NCBI GenBank assembly: GCA_016215105.1 | Contig: JACRLJ010000061.1 | Span: forward strand, 1 to 57,116 | Source of the DNA: Candidatus Hydrogenedentota bacterium | GTDB lineage: Bacteria > Hydrogenedentota > Hydrogenedentia > Hydrogenedentales > SLHB01 | Reading direction: 5' to 3' | Length of the DNA: 57,116 bases | In this document: piece after piece, positions 1 to 57,116 of the stretch | Position numbering within the stretch: position 1 is the stretch's first letter | Layout: every line of letters starts with the position of its first letter | Notes under the pieces: model-generated | What the model was told of the DNA's origin: nothing | The model's database searches: none | What the model saw: the letters and a program-made list of their open reading frames with translations, nothing else | Position numbers and translations under genes: made by a program

Positions 1-353
1 GCGCCGGTGAGGGTGCTAGACCGTAGTTATGGCGCGCGGGAACCAGCGGATGGACGCGCGCCCAATCTATCTAGGCTCGTGCCTGCCGGGCCTTTCCATC
101 GGCGTGTCTTTCGTGGCGAGCAGGAACGTCTCTCACTCGATCGGCGTTTCGGTTCGGTGGAGACTTCGGTTTATTTACGATCTCTCTTTGCGACAGCGCC
201 GACTGGCCTGTACGGCCTCGCCTGGGAATCCGGCCAGAAAGTCAGCTTTTTGACGCGGCTCGGCCAGAAAGCGTTTGTAAGTTGTTCAATATCAGCGCCG
301 GCTCATGCGGAGTTTTGCTATGCGGAGGCCTTCTGGCCGCGCCTCCAGAACGA
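1..353. other. left-edge region without a recognisable gene
   Basis: Open frames exist on the plus strand, but none resembles a known family or has a convincing ribosome binding site. The stretch contains one copy of a dispersed repeat at 224-273 and a shorter related piece near 331-350. It may include the tail of something beginning outside the window, but I cannot support a gene. Confidence 0.4.
224..273 (+). repeat. dispersed intergenic repeat (ATTCCGGCCAGAAAG family), copy 1
   Basis: The sequence carries GGAATCCGGCCAGAAAG, then a T-run, GACGCGGC and a second CGGCCAGAAAG. Related copies lie at 33308-33350 and 40322-40360. Pieces of the second half occur inverted near 331-350 and 1749-1770, where both share TTCTGGCCGCGCCTCCA. 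All are outside recognised genes. The family is seen directly; its function is unknown. Confidence 0.6.
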
Positions 354-654
354 TCACGCAACCGCCCTGACCCGAATTTGCCGTATGAGCTTCTGTCCCA
401 GACGGTCCGATTCCCTCTCCACCTCGTACTGCGATTGAAGGTTCATCCAGAACTGGGGCGAAGTCTGGAAGTAGCGCGCAAGCCGAAGGGCGGTGTTAGC
501 CGAAACGGCGCGGGCGCCTTGCACGACCTCATTGACTCGCCGGGCCGGAACGTGAATGTCTTTTGGCCAGACGGTATTGACCAATCCCCAACGGCTTTAG
601 GAACTCCTCTAGGAGTACCTCCCCCGGGTGCACAGGTGGCAGCTTCTTCGTCAT
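354..654 (-). pseudogene. higA: frameshifted HigA-type antitoxin
   Basis: HigA is the DNA-binding antitoxin of HigBA toxin-antitoxin modules and represses its own operon. Read from ATG 654, the protein begins MTKKLPPVHPGEVLLEEFL and runs to LGIGQYRLAK, the usual start of the XRE/HigA helix-turn-helix. The frame then breaks at a run of four A (complement of about 572-575). Removing one A restores KDIHVPARRVNEV and continues through the remainder of the family (ANTALRLARYF, FWMNLQSQYE) to the stop at 354. The ATG overlaps the stop of the upstream higB remnant as ATGA. The frameshift may be real decay or a homopolymer sequencing error; decay of higB supports the former. Confidence 0.75.
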
Positions 655-791
655 CGTTTTGGCTCCTGGTGGTAATCTACAATCTCGACGTCGCGCGCGT
701 TCCCGTCCTGCCAGCGAAAGCAAATGCTATGCTGGCCTCTTCGTCGTCCATTGAGCACTTCCAACGGAAGCCACGGAACCGCGCAGTGGCG
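651..791 (-). pseudogene. higB: truncated HigB-type toxin remnant
   Basis: HigB is a RelE/ParE-fold mRNA interferase. Only the C-terminal part is recognisable: a stretch like LEVLNGRRRGQHS, then ICFRWQDGNARDVEIVDYH, the family's signature ending. The segment usually between GQHS and ICFRW (roughly IRINDQWR) is missing, an in-frame internal deletion, and the 5' half is absent before the neighbouring hsp20 gene. The stop at 651-653 overlaps the higA start. I read this as a dead toxin gene. The upstream limit is approximate. Confidence 0.65.
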
Positions 792-818
792 CGATCCCGT
801 GGCGATTTGCCGAAGGCA

Positions 819-1568
819 CTATTGGACCTGAATGTGGTCGCGGACCTTTGGTTCGTTCGCTTTCTTGATCGTCACGCGGAGGACGCCGTTATCGTACTTC
901 GCCGTCATGGAGCCTTCCTGAACCGGCCCCGGCAGAACGATGGCGCGCTGGAACTCGCCGCTAACGCGTTCCTGACGGATTACCTTCCCGCCGTCCTGTT
1001 TCGCGATAGTACCGTCACGCTTCCCGGATATGGTCAACGTGCGATCTTCGAGTTTCACGTCGAGATTGGACTTGTCCGTACCGGGCGCGTCTATGGTTAT
1101 GATGTAGCTGTCCGCGTCCTCGGTCATGTCTACCTTGGGACTAAACGTCATATCGATGGCGCCGCCACCCAGATTTGTCCCAAATCCCGGGGGTGTCGAG
1201 CCAAACGCTTGGTTGAACAGTTGGTCCATCTGTTGGCGGAGCTGGTTCATGTGCTGGAAGGGATCCGAATTGCCCGGACCAAAGGGCGACCAGCTAAAGA
1301 AGGGGTCAAGGGACGGTAGACTTGAACCCGAACTGTTAAGCGGCGGGGTGGAATTCGGCCCGCTTTTCTGGAGGTCACCGATGAACTGGTAGCCGTTTTT
1401 GTCCGCGGCGTCGGCTTTAGACAACCGCCCGTGCATACTGTACAGATAGTAACCCTGTACGCAGACGGCCACGGCCAGCAGCGCCACAGCCGCACTCATC
1501 AGACGGCTGGACTTGAACGATTTCCTTTCCTGTTGTTCGACTATCTTCTCGTCATTTAACTCACTCAT
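819..1568 (-). CDS. membrane-anchored Hsp20/alpha-crystallin protein
   Basis: Small heat-shock proteins hold unfolding proteins in a refoldable state. This 249-residue product has a short cytosolic head, one strong transmembrane helix at about residues 24-43 (MSAAVALLAVAVCVQGYYLY), a Ser/Pro/Gly-rich linker, and an alpha-crystallin domain over about residues 145-245, ending in the I-x-V motif (HIQV). Family members are normally soluble and about 150 residues, so the anchor and linker are an addition that should place the chaperone outside the cytoplasmic membrane. I chose ATG 1568 because AAGGAG lies just upstream; a longer open frame to 1775 has no such site. It is the last of four tandem hsp20 genes. 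Confidence 0.85.
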   Translation of the reverse strand: MSELNDEKIVEQQERKSFKSSRLMSAAVALLAVAVCVQGYYLYSMHGRLSKADAADKNGYQFIGDLQKSGPNSTPPLNSSGSSLPSLDPFFSWSPFGPGNSDPFQHMNQLRQQMDQLFNQAFGSTPPGFGTNLGGGAIDMTFSPKVDMTEDADSYIITIDAPGTDKSNLDVKLEDRTLTISGKRDGTIAKQDGGKVIRQERVSGEFQRAIVLPGPVQEGSMTAKYDNGVLRVTIKKANEPKVRDHIQVQ

Positions 1569-1794
1569 GGCAGTGTTCTCCTTGTTAACCGGCGCATCCT
1601 CGGCACAAGGAAAAGTTTTGACGTTGCGGGCCAGTCCCCACCTCAGGAGTACGGCCGAACGCTTGGCAATTGGCGCGGCGCGTCCAGAAAACACTTGTAC
1701 GTCTGTTGACGCGGGCGCCCGATATCGGGCAGTCCCGCAATTCGGTGGCTTTCTGGCCGCGCCTCCAGCCCGCAACGAATCTATATGAAGACGC

Positions 1795-2271
1795 TTACGA
1801 AACGATCACCTTGATCCGCTTCGCTTTCGCGTCGTTGGATTTCGGCAACGTCAGCTTCAGCACGCCGTGCTTGTAGCTGGCTTTAGCCTTGTCCGCCTGG
1901 ACTTCACACGGCAGATCGATGGAGCGCGTGAACGAACCGTAGCTGCATTCCGAATAGTAGTAGTCGTGCTTCTTTTCTTCGCGGTTGGATTTCTTTTCGC
2001 CCCGCAAGATTAGCCGGGTCCCGGCGACTTCCACGTCGAAGTCATCCTCGTTCATTCCGGGAAGCTCCGCAGTGACGTGAATATTGGCGTCATCCTCCTC
2101 CACGTCCACCGCGGGACCGCCGTGATTGAGCCACATCGAGGACCAGAGTTCCGTGATCGGGGAGCGCTCCATCCGCTTCCGATCCGGCAACCACTTCTCG
2201 AAGATGCCCATCACGTCATCGCGCAACCGTTCAACGGATTCCTTCACTGTAGCGGGCACAAGTTTCGTCAT
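1795..2271 (-). CDS. Hsp20/alpha-crystallin small heat-shock protein
   Basis: This 158-residue protein has an N-terminal arm (VERLRDDVMGIFEKWLPDRK), a full alpha-crystallin domain (AELPGMNEDDFDVEV to GVLKLTLPK) and a C-terminal I-x-V motif (RIKVIV). It should be a cytosolic ATP-independent holdase that forms oligomers. ATG 2271 is preceded by GAGGTGA at good spacing and overlaps the end of the upstream damaged hsp20 frame by 4 bp, suggesting translational coupling. An in-frame extension to 2391 is the displaced tail of that neighbour, not part of this protein. Confidence 0.9.
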   Translation of the reverse strand: MTKLVPATVKESVERLRDDVMGIFEKWLPDRKRMERSPITELWSSMWLNHGGPAVDVEEDDANIHVTAELPGMNEDDFDVEVAGTRLILRGEKKSNREEKKHDYYYSECSYGSFTRSIDLPCEVQADKAKASYKHGVLKLTLPKSNDAKAKRIKVIVS

Positions 2272-2687
2272 GGATTCTTCACCTCGCTTTCCTCGGCGCC
2301 TCGTTCCATTATAACCCTTCCATCCGCGCTGAGTGCGTCTTGGTTCCGGTCTATGGGCATCCATTGCCGCGCGTACCTGCGCACGCTCCATTGGCGCAAC
2401 GGGTTATGAATGCCCAGGCGGAACTGACGGTAGAAGTTCAGCGGGCTGTACTCGCTGAAGAGCGGCTCTCCGTGCGTAGACGCCGCGGTCTTGCCCTCGA
2501 TGGTCAACAGGCCGTCGTCAACGCGCACACTGGCGTTTTCCTTGTCGACACCGGGCAGATCGGCTACAACGACAAGTCCGTCGTTGATCTCAAAGATATC
2601 CACCGCGGGCTCCAGCGTTTGCGCAGTTTCGCGCGTGCCCGGAGCCATCTCGTTCGAAGCCTTTACAGGCGTATTCTTATCGCTCAT
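2268..2687 (-). pseudogene. Hsp20 paralog with frameshifted and deleted C-terminus
   Basis: The first ~92 residues are a normal Hsp20 N-terminal half (VDIFEINDGLVVVADLPGVD, LLTIEGKT, YSPLNFYRQFRLG). After that the frame reads unrelated, basic sequence to the stop. A different frame in the same stretch, extending upstream of ATG 2271, contains VAPMERAQVRAAMD then PEPRRTQ, resembling the next strand and the C-terminal extension of an Hsp20 with the conserved NGVLTLTLPK strand missing. So a frameshift plus a deletion have removed the end of the domain. AGAGGAG precedes ATG 2687, so an altered 139-residue protein could still be made. It lies between two intact paralogs. Confidence 0.7.
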
Positions 2688-2721
2688 GGCAATGTCTCCT
2701 CTGTGTACTCACCACTCGACT

Positions 2722-3192
2722 TTAGCCCACCTGGACGGCGATCTGCTTCGGTTTGGCCGCCTCGGCTTTGGGCAGCGTAATCAACAGAACGCCGTTCTTG
2801 TAGTCCGCTCTGACGTGGTCGCGGTTCACCTCGGCCGGAAGTTCAACGACACGGACAAACTTACCCGCGCCGCGTTCGTTCCGGTGGAAGGCCTCCGGCT
2901 TGATATCCATGGTCAATGCCTGTTTTTCGCCGGCGATACGAAGCGTGTTGCGATGTACAGAGATCTCCAACGTTTCCGGATTGACGCCTGGGGCCAATGC
3001 TTCCACGTACAGAGCGTCTTTGTCATCGCTTACGTTTACGAGCGGATACGCGCGCGACGAGATCCCCGGAACGAACCACGTCCGCAACGACGGCCGCGTC
3101 CACGCGGTGGACCCGTAGTCCTCAAACGCACGCTCCACTTCGCGCCGCAACGATTCCAGTTCCCGGAATGGATTCCATGTGTGCGTAACCAT
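2722..3192 (-). CDS. Hsp20/alpha-crystallin small heat-shock protein
   Basis: This 156-residue protein begins MVTHTWNPFRELESLRREVE, the typical Hsp20 start (WxPFRELE), followed by an alpha-crystallin domain (VEALAPGVNPETLEISV, LRIAGEK, VELPAEVNRDHVRADYKNGV, LLITLPK) and a final I-x-V motif (QIAVQV). It should act as a cytosolic holdase. AAGGAGGAG precedes ATG 3192, the strongest ribosome binding site of the cluster, and this is the first gene of the four-gene minus-strand run. I did not find a CIRCE element upstream, so heat regulation is unproven. Confidence 0.93.
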   Translation of the reverse strand: MVTHTWNPFRELESLRREVERAFEDYGSTAWTRPSLRTWFVPGISSRAYPLVNVSDDKDALYVEALAPGVNPETLEISVHRNTLRIAGEKQALTMDIKPEAFHRNERGAGKFVRVVELPAEVNRDHVRADYKNGVLLITLPKAEAAKPKQIAVQVG

Positions 3193-3527
3193 AGTTTCTA
3201 CTCCTCCTTGTTCTGAACTTCAGTACGTTCCAATGTAACTTTGTGGTCCGAGCGCCACGCAATCACCTCGCATCGCCTTCGGACGACGTTTCTGCCTGAA
3301 AAAGAGCAAACACTATGCCAGTCCGATTTCGATCCCGGCGCGGTTGTGTTTGAAGGCAATTGGGTATACGGAAGTCCCGACGGCTGAATAGGTTGAGGAG
3401 AGAGGCCGTTGATTATTGTTATCGGGGTCAAAGCACTGCGTGGCAGGTGAAATCGAGGCGCAGGAAACCGCCCTGTTTCATTTTGAGGCATCGCGTCTAG
3501 ATCTGAAATGCCGACTGTGGCGCCGAG
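3193..3527. other. divergent intergenic region
   Basis: This lies between the minus-strand hsp20 cluster and the plus-strand HEAT-repeat gene and should hold promoters for both. I see no recognisable gene, CIRCE inverted repeat or clear sigma-32-type promoter in it. Confidence 0.4.
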
Positions 3528-4340
3528 TTGCGCGAGGGGGCTTCCCTCTGCAACAGTTATGGTTGCGCCAGGGCCGTCGCGCCGGACCTTGGCATCAGAT
3601 ATCTCAGGAACGAGCAGGCTGACGCCGAGGATCGCATTCTTGCGGCGGAACTCGCAGGCGATTATGTGGTCGTGGACGACGAGATTGTGGACGCGCTGCT
3701 GGCGATCCTGTGCAACGGCGCCGAGTCTGAGCTACTACGGTCACGGGCGGCCATCTCATTTGGGCCCGCGTTGGAGACCGCCGCCACCGGCGATTTTGAC
3801 GATCCCGACGACGTGCCCATCACGGAGCCGGCTTTCCAGCGGGTTCAACAGGCGCTCACACATTTATATCTGGACGCTACCTTGCCCAAGATTGTGCGGC
3901 GAAGGATTCTCGAAGTATCGGTGCGCGCCCGGCAAGACTGGAACGAAGCGGCTATCCGCGCGGCGTACACCAGCGGCGATCCTGAATGGATGCTGACGGC
4001 GGTCTTCTGCATGGGGTACGTCCGCGGGTTCGATCGCGAAATACTAGAGTCGCTGAACAACGCTGACCCGGAAATTCACAGCCAGGCGGTAGGCGCGGCC
4101 GGCGCATGGCGGCTGGACGCGGCCTGGCCGCACATTTCCCGCCTGCTTACTTCGGGAAAGTCCGAGAAGCCGCTCTTGCTGGCCGCCATCGAGGCCGCAG
4201 CAAGCATTCGGCCTAAGGAGGCCGTCGAACTCCTTGATGATTACATGGATTCCGATGACGAGGATATTGCCGATGCAGTCGAGTCGGTGATGGCCATGTC
4301 GGAAGACTCGTGGGCCGATTTGGACGATGACGACAAGTAG
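3528..4340 (+). CDS. HEAT-repeat-like protein
   Basis: The acidic, Ala/Leu-rich, all-helical sequence looks like stacked HEAT/armadillo-type helix pairs: DDEIVDALLAILCNG, SRAAISFGPALE, VRRRILEVSVRARQDW, AIRAAYTSGDPEWMLTAVFCMGYVRG, EIHSQAVGAAGAWRLDAAW, LLLAAIEAAASIRPKEAVELLDDYMDSDDEDI. Such proteins are binding scaffolds; the partner is unknown. It has no signal peptide or membrane segment. The start is uncertain: the frame opens with a TTG at 3528 and no good ribosome binding site, and the first ~30 residues look unlike the rest, so the real start may be nearer RYLRNEQADAEDR or the 5' end may be damaged. Confidence 0.7.
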   Translation: MREGASLCNSYGCARAVAPDLGIRYLRNEQADAEDRILAAELAGDYVVVDDEIVDALLAILCNGAESELLRSRAAISFGPALETAATGDFDDPDDVPITEPAFQRVQQALTHLYLDATLPKIVRRRILEVSVRARQDWNEAAIRAAYTSGDPEWMLTAVFCMGYVRGFDREILESLNNADPEIHSQAVGAAGAWRLDAAWPHISRLLTSGKSEKPLLLAAIEAAASIRPKEAVELLDDYMDSDDEDIADAVESVMAMSEDSWADLDDDDK

Positions 4341-4396
4341 GTTGCACGGTACCGCAGTTTGTTAGCGTCGCAATAATGGGATTACATCTTTCTTAG

Positions 4397-4417
4397 CGGA
4401 GCCGCTGAACGGCTCCG
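4397..4417. repeat. 8-bp stem hairpin upstream of the URO-D gene
   Basis: CGGAGCCG, a 5-nt loop, then CGGCTCCG. No T-run follows, so it is not a classical terminator. It sits in the 117-bp gap between the HEAT-repeat gene and the methyltransferase gene. Confidence 0.5.
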
Positions 4418-4457
4418 AAATGCGCCTCCTCTACAGCTACGCAATGGGGAATTGACT

Positions 4458-5525
4458 ATGTTGCCGGGGAAAGAGAACTACCGGCGCGCTATCGAGTTTG
4501 CCGGACCGAAGTGGACGCCAGTTCAATTGCACTGCCCGTTTGATGGGCTGTACGAGCAGGATGAGACGAAGGAGGCGCGAATAAACGAGCTGGCAGGCCG
4601 GTTTCCCGACGATTTGCTCCAAGTTAATCCGGCGTTCAAGTTCATCCGGCCTCTGGAAAAGGTGAACGGGGTCTTGCATTGGGTGGACCATTGGGGTACG
4701 GCTTGGACCGATGACGGCCACGGCGCGAAGACCGAGTCGCATCCTCTCGAGGCGGGGTATCACCTGCTGGATGCGTACGTCGTTCCCGATCCGCACGATC
4801 CGGACCTGTACACCGCGGCGGACGGGGCGTTGGAGAAGCGGGGCGGACGTTACGTACTTGCGTCGGTGTGGTTTACGCTCTTCGAGCGTCTGTGGATGCT
4901 GCGCGGATTCGACAACATGCTGCTCGACCCGCTGACCGACGAAACGGCATTCTACGGGCTGCGCGACACGGTTCTCGAATACGCGCTCGGTGTCACCGAC
5001 GAGTGGCTGAAACGGGGCGTGAACGGGATCTTCTTTTCGGATGATTGGGGGAGCCAGCGGGGCCTGCTGATCAATCCCGATGACTGGCGGCGGTACTGGC
5101 GGCCGGCCTACGCGAGGCTGTTCCGGCGCGTGCGCGAGGGTGGCGCGCACGTTTGGATGCATCTGTGCGGGGACATCCGTGAAATCCTGCCGGACCTCAT
5201 CGACTTGGGACTCAACGCGTTAAACCCGGTCCAACCGCAGGCCATGCCCATCTACGAGCTTGCCCGGGATTTTGGCGGACGGGTCTGCTTCAATGGCGGC
5301 GCCGACGTGCAAGGCGTGATGGTGAGCGGTTCGCCCGATGATGTACGAGCACATATCCAGGAGCTGGTGGACACATTCGCGCGGCCTGATGGCGGGTACG
5401 TATTGACGACCAGCCACGGACTCATGCCGGAGACACCGCTGGACAATATTATCGCGTTGTATGAGACCGCGCTCGAGTGTTGCAGGCGCAATCCTCCTGA
5501 TTCCCAAGTACAACTTGGGAACTAG
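4458..5525 (+). CDS. URO-D-family (MtaA/CmuA-like) methyltransferase-type protein
   Basis: This 355-residue protein belongs to the uroporphyrinogen decarboxylase fold family, which includes true heme enzymes and zinc-dependent methyltransferases acting on methylated cobamides. The TIM-barrel pattern is visible (GVNGIFFSDDWGSQRGLLI, WRRYWRPAYARLFRRVREGG, VCFNGGADVQG). An H-x-C-G motif (His235, Cys237) resembles one zinc ligand pair of MtaA-type enzymes and is not part of heme UroD. The usual third Cys near the C-terminus is not obvious (TTSHG). I infer a methyltransferase or related role with unknown substrate. ATG 4458 follows GGGGA at good spacing. The 3' end is overlapped by a palindromic repeat that encodes the last residues. 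Confidence 0.8.
   Translation: MLPGKENYRRAIEFAGPKWTPVQLHCPFDGLYEQDETKEARINELAGRFPDDLLQVNPAFKFIRPLEKVNGVLHWVDHWGTAWTDDGHGAKTESHPLEAGYHLLDAYVVPDPHDPDLYTAADGALEKRGGRYVLASVWFTLFERLWMLRGFDNMLLDPLTDETAFYGLRDTVLEYALGVTDEWLKRGVNGIFFSDDWGSQRGLLINPDDWRRYWRPAYARLFRRVREGGAHVWMHLCGDIREILPDLIDLGLNALNPVQPQAMPIYELARDFGGRVCFNGGADVQGVMVSGSPDDVRAHIQELVDTFARPDGGYVLTTSHGLMPETPLDNIIALYETALECCRRNPPDSQVQLGN
5501..5521. repeat. palindrome TTCCCAAGT-ACA-ACTTGGGAA overlapping a stop codon
   Basis: Nine-bp perfect arms with a 3-nt loop. The same core, with 14-bp arms, occurs at 42125-42155. Here the repeat runs into the stop codon of the URO-D-family gene, so it encodes that protein's last residues (SQVQLGN). Confidence 0.7.
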
Positions 5526-5549
5526 GAGTGTGCGTGTATCCTACGTACC

Positions 5550-5635
5550 GGGCGCTTTCGGCGAAAGCGCCCTACCCCGTCGCTTCCTACCCCACGTGCG
5601 ACTACAACTGGGTAGCGACGTTTCGCCGAAACGTC
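5550..5635. repeat. two hairpins with TTTCG/CGAAA cores
   Basis: At 5550-5572 GGGCGCTTTCG and CGAAAGCGCCC pair around one base. At 5617-5635 GACGTTTCG and CGAAACGTC do the same. The two elements differ in stem sequence but both keep full pairing and the same core, suggesting copies of one structured intergenic repeat. Neither is followed by a T-run. Confidence 0.65.
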
Positions 5636-5669
5636 CTGGTACGACGATCTGACGAATCTCGTTGTTCTG

Positions 5670-5698
5670 TTGAAACACCGCCGTTCAGACGATAGAAT
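5670..5698 (+). promoter_or_regulatory. predicted sigma-70 promoter for gpmI
   Basis: TTGAAA and TAGAAT are separated by exactly 17 bp, with gpmI starting 116 bp downstream and no intervening gene. Confidence 0.55.
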
Positions 5699-5813
5699 CA
5701 TCGTTTTCCGTCCAGTTCGCCGAGAACCCTAACCAGAAAATCGAGTTTACGACGCGGCGCTTCATCGTACGCGTATCCAGCGTTAGCCGCTATCACAAAG
5801 GAAGACACCATTC

Positions 5814-7442
5814 ATGGGTAAACTACATCTCGCCAGACTTCCCCAGTACAACCCGTTTCCCGGGCCGGTAGTATTCATCATTATGGACGGCGTGGGGATC
5901 GGAAAGGGGGACGAGTCTGACGGCGTGTTCCTGGCGTATAAGCCGGTTCTGGATCAGTTATTCAAGGAGCCGCTCTACGCGCAACTTAAGGCGCACGGGA
6001 CTGCGGTGGGTATGCCGTCCGACGAGGACATGGGCAATTCGGAAGTGGGTCACAACGCGCTGGGCGCGGGACGCGTGTTTGCGCAGGGCGCGAAGCTCGT
6101 CAGCGCGGCCATTGCGTCCGGCGCGATCTTCCGGGGAGAGGCGTGGAAGAGTGCGCTCGAGCGCGCCAAGTCCGGCGGGACGTTGCACTTCATCGGGCTG
6201 TTGTCGGACGGCAATGTACACAGTCACATTGACCACCTGTTTGCGATGCTCGAGAAGTGCGCGGCGGAAGGCGTGACGAAAGTACGGGTACACCCGTTAC
6301 TTGACGGCCGCGACGTGGGTGAACGGAGCGCGCTGAGTTACACGCGTCCGCTCGAAGCGAAGCTGAAAGAGCTCAGCGTGTCCGGTCGCGATTACCGCGT
6401 GGCGTCGGGCGGTGGCCGCATGATTACGACGATGGATCGCTACAACGCCAATTGGAGTGTGGTCGAGCGGGGCTGGAAGGCGCACGTTCTGGGTGAAGGC
6501 CGTTCATTCGGTTCCGCGTCGGAAGCCGTTCAGGCATACTACGACGAAGACCCGACGATGACGGACCAGTACATGGAGAGTTTCGTAGTCGCGGAGAACG
6601 GCAAGCCAGTGGGGACCATCGAAAACGGCGACGCGGTGATCTGCTTTAACTTTCGGGGCGACCGGGTGATCGAATTGTCGCGGGCGTTCGAGGAAGGCAG
6701 CGAGTTCGACAAGTTCGACCGCAAGCGGTGTCCGGAAGTGTTCTACGCGGGCATGATGCAATACGACGGCGACGCGCACATTCCCAAACATTTCCTGGTC
6801 GAGCCACCGGCGATTGATCGAACGATTAGCCAGTACTTGTGCGCGGAAGGCGTGACGTCATTTGCGGTGTCGGAGACGCAGAAGTTCGGCCATGTGACCT
6901 ATTTCTGGAATGGCAACAATTCGGGATACGTGGACGAAAAGCTCGAGAAGTATGTCGATATCACGTCGGACAATGTTCAGTTTGATCAGCGCCCGTGGAT
7001 GAAGGCGGCGGAGATCACGGACGCGACCATGGACGCGGTGCGAAGCGGCAAGTACAAGTTCGTGCGCCTCAATTATCCCAACGGCGACATGGTGGGACAC
7101 ACGGGTGTGCCGATCTCGATTCGCATTGCGGTCGAGACCGTGGACCTGGGATTGAAGCGCCTATTGCCGGTCATTGAGGAGGCGAAGGGCATCGCCGTTA
7201 TTACCGCGGACCACGGCAATGCGGACCTGATGTTCACGGAAAAGAAGGGCACGCGGGAGCCGATGGTAGCGCACACGCTCAATCCCGTGCCGTTCATCAT
7301 CAAGGACTTTTCCGGCGCGAACACGATCACAATGAAAGGCGTGGCCGCGCCCGGACTCAGCAACGTCGCGGCGACGCTGCTGAATTTGCTGGGGTACGAA
7401 AAGCCGGACGACTACGACGAGTCGCTGATAGTGATCGAGTAG
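5814..7442 (+). CDS. gpmI: 2,3-bisphosphoglycerate-independent phosphoglycerate mutase
   Basis: GpmI interconverts 3- and 2-phosphoglycerate in glycolysis and gluconeogenesis through a phosphoserine intermediate, using two metal ions (usually Mn). The 542-residue length is normal. Visible motifs include the metal-binding MDGVGIG start, the catalytic serine region DEDMGNSEVGHNALGAGR (Ser76), LLSDGNVHSHIDHL and HPLLDGRDV in the phosphotransferase domain, ICFNFRGDR, YPNGDMVGHTG, and the C-terminal metal site TADHGNAD. ATG 5814 follows AAGGAAG. The gene is monocistronic and converges on a minus-strand membrane protein gene. Confidence 0.97.
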   Translation: MGKLHLARLPQYNPFPGPVVFIIMDGVGIGKGDESDGVFLAYKPVLDQLFKEPLYAQLKAHGTAVGMPSDEDMGNSEVGHNALGAGRVFAQGAKLVSAAIASGAIFRGEAWKSALERAKSGGTLHFIGLLSDGNVHSHIDHLFAMLEKCAAEGVTKVRVHPLLDGRDVGERSALSYTRPLEAKLKELSVSGRDYRVASGGGRMITTMDRYNANWSVVERGWKAHVLGEGRSFGSASEAVQAYYDEDPTMTDQYMESFVVAENGKPVGTIENGDAVICFNFRGDRVIELSRAFEEGSEFDKFDRKRCPEVFYAGMMQYDGDAHIPKHFLVEPPAIDRTISQYLCAEGVTSFAVSETQKFGHVTYFWNGNNSGYVDEKLEKYVDITSDNVQFDQRPWMKAAEITDATMDAVRSGKYKFVRLNYPNGDMVGHTGVPISIRIAVETVDLGLKRLLPVIEEAKGIAVITADHGNADLMFTEKKGTREPMVAHTLNPVPFIIKDFSGANTITMKGVAAPGLSNVAATLLNLLGYEKPDDYDESLIVIE

Positions 7443-7460
7443 GAGCGTTTCTGTTGCGTG

Positions 7461-7512
7461 ACTCTTTCCGACCTTTCCGACCTGTCTGACTTGTCGGACT
7501 GGTCGGACTGGC
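7461..7512. repeat. GTCGGAC tandem repeat between convergent genes
   Basis: Two TCCGAC units are followed by two GTCGGAC units about 9-10 bp apart, so the array is self-complementary and could fold in either direction. Similar arrays lie at 22648-22699, near 42150-42180 and near 45893-45925. Its position between two convergent genes would suit a bidirectional termination or structural role, which is inference. Confidence 0.65.
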
Positions 7513-7524
7513 GCAAGAGGGTTG

Positions 7525-8529
7525 CTATTCTTCTATCCACTGCGCCTTATCGTTGGCTTCTGGCAAATTCACGGCCTCGTGACGCTGTTGAGCCTTCTTG
7601 GCGTATTTTTCCGCGCGCTTGCGGAGTTGCCGAAACTCATCGCTGGCGTCGTCGATTCGCGCTTCCCATTCCGTGCTCGGCTCCATAGACTCGCTTTCCT
7701 TGAGAAAGACGAGGATGGTGGACGCGGTGGCGACGGAATCGAAGAGAATCCATTTTTGCGCGAGTCCAAGAACAATTGCGGTGCCGAAGAGCGCGATGTG
7801 CATTTCGGGTGAATCGAACATGAACGAAAGTATTCCGGCAGGCAGCATCAAGAGCATCGCGACAATGCCTACGCTGGCGTAGCCCAAGAGGGTCAGGCGC
7901 GCGGCATGGTTCACCAGGGACCGGCGCTGCTGGCAGTAGAGCACGACGCCGTTCTTGGCCGCCTCGAAGGGGTTGTCATGTTTGTGCGCGAAGGTATAGG
8001 CGAGCACGGCGTCGTCAACATAGCCGACCGCCAGATTCGCGATGGGCTCAGCGGCCCAGTCCCATGCGCCGCCCGATGGAATCGGAACTGCCGCGCCAGC
8101 GTCCAGCAACTTATGGTTTATGGTCCGGTGAATTCTGTCCACATGTCCGCCGATCGAGCACAAGACACTCGTCTTCTTGAATCGTTTCTCGACGCGCTGC
8201 CGAGCCCAATCGGCCTGCACAATCCCCTCAGGGAGGCGTCCCTTTAGTGCTAACTCGGTCATCAGGGCTACGTGCCCCGCGTGAACCGACCGGAGGAAGC
8301 GGGACCGGCGCATCGCGCGCGATCCGAAGACTACCCCCGAGACTATGGTAAGCAGCAGTAATACCCAGAACACGGCAAAGCCAAAAAACGACCCAATGCA
8401 GCCGAGCAGCGCAAGCAGAAAGGCGATCCCTGCGCAGACACAGCCGTACATCGCCGCTCGAAGCAACAGATAGGGGGTCGTCTTAAACACGATCTCGACC
8501 GCCCGGTCGAGACGCAAGTCTGAATCCAT
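7525..8529 (-). CDS. hypothetical integral membrane protein
   Basis: I do not recognise this 334-residue protein. It has hydrophobic segments at about residues 22-46 and 48-70, and two more around 215-265, separated by a long hydrophilic loop (ADWARQRVEKRFKK, TINHKLLDAGAAVPIPSGGAWDWAAEP). The C-terminal ~50 residues are highly charged and probably coiled-coil (DEFRQLRKRAEKYAKKAQQRHE). It is probably a four-helix inner-membrane protein with a cytoplasmic tail. AGGAG precedes ATG 8529. No neighbour on the same strand suggests a function. Confidence 0.75.
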   Translation of the reverse strand: MDSDLRLDRAVEIVFKTTPYLLLRAAMYGCVCAGIAFLLALLGCIGSFFGFAVFWVLLLLTIVSGVVFGSRAMRRSRFLRSVHAGHVALMTELALKGRLPEGIVQADWARQRVEKRFKKTSVLCSIGGHVDRIHRTINHKLLDAGAAVPIPSGGAWDWAAEPIANLAVGYVDDAVLAYTFAHKHDNPFEAAKNGVVLYCQQRRSLVNHAARLTLLGYASVGIVAMLLMLPAGILSFMFDSPEMHIALFGTAIVLGLAQKWILFDSVATASTILVFLKESESMEPSTEWEARIDDASDEFRQLRKRAEKYAKKAQQRHEAVNLPEANDKAQWIEE

Positions 8530-8703
8530 AGTGAGCGCTCCTGGCCTGTCGGTCTGCCCTATCGCTCTATATCAATGTACGCGTAAACGGCGCGTAACAC
8601 AACCGGGCCAACTGTAACATGTCGTTCCGAGTCCGCTGCGGCAAACTCCGGATCTGTTTTGCCCAGAAAAAGCGTTCTGCGTGACGCCGTTACACGTCGG
8701 CGG

Positions 8704-8731
8704 TAGATTTTTCACTTCGTTCAGAATGACA
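8704..8731 (-). repeat. interspersed repeat of the CATTCTGA-CGAAG type
   Basis: The minus strand reads GTCATTCTGAACGAAGTGAA followed by AAATCT, a variant of a short interspersed repeat found between genes in many unrelated bacterial genomes. It lies in the gap between the membrane protein gene and the PIG-L gene. Confidence 0.6.
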
Positions 8732-8790
8732 CGTTGCGCGTTCCACCAGACGGACATCCGGAAAGGCGGAGCCGGCGGGTTCGCCGTGAT

Positions 8791-11145
8791 TTAGTTGTGA
8801 GGCGCGCCCAGCGCGATCATATTGGCGAACACGCGCAGGGCGCCGGGATGCAGCTCGCGCAGTTGGCGGTACCAACCCAACGCCGTGTAGAAATAGGTTC
8901 CCGCGCCGTACTTGGCAATCAGGCAACTACCGGGAGGGATCGATTCACCGGGATCAGAGCATCCCAACAGCGGTGTATACCGGTCGTCCCAGGAGTCTGG
9001 GAAATAGAGTCCGCGCTCTTGTATCCAGCCCGACCAATCGGACTCGGTGATCGCATTGGGCGAGGTGAACAGCGGGTTGTCCGGCGCGAGGAGTTGCACG
9101 GGCGCATCCTCTCGCGTGACCCGGTTCGTCGAGACATGGATTGGATAGGGCGCGTACGTTTCTTTCCAGTCAAACGTCTTCTGATACATCACCAGAAGCG
9201 CGCCGCCGCGCTTTACAAAGTCCAAGACGGTCTCGTTGTTCGATACGAGATCGGGGCGCATCCGGTACGCGCGAATGTCGATGATGATGACCGTGAACGC
9301 GGCCAGACGTTCCGGTGTAAAGTCTTTGAGCGTGAGCGCTTCATGCGGAACGTGGAACCGCTCGAGGGTCTTCATGAAGACGTCGTCATACGTTTGAACG
9401 ACGCCCACCCGCGCCGTTTTAGGAACTCTGACATCCACCAGCCGCAGCACCGCGTGCGAGGCATACGGCAGGCCCTCGACCATCGCGGTCAGGTGAAGAT
9501 CGCCGGCGGGGGCGTTTTCCGCCAGCGCGGCGGTAATGGGAATGATTCGCTGCCCGCCCGCGGCGGAGAATTCGACGGGAATTCGGCGCGTCTCGAGTTT
9601 GAGCGCGGGCGCCACCGACAGCAGCACAATTCCCCGCGCGGGGCCCGGCGAATGATTGGTGACGCGCACGCCGAACGTGACGGACCGATCGACGCCCAAG
9701 CGCGCCAAGTACTTGGGTTCAACGAACTCGGCGGTGATAGACTGCGCGACCTCGATGCGCAGCGGCGCGCGCAATTCGAGCGAGACTCCTCCGCAATCCG
9801 CCACCGCCGTGGCAATCAATTGCGGCTCCAGAAAATGGGGATCAAACAAGTGCTCCGCCAGAGGAAGCGTAATGGGCTCGTCATTGGGAATCGGCGTCTG
9901 GACGGTTGCGGTCGCGTCTTTGTTCGGCGTCAGGGTCACGGTCTCGGAACTTGGAGCGGATTTCGAAAACCACGGTTCAGGCAATACGGATATCACCGCG
10001 GATCGAGCGCTGGGAGAACCGAAGTCCCGCAAGGTCACGTTGACAGGCAGCGCTTGCCCCGGTATGCATTCGACGCCGCTCGTTTCCGAAGATAGGTCAA
10101 GGCCGGCGCCAACGACGGCGGCGTGATTCAGCCGTTCCCATCGGCGATGGTTCTCCGGAGACTCGTCCCGCCGCGCGCGCGCGTCCTTGACCAATTTCAG
10201 GAGCTTTGACTCCGAACCTGCGCTGTCCAAGCGCACGCGCGACAACGCGCGATCTTTCGAAGATACCCGGTCACGAAGGCCCTCGAGGAGCGCGCCGCCT
10301 GGCGCGGGAATGCTCCCAGCCGCGCCCTGCGGCGCTTCGGCAACGAGCGTGTAGTACGTCTTAGGCCGGCCTGAGAGATGAGACTCGGCAAACATTGCCA
10401 TACCTTGCGAACGGTGCTGGCGCAGCGCGTCGGCGGCGACCTCGGCGTACGTCAGTCCTCGCGCGGGTTCCAATTCGCCGATATCCACCAGTACGGACTT
10501 TGCGCCAGGAGGATTTGCCCAATCCCGAAGGAAAAGGCGCGACGCCTGCCAAGGTTTGAGGTCTTCGGCAATCTGCTCGGGAAACTTGGCGGGATCAGCG
10601 GCGGCGCCAAAGGCCTCTCTCAATGCGATACCGACCGCTTGATGATGGCCGTGGTCCTTGAGTGTGCCGTGGTGGCTGATGATCACATCGGGTTGTTCCG
10701 TGCGAATGGCGCGGACCAGCCGGCGCACGGTTTCTTCATGACCCCACACCTGAAACGCTTCGTCCGGCGATTTTGAGAAGCCGAATTCGGGAAGGTTGAG
10801 ATAGCGTAGCTCGGCGCCCTGGATGCGCGTGGCCGCCGTGGTTTCGCGCGTACGGATGACGCCGAGATCGTTGTACAACTCGGGTCCGATCTCGTTCTGG
10901 CCGCCTTCGCCGCGCGTGGCAAATACCGCCACGGTGTGAATACCATATTTCATCCGGTAATAGGCCAGGGTCGCGCCATCTTCGTCGTCGGGATGCGCCG
11001 CGACGCACATGAGGCGCAGATCGGTCCCAACGTCGAGCAAGGCCTGATGCAGCGCCACATCGCCAAGGTCGGGCGCGCACCACGCGCGAAGACAGAGCAA
11101 CGCAAAGAGTATGTGCAGCGCCTGCGTCCGCCGTTGCGTGTTCAC
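8791..11145 (-). CDS. secreted PIG-L family deacetylase with large C-terminal region
   Basis: PIG-L/LmbE enzymes are zinc-dependent hydrolases that remove acetyl groups from N-acetylglucosamine conjugates and related compounds. This 784-residue protein has a signal peptide (ALHILFALLCLRAWCA), then the PIG-L domain over about residues 43-270 with AHPDDE (50-55), GEGGQNE, RTRETTAA and HHGTLKDHGHHQA as metal and substrate motifs. About residues 330-610 look like Ig/CARDB-like beta domains (LGVDRSVTFGVRVTNHSPGPA), and the last ~170 resemble a glutamine-amidotransferase-like fold (LAAFTVIIIDIRAYRMRPDL, GGALLVMYQKTFDWKE). The GTG start lies four bases after the methyltransferase stop with GAGGAG upstream, so it is the last gene of a three-gene operon. 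Confidence 0.85.
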   Translation of the reverse strand: MNTQRRTQALHILFALLCLRAWCAPDLGDVALHQALLDVGTDLRLMCVAAHPDDEDGATLAYYRMKYGIHTVAVFATRGEGGQNEIGPELYNDLGVIRTRETTAATRIQGAELRYLNLPEFGFSKSPDEAFQVWGHEETVRRLVRAIRTEQPDVIISHHGTLKDHGHHQAVGIALREAFGAAADPAKFPEQIAEDLKPWQASRLFLRDWANPPGAKSVLVDIGELEPARGLTYAEVAADALRQHRSQGMAMFAESHLSGRPKTYYTLVAEAPQGAAGSIPAPGGALLEGLRDRVSSKDRALSRVRLDSAGSESKLLKLVKDARARRDESPENHRRWERLNHAAVVGAGLDLSSETSGVECIPGQALPVNVTLRDFGSPSARSAVISVLPEPWFSKSAPSSETVTLTPNKDATATVQTPIPNDEPITLPLAEHLFDPHFLEPQLIATAVADCGGVSLELRAPLRIEVAQSITAEFVEPKYLARLGVDRSVTFGVRVTNHSPGPARGIVLLSVAPALKLETRRIPVEFSAAGGQRIIPITAALAENAPAGDLHLTAMVEGLPYASHAVLRLVDVRVPKTARVGVVQTYDDVFMKTLERFHVPHEALTLKDFTPERLAAFTVIIIDIRAYRMRPDLVSNNETVLDFVKRGGALLVMYQKTFDWKETYAPYPIHVSTNRVTREDAPVQLLAPDNPLFTSPNAITESDWSGWIQERGLYFPDSWDDRYTPLLGCSDPGESIPPGSCLIAKYGAGTYFYTALGWYRQLRELHPGALRVFANMIALGAPHN

Positions 11146-11149
11146 GGGG

Positions 11150-12769
11150 TTACGTTCTCCTCTTCAGTTGCGCGTGGAGCATTTCGGTGATCAGCGGATT
11201 CAGATAGTACTTCGCGATCCACTCGATAACCGGCACGCACACCGCGTCACCAAATCCAAACAGAGCCTGGTTCCGCCGGCCAGAGACGACGTAATCGTCC
11301 GCGCCCATCAGGCGCGCGCACTCGCGCGGCGTTAACAGTCTGACTTGATAGCGCCCTTGGCCCGCTGCGAATAGAATCTGCCGTCCGCTTCCTCCGCGCG
11401 GCGTCCGAAGGCAACCGGCGACGCCGTCGGTGCGCAACTCGGCCATGGTCTTGCCTTGGCGCACGCGCCGAAATACGGTTCCATACGATCGCCGCGGGTT
11501 GGCAATCATTGCGTCTGCGACGGCCCGGTGGCGGGAACTCATCTGATTAAGCAAGTGCTCCGCCCGATCATGCGCCCACCACTCGAGGGAGTCATCCGGA
11601 AGCGTCTCCACAATGTCTTCGAGTACGGTTTCGCTCTTTGGAAGACTCGGCAGTTTGCGGACTCTCCACTGAACCGCGGGGTGTGATCGGACAAATTCGG
11701 TCAGCGACTTAGGCCGCGTGTCCGTCGGTTCTAGAACAAGCGCTGCATCGTCCATATTTCCCAATACGCCGACGAGGAAGAGTCTCGAGCGGCTTTGAGG
11801 AACAAAGCGCGCGGCGTCGATCAGAAATGGGTCCACCGCGTAGCCCAGTTGGTTCAGGGCCAGGCAGGCGGACTCAAAGTCCTTGCCGCCGTGCGACGTC
11901 AAAAAGCCCGGAACGTTTTCTATAAGGATGAGAGGCGGGCGGCGGCGGCCGAGTTCGGTCAATACCTTTACGAAGCCCCAGAACGCTGACGACTGTCTTC
12001 CTTCGAGCCCGCCTCTCGAGCCCGCCAATGACAGGTCGTTGCAGGGAAAGGAGGCGGTGGCGAGGGCCACGGAAGGGACGCGCCGCGCGGACAGTTCGTG
12101 AATGTCGCCCAGCATCAGATGTTCGGGCGCATCACGAAAATGCCGGTCGTACATTTCCTTTTTGTGCGCATCGATGTCGTTGGCGAAAACGATGTTCCAG
12201 CCTTGGCGCTCGAGCCCGATCCGCATGAGCCCGATCCCGGCGAAGAATTCCGCCACGGATCTATCCGACGTTAGAGGCAAGTCCGGTTGGGCTTTTCGAC
12301 TGACCGGCGCCGCCGCCAGAGCAGCGCATTCGTTCACGTGATGTGTTATGTCGCTCTCCCAAAAACGCAGGACATTCCAGCCCAGCCGCGTCAATTCCGC
12401 GGTGGCCTTGCAGTCCCGCTCCATGTTACGCCGGATCTTCTTGAGCCAGTACTCGCGCCGCGGGCTATCCTCGAACTGCGCTTCGAGCGAGGGCAGGCCT
12501 CTTCGGCGCCATTGGTTGCCGTGCCAGAAATCACCGTCAACAAAGATCGCCAATCGGCGGGCCGGTATGACGATATCGGGTTTTCCCGGCAACGAGTCTA
12601 CGTGCAAACGATAGCGCAGTCCGTGCGCCCACAGTGCCTTTCGGAACACCACCTCCGGGGTGGTGTTCTCGCTTTTCACTTGGCGCATGATATCCGAAAT
12701 CTGTTCAGCGCTGCGGCGGTTCCGCAAGCTGGGCGGCGCGTCCTTGTTTTTCCCGGCGCTGCGCGCCAC
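11150..12769 (-). CDS. Vsr endonuclease fused to C5 cytosine DNA methyltransferase
   Basis: Residues 15-145 match very-short-patch-repair (Vsr) endonucleases, which nick beside T:G mismatches caused by deamination of 5-methylcytosine: IMRQVKSENTTPEVVFRKAL, GKPDIVIP (catalytic Asp65), IFVDGDFWHG, YWLKKIRRNMERD, GWNVLRFWE. The zinc-site Cys of E. coli Vsr is not kept. Residues 170-530 are a complete C5 methyltransferase: AEFFAGIGL (motif I), SFPCNDLS with catalytic Cys243 (IV), ENVPGF (VI), QSRSRLF (VIII), LTPRECARLMG (IX) and LFGFGDAVCVPV (X). Separate dcm and vsr genes are the usual arrangement. The GTG start lies three bases after the decarboxylase stop, so translation is probably coupled. 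No separate restriction endonuclease gene is nearby. Confidence 0.92.
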   Translation of the reverse strand: MARSAGKNKDAPPSLRNRRSAEQISDIMRQVKSENTTPEVVFRKALWAHGLRYRLHVDSLPGKPDIVIPARRLAIFVDGDFWHGNQWRRRGLPSLEAQFEDSPRREYWLKKIRRNMERDCKATAELTRLGWNVLRFWESDITHHVNECAALAAAPVSRKAQPDLPLTSDRSVAEFFAGIGLMRIGLERQGWNIVFANDIDAHKKEMYDRHFRDAPEHLMLGDIHELSARRVPSVALATASFPCNDLSLAGSRGGLEGRQSSAFWGFVKVLTELGRRRPPLILIENVPGFLTSHGGKDFESACLALNQLGYAVDPFLIDAARFVPQSRSRLFLVGVLGNMDDAALVLEPTDTRPKSLTEFVRSHPAVQWRVRKLPSLPKSETVLEDIVETLPDDSLEWWAHDRAEHLLNQMSSRHRAVADAMIANPRRSYGTVFRRVRQGKTMAELRTDGVAGCLRTPRGGSGRQILFAAGQGRYQVRLLTPRECARLMGADDYVVSGRRNQALFGFGDAVCVPVIEWIAKYYLNPLITEMLHAQLKRRT

Positions 12770-12772
12770 GGC

Positions 12773-14152
12773 CTAGACCTCTTCTCTGGCGCGCTTCGCC
12801 TCTTCCCTGATGCACGCGAGCAACACAACGAGGTGCTCTTCCGTCGTCAACGGATTGATGAGCGTCGTACGCATGAAGAGGCCTGCGGCATCGAGATCGC
12901 CCGCGCCGTTGGGCGTATGGCGAAAACACACGATATTGGCTTCCGGTTCGGCGGCCAACTCGAAATCCGGCGCCTCGCGAAGCATCGTTGCGAAACGCCG
13001 GGCGAGGTCGTATTGCCGCGTGACGTAGTCGGCGAAGAAGCGCGTTCCGTAGCACATCAACGCCGTGTACACCTTCAACGAGAGCATGCGCTTGGTGCAT
13101 TCGATGGTGCGGTGGCCGATGTTGTACCACTCTTCCCGGGGGCTCTTGACGAACAAGTAGGACGCGCGCTGCTCGAACGCGCGGTAGGAATCGTCCCCGT
13201 TGCGAAAGAGCACCGCAGTGACCAGCGCAGGCATCAGCAGCATCTTGTGCGCGTCGAACACCACGGAGTCCGCGCGCTCGACGCCGCGCAGTAGAGGCCG
13301 GTACGTTTCGCTCAACGCGGCGGGCGCGCCGTGCGCGGCGTCCACGTGCAGCCACAGATCGTTCGCGGCGCAGAAATCCGCGATGGCGTCGAGTGGATCG
13401 TAGGTCCCCGTGGGCGTCGTACAGGCGCTTCCCACCACACCGATGACGCGCCGGCCGAGCGATTCGGCGTGGCGAAGGCGTTCCGGCAGGGCGTCCACGC
13501 AGAGCTTGAACTGCGCGTCGCAGGGGACCGTAATCGCGCCGTCGTCACCCCAGCCCATGATCTTGACGGCGCGCCGGACAGAGTAATGCGCTTGGTCCGA
13601 CACCAGAACGGCGGGAAGCTTATCGGACGAGTCCGCGCCTTTCGCGTGGCGCATGGCCAGGAACGCGGTCAGGTTTCCGATGGAGCCACCCGAGGTCAAG
13701 ACCCCGTCCGCTTGCGAGTCGAAGCCGAGCAGCTGCGCCATCCACGCGATCACGCGGCATTCCATCGCGGTGCCGGACATCCCCATTTCGTACACCGCCA
13801 TGCCGTTGTTCAGCAGGGCGCCCACCATGTCGCACAGCGCCGCGGCGGGGAGCGGTCCCGGCACTTGGTGGCCCATGTAGCGCGGGTGGTGCAGGTGGTT
13901 GGCTTCGCGGACGACCAATTGAAGGATGTCATGCAGGGCGCCGGTGGGCTCCTCTGGAAAATCCCCCGGCCACGAATCCACCATGGCCTGCGGCTCCAGC
14001 CAAGGCAGGACAGGCATCGGCGTCCCGGACGAAGCCGCGTCGAGGTAATCGGCGAGCATATCAATAACCCGGTGGCCGTTTGCGCGGAATGTCTCCGCAT
14101 CGAACGCGTGTTGGAACGGGAGTGCGGTAGGCGGGACTGGTGGGTGGTCCAT
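12773..14152 (-). CDS. PLP-dependent aromatic/group II amino acid decarboxylase
   Basis: This 459-residue protein is a fold-type I PLP enzyme of the aromatic-L-amino-acid/glutamate decarboxylase group. It shows HPRYMGHQ near the substrate site, EMGMSGTAMECRVIAWMAQLLG, TSGGSIGNLTA for phosphate binding, His190 in QAHYS stacking on PLP, VDAAHG with Asp271, and the Schiff-base lysine Lys303 in DAHKMLLMP (more often NPHKW). CTTPTGTYDPL is also typical. Its substrate (Tyr, Trp, Glu, Asp or other) cannot be told from sequence. It heads an operon with the Vsr-methyltransferase and PIG-L genes, unusual company for a metabolic decarboxylase. Confidence 0.88.
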   Translation of the reverse strand: MDHPPVPPTALPFQHAFDAETFRANGHRVIDMLADYLDAASSGTPMPVLPWLEPQAMVDSWPGDFPEEPTGALHDILQLVVREANHLHHPRYMGHQVPGPLPAAALCDMVGALLNNGMAVYEMGMSGTAMECRVIAWMAQLLGFDSQADGVLTSGGSIGNLTAFLAMRHAKGADSSDKLPAVLVSDQAHYSVRRAVKIMGWGDDGAITVPCDAQFKLCVDALPERLRHAESLGRRVIGVVGSACTTPTGTYDPLDAIADFCAANDLWLHVDAAHGAPAALSETYRPLLRGVERADSVVFDAHKMLLMPALVTAVLFRNGDDSYRAFEQRASYLFVKSPREEWYNIGHRTIECTKRMLSLKVYTALMCYGTRFFADYVTRQYDLARRFATMLREAPDFELAAEPEANIVCFRHTPNGAGDLDAAGLFMRTTLINPLTTEEHLVVLLACIREEAKRAREEV

Positions 14153-14329
14153 TCAGAGCTCCGATGCAATGCTGAAAATGCGAAAACAGGACGCGTCGAT
14201 GAATTCTTGGCCAAAGAATGCATAGTATACTATAGATAAATGGGCGATTAGTTAATAGTAGGGCAGTGTAACTGACGTTTTCCGGCGCGGCCCTTGCGCG
14301 CGCGGGACGCCGTTTGGATGAGAGGCACG
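14153..14329. promoter_or_regulatory. AT-rich divergent promoter region
   Basis: An AT-rich patch at about 14216-14262 (containing ATAGTATACTATAGATAAAT) separates the minus-strand operon from the plus-strand HAD gene. It holds good -10-like hexamers on both strands (TATACT on the minus strand), but no clear paired -35, so exact promoters are uncertain. Confidence 0.35.
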
Positions 14330-15064
14330 ATGCAGTTTGAGAGCATTGCGGCCGTGTTGTTCGATCTCGACGGCACGTTGCTCGAGCATGCGTTCACGTG
14401 GGAGGAAATCTGTCGGGCCACGTACGACGAGTTTGCGGATCGGATTGACCCGGCGAAGCAGGATCAGTTTTGGGCGGCGTATTCCGCGAAGGCGGGCGAG
14501 TTGTGGGCGATGATGCTGGATGGCTCGCTGCCGCAGCATGGCGCCCGCACGACGGGGTTGTTGCACGCCCTGCGCGAGATCAACGCCGACGAGGGACTGG
14601 CGGCGCCGATGCTTCTTAGCCGCGACCGGAAGCTGCTGGAAGGCGGCGCGCTGGCGACCGACGCGATTCCGGTGTTGCGCCGGTTGCGGTCCGCGGGCCT
14701 CAAGATCGGAATCGTGACCAACGGTTATATATCCACGCAACAGATGAAGATCGATCATTATGGGTTGGATTCGTACGTGGATTTCACCGTGATTTCGCAG
14801 GCGGTCGGATTTCACAAACCCGACAAGGCCATTTTTGATGTGGCGTTGTCGCTTGCGGAAGCCGCGCCCGAATGCGCGGTGTTCGTGGGAGATACCGTCG
14901 AAACGGACATTCACGGGGCCCTCAACGCCGGTTTACATCCCGTGCTCATCGATCAGACGCGCACGCACGACGGCCTCGTATCCTACGGGGGCCAGGAAGT
15001 GACGATTACCTGCATTCGCCGGCTTCGGCAGCTACTGCCGGAACTGAGGATGGAGGAAATGTAG
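14330..15064 (+). CDS. HAD-superfamily hydrolase
   Basis: This 244-residue phosphatase-like protein shows the four HAD motifs in order: VLFDLDGTLLEH (nucleophile Asp), IVTNGYIS, the lysine in FHKPDKAIF, and VFVGDTVETDIHGALNAG. The helical cap between motifs I and II fits subfamily I (phosphoglycolate phosphatase/haloacid dehalogenase-like). The substrate is not predictable. ATG 14330 follows GAGAGG closely; ATG 14318 is an alternative in the same frame. The downstream gene is convergent. Confidence 0.9.
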   Translation: MQFESIAAVLFDLDGTLLEHAFTWEEICRATYDEFADRIDPAKQDQFWAAYSAKAGELWAMMLDGSLPQHGARTTGLLHALREINADEGLAAPMLLSRDRKLLEGGALATDAIPVLRRLRSAGLKIGIVTNGYISTQQMKIDHYGLDSYVDFTVISQAVGFHKPDKAIFDVALSLAEAAPECAVFVGDTVETDIHGALNAGLHPVLIDQTRTHDGLVSYGGQEVTITCIRRLRQLLPELRMEEM

Positions 15065-15080
15065 AAGGGGAGGTCGGCGG

Positions 15081-16106
15081 TCAGGCGCGAACGGTCTGTT
15101 TCGAGAGTATGTCGCGAACAATTGTGGGGCCGTGGTTACGGCTGTTCTCGATGAAAACGGAGTTCGATTCGACGCCGGCGATCAGTGTGCCGGCGACATA
15201 GAGGCCCGGCACGGTTGTCTCGAATTTGTCGGAGAGCACCGGCTTTCCCGATTGCGAATCGACCGTGGCGCCCGCGCGCTCGATGAGGGAGGTGTCGGGC
15301 CGGTATCCGGTCATCGCCAGCACGAAATCGCAGGAAACGGTGAAGTGGTGGCCGCGAACGTCCTCGAGGACGGCGTCGTCCCGGCGTATTTCGATGACAC
15401 GGGCGTTGCGGTAGGCCGTGATGGCGCCTTCGGCGATACGGTTCTCGATGTCCGGCTCGATCCAGTATTTCGTGTCGAATCGTTCACTCCGCATCGCGAC
15501 TGTTACGTGCGCTCCGCGCCGCCAAAGCTCGAGGGCGACTTCCGCGGCGGAACTGCCTGCGCCGATGACGAGCACGTCGTGGCCGGCGTAGTAATGGGCC
15601 TCACTGTAGCGGTGCGTGACTTTGGGCAGATCCTCACCGGGGACATCGAGCAGGCGCGGACTGTCGTAAAAGCCGGTGGCCACGACGGCGTTACGCGCTT
15701 CCCAGGCGTATTCGCGCCCGAACATGTCCCGCGCCTGGACCGTAAACAAGTCGTCGGCTTGCGCGACTGCGGTAACTTCGCGGTACGTGACCACGTCAAG
15801 GCCGAAATACGTGATAAACGCACGGCAATATTGGAGGTACTCCCGGCGCGTGGGACGTGTATCATTCGTGAGCAGCGGAAAACCGGCCAGTTCGAGCTTG
15901 TCGGAGGTGGAGAACCACCGCATGTACGTTGGGTGCGCGACCAGCGCGCCACAGACGGGTCCTTTGTCGATCGCGACCGCGCGCAAATTTGCCTGGCGCG
16001 CCGCGTGCAGCGTACACAATGCGGCCGGCCCGGCGCCGACAACGACAATATCCTGAATTTCATCCAGCCCGACGGTCTTCACGATGATCGAATCTCCATA
16101 TCGCAT
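15081..16106 (-). CDS. YpdA-like FAD/NAD(P)-dependent oxidoreductase
   Basis: The protein has two Rossmann nucleotide sites, IVVVGAGPAALCTL at the N-terminus for FAD and VLVIGAGSSAAEVALEL in the middle for NAD(P)H, plus VVATGFYDSPRLL and a C-terminal VPGLYVAGTLIAG. There is no CxxC redox pair, which fits YpdA (bacillithiol disulfide reductase type) rather than thioredoxin reductase. Family knowledge suggests reduction of a low-molecular-weight thiol disulfide, but the thiol in this organism is unknown. The start could be ATG 16106 or GTG 16082 (which has GGAG upstream). Confidence 0.82.
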   Translation of the reverse strand: MRYGDSIIVKTVGLDEIQDIVVVGAGPAALCTLHAARQANLRAVAIDKGPVCGALVAHPTYMRWFSTSDKLELAGFPLLTNDTRPTRREYLQYCRAFITYFGLDVVTYREVTAVAQADDLFTVQARDMFGREYAWEARNAVVATGFYDSPRLLDVPGEDLPKVTHRYSEAHYYAGHDVLVIGAGSSAAEVALELWRRGAHVTVAMRSERFDTKYWIEPDIENRIAEGAITAYRNARVIEIRRDDAVLEDVRGHHFTVSCDFVLAMTGYRPDTSLIERAGATVDSQSGKPVLSDKFETTVPGLYVAGTLIAGVESNSVFIENSRNHGPTIVRDILSKQTVRA

Positions 16107-16137
16107 TCTAGCACAGCGCGCGAAAGGGCGGCTACGG

Positions 16138-17979
16138 TCAGGCGCCGGGGCAGAACAGCACGCGGAGCGCGCGCGGCGGCAGTTGGGCGCGCGTCGGATT
16201 CGCGCCGGCAACGGGCTGCGCGGTTTCCGGATCTATCCATTGTCCGGGACCGTGCGCGGCGACGGTCAGCGCGCTATCTATAGGTTCGGGCGCCTCGTTC
16301 GCGAACACGTAGACATCGCCTTCGGGATGCTTCAAATGAAGATAGCGGAGGCCGGAGTTCTTCGGCGTTATCGTGATATCGGCGGGGACGAGCTTGTCCA
16401 GCGCAACGACCAGGGACAGGGCGTCGGCCGCGGGAGGGGCCACTCCTGCGGCGGGATCGACATACGCCAAGACACGGCCGGAATCGAGCATGGGTTTGAG
16501 CGCGCGCAACACGTCAGGAGTGATGTATTCGGCGCCGTCGATGACTAGCGCCTTGTATTCCATGTCCTGAATGCGGATCGCTTCGGAGGACACGCGGCAA
16601 CTGTTCTTCAAGGCGTCCGTGTCGAGGTAGTTGAAGTCGCGCTGGCTCTCGAATAACACTCGAGCGGCGCGCCACGGCAGTTTGTTCGGCGCCCCGAGAA
16701 TGGCGATAGAGCAGACCTGCCTGCCCTGCGACAAGAGCCAGCACATGCGGCGGCAGAAATCGGCGTAGGTCTTGTAGCCGTCCCACCACGTGTTGTTGGG
16801 ACCAACGTCGGGCGGCCGCTCGTTGCGGCGGTCGCCACGAACCGAGTAGTAGAAGGCATGGGGCGTGAGCAGGTTTACGCCCCTCACGAAAAGCCAGTTG
16901 GTGATCCAGCGCATCTCGTCGTAGGTGAACTCCCAGCCGTAGGCGCCGAAACACTCGTTGAGATTGCGCGCGCGGCCATAGTGCCGCTGCGCCGACGCGC
17001 TGCACTTGGCCATGGTGGACTGGCCGCCTTCGATGCTCTTGTCTTTGAACGGCTCGATGTAGCGCCAGACGATGTCCTGTCCGGGGATGTGGAAGAAGCG
17101 TTCGACGCCGATGTCGTCGGGTCCCGCGGGGTGGCCGGTGAGGGCGATCTTGTGGTCCGCGCACCAACGGCTGTACGGCGCGTAGTACGCCTCGGCGAGC
17201 CGCGCGTTGATGGCCGTGTTGAATTCGCGCCGGTATTTCTCCGCGTCTGGAGCGGTGTCGTCCCACAGCGCGCCCAGTTTGGGGCGGAAATCGTACCCTA
17301 GATAGTCGTGTAGAAAATGATCCAAGTCCCAGGTCCACGGACGGACGTCCTTGCGGCCTCCGCGTCCGAGAACGTTGGGCTCGTCGGTGAAGATGGCGCG
17401 CACCGTCTTGCCGAAGTGCTCCTTAAGCGCTTCGTGATGTTTGTCGTGAACCAAATGGAGAAAGCTCGCGGTAGACTCGGGATTCAAGATATCGCCGGAC
17501 GGCGGCGCGTCGGGATGAGCGTCGTCCTGGCCGTAATGGGCGCCGCGGATGGTTCCCATCGAGCGGCAATTCACGTAGATCCAGTCGGCGTCTTTGGCCA
17601 CGATGTATTCATCGCCCGCCAAGGGTCCTGGCTTGCGCCGATCAATACAGCGCGTGGCGTGACGCGGGTTGGCCGCGACCACCTGGCCCGCACAGGACCC
17701 CGATGGGTACATAGCCTCGTCGTAAAGAATAACGATCATGTTCTTGGATGCGGCGTAATCCACCGCGATCTTCAGAAAGCGAAGGTAGGCCTCGCCCATG
17801 AACTCGATAGACTTGGGAAGGCCAAGACGCAAGTGCGGGATGAAGCCGTACACGCCGTGCGCCTCGAAATCGTCGATCTGGCGCTTGAGTTCGGCTTCGG
17901 TGAGGTCGTCGTTCCAAAACCAGAACGGCACGAGCGTGTACTCGCGCGGGGAATTGTGAAATGTATCCAACCAGGACAT
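16138..17979 (-). CDS. GH106-like glycosyl hydrolase
   Basis: This 613-residue protein begins with PFWFWNDDLTEAELKRQIDDF and continues with GVYGFIPHLRLGLP and VILYDEAMYPSG, patterns of the alpha-L-rhamnosidase (GH106)-like TIM-barrel family. It is shorter than characterised GH106 enzymes, lacking much of the C-terminal beta-sandwich. RAIFTDEPN, GHPAGPDD and GAYGWEFTYDEMRW may contribute the acidic active site. A glutamine-amidotransferase-like subdomain follows (YKALVIDGAEYITPDVLRALKPML). It has no signal peptide, so it probably acts on imported glycosides. Substrate unproven. Confidence 0.65.
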   Translation of the reverse strand: MSWLDTFHNSPREYTLVPFWFWNDDLTEAELKRQIDDFEAHGVYGFIPHLRLGLPKSIEFMGEAYLRFLKIAVDYAASKNMIVILYDEAMYPSGSCAGQVVAANPRHATRCIDRRKPGPLAGDEYIVAKDADWIYVNCRSMGTIRGAHYGQDDAHPDAPPSGDILNPESTASFLHLVHDKHHEALKEHFGKTVRAIFTDEPNVLGRGGRKDVRPWTWDLDHFLHDYLGYDFRPKLGALWDDTAPDAEKYRREFNTAINARLAEAYYAPYSRWCADHKIALTGHPAGPDDIGVERFFHIPGQDIVWRYIEPFKDKSIEGGQSTMAKCSASAQRHYGRARNLNECFGAYGWEFTYDEMRWITNWLFVRGVNLLTPHAFYYSVRGDRRNERPPDVGPNNTWWDGYKTYADFCRRMCWLLSQGRQVCSIAILGAPNKLPWRAARVLFESQRDFNYLDTDALKNSCRVSSEAIRIQDMEYKALVIDGAEYITPDVLRALKPMLDSGRVLAYVDPAAGVAPPAADALSLVVALDKLVPADITITPKNSGLRYLHLKHPEGDVYVFANEAPEPIDSALTVAAHGPGQWIDPETAQPVAGANPTRAQLPPRALRVLFCPGA

Positions 17980-18018
17980 ACGTGCCTTTTACTCCCGGCC
18001 TAGCCGCGACTTACGGAC

Positions 18019-18615
18019 TCAGACGTCCTCCGGCGCGGTCTCTTTCGCCTTGTTCGTTACTTTGTTCGACTCGACAGCGCAGATTAGAGCTCGCCAGGCC
18101 ACAGAAATAGAGGCAGTGAATAATCCCAAGAGTCCCAAGAGTCCGGCAAACTGTAATGCGCCGTAATACGGTTGCGGAGAAGAAGAAGGAAGAAGCGCAC
18201 CCAGCAGACACCCGAGTAAAGCGCCAACCAGGGCTCCGTTCAAGATGCTCAGCGGGATTGATATCCACCATCGCCGCGGAAGATTAGGTCGCCTGGATCG
18301 CCATATTCGTTCAACCCCCGCCGAGATCAGTTTGAGCATACCTCCCATGACGCTGAGCATAGGTATGCCGTAGATGATCCATAGTACCGCTACAATTTTT
18401 AACGGGTGGGCATAGAAGTAATAATAGGCGAGGATAAATATGCCAACGCCAAAGCCGCTCAAAGCCCCCGCCAAGAACCCGCGAACGAGTCGGCCAAAAA
18501 TCGAACGCCATGGAAGAGTTTGTGTTGGACGTACGGATTCCGATTCGACGTTACCGGCCTCCAGCAGCCATCTTCGGGACTTTGATAAACCGCCACCACT
18601 TTGCCCAACGGTCAA
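18019..18615 (-). CDS. small hypothetical membrane protein
   Basis: This protein of up to 198 residues has about four hydrophobic helices (ALSGFGVGIFILAYYYFY, VAVLWIIYGIPMLSVMGGML, SILNGALVGALLGCLLGALL, ALQFAGLLGLLGLFTASISV) and a charged tail. I do not recognise the family. The open frame starts with TTG 18615, overlapping the stop of the small gene upstream (TTGA), which suggests coupling; no better start is apparent before the first helix. Confidence 0.6.
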   Translation of the reverse strand: MTVGQSGGGLSKSRRWLLEAGNVESESVRPTQTLPWRSIFGRLVRGFLAGALSGFGVGIFILAYYYFYAHPLKIVAVLWIIYGIPMLSVMGGMLKLISAGVERIWRSRRPNLPRRWWISIPLSILNGALVGALLGCLLGALLPSSSPQPYYGALQFAGLLGLLGLFTASISVAWRALICAVESNKVTNKAKETAPEDV

Positions 18616-18746
18616 TGGACTGCTTCCCCCATTCCGTCCAATTGCCTGACGGTTTGTTCCGGCGAGAGTCCCGTGTATTTCTCGGCAAACCGTGCCTGCG
18701 CTTGCCGTTTGAACTTGAGGTAGTCGAAGTCTTTCTCTGTCTTCAC
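18612..18746 (-). CDS. small 44-residue antitoxin-like hypothetical protein
   Basis: From GTG 18746, preceded by GAAGG at good spacing, the product is charged and helical (KTEKDFDYLKFKRQAQARF, SPEQTVRQLDG). The KTEKDFD start followed by a short basic helix resembles small proteins found as the first gene of toxin-antitoxin-like pairs. However, the overlapping downstream gene encodes a membrane protein rather than a known toxin. The family assignment is inference. Confidence 0.5.
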   Translation of the reverse strand: MKTEKDFDYLKFKRQAQARFAEKYTGLSPEQTVRQLDGMGEAVH

Positions 18747-18914
18747 ACCGGACGACCTTCGTTGTGCGTCCCCAGAATGTTCGCAGTCTCTTACGGCAAT
18801 TCTAGTCCCACGACGGAATGCTGTCAACGTATCCGCAGGCCGAAAGCCCGCATGGAGCTGCGTTGTCCCAGTTTTTCCTCATGAACAATGAAGATCCCGA
18901 TCACAATTCGGCCC

Positions 18915-19093
18915 TAAAGTAGACGCGCCGTCTCGCCGCGTCGGCTGGGGCGCTGCGACCTCGCCCGCGCGACATCTCTATTGAGGAGGCGATTCCGCTT
19001 CAGTTCGTACGAGTCAGTGCGCCTACGACGGCCGTCGTTACTTACCACGCTACCGGCGCCCCGATGACGCGGCGAGACGGCGCGTCCACTTTA
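18915..19093. repeat. 179-bp fold-back element with 28-bp inverted ends
   Basis: The left arm 18915-18942 starts TAAAGTAGACGCGCCGTCTC. The reverse complement of the right arm 19066-19093 matches it at 27 of 28 positions. A third related copy is inside a coding leader at 55369-55397. The interior holds no recognisable gene. The structure resembles a MITE or paired REP element; no target-site duplication was established. Confidence 0.75.
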
Positions 19094-19232
19094 AGCATGC
19101 CAGGGCATGACGGCGATATCCTCATGCGTAGAAAAGCCGAGGTCCGGTTTCGTGGACGCGGGTTGGCTAACGGCCTCGAGGCGTACCAGACGAGCTGCAA
19201 GTGATTTGAATGCGCCGCCGAAGCGCGATTCA

Positions 19233-19261
19233 TTGACTTGCGCGGGGGCGCTTGGTACCAT
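19233..19261 (+). promoter_or_regulatory. predicted promoter for the Gfo/Idh/MocA gene
   Basis: TTGACT and TACCAT are separated by 17 bp and end 51 bp before the start codon. Confidence 0.45.
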
Positions 19262-19312
19262 GCGGCGTTTCACACCACGTTTGCACAGTCATTTTGCGGA
19301 GGAGAGCGTGCA

Positions 19313-20302
19313 ATGTCAAAAGCTAAGAAGATTCGTGTGGGCTTCATCGGGGCCGGTGGTATTTCCATTGGTCATTTCCAGCGGTTGCACGAGACGAAAA
19401 AGGCCGAAGTGGTGGCGCTGAACGAGCCGAGTCAGAAGTCGCTCGAAAATCTGGCGCGTCATTGTCCCGGATCCGACAAGCTGCCGGTGTTCAACGACTA
19501 TAAGGCGATGATCAACGATGTGCCTCTCGACGCGGTGGTGGTTCAGAGCCCGCACACGTTGCACTACGAGCAGATCGATTTCTGTCTGAGCAAGGGGTTG
19601 CACGTCCTTTCCGAGAAACCGATGACCTGCACCATCAAACACGCAAACGCGCTGATTGCGCGCGCGAAGCAGTCCAAGCGGATTCTGATGATTTCGTATC
19701 AGCGGCACTTCGATCCCAATTTCCGTTATATGCGCGAGCAAATCGCCAAAGGCGCGTTGGGCGAAGTGCAGTTTGTGCAGGCGATTCAGTCACAGGAGTG
19801 GTTGCGCGCGGTGAAGGGCACCTGGCGGCAGACCATGGCCCTCTCGGGCGGCGGTCAGCTCAACGATTCCGGAAGTCACCTGGTGGACATTGTCATGTGG
19901 GTCACGGGCATGAAAGTCAAGACGGTATTCGCCAAGATAGACAACTTCGGGACGGAAGTGGACATTAACTCGTCGCTGTCGATGCAATTTGAGAATGGCG
20001 CACTGGGCAGCATGTCGGTGATCGGCAACGCGCCGTCGTGGTACGAAGATCACTCGATCGTCGGCAGCAAGGGCGCGTTGTACCTTCGTCAGGGCATCGG
20101 TTTGATTCATCAAGACGCAGTGGGCAAGCCGATAACCGTGAAGCTGCCGAAGTACACGAAGAATCCGGATTCGAACTTCATCGATTCGATCCTTGGCAAG
20201 GATAGCCCGCAGACGCCGCCCGAGTGCGGATTGCGGACCATTGAAGTGACCGAGGCGGCATGGAAGTCGGCCAAGAACGGCAAGCCAGTGCAGGTTCCGT
20301 AG
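19313..20302 (+). CDS. Gfo/Idh/MocA family oxidoreductase
   Basis: This 329-residue NAD(P)-dependent sugar or cyclitol dehydrogenase-like protein has an N-terminal Rossmann motif (VGFIGAGGISIGHF), the family EKP motif (HVLSEKPMTC), and the catalytic-region pattern GGGQLNDSGSHLVDIVMW, in which the Asp/His pair normally contacts substrate. It has no Tat signal, so it is cytosolic. ATG 19313 follows GGAGGAG. Substrate unknown; such genes are numerous in lineages that degrade complex sugars. Confidence 0.92.
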   Translation: MSKAKKIRVGFIGAGGISIGHFQRLHETKKAEVVALNEPSQKSLENLARHCPGSDKLPVFNDYKAMINDVPLDAVVVQSPHTLHYEQIDFCLSKGLHVLSEKPMTCTIKHANALIARAKQSKRILMISYQRHFDPNFRYMREQIAKGALGEVQFVQAIQSQEWLRAVKGTWRQTMALSGGGQLNDSGSHLVDIVMWVTGMKVKTVFAKIDNFGTEVDINSSLSMQFENGALGSMSVIGNAPSWYEDHSIVGSKGALYLRQGIGLIHQDAVGKPITVKLPKYTKNPDSNFIDSILGKDSPQTPPECGLRTIEVTEAAWKSAKNGKPVQVP

Positions 20303-20344
20303 GGTTCCAACGCTTGTGCGGGTGACGCCGGGAGAGTTTCCGTA

Positions 20345-22639
20345 GTGCCGTTCTTGCTTGTGGTGATTGGCTTGGTTGGAGCGTCCAAGGCTGGGTTTTG
20401 GTGTTGGACTCGGCGGCTGAGGACAGCCGCCCTCCCATTCGCCTCGGCGGGGCTATGGTGTTGGACTCGGCGGCTGAGGACAGTCGCCCTCCCATTCGCC
20501 TTGGCGAGGCTATGGTGTTGGACTCGGCGGCTGAGGACAGCCGCCCTCCCATTCGCTTCGACGTGGTCCAATGTTCGAAACCGGGTTGGCCGAGTTCTCC
20601 TATTCGGCGCCACTGTGGCCTCGCCTGTCACGGCGCCGTGGCCCGAGGCGGACACCTATCTTACCGCGCACTACGCGGAAATGGCCGGCAAGTATGGGGA
20701 CGCGGTAACGGCCTACACGAAATGCGCGGCGGACGACACTCCTTTGGCTCCCTATGCGCGTGTGCGCGCCGCGTATTGCCGCGGGTTGGCGGGCGACTTT
20801 GACGGCGCGATGAAGGATTACGACGCGGCGCTGCCGCAGGGGGCTTCCGGGCCGTGGGTGCGCATGGCGCAGGCGCAACGCGCTTCGCTCCTGGTGCGTC
20901 ACGGTCAGCATGCCGAGGCGGCGGCGCTCTACGCGGGGGCCTTGTCAGTTTCGCCGAAACGGTGGTGGCTCGACGCGTACGAATGGCAAGCGGCGGAGAA
21001 CTGCATGGCCACTCCCGAAACCCTGGGGCAAGGCTTTGCGTTCTATCGCGGGGTCTTGGCGACCACGCGGCGCCGGGATCCGCGCGTTCAGGCGGCGCTG
21101 AAACTCAGCGTTTCGCCCAGCAACGACGATCGATTGTTGGCCGTAGCCGCATTCCTGCGCGGTTCAGCGAACAAAGAGGCGGCGGTGTGCATGGCGACGG
21201 TTCCGGCGGGGGCGATCGAAGCCGGTGAACAGACCGCGCGGTACCAGTACCTCATGGGCCGGCTGCTGATTCAGACCAATCAGGTCCCGAAAGGCCGCGA
21301 GGCGTTCCAGCAGGCGTTGGCGGCGGCGCCGTCGACGCCGTGGGCGCGGCTGGCGCTGTCACATCTTGCCCGGAGTTACGTAACGACCAATGAGGCCGAG
21401 GCCGCCGCGGCTGCGTTCGCGCAGCTCTTGAACGATTATCCGGACACCGAGGAGACCGGTGACGCGCTGTGGTGGTACGCGGAACGGTTGGCCGGATCGA
21501 AGACGCCAAAACCGGCCATTGCGCAGTACGCGCTGCTGGCGACGACATGTCCCAGCCACGAACGCGCGGACGACGCGCAGCTTGCGGCGGGCCGCCTGGC
21601 CAAGAGTCTGGGGAGCAAAGACGAATCGTTGCGACTGTTCGGTGAATTCGCGAAACGTTTCCCTTCCAGCCCGCTGCTGAGCGAGGCGCTGTTTTGGTCG
21701 GGCCGGCTTCGCGAGGCGGGCGGTGACGCGAAAGGCGCCCGCGCGGATTATGCGCGCGCAGCGAAGACGGGTCTCGGCAACTACTACGGGCATCGCGCGT
21801 TCGAGCGCGCGAGCGGCCTCGGCGACAAGAAGGCCGCGTCGTGCCCGAATCTCAAGGTGGACGGTAAGCGCTCCTTTGTCCGCCCTCTGCCCATTGCGGC
21901 GGACGCTCCAACGCCGGTTCCGGCGGAGTTGACGGACGATCCGCGAAGCATACGTCTGCGTTTTTTTGCGGCGCATGGTCTCGAGGAAGCCGAATGGGAG
22001 GCGCTCGAACTTGCGCAGACACCGCGCACCGGCGAGGGGGAAACCGAAGCGTGGTACCAGTTCCTCGGCGAGTCCGGGCTGGCGTTCAGCGCGTGGGAAC
22101 TGGCGGACGCGGCGAAGTGGGGACAAGAGCAGGGTCAGGCGACGCTGGCGCGTCAGCGGCTGAGCTATGCCCGCGCGTACAGGCCGATTCTCGTCCAGAT
22201 TGGAAAGGACACCGGCGTCGACCCGTTCCTGGTGGCGGCCGTTGCCCGGCAGGAGAGCACATTCCGTCCCGCGCTTACGTCCTCGGCGGGGGCGCGCGGC
22301 GTGATGCAGATTATGCCTGGCACAGCCAAGGCGATTGTGAAATCGAATCCGGAATTCGCGCCAGAGGACGCGGAGCGTTTGGAGGATCCCACGGTTGCGC
22401 TGCGCATGGGGGCGAGTTACCTGTCGAGTGTGCTCGAACGCTCGAACGGCAACGTGGTGTATGCTGTCGCGTCGTACAACGCGGGGCCGGGAAACGTGTC
22501 CAAATGGCGAAAGGCGAACCCGAGCGCGGATCTGGAGACGTTTGTCGAGATGATTCCGTTTGCGGAGACACGGGATTATGTGAAGCGGGTGCTGGGCAAC
22601 TACGCGGCGTATCATAGCCTTTACGCCGGGGTGGATTAG
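20345..22639 (+). CDS. SLT-type lytic transglycosylase with TPR-like repeats
   Basis: This protein should cleave peptidoglycan between MurNAc and GlcNAc in the periplasm. The C-terminal SLT domain (about residues 620-755) has VARQESTFRPALTSSAGARG with catalytic Glu637, GVMQIMPGTA and ASYNAGPGNV. The middle ~500 residues are TPR-like helices (ARARYAR-type units, YARVRAAYCRGLAGDFDGAM), as in Slt70. The start is odd: GTG 20345, preceded by GGGAGA, opens a hydrophobic stretch (LLVVIGLVGASKA), followed by three 19-residue repeats (WCWTRRLRTAALPFA-type) encoded by tandem intergenic-type repeat DNA, then a second export-like segment (VGRVLLFGATVASPVTA). No ATG, GTG or TTG lies in frame between the repeats and the mature domain. 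Confidence 0.88.
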   Translation: MPFLLVVIGLVGASKAGFWCWTRRLRTAALPFASAGLWCWTRRLRTVALPFALARLWCWTRRLRTAALPFASTWSNVRNRVGRVLLFGATVASPVTAPWPEADTYLTAHYAEMAGKYGDAVTAYTKCAADDTPLAPYARVRAAYCRGLAGDFDGAMKDYDAALPQGASGPWVRMAQAQRASLLVRHGQHAEAAALYAGALSVSPKRWWLDAYEWQAAENCMATPETLGQGFAFYRGVLATTRRRDPRVQAALKLSVSPSNDDRLLAVAAFLRGSANKEAAVCMATVPAGAIEAGEQTARYQYLMGRLLIQTNQVPKGREAFQQALAAAPSTPWARLALSHLARSYVTTNEAEAAAAAFAQLLNDYPDTEETGDALWWYAERLAGSKTPKPAIAQYALLATTCPSHERADDAQLAAGRLAKSLGSKDESLRLFGEFAKRFPSSPLLSEALFWSGRLREAGGDAKGARADYARAAKTGLGNYYGHRAFERASGLGDKKAASCPNLKVDGKRSFVRPLPIAADAPTPVPAELTDDPRSIRLRFFAAHGLEEAEWEALELAQTPRTGEGETEAWYQFLGESGLAFSAWELADAAKWGQEQGQATLARQRLSYARAYRPILVQIGKDTGVDPFLVAAVARQESTFRPALTSSAGARGVMQIMPGTAKAIVKSNPEFAPEDAERLEDPTVALRMGASYLSSVLERSNGNVVYAVASYNAGPGNVSKWRKANPSADLETFVEMIPFAETRDYVKRVLGNYAAYHSLYAGVD
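20399..20569 (+). repeat. three tandem 57-bp repeats inside a coding leader
   Basis: Units start at 20399, 20456 and 20513, each with the hairpin GGCGGCTGAGGACAGCCGCC (one T/C difference in unit 2). The period of 57 is a multiple of three, so the frame of the transglycosylase stays open and gains 19 residues per unit. Confidence 0.85.
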
Positions 22640-22647
22640 CTGCGAGG

Positions 22648-22699
22648 CGGACCGGTCGGACCGGTCGGACAGGTCGGACAGGTCGGACAGGTCGGACAG
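22648..22699. repeat. tandem 9-bp GGTCGGACA repeats
   Basis: Five to six units of GGTCGGACA or GGTCGGACC lie directly after the transglycosylase stop. They belong to the same family as 7461-7512. Confidence 0.8.
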
Positions 22700-22736
22700 A
22701 CTGCGGGAGGCATAATTGGCTTGAGTTGCGTCTTGG

Positions 22737-22783
22737 GCGCCCCGGTGGCCCGCGCTCGTCGAGCGCGGGCGTACTTGTGCGGC
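22737..22783. repeat. structured intergenic repeat with GCGTACTTG tail, copy 1
   Basis: CCCGCGCTC, loop GTC, GAGCGCGGG, then CGTACTTGTGCGGC. The copy at 38805-38850 has CCTGCGCTC/GAGCGCAGG with the same tail; the differing stem base pair is exchanged on both sides, so pairing is kept. Confidence 0.7.
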
Positions 22784-23009
22784 TGAATGAGTTGGATTCT
22801 GTCGCATGGGCGCTTTAGACTGCTACAGGGAGACCGGCGCAAGCGCTGCGTATCATTAGACTAACGATTTGCCGCCCCGCTGGTAGGATGAGTTGGAGGT
22901 ATGGAGGCGCTGGAAACTGTTGACACCAGTACACAATCGAGCAGGGTTGCGAAAAGCGCCATAGGTGCTTAACCTCATGATGTGTACGGAATTGCGCAGG
23001 TTTTATTTA

Positions 23010-23038
23010 TTGACACAAATAGCTTTCTATGCTATAAG
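23010..23038 (+). promoter_or_regulatory. strong sigma-70-type promoter for the CTERM operon
   Basis: A perfect TTGACA, 17-bp spacer and TATAAG lie in an AT-rich patch within otherwise GC-rich DNA. The first downstream gene is the giant Calx-beta/IPT protein (start about 250 bp downstream). Confidence 0.75.
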
Positions 23039-23288
23039 AGTTTAGACGTGTTTTCTCGACGATGGACTAGAACAAGGGATACATCGTTGCTATACTGAGT
23101 GAGGCTGGTGGGCCAAGACGCAGGAGCGATCCGTGACGTTGCAGAGAAATCGAGCAAAGCGCCGGGGGAGACGCGTCGCGCTTTCCGCGCCCGCCGTTCT
23201 GGCTGATACCTTGGAATCGAACGTGAATCTTGCTATGGCGCCGGTTCGGCGCGGTGTCCCATCTGTTTTCCAACGGAGGTGTTTCCAC

Positions 23289-26200
23289 GTGCGTAATCAA
23301 TTCAGCCTCCTCCGAGGCGCCGGTCTAGCGATTGTGCTTCTAGCGACAGGGTTGTTTTGGACGCCGTCGGCGCAGGCGCAGCTGTCGATAGACTTCAGCG
23401 CGGCCACGTACACCGGCGCGGAAGGCACCGCGATCGATGTGACGATCAACATATCGGCGGCTCCAGGCGCAGGGAATTCGGCGTCCGTAGATTATGCTTG
23501 TGTAGGCGGCACGGCAGTGCCCGGCCGCGACTACACGCCAGTCAGCGGTACGGCGAATTTTGGCGCGACGACTACCAGCGTGACGTTTTCCATACCGACG
23601 TTCGCGAATGACTGGATAGTATGCGATCCGACCGTCATTGTGCGATTGAGTAATCCGATTGGGAACGGCGTGGCCGTAATTCTGGGAACACAGAACAATG
23701 ACGCTCCCACGATTGTCACCATAACGAAAGAAGCGCCGTCTACCGCGACCGTCACGGCCGAAGACCACATACGAGACGCCGAAGGACTGCTTCCGCTGGA
23801 GGACTGGGTACCGCTTTTTACATTCACGCTCACGACGGCACAGGACCAGCCGGCGTATCGCAGAGTTCAGCAGCTTGTCTATGATATCAAGCACGACGGA
23901 TTTCCGGACCCTCGTCCGTATGACACCGTTGGGGGGCATCCGCCCCAGGACACCATACAAGAATTCGCCATTGTTCAAGACGGCGGTCCGGATGGAAAGC
24001 CCGACGGCGAACTGAGTTTTGTGTGGGACTCCTCCCCCATTTACCGATGGAACAATGCTGGCGCGCCCTACGGGACAGTGACCGATACTGGCGCCACTCT
24101 CGAATATAACCTCGACCTTTCGACTGGCCCGTTCGCGTTGACTCCCGCGCCGGATACCGGTAACCAATACTTCGTTGTCGTGCGCACGTCGGCGTATTGG
24201 TTCAATCGGCTGACAATGAGCGCGAACCTGCAATTCCTCCGGCTGATTGATGTTCATGGGGTGTTTCCCTTTAACTGCGACGGTAAGCCCGTGGACTCGT
24301 ATCCCGAAAAGATACCGTGGGTCGCGAGTGAAAAGGGGTATTCGTCGAGTTTTGCGGTACATGACGTCACCAGCGGCCCCGCAGCAGGGCTCGCAAACAG
24401 ACTGAATCCCTGGTACGCGAACGCGTGGAACTATCCGAAGTATTTGTACACGCCGTTTGCGGAACGGCTTCGCCCCCGCTATGACAAAGTGGGCAACTTC
24501 TTCGACCTGGTCACGGGAGAGTGGATGGATGTGCGCAATCTATTCCCGCTCGAACAGTGGAATGCAGTAATTGGAATCACTGCGCACGGCGCGGAAAAGA
24601 CGGTAGATGATGACCCGACCGCGACTGGGAACAAGATATCGTTTCCTGGTGAGATGGACGAAGTGAACGTGGTGCTGACCGATATCGGCGCCGACCCTCT
24701 GGTACCGGGCAGCGGCGGTTTTGACCCGCGTACTGCATTGCACACCGTAACCGACGAGGGAAATGTCTTTACTGGAACCGATACCCATCACGCAAAGGGC
24801 AATGACTTTGCATTCAGCGGGCTTTGGGTGTTCCACGATACCAACGGAAACAACATTTTCGATCCACCGATACAATCGAACACCGCCGGCGTCGAATTCG
24901 TGGACTTCCCGTTATGGCCGTATGGCACCTTCGTTAACGGGCAACAGGTATTTGGTATCCACGAGTGGGAGTACGTGAGTTTTCCTCCGGACGGCGGGGA
25001 TCCGTGGTGGAAGATGAAACTCCAGTTCTTTGATGGACGCCGCAGGGCCGCCGGCGAAACGCCCACCGGGTATCTGGACCCCACACCGCATGCGTTTGCG
25101 TCGGGCCCTTACATTCCCAGCGATCACTTCCACAATTACTTTGTGGTAGTTCGTCCGGACAGCGGCTACCAGGACGTTTCACTGTTACCGGGTGACGGAA
25201 CGGGGATGCCCGCCGGCGCCGACTTGAGAGCGTTCATCGAGCCACGCCGCTACAATGCATTCAAGGGCCAAGAGGATGGCGGTATCCATTTCACCCTGCA
25301 ACGTCCGATTCTTTGGGAGCCGTGGCAGAACAATTCAGAATGGACCGCGTCGGAACCTTGGTGGCCACAGCGCACATTGAACGCGAATAACGCGAAACCA
25401 ATTCGCAATGCGGTCGAAATTCACGACTTGGTCCTCACTTACTCCAGCGATAATACCTACGATCGAATCACCAACGTCGACTACAGCAATTCGAGCATGA
25501 TCGACACGAACGGTCTACCATCGTCATACGCTTTTGGCAGCAGCACTTTTGACACGTGGTTGGATCCGTTCGGACTACTGCAAGGGCAGTTCCATTACGG
25601 TCAGAGCGTTGGCACAGTGACGTGGCAAATGTACTTTTATGGCACTTTCCCTGGAAATGTGGCTGTTTTCAACACCGATTGGCACTCGAAATTCCAGTAC
25701 CCCTACGAGACGGCGCCGTTCTTCAACCCGTTCTTTGACGGTACGGCGATGCCCCCGCGGTCGATCTTCTTTTCGAACCCGCCCGCGCAGCCAACACTGC
25801 CGGACTACTCGACGTGGATATCCAATGTCGGGCCGTCCGGGCTTGCTCCCGGGAGATATCCTTCGGCGGCCGACTGGCCCTTGGCGCAACGCGCGACCCG
25901 AATACTCAAGCAGCACATTGACATCGATGGTCCGGCGACCGCCATTCTGGGCATCAATCTAGTCGGAGTCGATGACCCGGTCACGAACCGTATTGCGCCG
26001 ATGTCGTTGAGCGAGATCACTGTTGCGATATACGGGTCCGAATTCTTACCGGCCGACTTGGCCACGCTGAATGCCCAGGGGGCTGCGAGTTCGGGTGTCG
26101 CGCTCTACGAGGATTCAGACGGCAATGGTGTGTACGCTGGTGACCTCGGGGGGGACCAAGTGGTGACGCTGCAAGGACTGGCGTGGCGCACTACCCCGGA

Positions 26201-29200
26201 ACTCATCGATCTGACTGGCGACGGCGTGGCCGACGATTTGAGCGGTGATGGCTTTGTTGACGCTAAGGACAAGGCGTGGGTGCTGACCCTTAAACCGTCA
26301 TCGCCATGGCAGCTCCCGATTTCTGACGAGCGCCAGGGTGGCGGATTGGGAACGCTTGGCGGCAAGGAGACCGATGACGCATCGGCGCCGTCGGAGATGC
26401 AGGATTCGATACTGGGATTGAACGTTGGCGTTGCGCCGAACGACCCGAAGCTGGAACAGGAAAAGGCGTCGGGAGACGTTGCGGCTGCAAACGACCCCGC
26501 GCCGAACGACCTATCGACAAAGCCAACGCACAGCATTGACGCGACGGCCGTTCGTGAGGCCGCAGTGGCGCGGGCGAAGGATCTTCGGACCAAACGCGCG
26601 AAAGGCCTGACGGCCGGCGGTCATCAAGGGGATGACCTGTTTGTGGTGATCACGCCTTCGGACAAGGCGCGCCGGTTCGAACATTTCCGCATGCTTGTTC
26701 CGGCAACGCTGCCGTCGCGGCCCGTTCCGGACCGAGTGGCGGGTGTCCAACTATCGCCGGCGAATCTGCTGAATCCGAAAGCGCTGCTCAAGACGAATCC
26801 CGAAGAAGGCGCCGTACAGGATTACTACGGCCACGACAATATCGAGTTTAATGTTCCGGCCAGGCTGACGAACCTTACGACAACGGATCAGATAATTCCC
26901 AAGAATTCTCCGCCTACGGAGGTACTGGGAATTCAGTGTTCGACGAACCGCGGCAACGCGGCAATCGCAGCGACTGGAACGGATGGTGTTGGCGGCGTCA
27001 AGCTGCTAAGCGTTCCCGGCGCCACCTGGACTCCGGGCGCCTTTGTGGGATACTGGCTCCTTGACGGCAACTACGAGCCGTATCAGATCACGGGCAATAC
27101 CGCAACGACACTCACGTTGTTGAGCGGTACGCCCAAGAACGGGTTCTACCGAATTGAGAAGGACCCGACCTTCCTGGAGCAGGTGGTGGTGGAGGTCTAT
27201 GAACCGGCTGACGGTTCGTTCAAGTTCGCGGATGATCTGCAACCGCTGGACATCGACCAGACTGTAAGCGGACTTGCCTTGTACCGGGATAACGATCAGA
27301 ATCCGTCGAACCGTAATGGAAAATTCGATCCTGACGTAGACATCCCGTTGAAACTGGATGTGACACCGTATATTGCCGCGCGCGCCGGTGAACCGCCCAA
27401 CCAAGTGCGATTCATCTTCTCAACGCCCGGCACCGACAACCTTGGACCGGGTTCCGCGTCGCTCCCGATGGCGAATCAGACTCGCCACCGCCAGTGGATT
27501 CCGGACACGTTTGGAACGGCGGAGGATGATCCGGACACGGGTCCCACGTTCTTTGTGGTGGTCCGGACCTCGAACAAACTGGTGACCGGAGCGACGCTCC
27601 GTATCGGTATTGTCTCGTGGGGTCCGAACACGCCGACGGAGCCTGATCCGGACACGTTCCCGCCCCCGCCTGTCACGCTACGAAGCGACGAATTCGATAT
27701 CTTCAGCGAATTCCCGTGGGGTTCGCGGGCCATCGGGTTCATTACTTTCTTCAAGGATCCATCAAGTTTGGATCCACCTGATTTGTCAGGATTCAACTGG
27801 GTGCGTTCGACGATTGCGCAGGCGGTTGTGACGAGTACGATGTACGGCGGCGTGCCAATACCCGCGGCCGATGACGTGGTGATCAATTCCGTGTCGCGTA
27901 GCGCTCTGCCGGCAGTCGTGGGAGCGGGCGGCCTATCGTTCACGATATCGGGTGTGAATTTCGGAGGGGCGCCGATCGTGACGCTTGCCGGAATCACTCT
28001 GACCGTGAATTCCGCCACCAATACGCTGATTGCGGTAACGATTCCCGCAGGCAGCACGTTTACGGCTCTACCGGTGCTGTTGAAAGTCACGAATTCGACC
28101 ACGGGCAAGTTCGCGGTGCGTGACGACTTGTTCACGTTGCCTGCGGTCGGCGACGTGTCAATTACCGGAGCATCTCCGAGCGCGCTGGATCCGGTGATTG
28201 GCGCAGGCGGGTTCCCCTTCACCATCACTGGGTCAGGCTTCGGCAACTCGCCGAAGGCGACGATCAATGGCGTAAATCTCACGATTACCTCCGCGACGGA
28301 TACCACCATCGCGGCGGTTATTCCGGCCGGCACGGCCTTCACTGTTACGCCAATCGTTCTCAAGGTTACCAATCCGACGACCGGCAAATCGCAGACGCGC
28401 GACGACCTGTTTACGCTCACGGGTGGCCCTCCACCCCCGCCGGATGTGGTTATTTCCGCGGTATCGGTCAGCGTTGTTCCGGCGACCATTCTGCCGGGCG
28501 GCTTGGCCCTGAATATCTCGGGCAGTGGTTTTGGATCTTCGCCGAAAGTCACCCTTCAGAGTCACACTCTGACCGTGAATTCGGCCGCGGATTCGCAAAT
28601 CGCGGTGACGATACCGGCCGGCACGACGTTCCTGCGGACGATCCCGATGACGCTAACGGTCAGCAATCCGCTGACGATTAAGCAGGCGTCCCGGGACGAT
28701 CTCATCAGCATCGCGTCGCAGCCGACAATCCTGAGCGTGACACCGAATCACGGCCCGAGCAGCGCGTTCCCGGTCAGGATCACGGGGACCAACTTCGATC
28801 AGCCGACGGTGTACTTTGGCGAGACGCTCATGCCGGTGCAGTCGTGGACCACGACGCAAATCATTGTGGCGTTTCCGACGGGTGGCCTGCCGTCTACGGG
28901 CCCGTTAGACGTGTTGGTGATCAACGCATCGACGGTGAGCGCTACTCTTACGGACGGGTTTGCGTATGAGAATCCGCCGGTACCGGGTCCGGCGCGCGCG
29001 TGTTTTATTGCGACAGCCGCGTACGGGACACCGCTGGAGAGCCACCTGACCACATTCCGCAATTTCCGGGATGGGGCGCTTTTGAAGTCGGCCGCGGGCG
29101 CGGCGCTCGTGGACGTGTACTACACAACGAGCCCGGCGATCGCGGACGCGGTGGCGGAACATCCGGTTCTGGCGCTCGTGGTCCGGCTGGTATTGACGCC

Positions 29201-29474
29201 GGTAGCGTGGCTGCTGGAGGCCCCGATCTCCGTGGGAAGCGTCCTGGTGGCGATGACTCTTGTATATGGGATGTTGCGCCGCCGGCGAAGTGAGATCGCG
29301 AACCAGTCACCTGTTCAGAATGGCGAGTATCCTCGCCTTCGTGATAACCTCGCATACGGCCTACGCCTATTACCCAATGGGCGCGTTTTCGACCCAGTCT
29401 CAGGAACTGGTCATTCCGAAATGGCCCCTCAGTTATATGGATACCAACCGGGACGGCGATATCAGCGGGCCTAA
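23289..29474 (+). CDS. giant exported Calx-beta/IPT protein with CFI-box-CTERM tail
   Basis: The ~2,060-residue surface or secreted protein starts at GTG 23289 (GGAGGT upstream), giving a clean signal peptide ending SAQA before QLSIDF; an upstream GTG 23133 also has AGGAG. A Calx-beta domain (GTAVPGRDYTPVSGTANFG) follows. The ~1,350-residue middle has no family I can name, with calcium-loop-like DTNGNNIFD and DSDGNGVYAGD. Four IPT/TIG domains begin near residues 1529, 1622, 1720 and 1812. The tail carries ACFIATAAYGTP (Cys1905), AAGAALVDVYY, a hydrophobic helix and RRRR near 1996, the layout of CFI-box-CTERM proteins. The frame continues about 60 atypical residues past the arginines and overlaps the next gene by 155 bp, so the natural stop may be lost. 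Confidence 0.85.
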   Translation: MRNQFSLLRGAGLAIVLLATGLFWTPSAQAQLSIDFSAATYTGAEGTAIDVTINISAAPGAGNSASVDYACVGGTAVPGRDYTPVSGTANFGATTTSVTFSIPTFANDWIVCDPTVIVRLSNPIGNGVAVILGTQNNDAPTIVTITKEAPSTATVTAEDHIRDAEGLLPLEDWVPLFTFTLTTAQDQPAYRRVQQLVYDIKHDGFPDPRPYDTVGGHPPQDTIQEFAIVQDGGPDGKPDGELSFVWDSSPIYRWNNAGAPYGTVTDTGATLEYNLDLSTGPFALTPAPDTGNQYFVVVRTSAYWFNRLTMSANLQFLRLIDVHGVFPFNCDGKPVDSYPEKIPWVASEKGYSSSFAVHDVTSGPAAGLANRLNPWYANAWNYPKYLYTPFAERLRPRYDKVGNFFDLVTGEWMDVRNLFPLEQWNAVIGITAHGAEKTVDDDPTATGNKISFPGEMDEVNVVLTDIGADPLVPGSGGFDPRTALHTVTDEGNVFTGTDTHHAKGNDFAFSGLWVFHDTNGNNIFDPPIQSNTAGVEFVDFPLWPYGTFVNGQQVFGIHEWEYVSFPPDGGDPWWKMKLQFFDGRRRAAGETPTGYLDPTPHAFASGPYIPSDHFHNYFVVVRPDSGYQDVSLLPGDGTGMPAGADLRAFIEPRRYNAFKGQEDGGIHFTLQRPILWEPWQNNSEWTASEPWWPQRTLNANNAKPIRNAVEIHDLVLTYSSDNTYDRITNVDYSNSSMIDTNGLPSSYAFGSSTFDTWLDPFGLLQGQFHYGQSVGTVTWQMYFYGTFPGNVAVFNTDWHSKFQYPYETAPFFNPFFDGTAMPPRSIFFSNPPAQPTLPDYSTWISNVGPSGLAPGRYPSAADWPLAQRATRILKQHIDIDGPATAILGINLVGVDDPVTNRIAPMSLSEITVAIYGSEFLPADLATLNAQGAASSGVALYEDSDGNGVYAGDLGGDQVVTLQGLAWRTTPELIDLTGDGVADDLSGDGFVDAKDKAWVLTLKPSSPWQLPISDERQGGGLGTLGGKETDDASAPSEMQDSILGLNVGVAPNDPKLEQEKASGDVAAANDPAPNDLSTKPTHSIDATAVREAAVARAKDLRTKRAKGLTAGGHQGDDLFVVITPSDKARRFEHFRMLVPATLPSRPVPDRVAGVQLSPANLLNPKALLKTNPEEGAVQDYYGHDNIEFNVPARLTNLTTTDQIIPKNSPPTEVLGIQCSTNRGNAAIAATGTDGVGGVKLLSVPGATWTPGAFVGYWLLDGNYEPYQITGNTATTLTLLSGTPKNGFYRIEKDPTFLEQVVVEVYEPADGSFKFADDLQPLDIDQTVSGLALYRDNDQNPSNRNGKFDPDVDIPLKLDVTPYIAARAGEPPNQVRFIFSTPGTDNLGPGSASLPMANQTRHRQWIPDTFGTAEDDPDTGPTFFVVVRTSNKLVTGATLRIGIVSWGPNTPTEPDPDTFPPPPVTLRSDEFDIFSEFPWGSRAIGFITFFKDPSSLDPPDLSGFNWVRSTIAQAVVTSTMYGGVPIPAADDVVINSVSRSALPAVVGAGGLSFTISGVNFGGAPIVTLAGITLTVNSATNTLIAVTIPAGSTFTALPVLLKVTNSTTGKFAVRDDLFTLPAVGDVSITGASPSALDPVIGAGGFPFTITGSGFGNSPKATINGVNLTITSATDTTIAAVIPAGTAFTVTPIVLKVTNPTTGKSQTRDDLFTLTGGPPPPPDVVISAVSVSVVPATILPGGLALNISGSGFGSSPKVTLQSHTLTVNSAADSQIAVTIPAGTTFLRTIPMTLTVSNPLTIKQASRDDLISIASQPTILSVTPNHGPSSAFPVRITGTNFDQPTVYFGETLMPVQSWTTTQIIVAFPTGGLPSTGPLDVLVINASTVSATLTDGFAYENPPVPGPARACFIATAAYGTPLESHLTTFRNFRDGALLKSAAGAALVDVYYTTSPAIADAVAEHPVLALVVRLVLTPVAWLLEAPISVGSVLVAMTLVYGMLRRRRSEIANQSPVQNGEYPRLRDNLAYGLRLLPNGRVFDPVSGTGHSEMAPQLYGYQPGRRYQRA

Positions 29475-32400
29475 CGAAGGTATCCCGATTACGTTCGAGA
29501 CGGGGAATCTGGGGTTCAGTGGCTCTGAAATCGACCTCGTAAAGAGCGCATTCAAGACCTGGTCGGATGTTCCGACTGCGTTCATTGGATTTCGCTACAC
29601 GGATCCGGTGCCCAACCTTCCCGATTCGCTGGAGCTTTCGGCGGATATCGGAGCAATGGACTATTTCAACTACGTCGCGAAGGAAACTACTGGCGATACC
29701 CAGGTGCTTCCAAGCGGGGTCGCTGGCATGACCTTTATCACGTCCACCGTGGACGCGACCCAGATATACATAGACGGAAACTCCTACGACATCAACGGTG
29801 GCACCATTCTTGATGTGGACATCGCGCTGAGCGACATTCTTGCAGAGACGAATCTCGCGGGCGCGGCAACCGTAAACATCGGGTACATGCTAGGGCTTGC
29901 CGCGAATCCCCTGGGCTATAACTTGCGGGGAGTCAGTATCCGGACGGAGGACGGGTATTGGCCCCTGGCGTTCTACCTGCCCGAGCATGGCTTTAAGTCA
30001 ATAGCGATGTGGGAAAATCCGCATGTTCAGTTGCGCGATGCGTCCGGCCAACTAAAGAATTTCGGCGTGACACCGTCCATGTTTCCGTACCTGCACTGGT
30101 ACGCCCCGGGACCCGTTCTGGCCCCGACACGGTTCTCCGCCGACTACGAGTACGCCAGTCCTACAAAGTCGGTGGCGGAAGTGGAAGCGGAACTCAGTCC
30201 GCTTCCGAAATCCGCGGTTGAACCGTATCTTACCGGTATCGGAGTATCGTATCTTTTCCAGAACTTCGCTGGTCAGAATGCAAATTTGATGAGCCAGCCC
30301 GCAAAGGGTCTCAAACTCAAGGTATCCGAGAACTTCGCCGCTGGACTCTCCACCGCCAATCTCTTCACGGACTACTTGGTGGACGGAAAGTACCGCGTAT
30401 ACCGGACGGAGCTTCAGTCGCAGGACGCGCTTGGTTTGCGTCTGGAAGTGGACCTGGCGACTCTGCGTCCAGAGGAAGAGCTTTGGGTAATCGATCCCAC
30501 GGTCATGCGATCCTTTGGGCCGTTCACGCGCACAACCGGTCCCCGCAGCCATCGTTGGCTGCCCTGGGTGCAGGGCGATACGACGGCCTTGGTGGTGCGC
30601 TCCACCGGCGCAGAGACGCCCGACGTGACGATCGAGCAGGGATCGCATTTCTTCCGATCCCTGGACGAGGCGGCCAAAGAGTTAGGGTGTTACGTAAACG
30701 TCGCGTGCGAGACTGACGCGACACTCCAGAAGATTTCTTCCGGCATAGGGCTCGTCCAGGCCATAATCGGCTTCAGCGGCTTTATGGCGTCCGGAAGTCT
30801 GCTCACTAACCCGGACACAGCGGAGCGCGAACCGTACTTTTTGACCGCCAATCACGTGATCGGCGACATTGACATTGCGCTGAGTTGCGACATTTTCTGG
30901 GACTACCGGATCGCGACCTGCGCCGGCGTCAGCCCGCCCTCGCTGTCCTCCGTGCCGCGTAGCTCAGTCACTGAATTGCTCGCCACGCTGCAGCCGCTGG
31001 ACGCCTCGCTGGTCAAACTGGACACCGTGCCCGTGGGCTCCTATGGCCGCGCGTATCTTGGGTGGGATTTCCGCCTGCCGAGCACAAAAGATGGCGAGAA
31101 CCGGTTCGTGGGCATTAGCCACCCTGGCGGTAGTCACATGCGCCTCTCCAAAGGAAAGATTGCGTCCATTGGCAACGAGGTCCTTGTGAGTGAATTCGGA
31201 CCGGTAATCGGCATGATTGAGTGCGACTTCGATTCAGGCGTGGTAGAACCGGGATCTTCCGGTTCCCCGCTGATGTACGACGACCCCGATCATCGCGTTC
31301 TCGGAATGCTAAGCAATGGCGACTCCAGCCAGACCTGCGAGACAAATCCATACAAAGCGAGCTACGCGTCGTTCCGCGATTTCTTTCCCTTTATCGCCGG
31401 CTACCTAACCGGAACACCTGCCCCGACACCGGAAGACCGGTGCGGTCAGGAAGGCGCGCGCGACCTCGCGCCAGATGATATTGCGGCGCTCAGCGACCTC
31501 TACCCCCGGAAAGGCGAGGACGTTTTCTTCAGCTTCCAGCAGGAAGCAAGAACTCACACCAACGGGCAAACGCTTCCAAGCGTTCCTATCGCCGGCGGTT
31601 TGATAATAGCCTATTGCGACACGGACAACGACCCCAGCACGTCGCGCATTCCGGTGTTCTCAACACTGACCAGCCTGTACCAAGTTCAAAACGCGACACG
31701 CGGCCGATTCGACATGAAAGGGTTGTACAAACAGTTCGAGACCAGCGCGGGCGGCCTATTTGACGCCACCTACACGTTTACGGTAAGCCCGATCTACAGT
31801 CCGCTGTGGCTGCACTTGTCCTTGGATCCCAAGAGTTACGACTCGACGCACGACGGATCATTCGTTACCGGTGGTCTTCCCGGGTTCAGTTTCTCATCGG
31901 GCTATCCCTCCGAGGTGTTCCATGAAAACGGGAACCTCCTGGACGAATCGCGCTACGATGAAGGCACTCCGCTCAAGTACGACCGTATCCGGCGCCAGGT
32001 GATTAGCGCGGATTCGATGCGCTCACTTGCCACCATTCTGCCCGGGACCAAACCGATGTTTGGCGACGGCGTATCCAATTGTCCCTACGCGGTGGCGTCG
32101 ATAGGTCTGTCTTCAAGCAAAGGTCCGGATGCGCTGCGGGCGCTACGCGACCGCTACCTGCTGCACAGCGCGGTTGGCGCGGCCTTGGTTGACGTCTATT
32201 ACCATGTCGGGCCGTCACTTGCGGAATACCTGCTGACGCACGCGACAGCATGGCGTGTAGCCCATGCCGCCGCGGCGAGCGTCGAGTGGTCGCTCTCCCA
32301 TTCGGTTCACGTTGTTACCGCCGCTTTAGTTCTGATGTTCATGACGCTGGGAGGACTGAAACTTATGCGCCGCCGGATGGTACGACGGTCAACCCTGCTG

Positions 32401-33003
32401 ACGCTGGCTCTGAGCGCGCCGTTCCTGTTCGCAAGTTCGGGTAGCGCGCAGCTCTTGCAGATGAGCAACGAGCAAATGGTGGCGGCGTCCAATGACATTG
32501 TTACGGGTGAGGTCGTGGCCGTTGAAAGCCACTGGAACGACCGCAAACAAATTGTCACGGATGTGACCATCAAGGTGAACGACGTCATCAAAGGCAAGGC
32601 CAACAAGGATGGCCACGTTTCTCTTCAGGTACCCGGCGGCCGTGTGGGCGGTATCGTCACGAGAGTGACATTCATGCCCGCATTCTCTCCGCAGGAAAAG
32701 GTAGTTGTGTTTCTGGAAAACCGGAAGAGCGGTCCCAAGAACACGGCTGCAAGTCCGCTGATCGTAGGCGGCACACGCGGGAAACTCGAGATTACCGAGG
32801 ACGCCACAACCAAGGCGGCCTACGTGACCGGCGGCAGTGAAGAAGCCCAACTACAGATCGCCGAAGCCAACTCCGAGATGGCGAAAGAGTCCAAGGACGC
32901 CAGCGCGACCCCGAAGGACATGGCGCAGTCCAACGAAAAGATTGCGCTCAGTGACTATACCCAGTACTTGCGCGGCATAGTGGCGAAACAGAAGAATAAG
33001 TGA
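29320..33003 (+). CDS. exported trypsin-like protease nested in a degenerate matrixin, CTERM tail, C-terminal fusion
   Basis: From ATG 29320 a signal peptide (MASILAFVITSHTAYA) precedes a matrixin-like region with ITFETGNLGFSG, VKSAFKTWSDVPTAF and ILDVDIALSDIL. Where HExxHxxGxxH should be, residues 185-195 read VNIGYMLGLAA, so the zinc site is gone. A trypsin-like domain follows with His512 (TANHV), Asp561 (LDASLVKLD) and Ser649 (GSSGSP), and then the matrixin-type ending APDDIAALSDLYP (719-729). Thus the serine protease appears inserted in the metalloprotease fold. A CTERM-like tail begins at Cys921 and shares GAALVDVYY with the upstream protein, ending in a helix and RRRMVRR near 1016. The frame then continues without a stop into a small exported protein (see 32365). 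Confidence 0.8.
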   Translation: MASILAFVITSHTAYAYYPMGAFSTQSQELVIPKWPLSYMDTNRDGDISGPNEGIPITFETGNLGFSGSEIDLVKSAFKTWSDVPTAFIGFRYTDPVPNLPDSLELSADIGAMDYFNYVAKETTGDTQVLPSGVAGMTFITSTVDATQIYIDGNSYDINGGTILDVDIALSDILAETNLAGAATVNIGYMLGLAANPLGYNLRGVSIRTEDGYWPLAFYLPEHGFKSIAMWENPHVQLRDASGQLKNFGVTPSMFPYLHWYAPGPVLAPTRFSADYEYASPTKSVAEVEAELSPLPKSAVEPYLTGIGVSYLFQNFAGQNANLMSQPAKGLKLKVSENFAAGLSTANLFTDYLVDGKYRVYRTELQSQDALGLRLEVDLATLRPEEELWVIDPTVMRSFGPFTRTTGPRSHRWLPWVQGDTTALVVRSTGAETPDVTIEQGSHFFRSLDEAAKELGCYVNVACETDATLQKISSGIGLVQAIIGFSGFMASGSLLTNPDTAEREPYFLTANHVIGDIDIALSCDIFWDYRIATCAGVSPPSLSSVPRSSVTELLATLQPLDASLVKLDTVPVGSYGRAYLGWDFRLPSTKDGENRFVGISHPGGSHMRLSKGKIASIGNEVLVSEFGPVIGMIECDFDSGVVEPGSSGSPLMYDDPDHRVLGMLSNGDSSQTCETNPYKASYASFRDFFPFIAGYLTGTPAPTPEDRCGQEGARDLAPDDIAALSDLYPRKGEDVFFSFQQEARTHTNGQTLPSVPIAGGLIIAYCDTDNDPSTSRIPVFSTLTSLYQVQNATRGRFDMKGLYKQFETSAGGLFDATYTFTVSPIYSPLWLHLSLDPKSYDSTHDGSFVTGGLPGFSFSSGYPSEVFHENGNLLDESRYDEGTPLKYDRIRRQVISADSMRSLATILPGTKPMFGDGVSNCPYAVASIGLSSSKGPDALRALRDRYLLHSAVGAALVDVYYHVGPSLAEYLLTHATAWRVAHAAAASVEWSLSHSVHVVTAALVLMFMTLGGLKLMRRRMVRRSTLLTLALSAPFLFASSGSAQLLQMSNEQMVAASNDIVTGEVVAVESHWNDRKQIVTDVTIKVNDVIKGKANKDGHVSLQVPGGRVGGIVTRVTFMPAFSPQEKVVVFLENRKSGPKNTAASPLIVGGTRGKLEITEDATTKAAYVTGGSEEAQLQIAEANSEMAKESKDASATPKDMAQSNEKIALSDYTQYLRGIVAKQKNK
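32365..33003 (+). CDS. small exported protein, possible independent product of internal start
   Basis: ATG 32365 lies in frame inside the upstream gene, preceded by GGGAGGA at good spacing, and begins a clear signal peptide (RRSTLLTLALSAPFLFASSGSA). The 212-residue product has MSNEQMVAASNDIVTGEVVAVESHW, VTDVTIKVNDVIKGK, VSLQVPGGRVGG and SPQEKVVVFL, a pattern I associate with small exported proteins of unknown function. It is probably a separate gene whose upstream neighbour lost its stop, giving both a fusion and a free form. An intrinsic terminator follows. Confidence 0.6.
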   Translation: MRRRMVRRSTLLTLALSAPFLFASSGSAQLLQMSNEQMVAASNDIVTGEVVAVESHWNDRKQIVTDVTIKVNDVIKGKANKDGHVSLQVPGGRVGGIVTRVTFMPAFSPQEKVVVFLENRKSGPKNTAASPLIVGGTRGKLEITEDATTKAAYVTGGSEEAQLQIAEANSEMAKESKDASATPKDMAQSNEKIALSDYTQYLRGIVAKQKNK

Positions 33004-33030
33004 CGTAGCCGTAAGAATTCGGCAAACACC

Positions 33031-33064
33031 GCCCCGGATCGTAAATGTTCCGGGGCTTTTTTTT
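33031..33064 (+). terminator. rho-independent terminator of the CTERM operon
   Basis: GCCCCGGA, a 10-nt loop, TCCGGGGC, then eight T. It lies 28 bp after the stop codon and cleanly ends the unit begun at the 23010 promoter. Confidence 0.93.
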
Positions 33065-33087
33065 CGACGCGGCAACTGTCCCGTAAG

Positions 33088-33140
33088 CTTCTTTGTCCGC
33101 AACTTCCACGGTGTTAGCGTAGATGTTGCGGACAAAGAAG
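33088..33140. repeat. 16-bp perfect inverted repeat with 21-nt loop
   Basis: CTTCTTTGTCCGCAAC at 33088-33103 is exactly complementary to GTTGCGGACAAAGAAG at 33125-33140. No T-run follows on either side. It lies between the terminator and the T2SS operon and could be a structured RNA, a regulatory element or a mobile-repeat remnant. The rest of 33141-33548 has no recognisable gene; a dispersed repeat occupies 33308-33350. Confidence 0.75.
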
Positions 33141-33307
33141 TCATACCAATAACTCTGCCGTTGCGGCCGGGCCGCCTTGGGCGTGAGTATTCCGAAGGCT
33201 CTGGCCCGGTAGCCCAGCCAATGCCTCGCCTTACGTCAACCCGCGAAGGCGGGCGCGCGTTCTTTGATTGATGAAAGCCGAGGCGCCGTGGCGCCCGGAG
33301 CCATTCC

Positions 33308-33350
33308 GGGAATCCGGTCAGAATGTCGGCTTTTTTAACGCGGCGCGGCC
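33308..33350 (+). repeat. ATTCCGGCCAGAAAG-family repeat, copy 2
   Basis: GGGAATCCGGTCAGAATGTC, a T-run, then AACGCGGCGCGGCC; aligned with copies at 224-273 and 40322-40360. Confidence 0.55.
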
Positions 33351-33548
33351 ATTTTGGCGAGTTCTGGTTAATGCCAAATCCAGGCCTGGAGCGAGTAGGC
33401 GCTGGGGGTCTCTGCTTAAAGGTTGTGTTCCACAGGCACAAGTCCGTATATTCTCTAGTGGGAAGCGGGGATTTCCGCGCGGGACAGGGCCGGCTGCGAA
33501 CCAGGCCTGCCGCGTTAGCCCCGCATAGGTTGGTCAAAGGATTTCAGG

Positions 33549-34442
33549 TTGCGAAGCCTCATCATACGTCAGTTGTTCGTGCTGGTTGACCTCGCGCTCG
33601 CGCTTGCGCTGATCGCGGTGCTATGGTTGGTTGTCGCGCGAGTACTTCGTCCCGAAGCGGCGGCGCCGGCGCCGGGCGCCGTGGAGGGTGCGACCGCTCA
33701 GCCGCTCGAACTGCGCGAAGTCCGTGCGCGGGCCGACTATGACGTGATAGCGAATAGCGCGCTCTTCGGTCCAGGCGGCCAGATCGCGCCGCCGCAGGCG
33801 CCGATTGATGTTCCCGCGAACGACCCGGTGGTAGCGACCAAACTTCCACTTCGGTTGGTTGGCACGGCCGCTGCGGCGCCGACCGACCCGGTCGCTACGG
33901 CGACGATTGAAAACGTGGCGTCCAAGACGCAGGCGGTGTACTACCTGAACGATGAGATTATGGCGGGCGTCAAGCTCGTCGAAGTGCAACGGCGCAAGGT
34001 CCTCTTGGAGAATAATCAGAAGCGCGAGCTTCTGAGCATGGACGAGGAGCCCCCTGCGCCCGCGGGGCCGGTGGTTGCTTCCGCGGCGGATGCGGGGCCG
34101 AAGCTCGGCGCGAGCCCGCTGAAGATTTCGATGAAGAAGGACGAGTTGATTACCGAGCTCTCCGCGAATTACGCGGACATCTTGGGGCAGGTGAGTCCCG
34201 AGCAACACACGGACGCGAGCGGAAAAGTGGACGGTTACACGTCCAAGAATCTGGCCAACGTTCCTCTGGCAAAGAAGATGGGTTTGCAGAACGACGACGT
34301 GCTTCAACAGATCAACGGCGTGACCATTGACAGTCCCGAGAAGATCGTGGAAGTGGCCAACAAGTTCAAGGACAATCGCACCTTCCAGTTGACGATCCAA
34401 CGCAACGGGAAACGCCAGGTAATCACATACAATTTGGAGTAA
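33549..34442 (+). CDS. gspC: type II secretion inner-membrane protein GspC with PDZ-like domain
   Basis: GspC links the inner-membrane platform to the secretin. The 297-residue protein has one N-terminal helix (VLVDLALALALIAVLWLVV), a Pro/Ala linker, an HR-domain-like stretch (LPLRLVGTAAA, AVYYLNDEIMAGVKLVEVQRRKVLLEN) and a C-terminal PDZ-like domain (PLAKKMGLQNDDVLQQINGVTIDSPEKIVEV). The TTG start follows AAGGA. It begins the gspC-M operon. The PDZ ending rather than a coiled coil matches the E. coli/Klebsiella-type GspC layout. Confidence 0.88.
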   Translation: MRSLIIRQLFVLVDLALALALIAVLWLVVARVLRPEAAAPAPGAVEGATAQPLELREVRARADYDVIANSALFGPGGQIAPPQAPIDVPANDPVVATKLPLRLVGTAAAAPTDPVATATIENVASKTQAVYYLNDEIMAGVKLVEVQRRKVLLENNQKRELLSMDEEPPAPAGPVVASAADAGPKLGASPLKISMKKDELITELSANYADILGQVSPEQHTDASGKVDGYTSKNLANVPLAKKMGLQNDDVLQQINGVTIDSPEKIVEVANKFKDNRTFQLTIQRNGKRQVITYNLE

Positions 34443-34485
34443 TTGCGCCAGCATGAAATCCCGGCTAACAGGGGAGGACAGGACA

Positions 34486-36969
34486 GTGAAGGTGAAACGA
34501 ATCGCGCGCTGGACGTGTATTGGCGTCGCGCTGGGTCTAATGCTGGCCTTCCGCACGTGGGCCGCGGAGGCGGTGAGCACTCAGACCGAGAAATCGCCCG
34601 AGGGCGAGCCTGCCGCCGAAAGCAGCGATGCGCCGGCGGCGCAGCCCGAGCCGTCCGGGACCGAGGAACAGCCCGCGGCGAAGGAGACGCCCGCAGCGAA
34701 AACGCCGGCGCCTAAGCCCACGGTGCGCACGACCACGAAGCCCGGCGCTCGCGGCAAGCCAGGTCTACCCGGCGCGGCGCCCGCCAACGCCACACCGGTA
34801 TCGCCGAATCGTCCCAAGGGTGGTGTTACGCCCGGGGAGCCGGTCAGCCTTGATTTCAACGGGGTCAAGCTGGTCAACGTCATCGAGCAGATCGGCATCA
34901 TGACGGGCAAGAACTTCGAGGTGGACCCTGGAATCGCCGATACCATGGTCACGGTCATATCGCAGGAACCCATCGCGCCGGAGATGGCGTATTACGTGCT
35001 TGAATCGATTCTTGCCACCAAGGGGTTCAGACTGGTACCGACCCTGGATGGAAAGTGGATCAAGGTCCTTCCCCAGGGCGAAGGCGGCGAGAAGAACCCG
35101 GTAATCATTGGAGCGGGCGAGCCCAAGGGATTCGACAACTTTTCGACCTACGTAATACCGGTCAAGTTCGCGGACGCGAGCGAGCTTTCTTCATTGCTCA
35201 AGACGCTGGGCTCAAAAAACGCGCGCGTGGACGCGTACGCGAACACGAACACCCTGATCATCAACGATAGCGCGGACGGCATCCGCAATATGCTTACCCT
35301 GCTCAAGGAGATCGACATTCCCGGGAATGACACGAAGATGGAAATCTTCACCCTGGAATACACCCGCGCCGAAGTGGTCCAGGGACAGATTCAGGAAGTG
35401 CTGCTGGGCCAGGATGCGGGCGTGCGCCAACCGGGCGCCGCCGCAGCACCCCGTCCACAGGTGCAAGCGGGCGCAAGTCGGCGTACGCAGGTGCCCGGTC
35501 AAACGGCGTCCACCATCGTGGGGTCGCGAGAGGAAACGTTGCGTATCGTAGCGGACGAACGGCTCAACGCGCTGATCGTAGTGGCTACGGCGTCGATGAT
35601 GGAACGGACTCGGGACCTTGTCAATAAGCTGGACACGCCGACACCGTGGGAAGCGAACAATATGCACGTCTACGAATTGCTGAACGCCAGCGCGGAGGAC
35701 GTCGAGAATGCGCTCAACGCTGTTGTTGGCGGCACTGGCGGCGGTTCGCGCTCCATGAGCAGTACCAGCAGCTCGATGAGCCGGTCCAGTTCATCAGGCT
35801 CGCGTCCGGTGAGCAGTCCCTCGCCCCAGTACTCTCAATCGTCCGCGAGTGGCGCCGGGCCGACGGAGCAGGTTCAAGCGTTCGAGAAACGCGTTTCGAT
35901 ATCGCGCTATGACCAGACCAATGCGCTGCTCATCGTCGCGTCACCCCAGGACTACGAGCGTATCAAGGGGCTGATTGCGCAGCTCGACGTGCCGCAACGG
36001 CAGGTCAATGTCGAGGCGGTGATCATGGAAGTGACGATCAGCGACTCGTATGAGCTGGATGTCGAAGCGACCGCTCTCAAAGGCAACAGCGGCTTCGGGT
36101 TGAACAACGTGGTGAATCTGGCGAACATTCTGGCCAGCGGTCCCCTGGCTGCCGCCGGGTCGGGGTTGACGGCCGGTTACTTGCGGGGAACGACGAAAGT
36201 CCCGGTGTCGGCCGGCGGAGTAACCACCATCCAGACGATACCGAACGTGCCGCTGCTGCTGAAAGCGATCGAGCAATTGACGACGGTGGACGTGCTGTCG
36301 AACCCGTTGATTACGACCGTGGACAACAAGGAAGCGGAATTGACAATAGGCCAGCAGGTGCCGACCCCGGCTGCGGTAAACAGCGGTGAAACCGGTCTGG
36401 TGATTCAGAACCGTATCGAGCGGAAGGACGTTGGTGTGAAGCTGAAAGTCACGCCGCAAATTAACGAAGGCGACTACATTTCGATGGACACGGAGGTCGA
36501 GGTCTCGAAGCCGGTTACCAGTGACGTGGGCATCGACCCGAACAAGACCGGTCCGACCTTTCAGATGTCCAAGATTATGAACACCATGATCATCAAAGAC
36601 GGCGAAGCGGGCGTGATGGGCGGTCTGTTGAGCGAGAGCATGGATCGCACGATATCGCAGCCGCCGATCATTGGCGACATACCGATCATTGGCTGGTTCG
36701 CGAAGTCGCGCAATCATAAGCGGGACAAGCGCAATCTGGTGGTGGTGATGACTCCGCACATCATCAAGGAGGGCGTGGATTACGAGCGGGTCACCAAGGG
36801 CGTGATGGACGAATTCAACGCCGCCAACTTGGATGTGATATTTGAACAAGGCTTCATCAACAAGATTAAGAAGAAGCAAGAGATACGCGCCCATCACTAT
36901 CCGTCGATCGAGCATTCGCAGAGGATGGTGAGCGACCAGGGCGAATCGCAAAAGAACGTGCAGAGGTAA
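34486..36969 (+). CDS. gspD: type II secretion secretin GspD
   Basis: GspD forms the outer-membrane pore. From GTG 34486 (GGGGAGG upstream; an ATG at 34453 is weaker) a signal peptide ends at FRTWA. A Pro/Ala-rich linker is followed by N0 (VSLDFNGVKLVNVIEQIGIM), several N-domains (DASELSSLLKTLGSKNARVDAYANTNTLII) with two low-complexity insertions, one Ser/Met-rich, and the secretin core (SNPLITTVDNKEAELTIGQQVPTP, KLKVTPQINEGD, GVMGGLLSES, IPIIGWFAKS, RNLVVVMTPHII). At 827 residues it is long. No pilotin gene was seen nearby. Confidence 0.95.
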   Translation: MKVKRIARWTCIGVALGLMLAFRTWAAEAVSTQTEKSPEGEPAAESSDAPAAQPEPSGTEEQPAAKETPAAKTPAPKPTVRTTTKPGARGKPGLPGAAPANATPVSPNRPKGGVTPGEPVSLDFNGVKLVNVIEQIGIMTGKNFEVDPGIADTMVTVISQEPIAPEMAYYVLESILATKGFRLVPTLDGKWIKVLPQGEGGEKNPVIIGAGEPKGFDNFSTYVIPVKFADASELSSLLKTLGSKNARVDAYANTNTLIINDSADGIRNMLTLLKEIDIPGNDTKMEIFTLEYTRAEVVQGQIQEVLLGQDAGVRQPGAAAAPRPQVQAGASRRTQVPGQTASTIVGSREETLRIVADERLNALIVVATASMMERTRDLVNKLDTPTPWEANNMHVYELLNASAEDVENALNAVVGGTGGGSRSMSSTSSSMSRSSSSGSRPVSSPSPQYSQSSASGAGPTEQVQAFEKRVSISRYDQTNALLIVASPQDYERIKGLIAQLDVPQRQVNVEAVIMEVTISDSYELDVEATALKGNSGFGLNNVVNLANILASGPLAAAGSGLTAGYLRGTTKVPVSAGGVTTIQTIPNVPLLLKAIEQLTTVDVLSNPLITTVDNKEAELTIGQQVPTPAAVNSGETGLVIQNRIERKDVGVKLKVTPQINEGDYISMDTEVEVSKPVTSDVGIDPNKTGPTFQMSKIMNTMIIKDGEAGVMGGLLSESMDRTISQPPIIGDIPIIGWFAKSRNHKRDKRNLVVVMTPHIIKEGVDYERVTKGVMDEFNAANLDVIFEQGFINKIKKKQEIRAHHYPSIEHSQRMVSDQGESQKNVQR

Positions 36970-36976
36970 GGCGGCG

Positions 36977-38713
36977 ATGGCCAGCGCAAAACCCGCCCTC
37001 TTGGGCGAAATACTGGTGAGTCTGGGACACTCCCACCAGCAAGAGATCAATGAAGCGCTGGAGCTGCAAAAGATCAGACCGAAACGCATCGGCGAGATCC
37101 TCATGGATCTCGGCTATAGCGACGAGGACCAGGTGTTGGAGGCCCTCAGCCAGCAGTTCGATATCCCGTTCGAGCGCTCGCTCAACGGGCAAGTCGACAC
37201 CGCGTTGACGACCAAGGCCCCGATCAATTTTATCCGCGAGTATTACATGGTTCCGTTCCGGAAGGACGCGCAAGGCTTTGCCGTCGCGCTGAACGATCCG
37301 GTGAATCTCTTGCCCCTGGACGATTTGCGTCTCCTCTTGGGCGGCGCGGTCTTCCCCGTGATCTGCCGCAAGGACGACATTCAGCGCATCATAGACAGCT
37401 ACTTCGATCAGCAGGGCGAGAATGCGGCGGACATGATCGATGACATTGTCATGGCGGAAGATCCGGATTCCGAAGTACAGAGTTTCAATCTGAGCGAGTC
37501 CGATCGCGACCTGCTTGACCTCGCCAATGAAGCGCCCATCATCAAGCTGATCAATCTGCTGATTTCCGGGGCGGTGAAGGAGCGGGCATCGGATATTCAC
37601 ATCGAGCCGTTCGAGCGGGAGGTGCGCGTCCGCTACCGCATTGACGGTGTGCTCTACGAGAAGTTTACCGTCCCGAAGTCCCAGCAGGCGGCGGTGATCT
37701 CGCGTATCAAGATCATGGCGAACCAGAACATCGCGGAGCACCGGCTGCCCCAGGATGGCCGCATCAAGATCCGGCTGAGCGGCAAGGAGATCGACATCCG
37801 CGTGTCGGTGATTCCGATTGCATTCGGCGAGCGCATCGTGATGCGTATCCTCGAAAAAGGCACGTTCCTCTACGGTCTTGAAGAAATCGGCATGGACCGT
37901 CACGATTTTACTCAGGTCGACAAGCTCATCACGAGTTCGCACGGCATCATTCTCGTGACGGGGCCGACGGGGTCAGGGAAGTCTACGACGCTGTACGGCG
38001 CTCTTCAGCGCGTGAATTCGCTGGACAAGAACATTATTACCGTCGAGGATCCCATCGAATACCAGATGCCGAGCATCGGGCAAATCCAGGTTCACGAAAA
38101 GATCGGGCTAACGTTCGCGGCGGCGTTGCGCAGCATTTTGCGCCAAGACCCGGACGTTATTCTCGTCGGCGAAATTCGTGACCTGCCGACGGCGGAAATG
38201 GCGATCCAGGCGTCGCTCACGGGCCACCTGGTGTTTTCGACGCTGCACACCAACGACAGCGCGGGCGCCATTACGCGTCTTGTGAACATGGGAATCGAAC
38301 CCTTCCTGGTGAGTTCGTCCACGATCGCGATTCTCGCCCAGCGCTTGGTGCGGCAGATCTGCAAGTACTGCCGCGAAGAATACGTGCCCGAAATCGAGAG
38401 CGTTATTGAACTCGGCGTGCCGGCGGATCAAGCCCAGGGCAAGCTGGCCTACCGCGGCCGCGGCTGCGAACGGTGTCAGAACCGGGGGTATCACGGCCGG
38501 ACGGGCATATTCGAGTTGCTGACGATGACCCCGCACATTCAGGACTTGACCTTGCGCGGCACGGACTCGAACGTCATCAAGCGCGAGGCAAAGAAGCACG
38601 GCATGCGCACCTTGCGCGAGGACGGGGCCAGCAAAGTCTTCCAAGGAGTGTCCACCATCGAAGAAGTGCTGCGCGTAACGCGCGATGAGATGGTTGACGA
38701 AGTGTTAGACTAG
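36977..38713 (+). CDS. gspE: type II secretion ATPase GspE
   Basis: This hexameric ATPase drives pseudopilus assembly. The 578-residue protein has a T2SSE N-domain (LGEILVSLGHSHQQEINEALELQ), the ASDIHIEPF and RYRIDGVL regions, Walker A GPTGSGKST (329-337), Walker B (VILVGEIRD), the His box HLVFSTLHTNDSAGA, and a tetracysteine zinc site (ICKYC and CERC). It starts 7 bp after gspD with GAGG upstream. A repeat-containing gap follows before gspF. Confidence 0.95.
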   Translation: MASAKPALLGEILVSLGHSHQQEINEALELQKIRPKRIGEILMDLGYSDEDQVLEALSQQFDIPFERSLNGQVDTALTTKAPINFIREYYMVPFRKDAQGFAVALNDPVNLLPLDDLRLLLGGAVFPVICRKDDIQRIIDSYFDQQGENAADMIDDIVMAEDPDSEVQSFNLSESDRDLLDLANEAPIIKLINLLISGAVKERASDIHIEPFEREVRVRYRIDGVLYEKFTVPKSQQAAVISRIKIMANQNIAEHRLPQDGRIKIRLSGKEIDIRVSVIPIAFGERIVMRILEKGTFLYGLEEIGMDRHDFTQVDKLITSSHGIILVTGPTGSGKSTTLYGALQRVNSLDKNIITVEDPIEYQMPSIGQIQVHEKIGLTFAAALRSILRQDPDVILVGEIRDLPTAEMAIQASLTGHLVFSTLHTNDSAGAITRLVNMGIEPFLVSSSTIAILAQRLVRQICKYCREEYVPEIESVIELGVPADQAQGKLAYRGRGCERCQNRGYHGRTGIFELLTMTPHIQDLTLRGTDSNVIKREAKKHGMRTLREDGASKVFQGVSTIEEVLRVTRDEMVDEVLD

Positions 38714-39095
38714 AGGACGGGCTTGCGGCGCTGATTGAATCGTGCGATTGCCATCGGGAATCACGCCTATCGCGGCTCTTTCTGGCAGGATGCGCAGATT
38801 CGTTCGCCCCGGCTGCCTGCGCTCATCGAGCGCAGGCGTACTTGCGCGGCGGCCCGCGACGATGTGTATGGGACAGGTCACGCCATCTGTGACTCGTTGG
38901 ACGAAGATGCCGGCAAGAATCGCGAATTAGTGACGTTTCGATGTAACCGTGGCCGGTCTTCGCGCGTTGAATAGATTGCGTATAGATAGAGCGTAGATAG
39001 GGACAGAGGCCTTAGTTCGCGGGAAACTACCGTGCGAAATAGGGCGTCAGTCCCAGCCGGTTGTCGGATAAAGACGAATTGCAGGGAACGATTTC
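38714..39095. other. intergenic gap inside the T2SS operon
   Basis: This 382-bp gap separates gspE and gspF. It contains a structured repeat at 38805-38850 but no recognisable gene. A short direct repeat of TAGATAG-type sequence lies at about 38981-39000. Whether transcription runs through is unknown. Confidence 0.5.
38805..38850. repeat. structured intergenic repeat with GCGTACTTG tail, copy 2
   Basis: GCCTGCGCTC, loop ATC, GAGCGCAGGC, then GTACTTGCGCGGC. Partner copy at 22737-22783; the stems covary. Confidence 0.7.
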
Positions 39096-40322
39096 ATGGC
39101 GGTATTCGAATACGAAGCAATGGCCACGACGGGCAAAATCGTCAAGGGTGTCATTGACGCGGATTCGGTGACGTCTGCCCGCCGGCAATTGCGAGAACAG
39201 ACGCTCTACCCGACCAAGCTGGTCGAGACCTTTGGGAAAGAGGGCTTCGCCGGGCCGTCGGCGCCCAGCGGCGCGGCGCGCGGCCGCATTTCGGCGCGCG
39301 ATGTGGCGATGCTGACCCGGCAAATGGCGGTCTTGCTGCACGCTGGAATGCCGCTGGTGGAGACGTTAGGCGCATTGCTCAACCAAGTAACGAACGCCCG
39401 TCTGGGCAAGATCATTTACGACATTCGCGCTAAGGTGAACGAGGGGATGACCCTCGCCAACGCCTTGGGAGCGCACAACCGGATTTTTTCCGATTTATAT
39501 GTCAACATGGTTCGCGCGGGGGAATCGAGCGGCGCGCTGGAGCAGGTCTTGTTTCGGTTGGCGGATATTCAGGAGCGTCAGGTCAAGCTGAGGAGCCGCA
39601 TCCAGTCATCCTTGGCGTATCCGGTGGTGATGGCCGTCTTTGGCTTCGGAATCATCTTTTTTCTGATGACGGTGATCGTGCCGAAGATCGTGGTCATTTT
39701 TACGAAGCAGAAGGCCCATTTGCCAATGATTACGGAATGGCTTATTGCGACGTGTACCTTCCTTGGCCGCTGGTGGTGGGCGCTTGCGCTGGTAATCGTC
39801 GCGATGTATTCCATATGGCGGGCGTGGGTGGCGCGTCCCGAGGGGCGCCGGGTGTGGGACCGTTTCAAGCTGCGGTTGCCGGTCTTCGGCAAGATGTACA
39901 CGATGATCATCAGCGCCCGGTTTGCGCGCACGCTGGGCACCATGCTGCAAAGCGGGCTTACCATGATGACGGCGCTGGACGTGGTCAAATCCGTGCTCGG
40001 GAACCGGGTCATCGAGGAATCGCTGGACGACGTGAAGGCGGATGTCCGCCGGGGCCGGGATTTGTCGGTGCCGTTGAAGGAGTGCGGCTATTTTCCGGCG
40101 ATGTTGATCAGCATGGTGGAATTGGGACAGCGCAGTGGCGAGCTCGAGAACATGATGCTGAAAATCGCCGACACCTACGACGAGGATGTCGAGATGTCGG
40201 TGGACGCGGTGGTGAGCCTGCTCGAGCCGTTCATGATCATAATAATGGGCCTCTTTGTGGGGTTCTTGGTATTGGCCATACTGCTGCCCATCTTCTCGCT
40301 GAGCAGCACGGTAAAACACTAG
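39096..40322 (+). CDS. gspF: type II secretion platform protein GspF
   Basis: GspF is the polytopic inner-membrane platform on which GspE acts. The 408-residue protein contains two T2SSF domains: MLTRQMAVLLHAGMPLVETLG with a following helix (VVMAVFGFGIIFFLMTVIV), and FARTLGTMLQSGLTMMTALDV ending in the C-terminal helix (FMIIIMGLFVGFLVLAILLP). N-terminal FEYEAMATTGKIVKGVIDAD is typical. Length is normal. Confidence 0.95.
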   Translation: MAVFEYEAMATTGKIVKGVIDADSVTSARRQLREQTLYPTKLVETFGKEGFAGPSAPSGAARGRISARDVAMLTRQMAVLLHAGMPLVETLGALLNQVTNARLGKIIYDIRAKVNEGMTLANALGAHNRIFSDLYVNMVRAGESSGALEQVLFRLADIQERQVKLRSRIQSSLAYPVVMAVFGFGIIFFLMTVIVPKIVVIFTKQKAHLPMITEWLIATCTFLGRWWWALALVIVAMYSIWRAWVARPEGRRVWDRFKLRLPVFGKMYTMIISARFARTLGTMLQSGLTMMTALDVVKSVLGNRVIEESLDDVKADVRRGRDLSVPLKECGYFPAMLISMVELGQRSGELENMMLKIADTYDEDVEMSVDAVVSLLEPFMIIIMGLFVGFLVLAILLPIFSLSSTVKH

Positions 40323-40360
40323 GATTCCGGCCAGAAAGCCGGATATTGGACGCGGCGCGG
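40322..40360 (+). repeat. ATTCCGGCCAGAAAG-family repeat, copy 3
   Basis: GGATTCCGGCCAGAAAGCCG followed by ATTGGACGCGGCGCGGC, directly after the gspF stop. Confidence 0.6.
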
Positions 40361-40395
40361 CTCTGCCGCAACAACATCGTCAAGGAGCGAACGCC

Positions 40396-40827
40396 ATGAA
40401 AACGCACACACCCGGCCGGAGGCGCGGCGGCGTTATGGGTTTTACCCTCATTGAGTTGATGGTGGTGATCGCCATTATCGGCATCCTCGCCACCATCGTC
40501 GTGCCGAGATTCATGAGTTCGGTGGGGGAATCGAAGAGAGTCGCCGCGATTGCCCAGATTAACGTGTTTAAGACAATGCTCACGAGTTACAAGCTGTCCT
40601 TCAAGAAGTATCCGACCAGCGGCGAGGGGCTCGAGGCGTTGCTCCACACGCCTAAAGGGAACTTGCTGGATAGCGATACGGTGCCGCTGGATCCCTGGGG
40701 CAACAAATACTCGTATACCTGCCCGGGTTCGCACAGTGATTTCGACATCGTGGCCTACGGCGAGGACGGTCAACCCGGGGGCGACGGCGAGAACGCCGAC
40801 GTCGAGAGTTGGAATCTGAACAAATAG
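40396..40827 (+). CDS. gspG: major pseudopilin GspG
   Basis: GspG is the main subunit of the T2SS pseudopilus. The 143-residue product has a short basic leader, the prepilin peptidase site G-FTLIELMVV, a hydrophobic N-helix, and the GspG core with YPTSGEGLEALLHTP, LDPWGNKYSYTCPG, and the calcium-loop/C-terminal GEDGQPGGDGENADV ... SWNL. AAGGAG precedes ATG 40396. Confidence 0.96.
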   Translation: MKTHTPGRRRGGVMGFTLIELMVVIAIIGILATIVVPRFMSSVGESKRVAAIAQINVFKTMLTSYKLSFKKYPTSGEGLEALLHTPKGNLLDSDTVPLDPWGNKYSYTCPGSHSDFDIVAYGEDGQPGGDGENADVESWNLNK

Positions 40828-40857
40828 CGGCGGCGCACCGGCCCGCGAGAATCGAAT

Positions 40858-41628
40858 ATGGGTAGATTGGCGCAAGGACATAGCCGGCGCGCTGGCGGCT
40901 TTACTCTCATCGAGTTGTGCCTCGTTATCGCCCTTATTGGGACGATCATGGCGATTGCACTGCCTCGTTTTCTTCCGGCGATTTCGTACAGCATGCTCGA
41001 GGGGACCGCGCTGCACCTGGGGCACTACGGGCGCGCGGCGATGGCTCAGGCGGTGTTGTCACGCGAACTGCTCACGGTGAGGATCGATCTGGACAAGCAG
41101 GAGTACAAGGCCGTTCACAGGGTCGAGGAATTCGTTGAGGACACCGACGCGGACAAGAAGCAAGCCGGCAAGCTATTCGAGGACACCAAGACGGAGACTA
41201 CGGCCGGGGCGGAGGACTTGGCGATGAAAGCCGAGGAGATGCAGGCCACCTTTGACAATTTCGCGCGGCTGGCGCTTCAGTCGCGGGCGAAGAATGTGCA
41301 GCAGGATGACGGCATCCTGCGGGATATCGGCCCGCTGTTCGAGAAGGAATTCAAGCTCGATCCGAAGGAAGAGGAAAAGCAGTATCAGGACGTGACGACC
41401 CCCCTTTTGATGGCGACGGTGATTCCCGATGGCGCGCGCATCGAGTCGGTCCGGTATGGCGGAAAGGACTACGTCAAGGGGGTGGTCAAGATAGAAATCA
41501 CGCCGTTGGGTCTCGGCGAATCGGTGCTCTTCCACCTGCTCGGTGAGAACGGCGCCTATTACACGGTGCTGTGGGACGCCATTACGGGCGAGGCGATTGT
41601 CGCGGAAGGCAAACAGAGTCTGCTATGA
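40858..41628 (+). CDS. gspH: minor pseudopilin GspH-like
   Basis: The leader RRAGG precedes the processing motif FTLIELCLVIALIG and hydrophobic helix. At 256 residues it is longer than usual GspH (about 170), with a charged Lys/Glu-rich insertion (DADKKQAGKLFEDTKTETT) in the globular part. Assignment rests on position between gspG and gspI and general architecture. Confidence 0.8.
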   Translation: MGRLAQGHSRRAGGFTLIELCLVIALIGTIMAIALPRFLPAISYSMLEGTALHLGHYGRAAMAQAVLSRELLTVRIDLDKQEYKAVHRVEEFVEDTDADKKQAGKLFEDTKTETTAGAEDLAMKAEEMQATFDNFARLALQSRAKNVQQDDGILRDIGPLFEKEFKLDPKEEEKQYQDVTTPLLMATVIPDGARIESVRYGGKDYVKGVVKIEITPLGLGESVLFHLLGENGAYYTVLWDAITGEAIVAEGKQSLL

Positions 41629-42011
41629 CGGAAGCGCGCCCTAACTCGATGCGAAACGCGGCGGGTGGTTTCACCCTGATCGAGATCATGATCGCGCTGG
41701 CGATACTGGGCACGGCGTTGTTTGTCTTGCTCGAGGCGCATTACGGGGCGCTCAAGTTGTTCACGGATGCCCGCGATCAGGTGGAATTGAATGGCCTCAT
41801 GAAGCGCGCCATGGGGGTCGCCGAGGGCGAAGTCTTGGACGGCAGCACCAGCGGCCGCGGAGAGTTTGGGAAACGGTACCCGGATTACTCGTATACGTAT
41901 CAAGTCGAGGACATTGGCGGAACTCAGCAGCCGGGGTTTCTCTCGATCTCCGTTGTGCTGCACGGTCCTGTTGACTCGCGGGAAATGATCCTGCTTGTGT
42001 ACAAGACATAG
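41625..42011 (+). CDS. gspI: minor pseudopilin GspI
   Basis: The ATG overlaps the gspH stop (ATGA), indicating coupling. The 128-residue product has leader NAAGG, FTLIEIMIALAILGTALFVLLEAH, and DYSYTYQVEDIG, with the size and layout of GspI, which nucleates the minor pseudopilin tip with GspJ and GspK. Confidence 0.88.
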   Translation: MTEARPNSMRNAAGGFTLIEIMIALAILGTALFVLLEAHYGALKLFTDARDQVELNGLMKRAMGVAEGEVLDGSTSGRGEFGKRYPDYSYTYQVEDIGGTQQPGFLSISVVLHGPVDSREMILLVYKT

Positions 42012-42048
42012 CGCCATGAGTATCGAGCGCATAGAAGAGGTTTATGCC

Positions 42049-43151
<1,103 letters not shown>

Positions 43152-43155
<4 letters not shown>

Positions 43156-44219
43156 TGCGACCACGGAGACGCGATGAAGGCGTTGCGCTGCTGTTAGCTC
43201 TGCTATTTGTCATTCTGCTCAGCGCGATTGTGGTGGAGTACTGCTACGAGATGCAGGTTGAGGCGACGTTTGTTGCGAGCGAATCGGACGAGCTTCAGGC
43301 GTATGTTGCCGCGAAGTCGGCGATAGCGGCGGGGCGGGCGCTCTTGGCGGAAGAAGTCGATCCAGCGACACGAGGTCCCGCTGGACCGGGGTCCTCAGGG
43401 AACGCCGTCACGTTGCTGGATCCGTGGTTTACGATGGGTATCCCGTATCAGCCCATCAACGACGCGATCATGCAGGCAAGAATTCGGGACGAAGGCGGCA
43501 AGCTCAATCTGAATGCGCTCTATGACAAGGAGAATGACCAGCCACAAGAGAACATCGTGAAGATTCTTCAGCAACTGTTCAAGATCCGGAAAGTAGATCA
43601 GGACCCAACTGACGCCATCATTGATTGGCTCGACCCCAACCAAGACGTACAGGGCGCGAACGGGGCGGAATTGGACACGTATCAGTCGCTAACGATACCC
43701 TATACGTGTCCGGATGGCCCGATGCACTCGATCGAGGAATTGCTGCTGATCAGAGGTATCACGCCGGAGATCTATTTTGGCGATCCGCAAATCGAGGTTC
43801 CCGATCCCGCGTTGTCGGATTTGTTGACGGTGCATGGAGACGATACGGGCAAGGTGAACATTAACACCGCTGAACCGCAACTGATCGAAGCCATCGGCGA
43901 GGCCATGGATGAGAACAGTGGCTTGGGCGAAGTCGTGAGACAGAAGCGTGAGATGGAGCCCTTTGAGGACGCGGCAGCGATCAAGAACGTGCTCGAAGGC
44001 AGCGGATTCGATAAATCCGTTCCTCTCTTTGTTGTGACAAGTAATGTGTTCCGCGTGGAAGGACAAGGCATAGTGGGAGACACGGAGCCCGTCAAAGTGC
44101 TGATCGTAGCATATGTCCAAAAGGGAACTGGGGCGGGAACGGGGGCCGGGACGGGAACGGGGACCACCCCCGTGGCCGGCGCAGGCAGTAGACTACTGGA
44201 ATGGAGAGTTATCCGATGA
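43152..44219 (+). CDS. gspK: minor pseudopilin GspK
   Basis: GspK caps the pseudopilus tip. The ATG overlaps the gspJ stop. The 355-residue protein has a basic leader, GVALLLALLFVILLSAIVVE as N-helix without the usual +5 Glu (a GspK feature), IRDEGGKLNLNALYD, AIIDWLDPNQ, and a helix-hairpin-helix-like GKVNINTAEPQLIEAIG. The C-terminal Gly/Thr tail overlaps into gspL. Confidence 0.93.
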
Positions 44220-45874
44220 GGCTTTCGGCAAAGGTGGCCGGAATAGAGTTTGTGGGCGACGAAGTCCGCGTGGCGCTGGTACGGACTGGCGGCAAACGTC
44301 CGGTGATCCTCGAGGCGCACGCGGCTCGAGCCAAATATACCGATCCGGCGATGCGGTTCGATGCGATGGTGGCCGCGCTCAAGGAGGCGGTAGGCGCGCT
44401 CAAGACGCGTCCGGCCTGCTACATTCTGTGCGCGTCCGGGTTGAATGGCGTGGCGCGCATTTTGACCGTGCCGTTCCGGGGCTGGAAGCGCGTCGCCAAC
44501 GCGGTGCCGTTCGAGCTGGAACCGTACTTGGCGGTGCCCATCGAAGACATGGCGGTTGACTTCTCCATTATCCGCGAAGTCGAAGGGAAGACGGAGACCC
44601 TGGCGATCGCCATGCGCCATGCGCCGCTCGAGGATCAGCTGGCGGCGTTGAAGGCCGCGGGCATAGACCCCGAAGGCATCAACGTCGACGCGGCGGGCTT
44701 GACCGCGCTGTGGTACGGACGCCAGACGGGCAAGGTGGGTCTTACCGCCGTGGTTCACGTGCGCGACGAAGGCGCCATCCTGGCCGTCGTGCAGGACAAG
44801 GTCCTGGCCTATATCCGCCATCTTTCGGTGTCGGCGGCGCGGTTTCGGGCAAACCCCGCGGCCGCGTCCCGGGACGTACAGAATTCGCTGCGCGCGTTTC
44901 TGGCGGGGTGGAAGAATGACGCCGCGGTGCAAAGTATCTGTGTTACCGGGATTGAGCTAAGCGGGGCCGAGCACGCCGCCTTCGAGCAGGGGCTTCCGGC
45001 GCCCGTGCACTATGAGAATCTTGTTGATGGCCTCAAGGGCGCGGAGCATTTGCCCGCGCTTACCGCTGCGCCTCTGGCGCGGCCTCAGGCGGCTCAGGCT
45101 GAGGCGCCGGTGGACGCGCCCGTGGGGGCAGTGGACTCAGAGGACGTGGCGCCAATTCAGACCGAACTGACCGAATTGGCCACGCCTCCGGCAAACCTCG
45201 CAGTGGACGCTGCGCTGGCGGCCAATGAAAACAACCGCTGGGAGGCGGCGATTGGCTGCGCGGTTGCGGCGGCCGGGGGCGGATTCGATTTCGACTTTCG
45301 CAAGGGCGAGCTCCGCCGGCCCGAGGCCATGCGGGGCGTGGCGATCCACGCGGCGTTTTCGTCCTGTCTGGCGCTCGCGGCGGTAATCGGCTACGGGACG
45401 TACTGCTATCTGGACTACCGCAACAACGTAGCCGAGACCGAACGGATCGGCCAGGAGGCCTGGGAGCTATTTCAGCGGGCGTTTCCGAACTCCCCCTTGG
45501 CGCAAACACGGCCTGAAAAGGATATTGGGGGCATGATTACCGCGGAAAACTTCATGAAGGAAATCGATCGGGTATCGACATCGGGCGTAGACACCACACG
45601 CGCCGTGGAATTGTTTCAGAAGCCCACGTTCCTGGATGTGCTGGCGGAGATTGCCGCGGTGATGCCCAGCGGCGGGAGGGCGCAAATCACCTCGCTGAAG
45701 CTGACGGCGGGCCGCAGCCCCCACCTCGAGATCGTGGGCGAAGAAAACGATCCGGCCGCCGTGAACGAGGCGCATGAGAAGCTCAAGGAGTCGAAGGTGT
45801 TCAAAGTGGATTCGGACGTATCGCACGAGTCCAAGGACAACAAGAATACGTTCAAGTTTACCGCGGTACCGTGA
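44216..45874 (+). CDS. gspL: type II secretion protein GspL/PilM-like
   Basis: GspL tethers GspE to the membrane. The 552-residue protein has an actin-like cytoplasmic domain (VAGIEFVGDEVRVALV, VPFELEPYLAVPIEDMAVD, GINVDAAGLTALW), an Ala/Pro-rich linker, one transmembrane helix near residues 375-398 and a periplasmic ferredoxin-like end (MPSGGRAQITSLKLT). ATG 44216 overlaps the gspK stop. Confidence 0.88.
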   Translation: MRLSAKVAGIEFVGDEVRVALVRTGGKRPVILEAHAARAKYTDPAMRFDAMVAALKEAVGALKTRPACYILCASGLNGVARILTVPFRGWKRVANAVPFELEPYLAVPIEDMAVDFSIIREVEGKTETLAIAMRHAPLEDQLAALKAAGIDPEGINVDAAGLTALWYGRQTGKVGLTAVVHVRDEGAILAVVQDKVLAYIRHLSVSAARFRANPAAASRDVQNSLRAFLAGWKNDAAVQSICVTGIELSGAEHAAFEQGLPAPVHYENLVDGLKGAEHLPALTAAPLARPQAAQAEAPVDAPVGAVDSEDVAPIQTELTELATPPANLAVDAALAANENNRWEAAIGCAVAAAGGGFDFDFRKGELRRPEAMRGVAIHAAFSSCLALAAVIGYGTYCYLDYRNNVAETERIGQEAWELFQRAFPNSPLAQTRPEKDIGGMITAENFMKEIDRVSTSGVDTTRAVELFQKPTFLDVLAEIAAVMPSGGRAQITSLKLTAGRSPHLEIVGEENDPAAVNEAHEKLKESKVFKVDSDVSHESKDNKNTFKFTAVP

Positions 45875-45972
45875 TGCGGCGTAGCCGCGAACATGGGTCG
45901 GACGGATCAGACCGATCGGACAGTGCGTTGGAAAGTGATTTCGGGCCCAAGGCCCTTGACAGGAGATAAGAC

Positions 45973-46488
45973 GTGGCCAAACTTAACTTGCAGCCCAGGG
46001 ACCGCCGTGTGCTGGCCATTGGCGCGATCGTGCTCCTGGTATGGGGCGTCTATCTGGGCGCGCAAGGCCCCATCAAGAAATATCAGCTTTCCAAAAAGAA
46101 CGTTACGGAGGCCCGCGACCGAATCAAGAAGCTCCGCACGTTCGAGGCGGATATCGAGAGTGACCGGAGCGGCCAGACGGCGTTCAAGACGGTCGCCGCC
46201 GCGCGCCCTCGAGGATTCGATCTTTTTGTCTACCTCAAGAACCTTAGTGACACGGACCTGAAGGGACGAGCCGATCTCAAGGTGCAAAGCAATGCGACGC
46301 TTGGCGGAGCGTATTCCCAGGTACAACTGACCATGAATGGTGTCGCCATTGACGAAGTGGTCAATTTCCTGCACAAGGTGTACGCGAGCAAGAATCTCAT
46401 AGCCGTGCCTCAGGTGGATTACCTGAGGTTGACGCGCGATCAAAAAGGGCTAGAGTGCCGGCTCACGTTTGTGTCGCCTCGCGCGTAA
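45973..46488 (+). CDS. gspM: type II secretion protein GspM
   Basis: GspM partners GspL. The 171-residue product has a short cytosolic head, one helix (VLAIGAIVLLVWGVYLG), a coiled-coil (ARDRIKKLRTFEADIES) and a small periplasmic domain. GTG 45973 follows AGGAG. The 98-bp gap before it contains a GTCGGAC-type repeat. It appears to be the last gene of the operon; no gspN or prepilin peptidase follows. Confidence 0.85.
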   Translation: MAKLNLQPRDRRVLAIGAIVLLVWGVYLGAQGPIKKYQLSKKNVTEARDRIKKLRTFEADIESDRSGQTAFKTVAAARPRGFDLFVYLKNLSDTDLKGRADLKVQSNATLGGAYSQVQLTMNGVAIDEVVNFLHKVYASKNLIAVPQVDYLRLTRDQKGLECRLTFVSPRA

Positions 46489-47223
46489 GACTCTCCCAGC
46501 CAGCCAATTCCTTTCTTCCTTCCGGCGAATCCGGGCGCCGTTCCGGGGCGCCGGTCTTCACTGCGCTCCAGTCCGGCATTTTACCCTTGACATCCTCCCC
46601 TGCATCGGCAAGAATATACGTTGACTGACAGAGTTGCGCACGGTATGGCGCGGTATCTTGCTGTCAAGGCGAGCAGTAGCCACGGATTTATCGGGGCCGT
46701 GGTTGGCGGCGGGTTCTTGTTTGGGAGAATCGAGTGAGGGACACGCACGGCTTTTCGCGCGGAAACGGCGCACGAAGCGCGGCGATTGTTCCCGCCAATC
46801 GTCGAATTCACGATCACCAGGAGCCGGAATCCGGCGCCTGGTAATTAATTGACAAAAGTGGATATAACTCCAACAGTATCAACGGTTGCTTGCAGTATTT
46901 ACATTGACAACAGCAGTCTCTATCTGGTAGAGTCTGTATGGCCGGGAGTATGACTCCGTTTGAAGCGATTGTGACTCCGAATATGCGAGGACCGAGGCTG
47001 GAACGTCCCACTGGGACAGATGAGGCGTCAATTCGGCGTTCCCATCTGCGGGGGCGAACTACCGCGCCGAAGTTCACGTCTGTTCGGGGCCGTGTTCTTT
47101 GGTGTGGGTGTCTCACTTCGCTGGTTGGCCGTCCCATGTCGTGGCGGCGATCCACCGAGGCCGGCGCTCGAACCCGCGTTCTAGCCCTGTGGGGTCAGAT
47201 TCCCATGGAAAGATAGGTGGACC
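46489..47223. other. 735-bp intergenic region
   Basis: No open frame here resembles a known protein. It contains a hairpin at 46817-46841 (CCAGGAGCCGGA/TCCGGCGCCTGG, one mismatch), an AT-rich patch and likely promoters. It separates the T2SS operon from the second pilus-like set. Confidence 0.5.
46904..46933 (+). promoter_or_regulatory. predicted promoter for the second pilus/secretion set
   Basis: TTGACA and TAGAGT with an 18-bp spacer in an AT-rich patch; the next gene starts at 47224. A second TTGACA at 46849 lacks a matching -10. Confidence 0.5.
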
Positions 47224-49071
47224 GTGCAACAAACAGGGTATAGTTTGTTTGGACAGCGCCTTGTCGAGCGCAACATCATCACGCAGAACCAACTCGACGA
47301 GGCCATCCATCGCCAGCAGACGACCATGGGGCACCGGAAGCTGGGCGAAATTCTGGTTCGGCTGAATTACATCAGCAAGAACCATATCGCCGAGGGTCTC
47401 GCCGACCAGCTCGGCATTCCCATCATCAAGATCTCCGAACGCGAGATACCCAAGGCAATACTCAATCTCATTGACACCGGTGTGGCGCAGGTGTACCGCG
47501 TGATACCGCTCGCCGAAGACGGTCCTTCGCTGGTTGTGGCCACGGCCGATCCCACCAATATCAACATGCTGGACAATTTGGAGCGGCTGCTCGATCGGTC
47601 GATCCGCCCGCAGCTCGCGTCACCCGAAGAAATCAGTTTAGGGCTGGCCAAGTACTATGGCCTGACGGATAGTACGGTTGAAAGCATGCTTTCAACAGTC
47701 AGCAGCCAGAGCACGATGAGCACATTGAGCACCATGTCCAATGTCAGTTCCATGGGCTCGAGCCTGAGCAGCATGGGCAGCAGCATGAGCTCCGACGATA
47801 TCAGTCAGAGCAGCATGAGCATGGACAGCATGGACATGGAAGGAGATACGGGGCCGGGCATGACCGAAGATGAGGACGATGCGGACAGCCCGGTGGTCCG
47901 GTACGTGCATAAACTCATCTTGGAGGCGTTCCGTCTGCGCGCCAGCGATATTCACGTCGAGCCGGGCAAGTTCGATCTGAAGATACGGTACCGTATTGAC
48001 GGCGTGCTCCACTTGATGCCGCCGCCGCCGAAACGCGCCCAGCCCTCCATTGTTTCGCGCTTGAAGATTATGTCGGGAATGGACATCTCGGAGCGCCGCG
48101 TACCGCAGGATGGGCGCATCAAGATCCAGTTAGGCGGCAAGGTGGTTGACCTCCGCGTGAGCGCGCTGCCGTCGGTCCACGGCGAGAGCGTGGTCATGCG
48201 TATTTTGGACAAGAGCGGGCTTCTGTTGGGGCTGGGTCAGCTTGGCTTTAGCGCCGAGGACCAGGACCGGTGGGAAGTATTGCTGGGCCACAGCACGGGG
48301 GTGGTTCTTGTAACGGGCCCGACCGGTTCCGGCAAAACGACGACGCTGTACGCGTCGCTGCACAATTTGAACCAGGTAGACACGAAGATCATCACCGTGG
48401 AAGACCCGGTGGAATACCAGCTCCACGGGATCAATCAGGTTCAGATCAACCATGACATTGGCTGGAACTTTGCGCGGGCGCTGCGATCCATCGTGCGTCA
48501 GGACCCGGATATCGTGATGGTCGGTGAAATCCGCGATAGTGAGACCGCGGAAATCGCCATCAAGGCGGCGCTGACCGGTCACTTGGTGTTTTCGACGTTG
48601 CACACCAACGACGCGCCCGCGGCGTTCGTTCGTTTGACGGATATCGGGGTAAAGTCCTTCCTGGTGGCGTCGGGTGTGCGCGCGGTGCTGGGGCAGCGTT
48701 TGGTCCGCATGAACTGCACCACGTGCAAGGAGCCGTATATTCCTTCTGAAATAGAGTTTGAGCGGCTGGGTTTTCCAGTGGACGTGCGGAAGGTGGAATT
48801 CTTCCACGGGCGCGGGTGCGACAACTGCAATCAGACCGGTTATCAGGGGCGTATCGGAGTGTATGAGTTGTTGATGAACAACGACGAAATGCGCCACATG
48901 ATTATGCACCATTCAGCGGCGGGCGAAATGCGGCGCGCCGCGCGCAACAACGGCATGACGACCATGCGCGAGGACGCATGGCGCAAGGTGTTGTCGGGCA
49001 TTACAACGGTAGAAGAAGTGAATCGCGTGACGTCGGTCGACGAGCAGTTGTCTCGAGTGGCGGCGCCGTAG
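47224..49071 (+). CDS. PilB/GspE-type assembly ATPase with Met/Ser-rich linker
   Basis: The 615-residue ATPase has two T2SSE N-domain elements (LGEILVRLNYISKNHIAEGLA), Walker A GPTGSGKT (365-372), Walker B (IVMVGEIRD), HLVFSTLHTNDAPAA and a tetracysteine site (NCTTC, GCDNC). Between N-domain and ATPase core, residues about 153-210 are nearly all Ser, Met, Thr and Asp (STMSTLSTMSNVSSMGSS), unusual for this family. It is a paralog of GspE, more PilB-like. GTG start with GGTGG close upstream. Confidence 0.92.
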   Translation: MQQTGYSLFGQRLVERNIITQNQLDEAIHRQQTTMGHRKLGEILVRLNYISKNHIAEGLADQLGIPIIKISEREIPKAILNLIDTGVAQVYRVIPLAEDGPSLVVATADPTNINMLDNLERLLDRSIRPQLASPEEISLGLAKYYGLTDSTVESMLSTVSSQSTMSTLSTMSNVSSMGSSLSSMGSSMSSDDISQSSMSMDSMDMEGDTGPGMTEDEDDADSPVVRYVHKLILEAFRLRASDIHVEPGKFDLKIRYRIDGVLHLMPPPPKRAQPSIVSRLKIMSGMDISERRVPQDGRIKIQLGGKVVDLRVSALPSVHGESVVMRILDKSGLLLGLGQLGFSAEDQDRWEVLLGHSTGVVLVTGPTGSGKTTTLYASLHNLNQVDTKIITVEDPVEYQLHGINQVQINHDIGWNFARALRSIVRQDPDIVMVGEIRDSETAEIAIKAALTGHLVFSTLHTNDAPAAFVRLTDIGVKSFLVASGVRAVLGQRLVRMNCTTCKEPYIPSEIEFERLGFPVDVRKVEFFHGRGCDNCNQTGYQGRIGVYELLMNNDEMRHMIMHHSAAGEMRRAARNNGMTTMREDAWRKVLSGITTVEEVNRVTSVDEQLSRVAAP

Positions 49072-49145
49072 CCTCCGTTTCCGGACGGCGGATGGTTGGA
49101 CTCAATTCAGTTAATCGCGTAGCGGGATGGTAAGGAGACTGGCGC

Positions 49146-50243
49146 GTGGCGTACGAGATGGTCAGTTTGTTGAGGATGTTGATCGACCGCGAGGGCTCCG
49201 ACTTGCACCTTGCCGTCGATAACCCTCCGGTGGGACGCGTACACGGACATCTGCAGTTTTTTGGCGATGATATCTTGACGCCGGACGACACCGAGCGGCT
49301 CATGAAAAGTATCGCGTCGGTGGACAATCAACAGGAACTTCAGGAAGTTGGCGGCGCCGACTTTGGATTCGCGTTCGAAGACGTGGCCCGGTTCCGTGTA
49401 TCGCTTTTCAAACAGCGCGGCAACGTGGGTTTGGTGCTGCGGCTGATTCCGCGCAAGATCATGACCTTCGAGGAAATCGGTCTTCCTCCGAGCCTGAAAA
49501 CGGTGATCAATCAGCCCCGCGGCCTTATTCTGGTCACGGGCCCGACCGGTTCGGGCAAGACGACGAGTTTGGCCACGATGCTCGATTGGCTGAACACGGA
49601 ATTCGACCATCACATCATCACCATTGAAGACCCGATCGAATATTATCACACCCACAAGAAGAGCATTATCACGCAGCGCGAGGTGGGTGTGGATGTGCCG
49701 ACCTTCGCGGAGGCCCTCCGGCGCGCCCTGCGCCAAGACCCCGACGTGATTCTGGTGGGGGAAATGCGCGACCTCGAGACCATCACCGCGGCGGTGACCG
49801 CGGCCGAGACCGGCCACTTGGTGTTTGGCACTCTTCACACCACGGGGGCCGTCCGTACGATTGACCGTATCGTGGACGCGTTTCCGACGAACCAGCAGGA
49901 ACAGATCCGTACCCAGTTGGCAGGTAATCTCAAGTCGGTGATTTCGCAGACGCTGGTGCCGAAGAAGAGCGGATTCGGGCGCGTGGCGGCGTTCGAGGTG
50001 ATGATTACGACGCCCGCGATTCAGAACCTGATTCGCGAAAACAAGTCGTTTCGTATTACGTCCGCGATTCAAACCGGCCACAAGTACGGGATGAATCTGC
50101 TTGACGAGCATTTGCTCGCGCTGTACCGCAAAGGCATCGTAAAGTACGAGGATGCGCTGGGCCGCGCGCAGATGGCCGACGAATTTGCGGCCAACGCGCG
50201 CAACATGGGCATGGAAGATCCGCAAGGGCCGCAACCTAAGTGA
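49146..50243 (+). CDS. pilT: PilT retraction ATPase
   Basis: PilT powers pilus disassembly and twitching. The 365-residue protein has the PilT start (LLRMLIDREGSDLHLAVDNPP), RFRVSLFKQRG, Walker A GPTGSGKT (132-139), VILVGEMRD, and HLVFGTLHTTGAVRTIDRIVD, the PilT hallmark. AAGGAG precedes GTG 49146. Its presence implies a retractable pilus rather than a pure T2SS. Confidence 0.95.
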   Translation: MAYEMVSLLRMLIDREGSDLHLAVDNPPVGRVHGHLQFFGDDILTPDDTERLMKSIASVDNQQELQEVGGADFGFAFEDVARFRVSLFKQRGNVGLVLRLIPRKIMTFEEIGLPPSLKTVINQPRGLILVTGPTGSGKTTSLATMLDWLNTEFDHHIITIEDPIEYYHTHKKSIITQREVGVDVPTFAEALRRALRQDPDVILVGEMRDLETITAAVTAAETGHLVFGTLHTTGAVRTIDRIVDAFPTNQQEQIRTQLAGNLKSVISQTLVPKKSGFGRVAAFEVMITTPAIQNLIRENKSFRITSAIQTGHKYGMNLLDEHLLALYRKGIVKYEDALGRAQMADEFAANARNMGMEDPQGPQPK

Positions 50244-50286
50244 GGTAAGGCATCGTGACAACCGCCCGCTCGAACTCGACGAGGCG

Positions 50287-51954
50287 ATGCAGCGTCAGCG
50301 CATGACGGGGGACATGCTCGGCCGCGTCCTCGTGAAGATGGAATTCTGCAGCGAGCAGGACATCGTCGAGGCCTTGGCGGTCCAGGCCGGCATGGAACGC
50401 GTGGACATCACCAAGGTGAAGATCAAGGAAGAGATCCTGAGCCAGGTCTCTTCGGATGTGGCGCGCTTCTACAACATCATTCCGGTTCGCGAGAAGGACG
50501 GTGTGCTGATCGTGGCCATGGCCGATCCGCTGAACATTGGCCTGCTCGACGATCTCTCTCAGATTCTGGGCCGCCCGGTACAGGGCGCGGTGAGCAACCC
50601 TCAGGACATTCAAAACAGCCTCAAAAGCAACTACGCGTTTGAGACCGACTCCATCCAGCAGAACCTGCAGGAACTGGTTGACAAAGTTGGCGACGCCGCC
50701 TTGACCATGGAAGAACTGGGCCAGCAGGAAATCGTCGGCGACGTAGACAACCTGATCCTGCTCGCGCAAGAGCCCGAAGTCATCAAGATCGTAAATCTGG
50801 TGTTGCTCGACGCCGTTCACAAGCGCGCTTCGGATATTCATTTCGAGGTGTACGAGGATGATTTCCGCATCCGGCTGCGCGTGGACGGCATGCTCCAGGA
50901 AGTGGTGAATCCGCCGAAGACGCAGGCGCTTGCGCTCACGTCCCGTGTGAAGATCATGTCGAACATGGACATTGGCGAGCGGCGGCTTCCCCAGGACTCC
51001 CGTATCGAACTCAAGGTGGGCGACTCGGACATTGATATCCGTGTTTCCACGCTGCCGACGCTGTATGGCGAATGCGTGGTGATGCGTATTCTGGACCGGA
51101 CCGCGGTCAAAGTCGATCTGGAGAAAGTTGGGCTCGACGACGAACAGTTGAAGTCGATTCGGACTATCATCCACAAGCCGAACGGCATTTTCCTGGTTAC
51201 CGGTCCGACCGGTAGCGGCAAGACGACGACCCTCTACGCGTGCGTCAATGAACTGAACGACCCCGGTGTAAAGATCATTACGACGGAAGACCCCGTGGAA
51301 CTTCAGTTCGATCAGGTTATCCAAGTTCACGTGAAAGAGGAAATCGGGCTAACATTCGCGGCGTGCCTGCGCTCGATCCTTCGCCAGGACCCGGACATCG
51401 TGATGGTCGGTGAAATCCGCGACCTTGAAACGGCGCAGATCGCCGTCGAGGCGTCGCTGACCGGACACATCGTGCTGAGCACGCTGCACACCAACAGCGC
51501 TCCGGAGTCGCTTACGCGCTTGCTGGATATGGGGGTGGAGCCGTTCCTCATTACGTCGTCGCTTGCCGGCGTATTGGCGCAGCGGCTGGTTCGAATTCTG
51601 TGCCGGTATTGCAGCCAGCCCTACCGGCCCGACGCCGAATTGATGGAAGAGTTGGCCCTGCCCAAGCATTGGCGTGACGACCCCAACCTGGTCCTGTACA
51701 AGCCGGGGAAGTGTCCGGCTTGCGACTTCAAAGGCTACAAGGGCCGCGTCGGCCTGTTTGAGTTGATGACGGTGGACGAGAAGGTGTGCGACCTGATTCT
51801 AAACGGCGCGATGGTGCATGAGTTGCGCCGTTACGCCCGGCGCCATCTCGGCATGCGGACCCTGCGTGAGGAAGGCCTGATGCGGGCCGTGAAGGGTCTG
51901 ACCAGCGCCGAGGAAGTCTTGACGCACACGGATAAGTTCGAGGAAGACGAATAA
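50287..51954 (+). CDS. second PilB/GspE-type ATPase, N-terminus truncated
   Basis: The core is intact: Walker A GPTGSGKT (306-313), IVMVGEIRD, HIVLSTLHTNSAPE, tetracysteine (LCRYC, KCPAC). The N-terminus is short: the coding frame upstream reads RPLELDEAMQRQRMTGDMLG, but the usual preceding LGEIL-type segment is missing. A good start (GTG 50255 with GAGGTAAGG) just after pilT is in another frame and quickly meets a stop. I therefore infer a small deletion, with ATG 50287 as possible present start. Confidence 0.85.
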   Translation: MQRQRMTGDMLGRVLVKMEFCSEQDIVEALAVQAGMERVDITKVKIKEEILSQVSSDVARFYNIIPVREKDGVLIVAMADPLNIGLLDDLSQILGRPVQGAVSNPQDIQNSLKSNYAFETDSIQQNLQELVDKVGDAALTMEELGQQEIVGDVDNLILLAQEPEVIKIVNLVLLDAVHKRASDIHFEVYEDDFRIRLRVDGMLQEVVNPPKTQALALTSRVKIMSNMDIGERRLPQDSRIELKVGDSDIDIRVSTLPTLYGECVVMRILDRTAVKVDLEKVGLDDEQLKSIRTIIHKPNGIFLVTGPTGSGKTTTLYACVNELNDPGVKIITTEDPVELQFDQVIQVHVKEEIGLTFAACLRSILRQDPDIVMVGEIRDLETAQIAVEASLTGHIVLSTLHTNSAPESLTRLLDMGVEPFLITSSLAGVLAQRLVRILCRYCSQPYRPDAELMEELALPKHWRDDPNLVLYKPGKCPACDFKGYKGRVGLFELMTVDEKVCDLILNGAMVHELRRYARRHLGMRTLREEGLMRAVKGLTSAEEVLTHTDKFEEDE

Positions 51955-52071
51955 CCGAGCGCGGCTCCGAATGGGCGGAACGGCGCGCGCGAGCGCGCTA
52001 TGCCGACGAGAGGCGCCGCGCGGAAACTGGAGTCCGGCCTGATTCGAGGCCGCACTCGATGGAGACCGTTC

Positions 52072-53310
52072 ATGAGCAAGTTCGCGTACAAAGCGATCAA
52101 CAAAGACGGCAAAGAGGCCTTCGGAATCGTGGAAGCGGAAAGTCAGGCGCTGGCGATTAACGATGTCCGTAATTTGGGCCTCTACCCGACGCAGGTCCGC
52201 GAAGCCACCAAAGGCGACGAGAAGCGCGCGCGCCGGCAGAAGGGCGGCGTCAGCGAGCTGTATTTTGGCGGTGTGAAGGCCAAGCAACTGGTGATCATGA
52301 CGCGCCAGTTGTCCACGTTGATCGACGCCGGTCTCCCCCTGCTCCGCAGCATCAACATCCTGATTGCCCAGCAGAAGCCATCGAAACTGCGCGACATTCT
52401 GCGGGAAATTGGCTCGGATATTCAGCAGGGCAGCACTTTCTCCGAGGCGTTGGCGAAGCATCCCAAGCAGTTCGACCGCCTTTACGTCAACATGGTGCGC
52501 GCGGGCGAACTGGGCGGTATGCTCGAAGTGGTGCTGGCGCGTCTGGCGATCTTCATGGAACGCCGCGCCGCGCTTCGCCGCCGCGTGAAGGGCGCCATGA
52601 TTTACCCGAGCGCGGTGATCATCATTGCCACTTGTATCGTGTCGTTCCTGCTGATCAAGGTGGTGCCGGTGTTCGCCGAAGTGTTCAAGGATTTCGGAAA
52701 AGGCCTGCCGGGGCCCACGCAGTTTCTGGTGGACGTGGGCGACTTCATGGCGTACCGCTGGTGGCTGCTCTTGCTCGGTCTCAACAGCACGATCATCGTG
52801 AGGAAACTCCTCCACAAGATCCCGGCGCTCAAGCGCGGCATGGACTGGGTGGTTCTCAAGGTGTGGTTGATCGGTGATTTGGTGACCAAGGTGGCCGTGG
52901 CCCGTTTCGCGCGCACGCTGGGCACCCTCATCACGTCCGGTGTGCCGATTCTGCAAGCGTTGCGAATTACCAAGGAGACGATCGGCAACTACGTCATTGA
53001 ATGCGCCATTCAGAAAGTCCACGACAGCATCAAAGAAGGCGACACGATCGCGGCGCCGCTGGACGAGTCCAAGGTGTTCCCCGCGATGGTCGTGAACATG
53101 ATCGACGTGGGTGAGGAGACCGGCAGTCTCGACACCATGTTGATCAAGGTTGCGGACATCTATGACGCTGAAGTGGAGGCCGCAGTCGAGGCCATGTTGC
53201 AGATGATGGAGCCGATTATCATCATCGTGTTGGGGGCTATTATCGGTTTCATAGTTATCTCACTTTACTTACCTATCTTCAACCTCGGCGACGCCATCAG
53301 CGGCAACTGA
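52072..53310 (+). CDS. PilC/GspF-type platform protein
   Basis: The 412-residue paralog of GspF has FAYKAINKDGKEAFGIVEAE, two T2SSF domains (MTRQLSTLIDAGLPLLRSI; FARTLGTLITSGVPILQAL) and three membrane helices, the last being PIIIIVLGAIIGFIVISLYLP. GGAGA precedes ATG 52072. It works with the two nearby PilB-type ATPases and PilT. Confidence 0.93.
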   Translation: MSKFAYKAINKDGKEAFGIVEAESQALAINDVRNLGLYPTQVREATKGDEKRARRQKGGVSELYFGGVKAKQLVIMTRQLSTLIDAGLPLLRSINILIAQQKPSKLRDILREIGSDIQQGSTFSEALAKHPKQFDRLYVNMVRAGELGGMLEVVLARLAIFMERRAALRRRVKGAMIYPSAVIIIATCIVSFLLIKVVPVFAEVFKDFGKGLPGPTQFLVDVGDFMAYRWWLLLLGLNSTIIVRKLLHKIPALKRGMDWVVLKVWLIGDLVTKVAVARFARTLGTLITSGVPILQALRITKETIGNYVIECAIQKVHDSIKEGDTIAAPLDESKVFPAMVVNMIDVGEETGSLDTMLIKVADIYDAEVEAAVEAMLQMMEPIIIIVLGAIIGFIVISLYLPIFNLGDAISGN

Positions 53311-53473
53311 GGAAAGCATGGTATAACTAGAGTAGACAGGCGGCCGGAAGCGTTTGGGGCGCTCCGGCGGGGCCTTTGGGCGGGCCGCTTAAATCGTGCA
53401 AGAATGCGGCGGCCGGAATGAGACTTGAGGTCGTGCAACTTCTGTTCCGCAGCGCGCCGGCGTTACGGCGTGA

Positions 53474-54211
53474 TCGCGGGACGAACTAGGGAGTCTGACA
53501 AAAGCGCAGACGGAAATCAACGGCATTCAATTGGCGCTCACCAAGCTGCTCACGGACGCGGATCGCCGGAGCGTGATGCAGTTGTTCACGCCAGACAGCG
53601 TGCGGAACTTCCACGCAAGCTTCTCCGACATCAAACGCAACTACCTGGTAAACGGGGCAAGCGTCGATGCATTCCTGGCCGCGCAGCAAGTCTACTCCAC
53701 AGTTTTCTACGAGTTACTTCGCGGCGGCCGTGACGCCGATGTTTCCAGCACTGCTCTTGTGTTCGACCCTAACGTCCTCGCCAAGCTGGGCACGCAGTAC
53801 ATGGACGTGCCGAAAGACCCGTTTGGAAGCCTGTATCAATTTTGGCCGGGACCGTGGGACAAGAATGCGTATCCAACGATTCCATTCCGTTGCTGGCGAG
53901 CGACAAAGGGCCCGGTGAAGCCGGGTGAGACGGGATACCTGCCCTACCGGTATGACGACCAAGCCTATGCAGAAGCGCAAATGGATCTGCCGGGCAATCC
54001 CCGGAGTGACGATGTCTATCCCGGCGTCGGGATTGCGGCGTTTGGTTATCCTGCGTCAGCCGAAGAAGTCGCCTATGTCTGGTCCGTGGGCGAGAACCTA
54101 GTCACCGATCAATTGGTCGCGCGGGATTTGCCCGATGACGAACACAAGGGCGGTGGCGACGATATCAACAGTTGGGACAAGGGCGGCGGTTGGAGCAGGT
54201 TCTACAACTAA
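53474..54211 (+). pseudogene. GspG-type pseudopilin lacking its N-terminus
   Basis: The frame opens after a stop at 53471 and at once reads SLTKAQTEINGIQLALTKL, the region just behind the N-helix of a GspG-like pseudopilin. The remainder has DPFGSLYQFWPGP and the GspG calcium-loop ending GGGDDINSWD. The leader, processing site and hydrophobic helix are absent; upstream DNA holds no FTLIE in any frame. Such a protein could not assemble, so this is probably a 5'-deleted gene. A TTG at 53531 is the only early start. Confidence 0.7.
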
Positions 54212-54256
54212 CCTCGAACACGTGACCGGCCGCTTGCGGCACTGGAACACCTGAAC

Positions 54257-55018
54257 ATGATTCGGCAGAATCAAAGACAGCCCGGCTTTTCGCTGGTGGA
54301 AATGATCATCGTGATGGCCGTGATCGCGTTGCTCGCGTCCATCGCTGTGCCGGGCCTGGCCAAGATGGGGCTCTTCTCGAAGGACACCACGCGCGCCGCG
54401 GCGCGCGAGCTCTATACGTTGATGAAAGCGGCGCAGGTGTATGCAACGACGTATCACGTCGACACGGCGATTGTCTATCGGTTGCGGACCCGTACCGACA
54501 GCGTAACCGGAACCGAAGTCGCTGTTGTCGACGCCATGGCGATGGCGCGCGCAATGCGAATTGGCGAATACGAATTCACGGATGCGTCCGGCAAATTTGT
54601 TCCGGTTCGAGATGATAACGGCGGCTTCCAGCTCATGAGGAAAGACGCCGCGATTCTGTTGAACGGGTGCGACGCGAATGCGGCCGGATTTATTCCGGTC
54701 GAGTTGTGGGACGCCCGCAGTCAGCCGATCACGCAAATCATCAGCGATTTCACAATACCCGCGGCGGGTCCGTCCTGCCCCGCGCTTCCATTTGTGGGCG
54801 GCCTAATGCCGGCGCACGTGTTCAAGCCGAACGGGACTATCAAGGACACCGTTGCGAATAACGGCGGACGTGTGAAGCTATTCGTTGGGCCGGCGCCGGA
54901 CGCCTTGCCGCAAGAACGCTACGCCGATACCGGTCGCACCGTGCCCGTGGCGCCGTACATTATCGAGCTATATCCGACCATGGGCCGGTTGAAGATTACA
55001 TACGGGGAACCCACATGA
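54257..55018 (+). CDS. GspH/FimT-like pseudopilin
   Basis: The 253-residue product has leader NQRQPG, the site FSLVEMIIVMAVIALLASIAVPGL, and a beta-rich globular domain (FQLMRKDAAILLNGCD, ELYPTMGRLKI). It belongs to the second pseudopilin set and its stop overlaps the next gene's upstream ATG. Confidence 0.85.
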   Translation: MIRQNQRQPGFSLVEMIIVMAVIALLASIAVPGLAKMGLFSKDTTRAAARELYTLMKAAQVYATTYHVDTAIVYRLRTRTDSVTGTEVAVVDAMAMARAMRIGEYEFTDASGKFVPVRDDNGGFQLMRKDAAILLNGCDANAAGFIPVELWDARSQPITQIISDFTIPAAGPSCPALPFVGGLMPAHVFKPNGTIKDTVANNGGRVKLFVGPAPDALPQERYADTGRTVPVAPYIIELYPTMGRLKITYGEPT

Positions 55019-55029
55019 GGAGTATCGTG

Positions 55030-55317
55030 ATGTCCGAACGCAAAGGGTTTACCCTGATTGAAGTGTTGATTGCCATGGTCATCCTCGGGGTGGGGATTAT
55101 CGCGATCTTCAAGATGTTTCCCGACTCGTTGCGGCAGGCGCGCGTCGCCGCGGAACGCACCATCGTGGCGGAGTTGGCCAGTTCGCGTCTGTGCCAGGTC
55201 CGCGCGGCGGGCGCGGAAAACCTGCTTCGGAGCACGCCGTCCTTCCTCAGCGCGGTTACGACCGCGGCGATTACTACAACTTCTTCGGAACGTGGCCAAA
55301 CAGTGAGAATGGCATGA
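55030..55317 (+). CDS. GspI-like pseudopilin with short or altered C-terminus
   Basis: ATG 55030 follows AGGAG. The 95-residue product has SERKG-FTLIEVLIAMVILGVGIIAIFKMFP and a short region RQARVAAERTIVAELASSRL, then an atypical Thr-rich end (TTAAITTTSSERGQ). That end is encoded by a 34-bp sequence that is an exact copy of DNA inside the next gene in another frame, suggesting the original 3' end was replaced. Confidence 0.75.
   Translation: MSERKGFTLIEVLIAMVILGVGIIAIFKMFPDSLRQARVAAERTIVAELASSRLCQVRAAGAENLLRSTPSFLSAVTTAAITTTSSERGQTVRMA
55259..55292 (+). repeat. 34-bp direct repeat, copy 1 (copy 2 at 55775-55808)
   Basis: The two copies are identical. Copy 2 is native to the pseudopilin gene (frame reads DRGDYYNFFGT). 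Copy 1 is in a different frame within the upstream gene's end. They bracket the repeat-filled leader. Confidence 0.9.
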
Positions 55318-56690
55318 GTATCCCGAATCGACAGAGCGCGAACGCGAGCGCCGCGACGAGCCGTCGCGTTAAAGTAGATGCGGCGTCCCGCCGCATCCTA
55401 GGCGCTACAAGCATGGGCGAGAACACGCATCACCGGAGTCATGGCGCAGAGCGGGGCGGGGAAGTCTCTTTCGGTCTGGATAGCGTATCGGACGCGACGA
55501 GCCGTCGCGTCTACTTTGAACCCCAGACCCCAAACCCCAAACCCCAGACCCTATCCCCCAGACCCCAAACCCCAGCCCCCACCCACGGCTTCTCCCTCGT
55601 GGAACTGCTCGTCGCCATGGCCGTATTCGGCACGGTGATGGCCGGTATCACGATGCTGTTCGTGAGCAGCGTCCGCTCGGTGAAGCAGGGCACGCAAAAC
55701 ATCGACGCGTTCTCGACGGCGCGGGCCACGTTCGACGTGATCGATCGCGATTTGACCACTGCGTTCACGTCCCGCGACCGCGGCGATTACTACAACTTCT
55801 TCGGAACGCCCATCGGCTTCACATTTATCGGCGTGGTGGACACCAGCGGATTCGCGGGCGGCGGCGGGGACAACCTGGCGCGAATCACGTATGTGCTGCA
55901 CGTCACCGATGGCGTGACCAACAGTAGAGGCGTGAACTCCGAATCGGTCACGCCGGAAAACCCGAACGCGAACATCGTGACGGACACGGCGAAGCCGGCC
56001 AAGACCTTTGCGCTTATCCGCTACGTCGAGCCCAATGTAAACGACCTCGACAATTTCCCGATTGACTGGAACCAGCCCGCATATCCCGACACGGCGAATC
56101 CTCAAACACTCGCCCAATACGCGAGCACTTTGATATCCGCCACCGACGTATCCGCGTTGAGTCCGGCGCAGGCCAGTCTTGTCGCGGATGAATTTGCGCG
56201 GGCCGCGAAGCGTGAAGCGTGGATTCGGATGCTGGCCGGCGAAGTGGGCAATGCGTGGAATCAGCCCAACGCTCCCAACTCCGGACTGCTCAATAGATAT
56301 GCCGGCGACTACGTTATTTCGGATGGGATTATCCTCGAAGACGGAATCAGCGGCAGTATCATAAGAACGGATTGGTCCACGGACTTTGGCCTGCTGCGGC
56401 CTCTGTTTACGTACGGCGGCCTCGATCAGGCCCAGTCGAGCAACGATACCCTCGTGCAGTACTGGAATGCCCCGTGGAACGTGAGGACCAGTACCGGAGC
56501 TGTCACGCAAACTCTACTGACTGCGGCAGGTTCTGCCATGAGGCCGCGCATCCCGGCGATAGTCCAGGCGCGGCTGCAATGGATGTTCTCGAGTCCGTAT
56601 CCGGGCGCGCCGGATTTCAAACGCGCGTTCGACAAGAAGATCGACATTCCGACCGGTTATACCCGGCAGGATTTGACGAAGATACTATAG
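55314..56690 (+). CDS. GspJ-like pseudopilin with 92-residue repeat-derived leader
   Basis: The core reads G-FSLVELLVAMAVFGTVMAGITMLFVSSV, followed by FDVIDRDLTTAFTSRDRGD and GDNLARITYVLHV. The frame is open from ATG 55314 (overlapping the upstream stop), giving a 92-residue leader to the cleavage Gly. The leader is encoded by copies of intergenic repeats (ATSRRVKVDAASRR and DATSRRVYFE) and by a CCCCAAACCCCAGACC-type tandem tract (QTPNPKPQTLSPRPQTP). No start codon lies between this tract and the cleavage site. Confidence 0.82.
   Translation: MSIPNRQSANASAATSRRVKVDAASRRILGATSMGENTHHRSHGAERGGEVSFGLDSVSDATSRRVYFEPQTPNPKPQTLSPRPQTPAPTHGFSLVELLVAMAVFGTVMAGITMLFVSSVRSVKQGTQNIDAFSTARATFDVIDRDLTTAFTSRDRGDYYNFFGTPIGFTFIGVVDTSGFAGGGGDNLARITYVLHVTDGVTNSRGVNSESVTPENPNANIVTDTAKPAKTFALIRYVEPNVNDLDNFPIDWNQPAYPDTANPQTLAQYASTLISATDVSALSPAQASLVADEFARAAKREAWIRMLAGEVGNAWNQPNAPNSGLLNRYAGDYVISDGIILEDGISGSIIRTDWSTDFGLLRPLFTYGGLDQAQSSNDTLVQYWNAPWNVRTSTGAVTQTLLTAAGSAMRPRIPAIVQARLQWMFSSPYPGAPDFKRAFDKKIDIPTGYTRQDLTKIL
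55352..55582. repeat. repeat cluster within the pseudopilin leader
   Basis: Includes hairpin GCGACGAGCCGTCGC near 55353, TTAAAGTAG followed by GATGCGGCG/CGCCGCATC at 55369-55397 (same family as 18915), another GACGCGACG/CGTCGCGTC hairpin at 55491-55511, and CCCCAAACCCCAGACC tandem units at 55520-55580. Confidence 0.85.
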
Positions 56691-57116
56691 GAGCGTTGGC
56701 TACACGGATTACACAGACTTGCACAGACTGGGAGATGACGATCATAACCCCCGGCGCCGTGGGCGTATGCGGCGCGATCATCGGACATACGCGGGAGAGT
56801 TCCCTCTATCCTACAATTTCATGCGCTTCGAGTGGGTCTCCCATCTGTGCAAGTCTGTGTAATCCGCTGATAAGAGTTGTCCACAGATGACACAGACGTT
56901 CACAGATAAGAGAATGAAGAGAAAAGTAAATTGAAAAAAAGAAGAGAGGCGCTGGAAGGATTGTTTTTGATGTAACGCCGGCGTCTCGCCGGCAGTGTCG
57001 CGGCGAAGTGATGCCGGCTGGAAGCCGGCGCTACGACGTTGCAACCAAAGTCGGTTAACCGCGGAGCGCACGGAATACACGGAAAATGAAGAGAGTTCAG
57101 CGAGTTCGTTTCCTCG
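56691..57116. other. repeat-rich right end without a gene
   Basis: Contains a 30-bp inverted repeat (56705-56735 against 56837-56866), two 7-bp hairpins (GCCGGCG/CGCCGGC at 56977-56993; GCCGGCT/AGCCGGC at 57013-57029) and near-repeats such as CACAGATGACACAGACG. No gene recognised. Confidence 0.6.
56705..56866. repeat. inverted repeat CGGATTACACAGACTTGCAC
   Basis: Left arm 56705-56735 and right arm 56837-56866 are near-exact reverse complements (one base gap), spaced about 100 bp. Short sequences of this type recur between genes in several bacterial phyla. Confidence 0.8.

Follow-up and report, generated by a model that had tools for sequence, protein, structure and literature searches.

Two large exported proteins with related CFI-type domains beside a T2SS operon in Hydrogenedentota

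In the 57,116-nt stretch of contig JACRLJ010000061.1 analyzed here (assembly GCA_016215105.1, Candidatus Hydrogenedentota bacterium; the whole stretch is referred to as the window), two genes, g1 and g2, adjoin a T2SS operon and encode two large exported proteins that carry a related CFI-type domain. The CFI domain is a general small helical C-terminal module, present on exported proteins and on proteins without a signal peptide, and T2SS export would be one lineage-specific use of this domain, not its definition. For the locus itself, we propose that it combines a T2SS with large envelope or surface proteins that belong to the system, and that the CFI-type module of these proteins would provide membrane holding and Cys processing before hand-over to the T2SS; we give this reading an even chance of being correct.

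The locus and the tail of gene 1

The features of the window that are relevant here are as follows.

23133..29474, + strand: g1 (gene 1), ORF for a giant exported protein with a Calx-beta-like N-terminus, TIG repeats and a CFI-box tail
29001..29288, + strand: tail of g1, a canonical CFI box (Cys, helical domain, TM helix and RRRR; NF041770 match)
29289..29474, + strand: extension of the g1 frame past the Arg cluster, overlapping the g2 start; probable frameshift
29290..33003, + strand: g2 (gene 2), single ORF interpreted as a two-product precursor; GTG start at 29290 chosen by us
29368..30087, + strand: matrixin-like domain of g2 (Peptidase_M10 matches in relatives; HExGH absent from the window copy)
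30088..31452, + strand: inserted trypsin-like segment of g2 (Trypsin_2 match just under cut-off; gap in 20 relatives)
31459..32076, + strand: conserved beta-rich part of g2 (alignment; predicted model, partly of low confidence)
32080..32364, + strand: internal CFI-like domain of g2 (invariant Cys, helical part, TM helix)
32365..32388, + strand: basic loop MRRRMVRR of g2 (sequence and alignment)
32389..32448, + strand: second signal-peptide-like segment of g2, ending in GSA before Q
32449..33003, + strand: small C-terminal domain of g2, predicted NTR/TIMP-type fold (model and Foldseek)
33549..34442, + strand: gspC (T2SSC PF11356 over cut-off; NCBIfam GspC models below cut-off)
34453..36969, + strand: gspD (TIGR02517, 417.7 bits, over cut-off)
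36977..38713, + strand: gspE (TIGR02533, 668.6 bits, over cut-off)
39096..40322, + strand: gspF (TIGR02120, 447.7 bits, over cut-off)
40396..40827, + strand: gspG (TIGR01710, 130.3 bits, over cut-off)
40858..43155, + strand: gspH, gspI and gspJ, minor pseudopilins named from gene order and pilin motif (GspH and GspI matches below cut-off; N_methyl over cut-off in two of three)
43152..44219, + strand: gspK (NF037980, 157.5 bits, over cut-off)
44201..46488, + strand: gspL-like gene (PilM-related; pilM match below cut-off) and gspM (T2SSM just over cut-off)

The T2SS operon that the initial annotation had placed next to g1 and g2 is borne out by HMM scores, with GspD, GspE, GspF, GspG and GspK (NCBIfam) and T2SSC and T2SSM (Pfam) all over their cut-offs. 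The g1 product (2113 amino acids in the ORF listing) has an N-terminal hydrophobic segment in its translation, a TIG match over the Pfam cut-off and a Calx-beta match just below it, and an HMM search placed the protein over the cut-offs of both NF041770 and NF058597. Its tail is a canonical CFI-box-CTERM, scoring 83.3 bits against NF041770 as protein (curated cut-off 40 bits) and 90 bits (E 5e-25, positions 29001-29204) in a scan of its own genome. The domain begins with a Cys at nucleotide 29001 and is followed only by the TM helix, the Arg cluster (29277-29288) and 62 further codons that continue to 29474, out of phase with g2. Because the CFI-tailed relatives of g1 stop approximately 5-10 residues after the cluster (six of six complete ends read), the extension past 29288 is likely to reflect a frameshift in this assembly or strain. 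A homologous canonical tail (L005) was modelled as five helices (pLDDT 91.6); Foldseek returned no PDB match for this model at E up to 10, which does not prove a new fold, and a PDB sequence search gave no convincing match.

The pairing of g1 and g2 beside the T2SS is not a matter of chance in Hydrogenedentota. Relatives of g2 were collected as 20 loci with a diverged CFI match in a frame of 806-910 amino acids (21 sequences with the window); the g1-g2 order is conserved in 19 of these 20 loci, with the remaining one cut off by the contig edge. Thirteen of the loci have gspC just downstream, and the fetched region of the other seven showed no gsp gene. Of the 57 phylum genomes whose GspD exceeds the cut-off, at least 19 by hand count have it within 10 kb of a CFI match, where a rough estimate gives about one expected, although these genomes are related rather than independent and contig ends hide pairs. 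In addition, a giant CFI protein stands directly upstream of gspC-gspD in two near-identical Pseudomonadota stretches, and in a third Pseudomonadota genome one ORF separates such a protein from the gspC-gspD pair.

The g1 tail is exchangeable: a short Cys-TM-Arg tail replaces the CFI box in 12 of the 18 relatives whose end was read, and among the 11 in which both the g1 end and gspC were read, five have g1 next to gspC without a CFI tail. This exchange beside a T2SS amounts to a natural experiment on the function of the CFI box, and it favours the view that tails with this Cys serve in anchoring or processing. Four of the 12 short tails were scanned, and none exceeded the cut-off of an NCBIfam sorting-tail model; one short tail had a sub-threshold GlyGly-type match (14.1 against a cut-off of 19.7 bits).

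CFI boxes on exported and signal-peptide-less proteins

The survey of CFI tails covered the best 80 of at least 576 loci found with the peptide CFIATAAY, a selection in which canonical tails are over-represented. A TM helix follows 75 of the 89 tails in these loci and is absent after 14, and a crude scan detected an N-terminal hydrophobic segment in 59 of 71 assessable proteins. CFI boxes are not restricted to exported proteins, as they also occur on cold-shock, Mrr_cat plus WYL, kinase-like and weakly TPR-like proteins that have no signal peptide. By eye, a zinc-ribbon-like protein without a signal peptide also appears to carry one. A tag for sorting after export, which the initial annotation had suggested as the function of the tail, cannot explain these boxes, and the term “sorting signal” thus covers only part of the use of the CFI box. 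The name matters in practice because CFI-box-CTERM labels proteins in routine annotation, as was seen in plasmid records; 63 such records have a CFI match, and of six inspected, two (L186 and L188) have it in a short unannotated frame. The box was found in 3 of 151 Chloroflexota genomes, centre G075 included. Two of the 14 control genomes, Bacillus subtilis and Lactococcus lactis, had sub-cut-off NF041770 matches when the E limit was 0.1 or 0.001, and B. subtilis alone still had one at 1e-5; GspD exceeded its cut-off in two of the controls, E. coli and Caulobacter.

These distributions bear on a reading that we regard as a genuine possibility, if short of probable, namely that the CFI box, rather than being a sorting signal, is a domain that acts at the membrane surface or in protein interactions and is retained in the mature protein, with the TM helix merely tethering it and the adjacency to the T2SS reflecting co-regulation of envelope genes. 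The signal-peptide-less carriers and the 14 tails without a TM helix fit such a domain, and helices 3-4 are amphipathic in several of ten sequences. Moreover, residues 31-73 of five signal-peptide-less examples carry a net charge of +5 to +10, which fits a positive-inside, inner-face domain, whereas the 75 tails with a TM helix average +1.6 (range -1 to +6); however, only five examples carry this argument, and a charge of +5 or more is also reached by 5 of the 75 TM tails and 3 of the 14 TM-less tails. A domain that stays in place also makes it hard to explain why g1 should exchange it for a short Cys-TM-Arg tail with the Cys kept in both forms.

Gene 2 as a candidate two-product precursor

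The initial annotation had described two homologous C-terminal tails, one canonical and one diverged, that both keep the Cys and the Arg cluster. Both tails are real, related and located beside the T2SS, and both have the Cys and the Arg cluster (32365-32388 in g2); however, the g2 copy is internal and has no CFI segment, and both frames run on past the cluster. As protein, the g2 domain falls short of the curated NF041770 cut-off of 40 bits, with a score of 36.2 bits; a DNA scan gave it 41.6 bits (E 6.5e-10). Comparison of profiles of 14 canonical and 10 g2-type tails by hhalign gave a probability of 99.6 (E 8e-24, columns 12-98), with the aligned columns lying in the helical part, outside the CFI segment. 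From the CFIATAAYG segment only the Cys is invariant (21 of 21 g2 sequences), within CPYAV in the window and mostly CPxN in relatives. Past the Arg cluster, the frame remains in phase for approximately 200 codons to 33003, and the same unbroken fusion ORF is present in all 20 relatives; these loci were selected for the long frame and do not measure the frequency of unfused g2.

The N-terminal half of g2 is matrixin-like, and the window copy has lost the zinc motif. When E up to 1 is allowed, Peptidase_M10 matches nine of the 21 members (best E 1.3e-5), the window copy not among them, and an HExGH motif is present in nine and absent from the window copy and 11 relatives. The window copy also contains a trypsin-like segment (Trypsin_2, 26.4 bits, just under cut-off) that is a gap in the alignment of all 20 other orthologues. 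A by-eye comparison found this segment to resemble a CFI-tailed protein of contig C33.

Beyond the CFI-like domain, the basic loop is followed by the second signal-peptide-like segment, in which small residues occupy positions -3 and -1 in all 21 sequences (sites placed by eye). The C-terminal domain has a predicted NTR/TIMP fold: in a model of 514 residues with a mean pLDDT of 68.7, this part aligned (VIA-align) with agrin NtA at Z 10.6 (rmsd 2.7, 116 aligned) and with N-TIMP-3 at Z 9.6 (rmsd 2.8, 116 aligned), the best non-NTR entry being RecO at Z 7.9 with 74 aligned. None of the 21 members had a Pfam NTR/TIMP match, and a PDB sequence search found no NTR/TIMP chain. TIMPs use an N-terminal Cys to reach the zinc; the predicted new N-terminus after the internal g2 site is never Cys in the window or the 20 relatives.

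Gene packing at this locus is dense, with g1 and g2 overlapping in the window and g1 itself apparently frameshifted, so that the g2 fusion might be regarded as a functionally meaningless accident of gene overlap by loss of a stop codon, and the choice of relatives by their long frame would place unfused cases outside the sample. We nevertheless consider such an accident improbable, since the frame stays open through the fusion in all 21 sequences even though the C-terminal domains of the relatives are only 23-44% identical to the window copy, and the basic loop and the small-x-small site are conserved across them.

Relation to the T2SS and comparison with known systems

The link between tail and T2SS holds as synteny within the phylum and in the exchange of the g1 tail, but it does not extend to CFI boxes at large. 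Outside the phylum, a GspD search at E up to 1e-5 found nothing in 19 of 50 CFI-bearing genomes (18 Chloroflexota and one archaeon), four of 54 loci (L170, L172, L176 and L181) having been left out. Among 249 Pseudomonadota, GspD (E up to 1e-60) was found in seven of the nine genomes with a CFI box, G160 and G337 being those without it, and in 136 of the 240 others; this is no convincing difference, and there is no clear co-occurrence, the counts without centre G096, which was chosen for its CFI box, being six of eight. General co-occurrence with the T2SS, as first envisaged, is not borne out, and neither is adjacency as a rule, since T2SS or pilus genes were present in the fetched flanks of only 3 of the 62 CFI loci outside the phylum (18 of the 80 loci were counted as Hydrogenedentota, including L119, L120 and L175, which matched phylum contigs by tail sequence or by position and frame length). 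Because TM-less, signal-peptide-less and GspD-less cases exist, processing for the T2SS is not the general function of the CFI domain. That the tail itself is the T2SS recognition signal, the strong form of the original proposal, is highly improbable and contradicted as a general rule, since the local synteny in Hydrogenedentota and three Pseudomonadota genomes is set against these GspD-less genomes, the Pseudomonadota counts and the gspC-adjacent g1 genes that have no CFI tail.

A protease family tracking the tails had also been anticipated, but neither of the two families searched does so. In 76 CFI-bearing genomes (20 of the 68 phylum genomes included; G086 and G095 excluded), MrtX exceeded its cut-off in none, with sub-cut-off matches in eight, of which the window's own genome has the second strongest (83.5 bits, cut-off 180). 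Rhombosortase exceeded its cut-off in only two; its matches in 57 of the 76 at E up to 0.001 say little, because all 14 controls match too. A sorting enzyme encoded by a neighbouring gene was sought by clustering the flanking ORFs of the 80 loci and was rejected: no gene recurs broadly, the largest cluster (37 loci) apparently consisting of the CFI proteins themselves, judged from one example, and no other exceeding six loci. Of the 68 phylum genomes, 66 contain a CPBP family (PF02517). CPBP copies were read at 20 places, several of them mis-framed, and an ABC-transporter ATPase lies in the same stretch for at least three. Term searches of one literature library found no paper on CFI-box-CTERM.

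In the proposed reading of membrane holding and Cys processing, the g1 and g2 precursors would be exported by Sec, and the TM helix and Arg cluster of the CFI-type module would act as a stop-transfer that holds the protein at the inner membrane, with the Cys presumably facing the outer side. The held protein may then be modified and/or cut at this Cys, and the mature part may pass to the neighbouring T2SS. For g2, signal peptidase would cleave the chain so that the protease-like half stays held at the membrane and the NTR-fold partner is set free in the periplasm. It is also tempting to speculate that g2 is a matrixin and TIMP-fold polyprotein, cut by signal peptidase at the internal signal peptide, whose NTR-fold partner binds the membrane-held matrixin-like half at a fixed ratio before hand-over to the T2SS, that the CFI-like half is kept even with a dead protease to scaffold or chaperone the giant protein, and that the CFI box is an old membrane-surface module, used on both sides of the membrane and recruited for T2SS cargo; taken as a whole, this extended scheme is rather unlikely.

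Four known systems invite comparison. The g1 tail is a clear member of CFI-box-CTERM (NF041770), and the g2 domain is a remote relative in the helical part, differing in its internal position, in the absence of CFIATAAYG and, often, in an insert between the Cys and the helices. The MYXO-CTERM system of Myxococcota (PMC11980579) combines a tail of invariant Cys, TM helix and Arg cluster with myxosortase (MrtX), the T2SS is thought to carry the product, and one internal MYXO-CTERM is reported as a possible gene fusion. The Cys, TM helix and Arg cluster are common to the CFI tail, which differs in its helical domain of approximately 60 residues between the Cys and the TM helix and in the absence of over-cut-off MrtX noted above. 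Vibrio cholerae VesB requires GlyGly-CTERM, rhombosortase and the T2SS (PMC6219818), and its tail places a TM helix and a basic end on a trypsin-like protease that is retained at the surface. Some CFI proteins likewise look trypsin-like (a weak Pfam match on the C33 protein, and sequence reading), but no Gly-Gly motif was read in CFI tails, and over-cut-off rhombosortase is as rare as noted above. Finally, Listeria mtz-tim encodes a metzincin protease with a lipoprotein of TIMP-like predicted fold as two genes (PMC8235301). In g2, a metzincin-like half is similarly coupled with a TIMP-like predicted fold, but the two share one ORF in a T2SS-bearing phylum, the CFI module and an internal signal-peptide-like segment separate them, and the zinc motif is often lost. 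If confirmed, the one-ORF precursor would add a fused form, from a T2SS-bearing phylum, to the bacterial metzincin and TIMP-like pairs that are encoded by two genes.

Gene order and the two CFI-type modules

The assembly to which the window belongs (as contig C18) amounts to 6.68 Mb. Gene 1 (g1) encodes a product of 2113 aa with a Calx-beta-like N-terminus, TIG repeats and, as its terminal part, a canonical CFI-box-CTERM domain (CFI box; NF041770), and gene 2 (g2) encodes a product of 1237 aa, counted from the GTG at 29290; HMM searches place the T2SS operon downstream of g2. Four CFI matches exceed the cut-off in this genome, comprising two in the window, one on contig C15 and one on contig C33, the last in a trypsin-like protein that, by eye, has no final transmembrane (TM) helix. 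The features of the window are as follows.

29270-29474, overrun of the g1 reading frame past the Arg cluster, in another phase than g2
29290-33003, forward strand, g2
30088-31452, trypsin-like insert in g2
41995-43155, gspJ-like pseudopilin with a C-terminal run of ~50 residues, nearly all Gly plus some Ser
47224-53310, region after the T2SS operon, with another secretion-type ATPase carrying an MshEN domain at 47224 and, by reading, an ATPase-like frame at 50152 and a PilC-like frame at 52000

The g1 proteins of relatives end at the Arg cluster, and the overrun is probably a frameshift, of either the strain or the assembly.

The 20 relatives' loci, which fall into seven families of the order, were selected for a diverged CFI match in a long frame, and g2 is a single unbroken ORF in all of them. 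In these relatives, a matrixin-like half is followed by a beta-rich part, a CFI-like domain with an invariant Cys, and a TM helix; further 3′ come a basic loop and another hydrophobic segment, whose end has a small-x-small pattern, and then a small domain. The HExGH zinc motif of the matrixin-like half is kept in 9 of the 21 g2 members and is gone in 12, the window copy being among those without it. The trypsin-like insert is absent from all 20 relatives examined and resembles, by eye, the CFI-tailed protein of C33. The initial annotation described two homologous tails on neighboring proteins; the g1 module is indeed a CFI box and that of g2 is CFI-like, but the latter is internal, with the small domain still to come. 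A beta-helix-like protein elsewhere (locus L006, 571-3204, reverse strand) carries, in one ORF, a canonical CFI box, a TM stretch and a basic loop, and then a second signal-peptide-like segment and, on our own reading, a probable outer-membrane barrel. Judged from its sequence, it represents a further apparent case of an internal CFI box, away from g2.

A g1 homolog lies 5′ of g2 in 19 of the 20 relatives' loci, the remaining locus stopping at a contig edge. Among the 18 g1 ends read, six carry a CFI box, all from the window's family, and 12 have a short tail that combines a Cys with a stretch resembling a TM helix and with basic residues; an NCBIfam scan of four of the 12 short tails gave no sorting-tail model over the cut-off. 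Tails are interchanged on orthologous g1 proteins.

Proposed membrane placement and processing of the tails

The favored reading, to which we give an even chance, is that the tails at this locus would keep the precursor at the membrane, that their Cys would be the processing point, and that the processed protein would then be handed over to the T2SS. In a sample of 80 loci (the best 80 of at least 576 found with the canonical CFI peptide), a TM helix follows 75 of 89 tails and is missing after 14. The AlphaFold2 model of one canonical tail of 103 residues (locus L005) comprises five helices (pLDDT 91.6, pTM 0.71) and gave no Foldseek match. The initial annotation had also envisaged a protease that tracks the tails. 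No such partner emerged from profile searches of 76 CFI-bearing genomes: MrtX, the myxosortase of MYXO-CTERM proteins (PMC11980579), was over the cut-off in none, and rhombosortase, the GlyGly-CTERM enzyme (VesB; PMC6219818), in two. Weaker MrtX-like matches occur in eight of the 76, including the window's own genome, where a CPBP protein (G000:C82:3531-3887) gives a sub-threshold match of 83.5 bits; the other 19 phylum genomes tested gave no MrtX match. A literature search by CFI-box name, motif and model id found no publication in the library searched.

A less probable, though still plausible, reading is that the CFI box is an uncleaved module of the membrane surface. CFI-ended proteins without a signal peptide include plasmid-encoded ones with a cold-shock domain, Mrr_cat with WYL, a kinase-like domain or a weak TPR, and one from a Pseudomonadota genome that is zinc-ribbon-like by eye. 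In these five proteins, the net charge of residues 31-73 is +5 to +10, versus a mean of +1.6 for tails with a TM helix (+5 or more in 5 of 75); among TM-less tails, 3 of 14 reach +5. The higher charge is consistent with a domain that sits at the surface of the membrane, but the sample is small and uncorrected for phylogeny. On a haloarchaeal plasmid (locus L187, 2718-3752), an Mrr-type endonuclease domain, a WYL domain and a CFI box are combined in one protein, whose gene adjoins one annotated as a restriction endonuclease.

Association with the T2SS

The proposed link between the tails and the T2SS is seen as local adjacency in part of the genomes. In the phylum Hydrogenedentota, the CFI box occurs in 67 of 68 genomes and GspD over the cut-off in 57, at least 19 of which have GspD within 10 kb of a CFI match (hand count, among the matches listed). 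Two Pseudomonadota genomes (G162 and G190) have near-identical stretches in which a giant CFI protein, gspC and gspD are consecutive; in a third (G210), a single ORF intervenes in this arrangement. The gspC gene was recognized in two of the three by a weak match to the window GspC and in the third from its position.

As a general T2SS signal, however, the tail is very improbable, because GspD was over the cut-off in only 27 of 50 CFI genomes outside the phylum and gave nothing with an E of 1e-5 or below in 19 (one archaeal, the other 18 bearing Chloroflexi, Chloroflexota or Dehalococcoidia in the record title), because T2SS or pilus genes flank just 3 of 62 CFI loci outside the phylum, many with short flanks, and because the co-occurrence across genomes that the initial annotation envisaged did not clearly emerge among 249 Pseudomonadota (GspD in 7 of 9 with a CFI box versus 136 of 240 others).

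The C-terminal domain of g2

The AlphaFold2 model of the C-terminal half of g2 has a mean pLDDT of 68.7; in the last domain, ten-residue blocks range from 42 to 92, the majority being above 70. Foldseek related this domain to NTR/TIMP folds at E of about 0.01, with none at or below 0.001, and VIA-align superimposed 116 residues on agrin NtA (Z 10.6, rmsd 2.7) and likewise 116 on N-TIMP-3 (Z 9.6, rmsd 2.8). Of the 50 VIA-align rows listed, 48 were taken as NTR-type domains and two are RecO structures; the complement rows presumably match via their NTR/C345C domain, as judged from their residue ranges. The relation was not visible in sequence searches; thus, the assignment stands on the predicted model, whose fold matches the NTR/TIMP type. 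In Listeria, a metzincin and a TIMP-like partner are reported to be encoded by two genes (PMC8235301), whereas g2 is one ORF.

Follow-up and report, generated by a model that had tools for sequence, protein, structure and literature searches.

A single open reading frame from Candidatus Hydrogenedentota bacterium (GenBank assembly GCA_016215105.1) combines what are two genes elsewhere in the phylum: a lysyl-endopeptidase-like protease lies inside a matrixin-like protein. This nesting is real and unusual, lies far beyond what chance would produce, and confirms an observation made in an earlier sequence-only reading of the same DNA. We consider it probable that a domain insertion produced it: the host, a secreted, membrane-anchored product of the type II secretion (T2SS) locus, would have received an additional copy of a lysyl-endopeptidase-like zymogen in the loop that links its Met-turn to its last helix. 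Judged from its sequence, the nested protein is most likely a surface-anchored protease with altered specificity on a zinc-less matrixin scaffold. Both component families are known; their nesting is unique so far, and the nested form is represented by one genome only, a metagenome bin. The protein offers a before-and-after case in which one protease family appears to have been inserted whole into the catalytic domain of another, with the empty site visible in about fifty orthologues and the free-standing donor type in about thirty relatives.

Architecture of the nested protein

The window, by which we mean the whole stretch of 57,116 nucleotides analyzed (contig JACRLJ010000061.1, positions 1 to 57,116, forward strand), contains an uninterrupted open reading frame of 1247 codons at 29260-33003 (+), whose probable ATG at 29320 yields a product of 1227 amino acids. 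Its parts and the two neighboring genes are given below with window coordinates, strand and supporting evidence.

23133..29474, +, giant CFI-box protein of 2113 aa, Calx-beta-like, with TIG repeats; conserved upstream partner
29320..29367, +, signal peptide of the host protein, residues 1-16, MASILAFVITSHTAYA (orthologue alignment)
29368..30090, +, matrixin-like N-terminal part, residues 17-257, with DTNRDGDISG, a degenerate active-site helix and the Met-turn (orthologues, AF2, Foldseek)
29872..29904, +, VNIGYMLGLAA, residues 185-195 (HExGHxxGLGH at this place in zinc-site-bearing orthologues)
30091..30120, +, N-terminal junction or linker, residues 258-267 (ends of host and protease homology)
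30121..30678, +, propeptide of the inserted protease, residues ~268-453, with the conserved Lys453 at its end (collinear with standalone proteases; AF2)
30679..31434, +, inserted lysyl-endopeptidase-like catalytic domain, residues ~454-705 (phmmer, Pfam, Foldseek)
30853..30855, +, predicted catalytic His512 (invariant in 32 sequences)
31000..31002, +, predicted catalytic Asp561 (invariant in 32 sequences)
31258..31260, +, predicted catalytic Ser647 (aligned to S194 of Achromobacter protease I, API; invariant)
31357..31359, +, Ala680 at the position of the S1-pocket Asp (API D225; D in 30 of 31 relatives)
31435..31461, +, C-terminal junction, residues 706-714 (homology to standalone proteases continues as the linker to the CFI-box Cys)
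31462..31506, +, last matrixin helix DLAPDDIAALSDLYP, residues 715-729 (conservation, AF2, counterpart in MMP-11)
31507..32064, +, beta-rich host domain, residues 730-915 (orthologue alignment; AF2)
32071..32367, +, degenerate CFI-box (Cys921), transmembrane segment and basic stretch, residues 918-1016 (NF041770, alignment)
32371..32448, +, internal signal-peptide-like segment, residues ~1018-1043 (in this protein and 49 orthologues)
32449..33000, +, C-terminal host domain, residues 1044-1227 (conserved among orthologues)
33549..34442, +, gspC

Our search of 68 Hydrogenedentota genomes returned matches in 67. One recurring ORF, about 800 aa long, corresponds to residues 1-260 and 711-1225 of the nested protein, and other ORFs, typically of about 550 aa, match residues 270-706. 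Residues 1-257 together with 715-1227 constitute an orthologue of the ~800-aa protein, and its signal peptide aligns with those of 49 orthologues, most of which end in AxA before FFPxG. From the Met-turn (TPSMFPY, 251-257) to the last matrixin helix, the loop measures 17-19 residues in all 49 orthologues and about 458 residues here. Host homology ends at about residues 257-262, and protease homology begins at about 268-274, just past the region that forms the signal peptide in the standalone proteases.

The claim of a serine protease within matrixin-like flanks thus holds, since the flanks are one orthologue, present in 49 genomes, and the middle corresponds to separate protease genes; the residue numbers given for VNIGYMLGLAA (185-195), His512, Asp561 and DDIAALSDLYP (719-729) were also correct. 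The search for homologues with the same nested order that had been proposed yielded none: no insert is present in any of the 49 orthologues, and the nested form is absent from every other genome examined. In the literature on CFI-box-CTERM and on a nested matrixin and lysyl endopeptidase, we found nothing relevant.

Matrixin fold and zinc site of the host part

The nested protein gave no PF00413 match and no matrixin assignment by Pfam or NCBIfam. Orthologues bearing the zinc site match PF00413 (one at E 1e-5), and 16 of 26 orthologues match a myxobacterial metalloprotease family weakly. The AF2 model of the host part, built from 31 host sequences, has pLDDT values of 81-94 over most of residues 17-257 (dips to 67-76; one short loop at 41-46) and of about 95 for the helix 715-729 that contains DDIAALSDLYP. 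In Foldseek comparisons, MMP-13, MMP-3, and karilysin rank first (best E 6e-4, probability 0.99), with modest TM-scores (TMt ~0.44) and high rmsd for the MMP matches. In a profile alignment, DLAPDDISGISFLYPR falls opposite the last helix of MMP-11, SLSPDDRRGIQHLYGR, at low score. Both TPSM of the Met-turn and DDIAALSDLYP are conserved among the orthologues, with L716, A717, and Y728 of the last helix invariant in 50 of 50 sequences, and the host part retains 52 of 54 near-invariant columns, which is within the range of the orthologues. AF2, Foldseek, and alignment therefore agree on the picture drawn in the sequence-only reading, in which a trypsin-fold protease splits a matrixin-type fold that has lost its zinc ligands, and they predict both the Met-turn and the C-terminal helix in the host part. 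The structure comparison that had been suggested in that reading gave matrixins (MMPs, karilysin) as best matches of the flanking model and lysyl endopeptidases as those of the insert model; the two parts were modeled apart, and a closed fold around the insert lies outside both models. Near the N terminus, an EF-hand-like DTNRDGDISG (window 29440-29469) is kept in most orthologues, some of which give weak EF-hand matches in Pfam.

At residues 185-195, where HExxHxxGxxH would be expected, the nested protein has VNIGYMLGLAA. The motif is intact in 24 of the 49 orthologues and gone in the other 25, all of which are without an insert. In a maximum-likelihood tree of the host proteins, the state of the zinc site changes four times, with at least three of these changes forced by well-supported branches. 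Because zinc loss recurs in insert-free orthologues, the loss in the nested protein is not attributable to the insertion. A putative surface protein that is found at the T2SS locus phylum-wide and keeps its zinc site in half of its orthologues lends itself to the study of how enzymes turn into scaffolds.

The inserted protease

The insert aligns with Achromobacter protease I (1arb) in phmmer at E 3e-15 and matches Pfam Trypsin_2 at E 1e-5 with a score slightly below the gathering threshold. Modeled alone by AF2, it reaches a mean pLDDT of 91, and the top Foldseek matches of this model are the lysyl endopeptidases 1arb and 4nsy. In the protease tree, the insert groups with lysyl-endopeptidase-like proteases of Hydrogenedentota with 100/100 support; it sits on a long branch, and its placement inside the group is not settled. 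Its close relatives, one of which is located on contig C33 of the same genome, are encoded separately and come with a signal peptide and a CFI-box tail of their own. The insert has neither; it starts at the mature start of the standalone proteases and stops in the linker that precedes their CFI-box. A direct copy of the C33 paralogue was considered as the source and rejected, as the tree does not place the two as sisters, and no direct repeats that could be traces of an insertion flank the insert near the junctions.

His512, Asp561, and Ser647 are invariant in 32 sequences, and the GSSG motif is intact in the insert. Catalytic Ser649, as had been proposed from the sequence, needs correction: we assign the nucleophile to Ser647, the second Ser of GSSGSP (645-650), because this residue aligns with S194 of API and is invariant, unlike S649, which varies. 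The equivalent of API D225, the residue that sets Lys specificity in this family, is Asp in 30 of 31 relatives and Ala in the nested protein (residue 680); the replacement suggests a changed specificity. The partners of the C36-C58 disulfide have been replaced together (Ala490, Val513), while the other four Cys residues are present, one of them shifted by one residue. A standalone relative in genome G062 (L041) likewise lacks this Cys pair (CSG..HC), which indicates that absence of the disulfide is tolerated. A conserved His at position 600 is Ser in the insert. Lys453, located ahead of the first mature Cys, has a Lys counterpart in 22 of 31 relatives, and this fits maturation after Lys. With 40 of 48 near-invariant columns retained, the second lowest number in its protease group, and with its long branch, the insert is divergent enough to make loss of activity possible; on the sequence features listed here, protease activity appears likely.

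Origin and function of the nested protein

For the proposed domain insertion, we envisage that a zymogen copy, minus signal peptide and CFI-box tail, entered the short loop of a matrixin-fold protein. The host part would then export the protease via Sec and the T2SS, and its CFI-box and transmembrane region would anchor it. The protease would be active with a specificity other than for Lys. Its maturation would occur at Lys453, probably through another protease, e.g., the CFI-box paralogue encoded on contig C33; such a cut would also split the matrixin scaffold, and the mature protease would keep its connection to the last helix and to the anchor. One may go further and picture the two halves of the zinc-less matrixin, once split by cleavage at Lys453, as a latch that holds or releases a T2SS-delivered surface protease of new specificity; we think that this extension is unlikely to be right.

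Several other explanations bear on these data. The one to which we give some weight, while still judging it rather unlikely, sees the insert as a non-proteolytic pseudo-enzyme whose altered S1 pocket serves as a binding module. The change of the S1 Asp to Ala, that of the His at 600 to Ser, and the missing disulfide would suit it, but the catalytic triad and the GSSG motif have all been retained. That the insertion broke the host, so that both parts of a decaying gene are now drifting, is quite unlikely: the host branch is among the longest and several conserved residues have been lost from the insert, yet the frame is open throughout its 1247 codons, the conserved columns of the host are nearly all kept, and in the insert the triad and GSSG are intact and both Cys partners of the disulfide disappeared together.

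The sequence-only reading had tied the loss of the zinc site to the insertion, with the matrixin turning into a scaffold or inhibitor of the protease that it received. The nested protein, with its zinc ligands gone and its fold kept, would look just so; the same loss in 25 of 49 insert-free orthologues, spread over several separate lineages, with at least three to four changes of state on the tree, makes this course of events very unlikely, and a role as an inhibitor module for the inserted protease is not supported by any evidence. We attach still less weight to an assembly chimera, in which the assembler joined a protease into the host gene. Its appeal is that the nested form comes from a single metagenome bin and that the comparison set includes no second genome of the genus. 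Against it, both junctions preserve the reading frame and coincide with domain boundaries, the expected neighbors are found on both sides, and a second host gene is missing from the bin, as is any near-identical protease (best 44%); the insert carries substitutions of its own and is not of foreign composition, its G+C content being unchanged. On these sequence data, we take the insertion to be genuine and the host to be under constraint. Combined alignments of host and protease for one structure model were tried and discarded, as host rows became aligned to the insert.

Relation to known proteases

With matrixins (peptidase M10; MMPs, karilysin), the host shares the predicted fold, including the active-site helix, the Met-turn, and the last helix; unlike them, it lacks the zinc ligands and has a whole protease zymogen separating the Met-turn from the last helix. 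In MMP-2 and MMP-9, fibronectin type II repeats are inserted in the catalytic domain before the active-site helix; these are small binding modules, and the enzyme is active. The likeness lies in a domain inserted into a matrixin catalytic domain, whereas here the inserted domain is another protease, placed after the Met-turn of a zinc-less matrixin. The insert shares fold and triad with the lysyl endopeptidases (Achromobacter protease I, 1arb; Lysobacter LysC, 4nsy), and its order of propeptide and catalytic domain is that of its standalone relatives. It differs from the lysyl endopeptidases in having Ala for the S1 Asp, in lacking one of the three disulfides of the family (C36-C58), and in being nested, with no signal peptide or tail of its own.

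CFI-box, C-terminal region and T2SS locus

The NF041770 model scores 36.3 bits on the protein and 41.6 bits on the genome, against a curated cut-off of 40. Cys921 of the CFI-box is invariant in a 26-sequence alignment. CFI-box matches in this genome number four only, namely two giant proteins, the nested protein, and the C33 protease. VesB is a T2SS-dependent surface serine protease with a C-terminal GlyGly-CTERM tag (PMC11389362), and MYXO-CTERM proteins likewise depend on the T2SS and are retained on the surface through a C-terminal tag (PMC11980579). The resemblance to these exported proteins consists in surface retention, presumed for the host, through a C-terminal Gly or Cys motif, a transmembrane helix, and a basic end, and by analogy the CFI-box may act as a surface-holding tag here. 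It is, however, a different and uncharacterised tag, and in the host it is internal, with another domain of about 200 residues after it, as in the other orthologues. Sorting by XrtH (NF033207) was dropped as a candidate, since just one orthologue matched, and weakly.

After the transmembrane helix and the basic stretch follows a second signal-peptide-like segment (window 32371-32448), mostly ending in AxA and present in 49 of 49 orthologues; in the nested protein and the orthologues alike, it is followed by a conserved domain some 180 residues long. From its sequence, the protein may be a polyprotein that signal peptidase I cleaves at this segment. What looked like a free-standing C-terminal domain in genome G056 turned out to be a contig end.

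Downstream of gspC, the window carries gspD, gspE, gspF, pseudopilin genes, gspK, a gspL-like gene, and gspM up to position 46488. The orthologue sits between the giant CFI-box gene and gspC, gspD, gspE in most lineages. The giant gene adjoins it in 43 of 49 cases (two are fused into a longer ORF and four have little or no upstream sequence), and gspC lies downstream in 31 of 49; in family f3, gspC was not found beside the orthologue. In G014 (L074:3749-12085) and G013 (L082:3777-11867), the matrixin-like protein forms the end of ORFs of 2779 and 2697 aa, respectively, and is not a separate gene. In the window, the giant CFI-box gene has a C-terminal extension past RRRR and overruns the likely start of the nested gene by 155 bases (29320-29474), an overlap that possibly reflects translational coupling or a recent extension.
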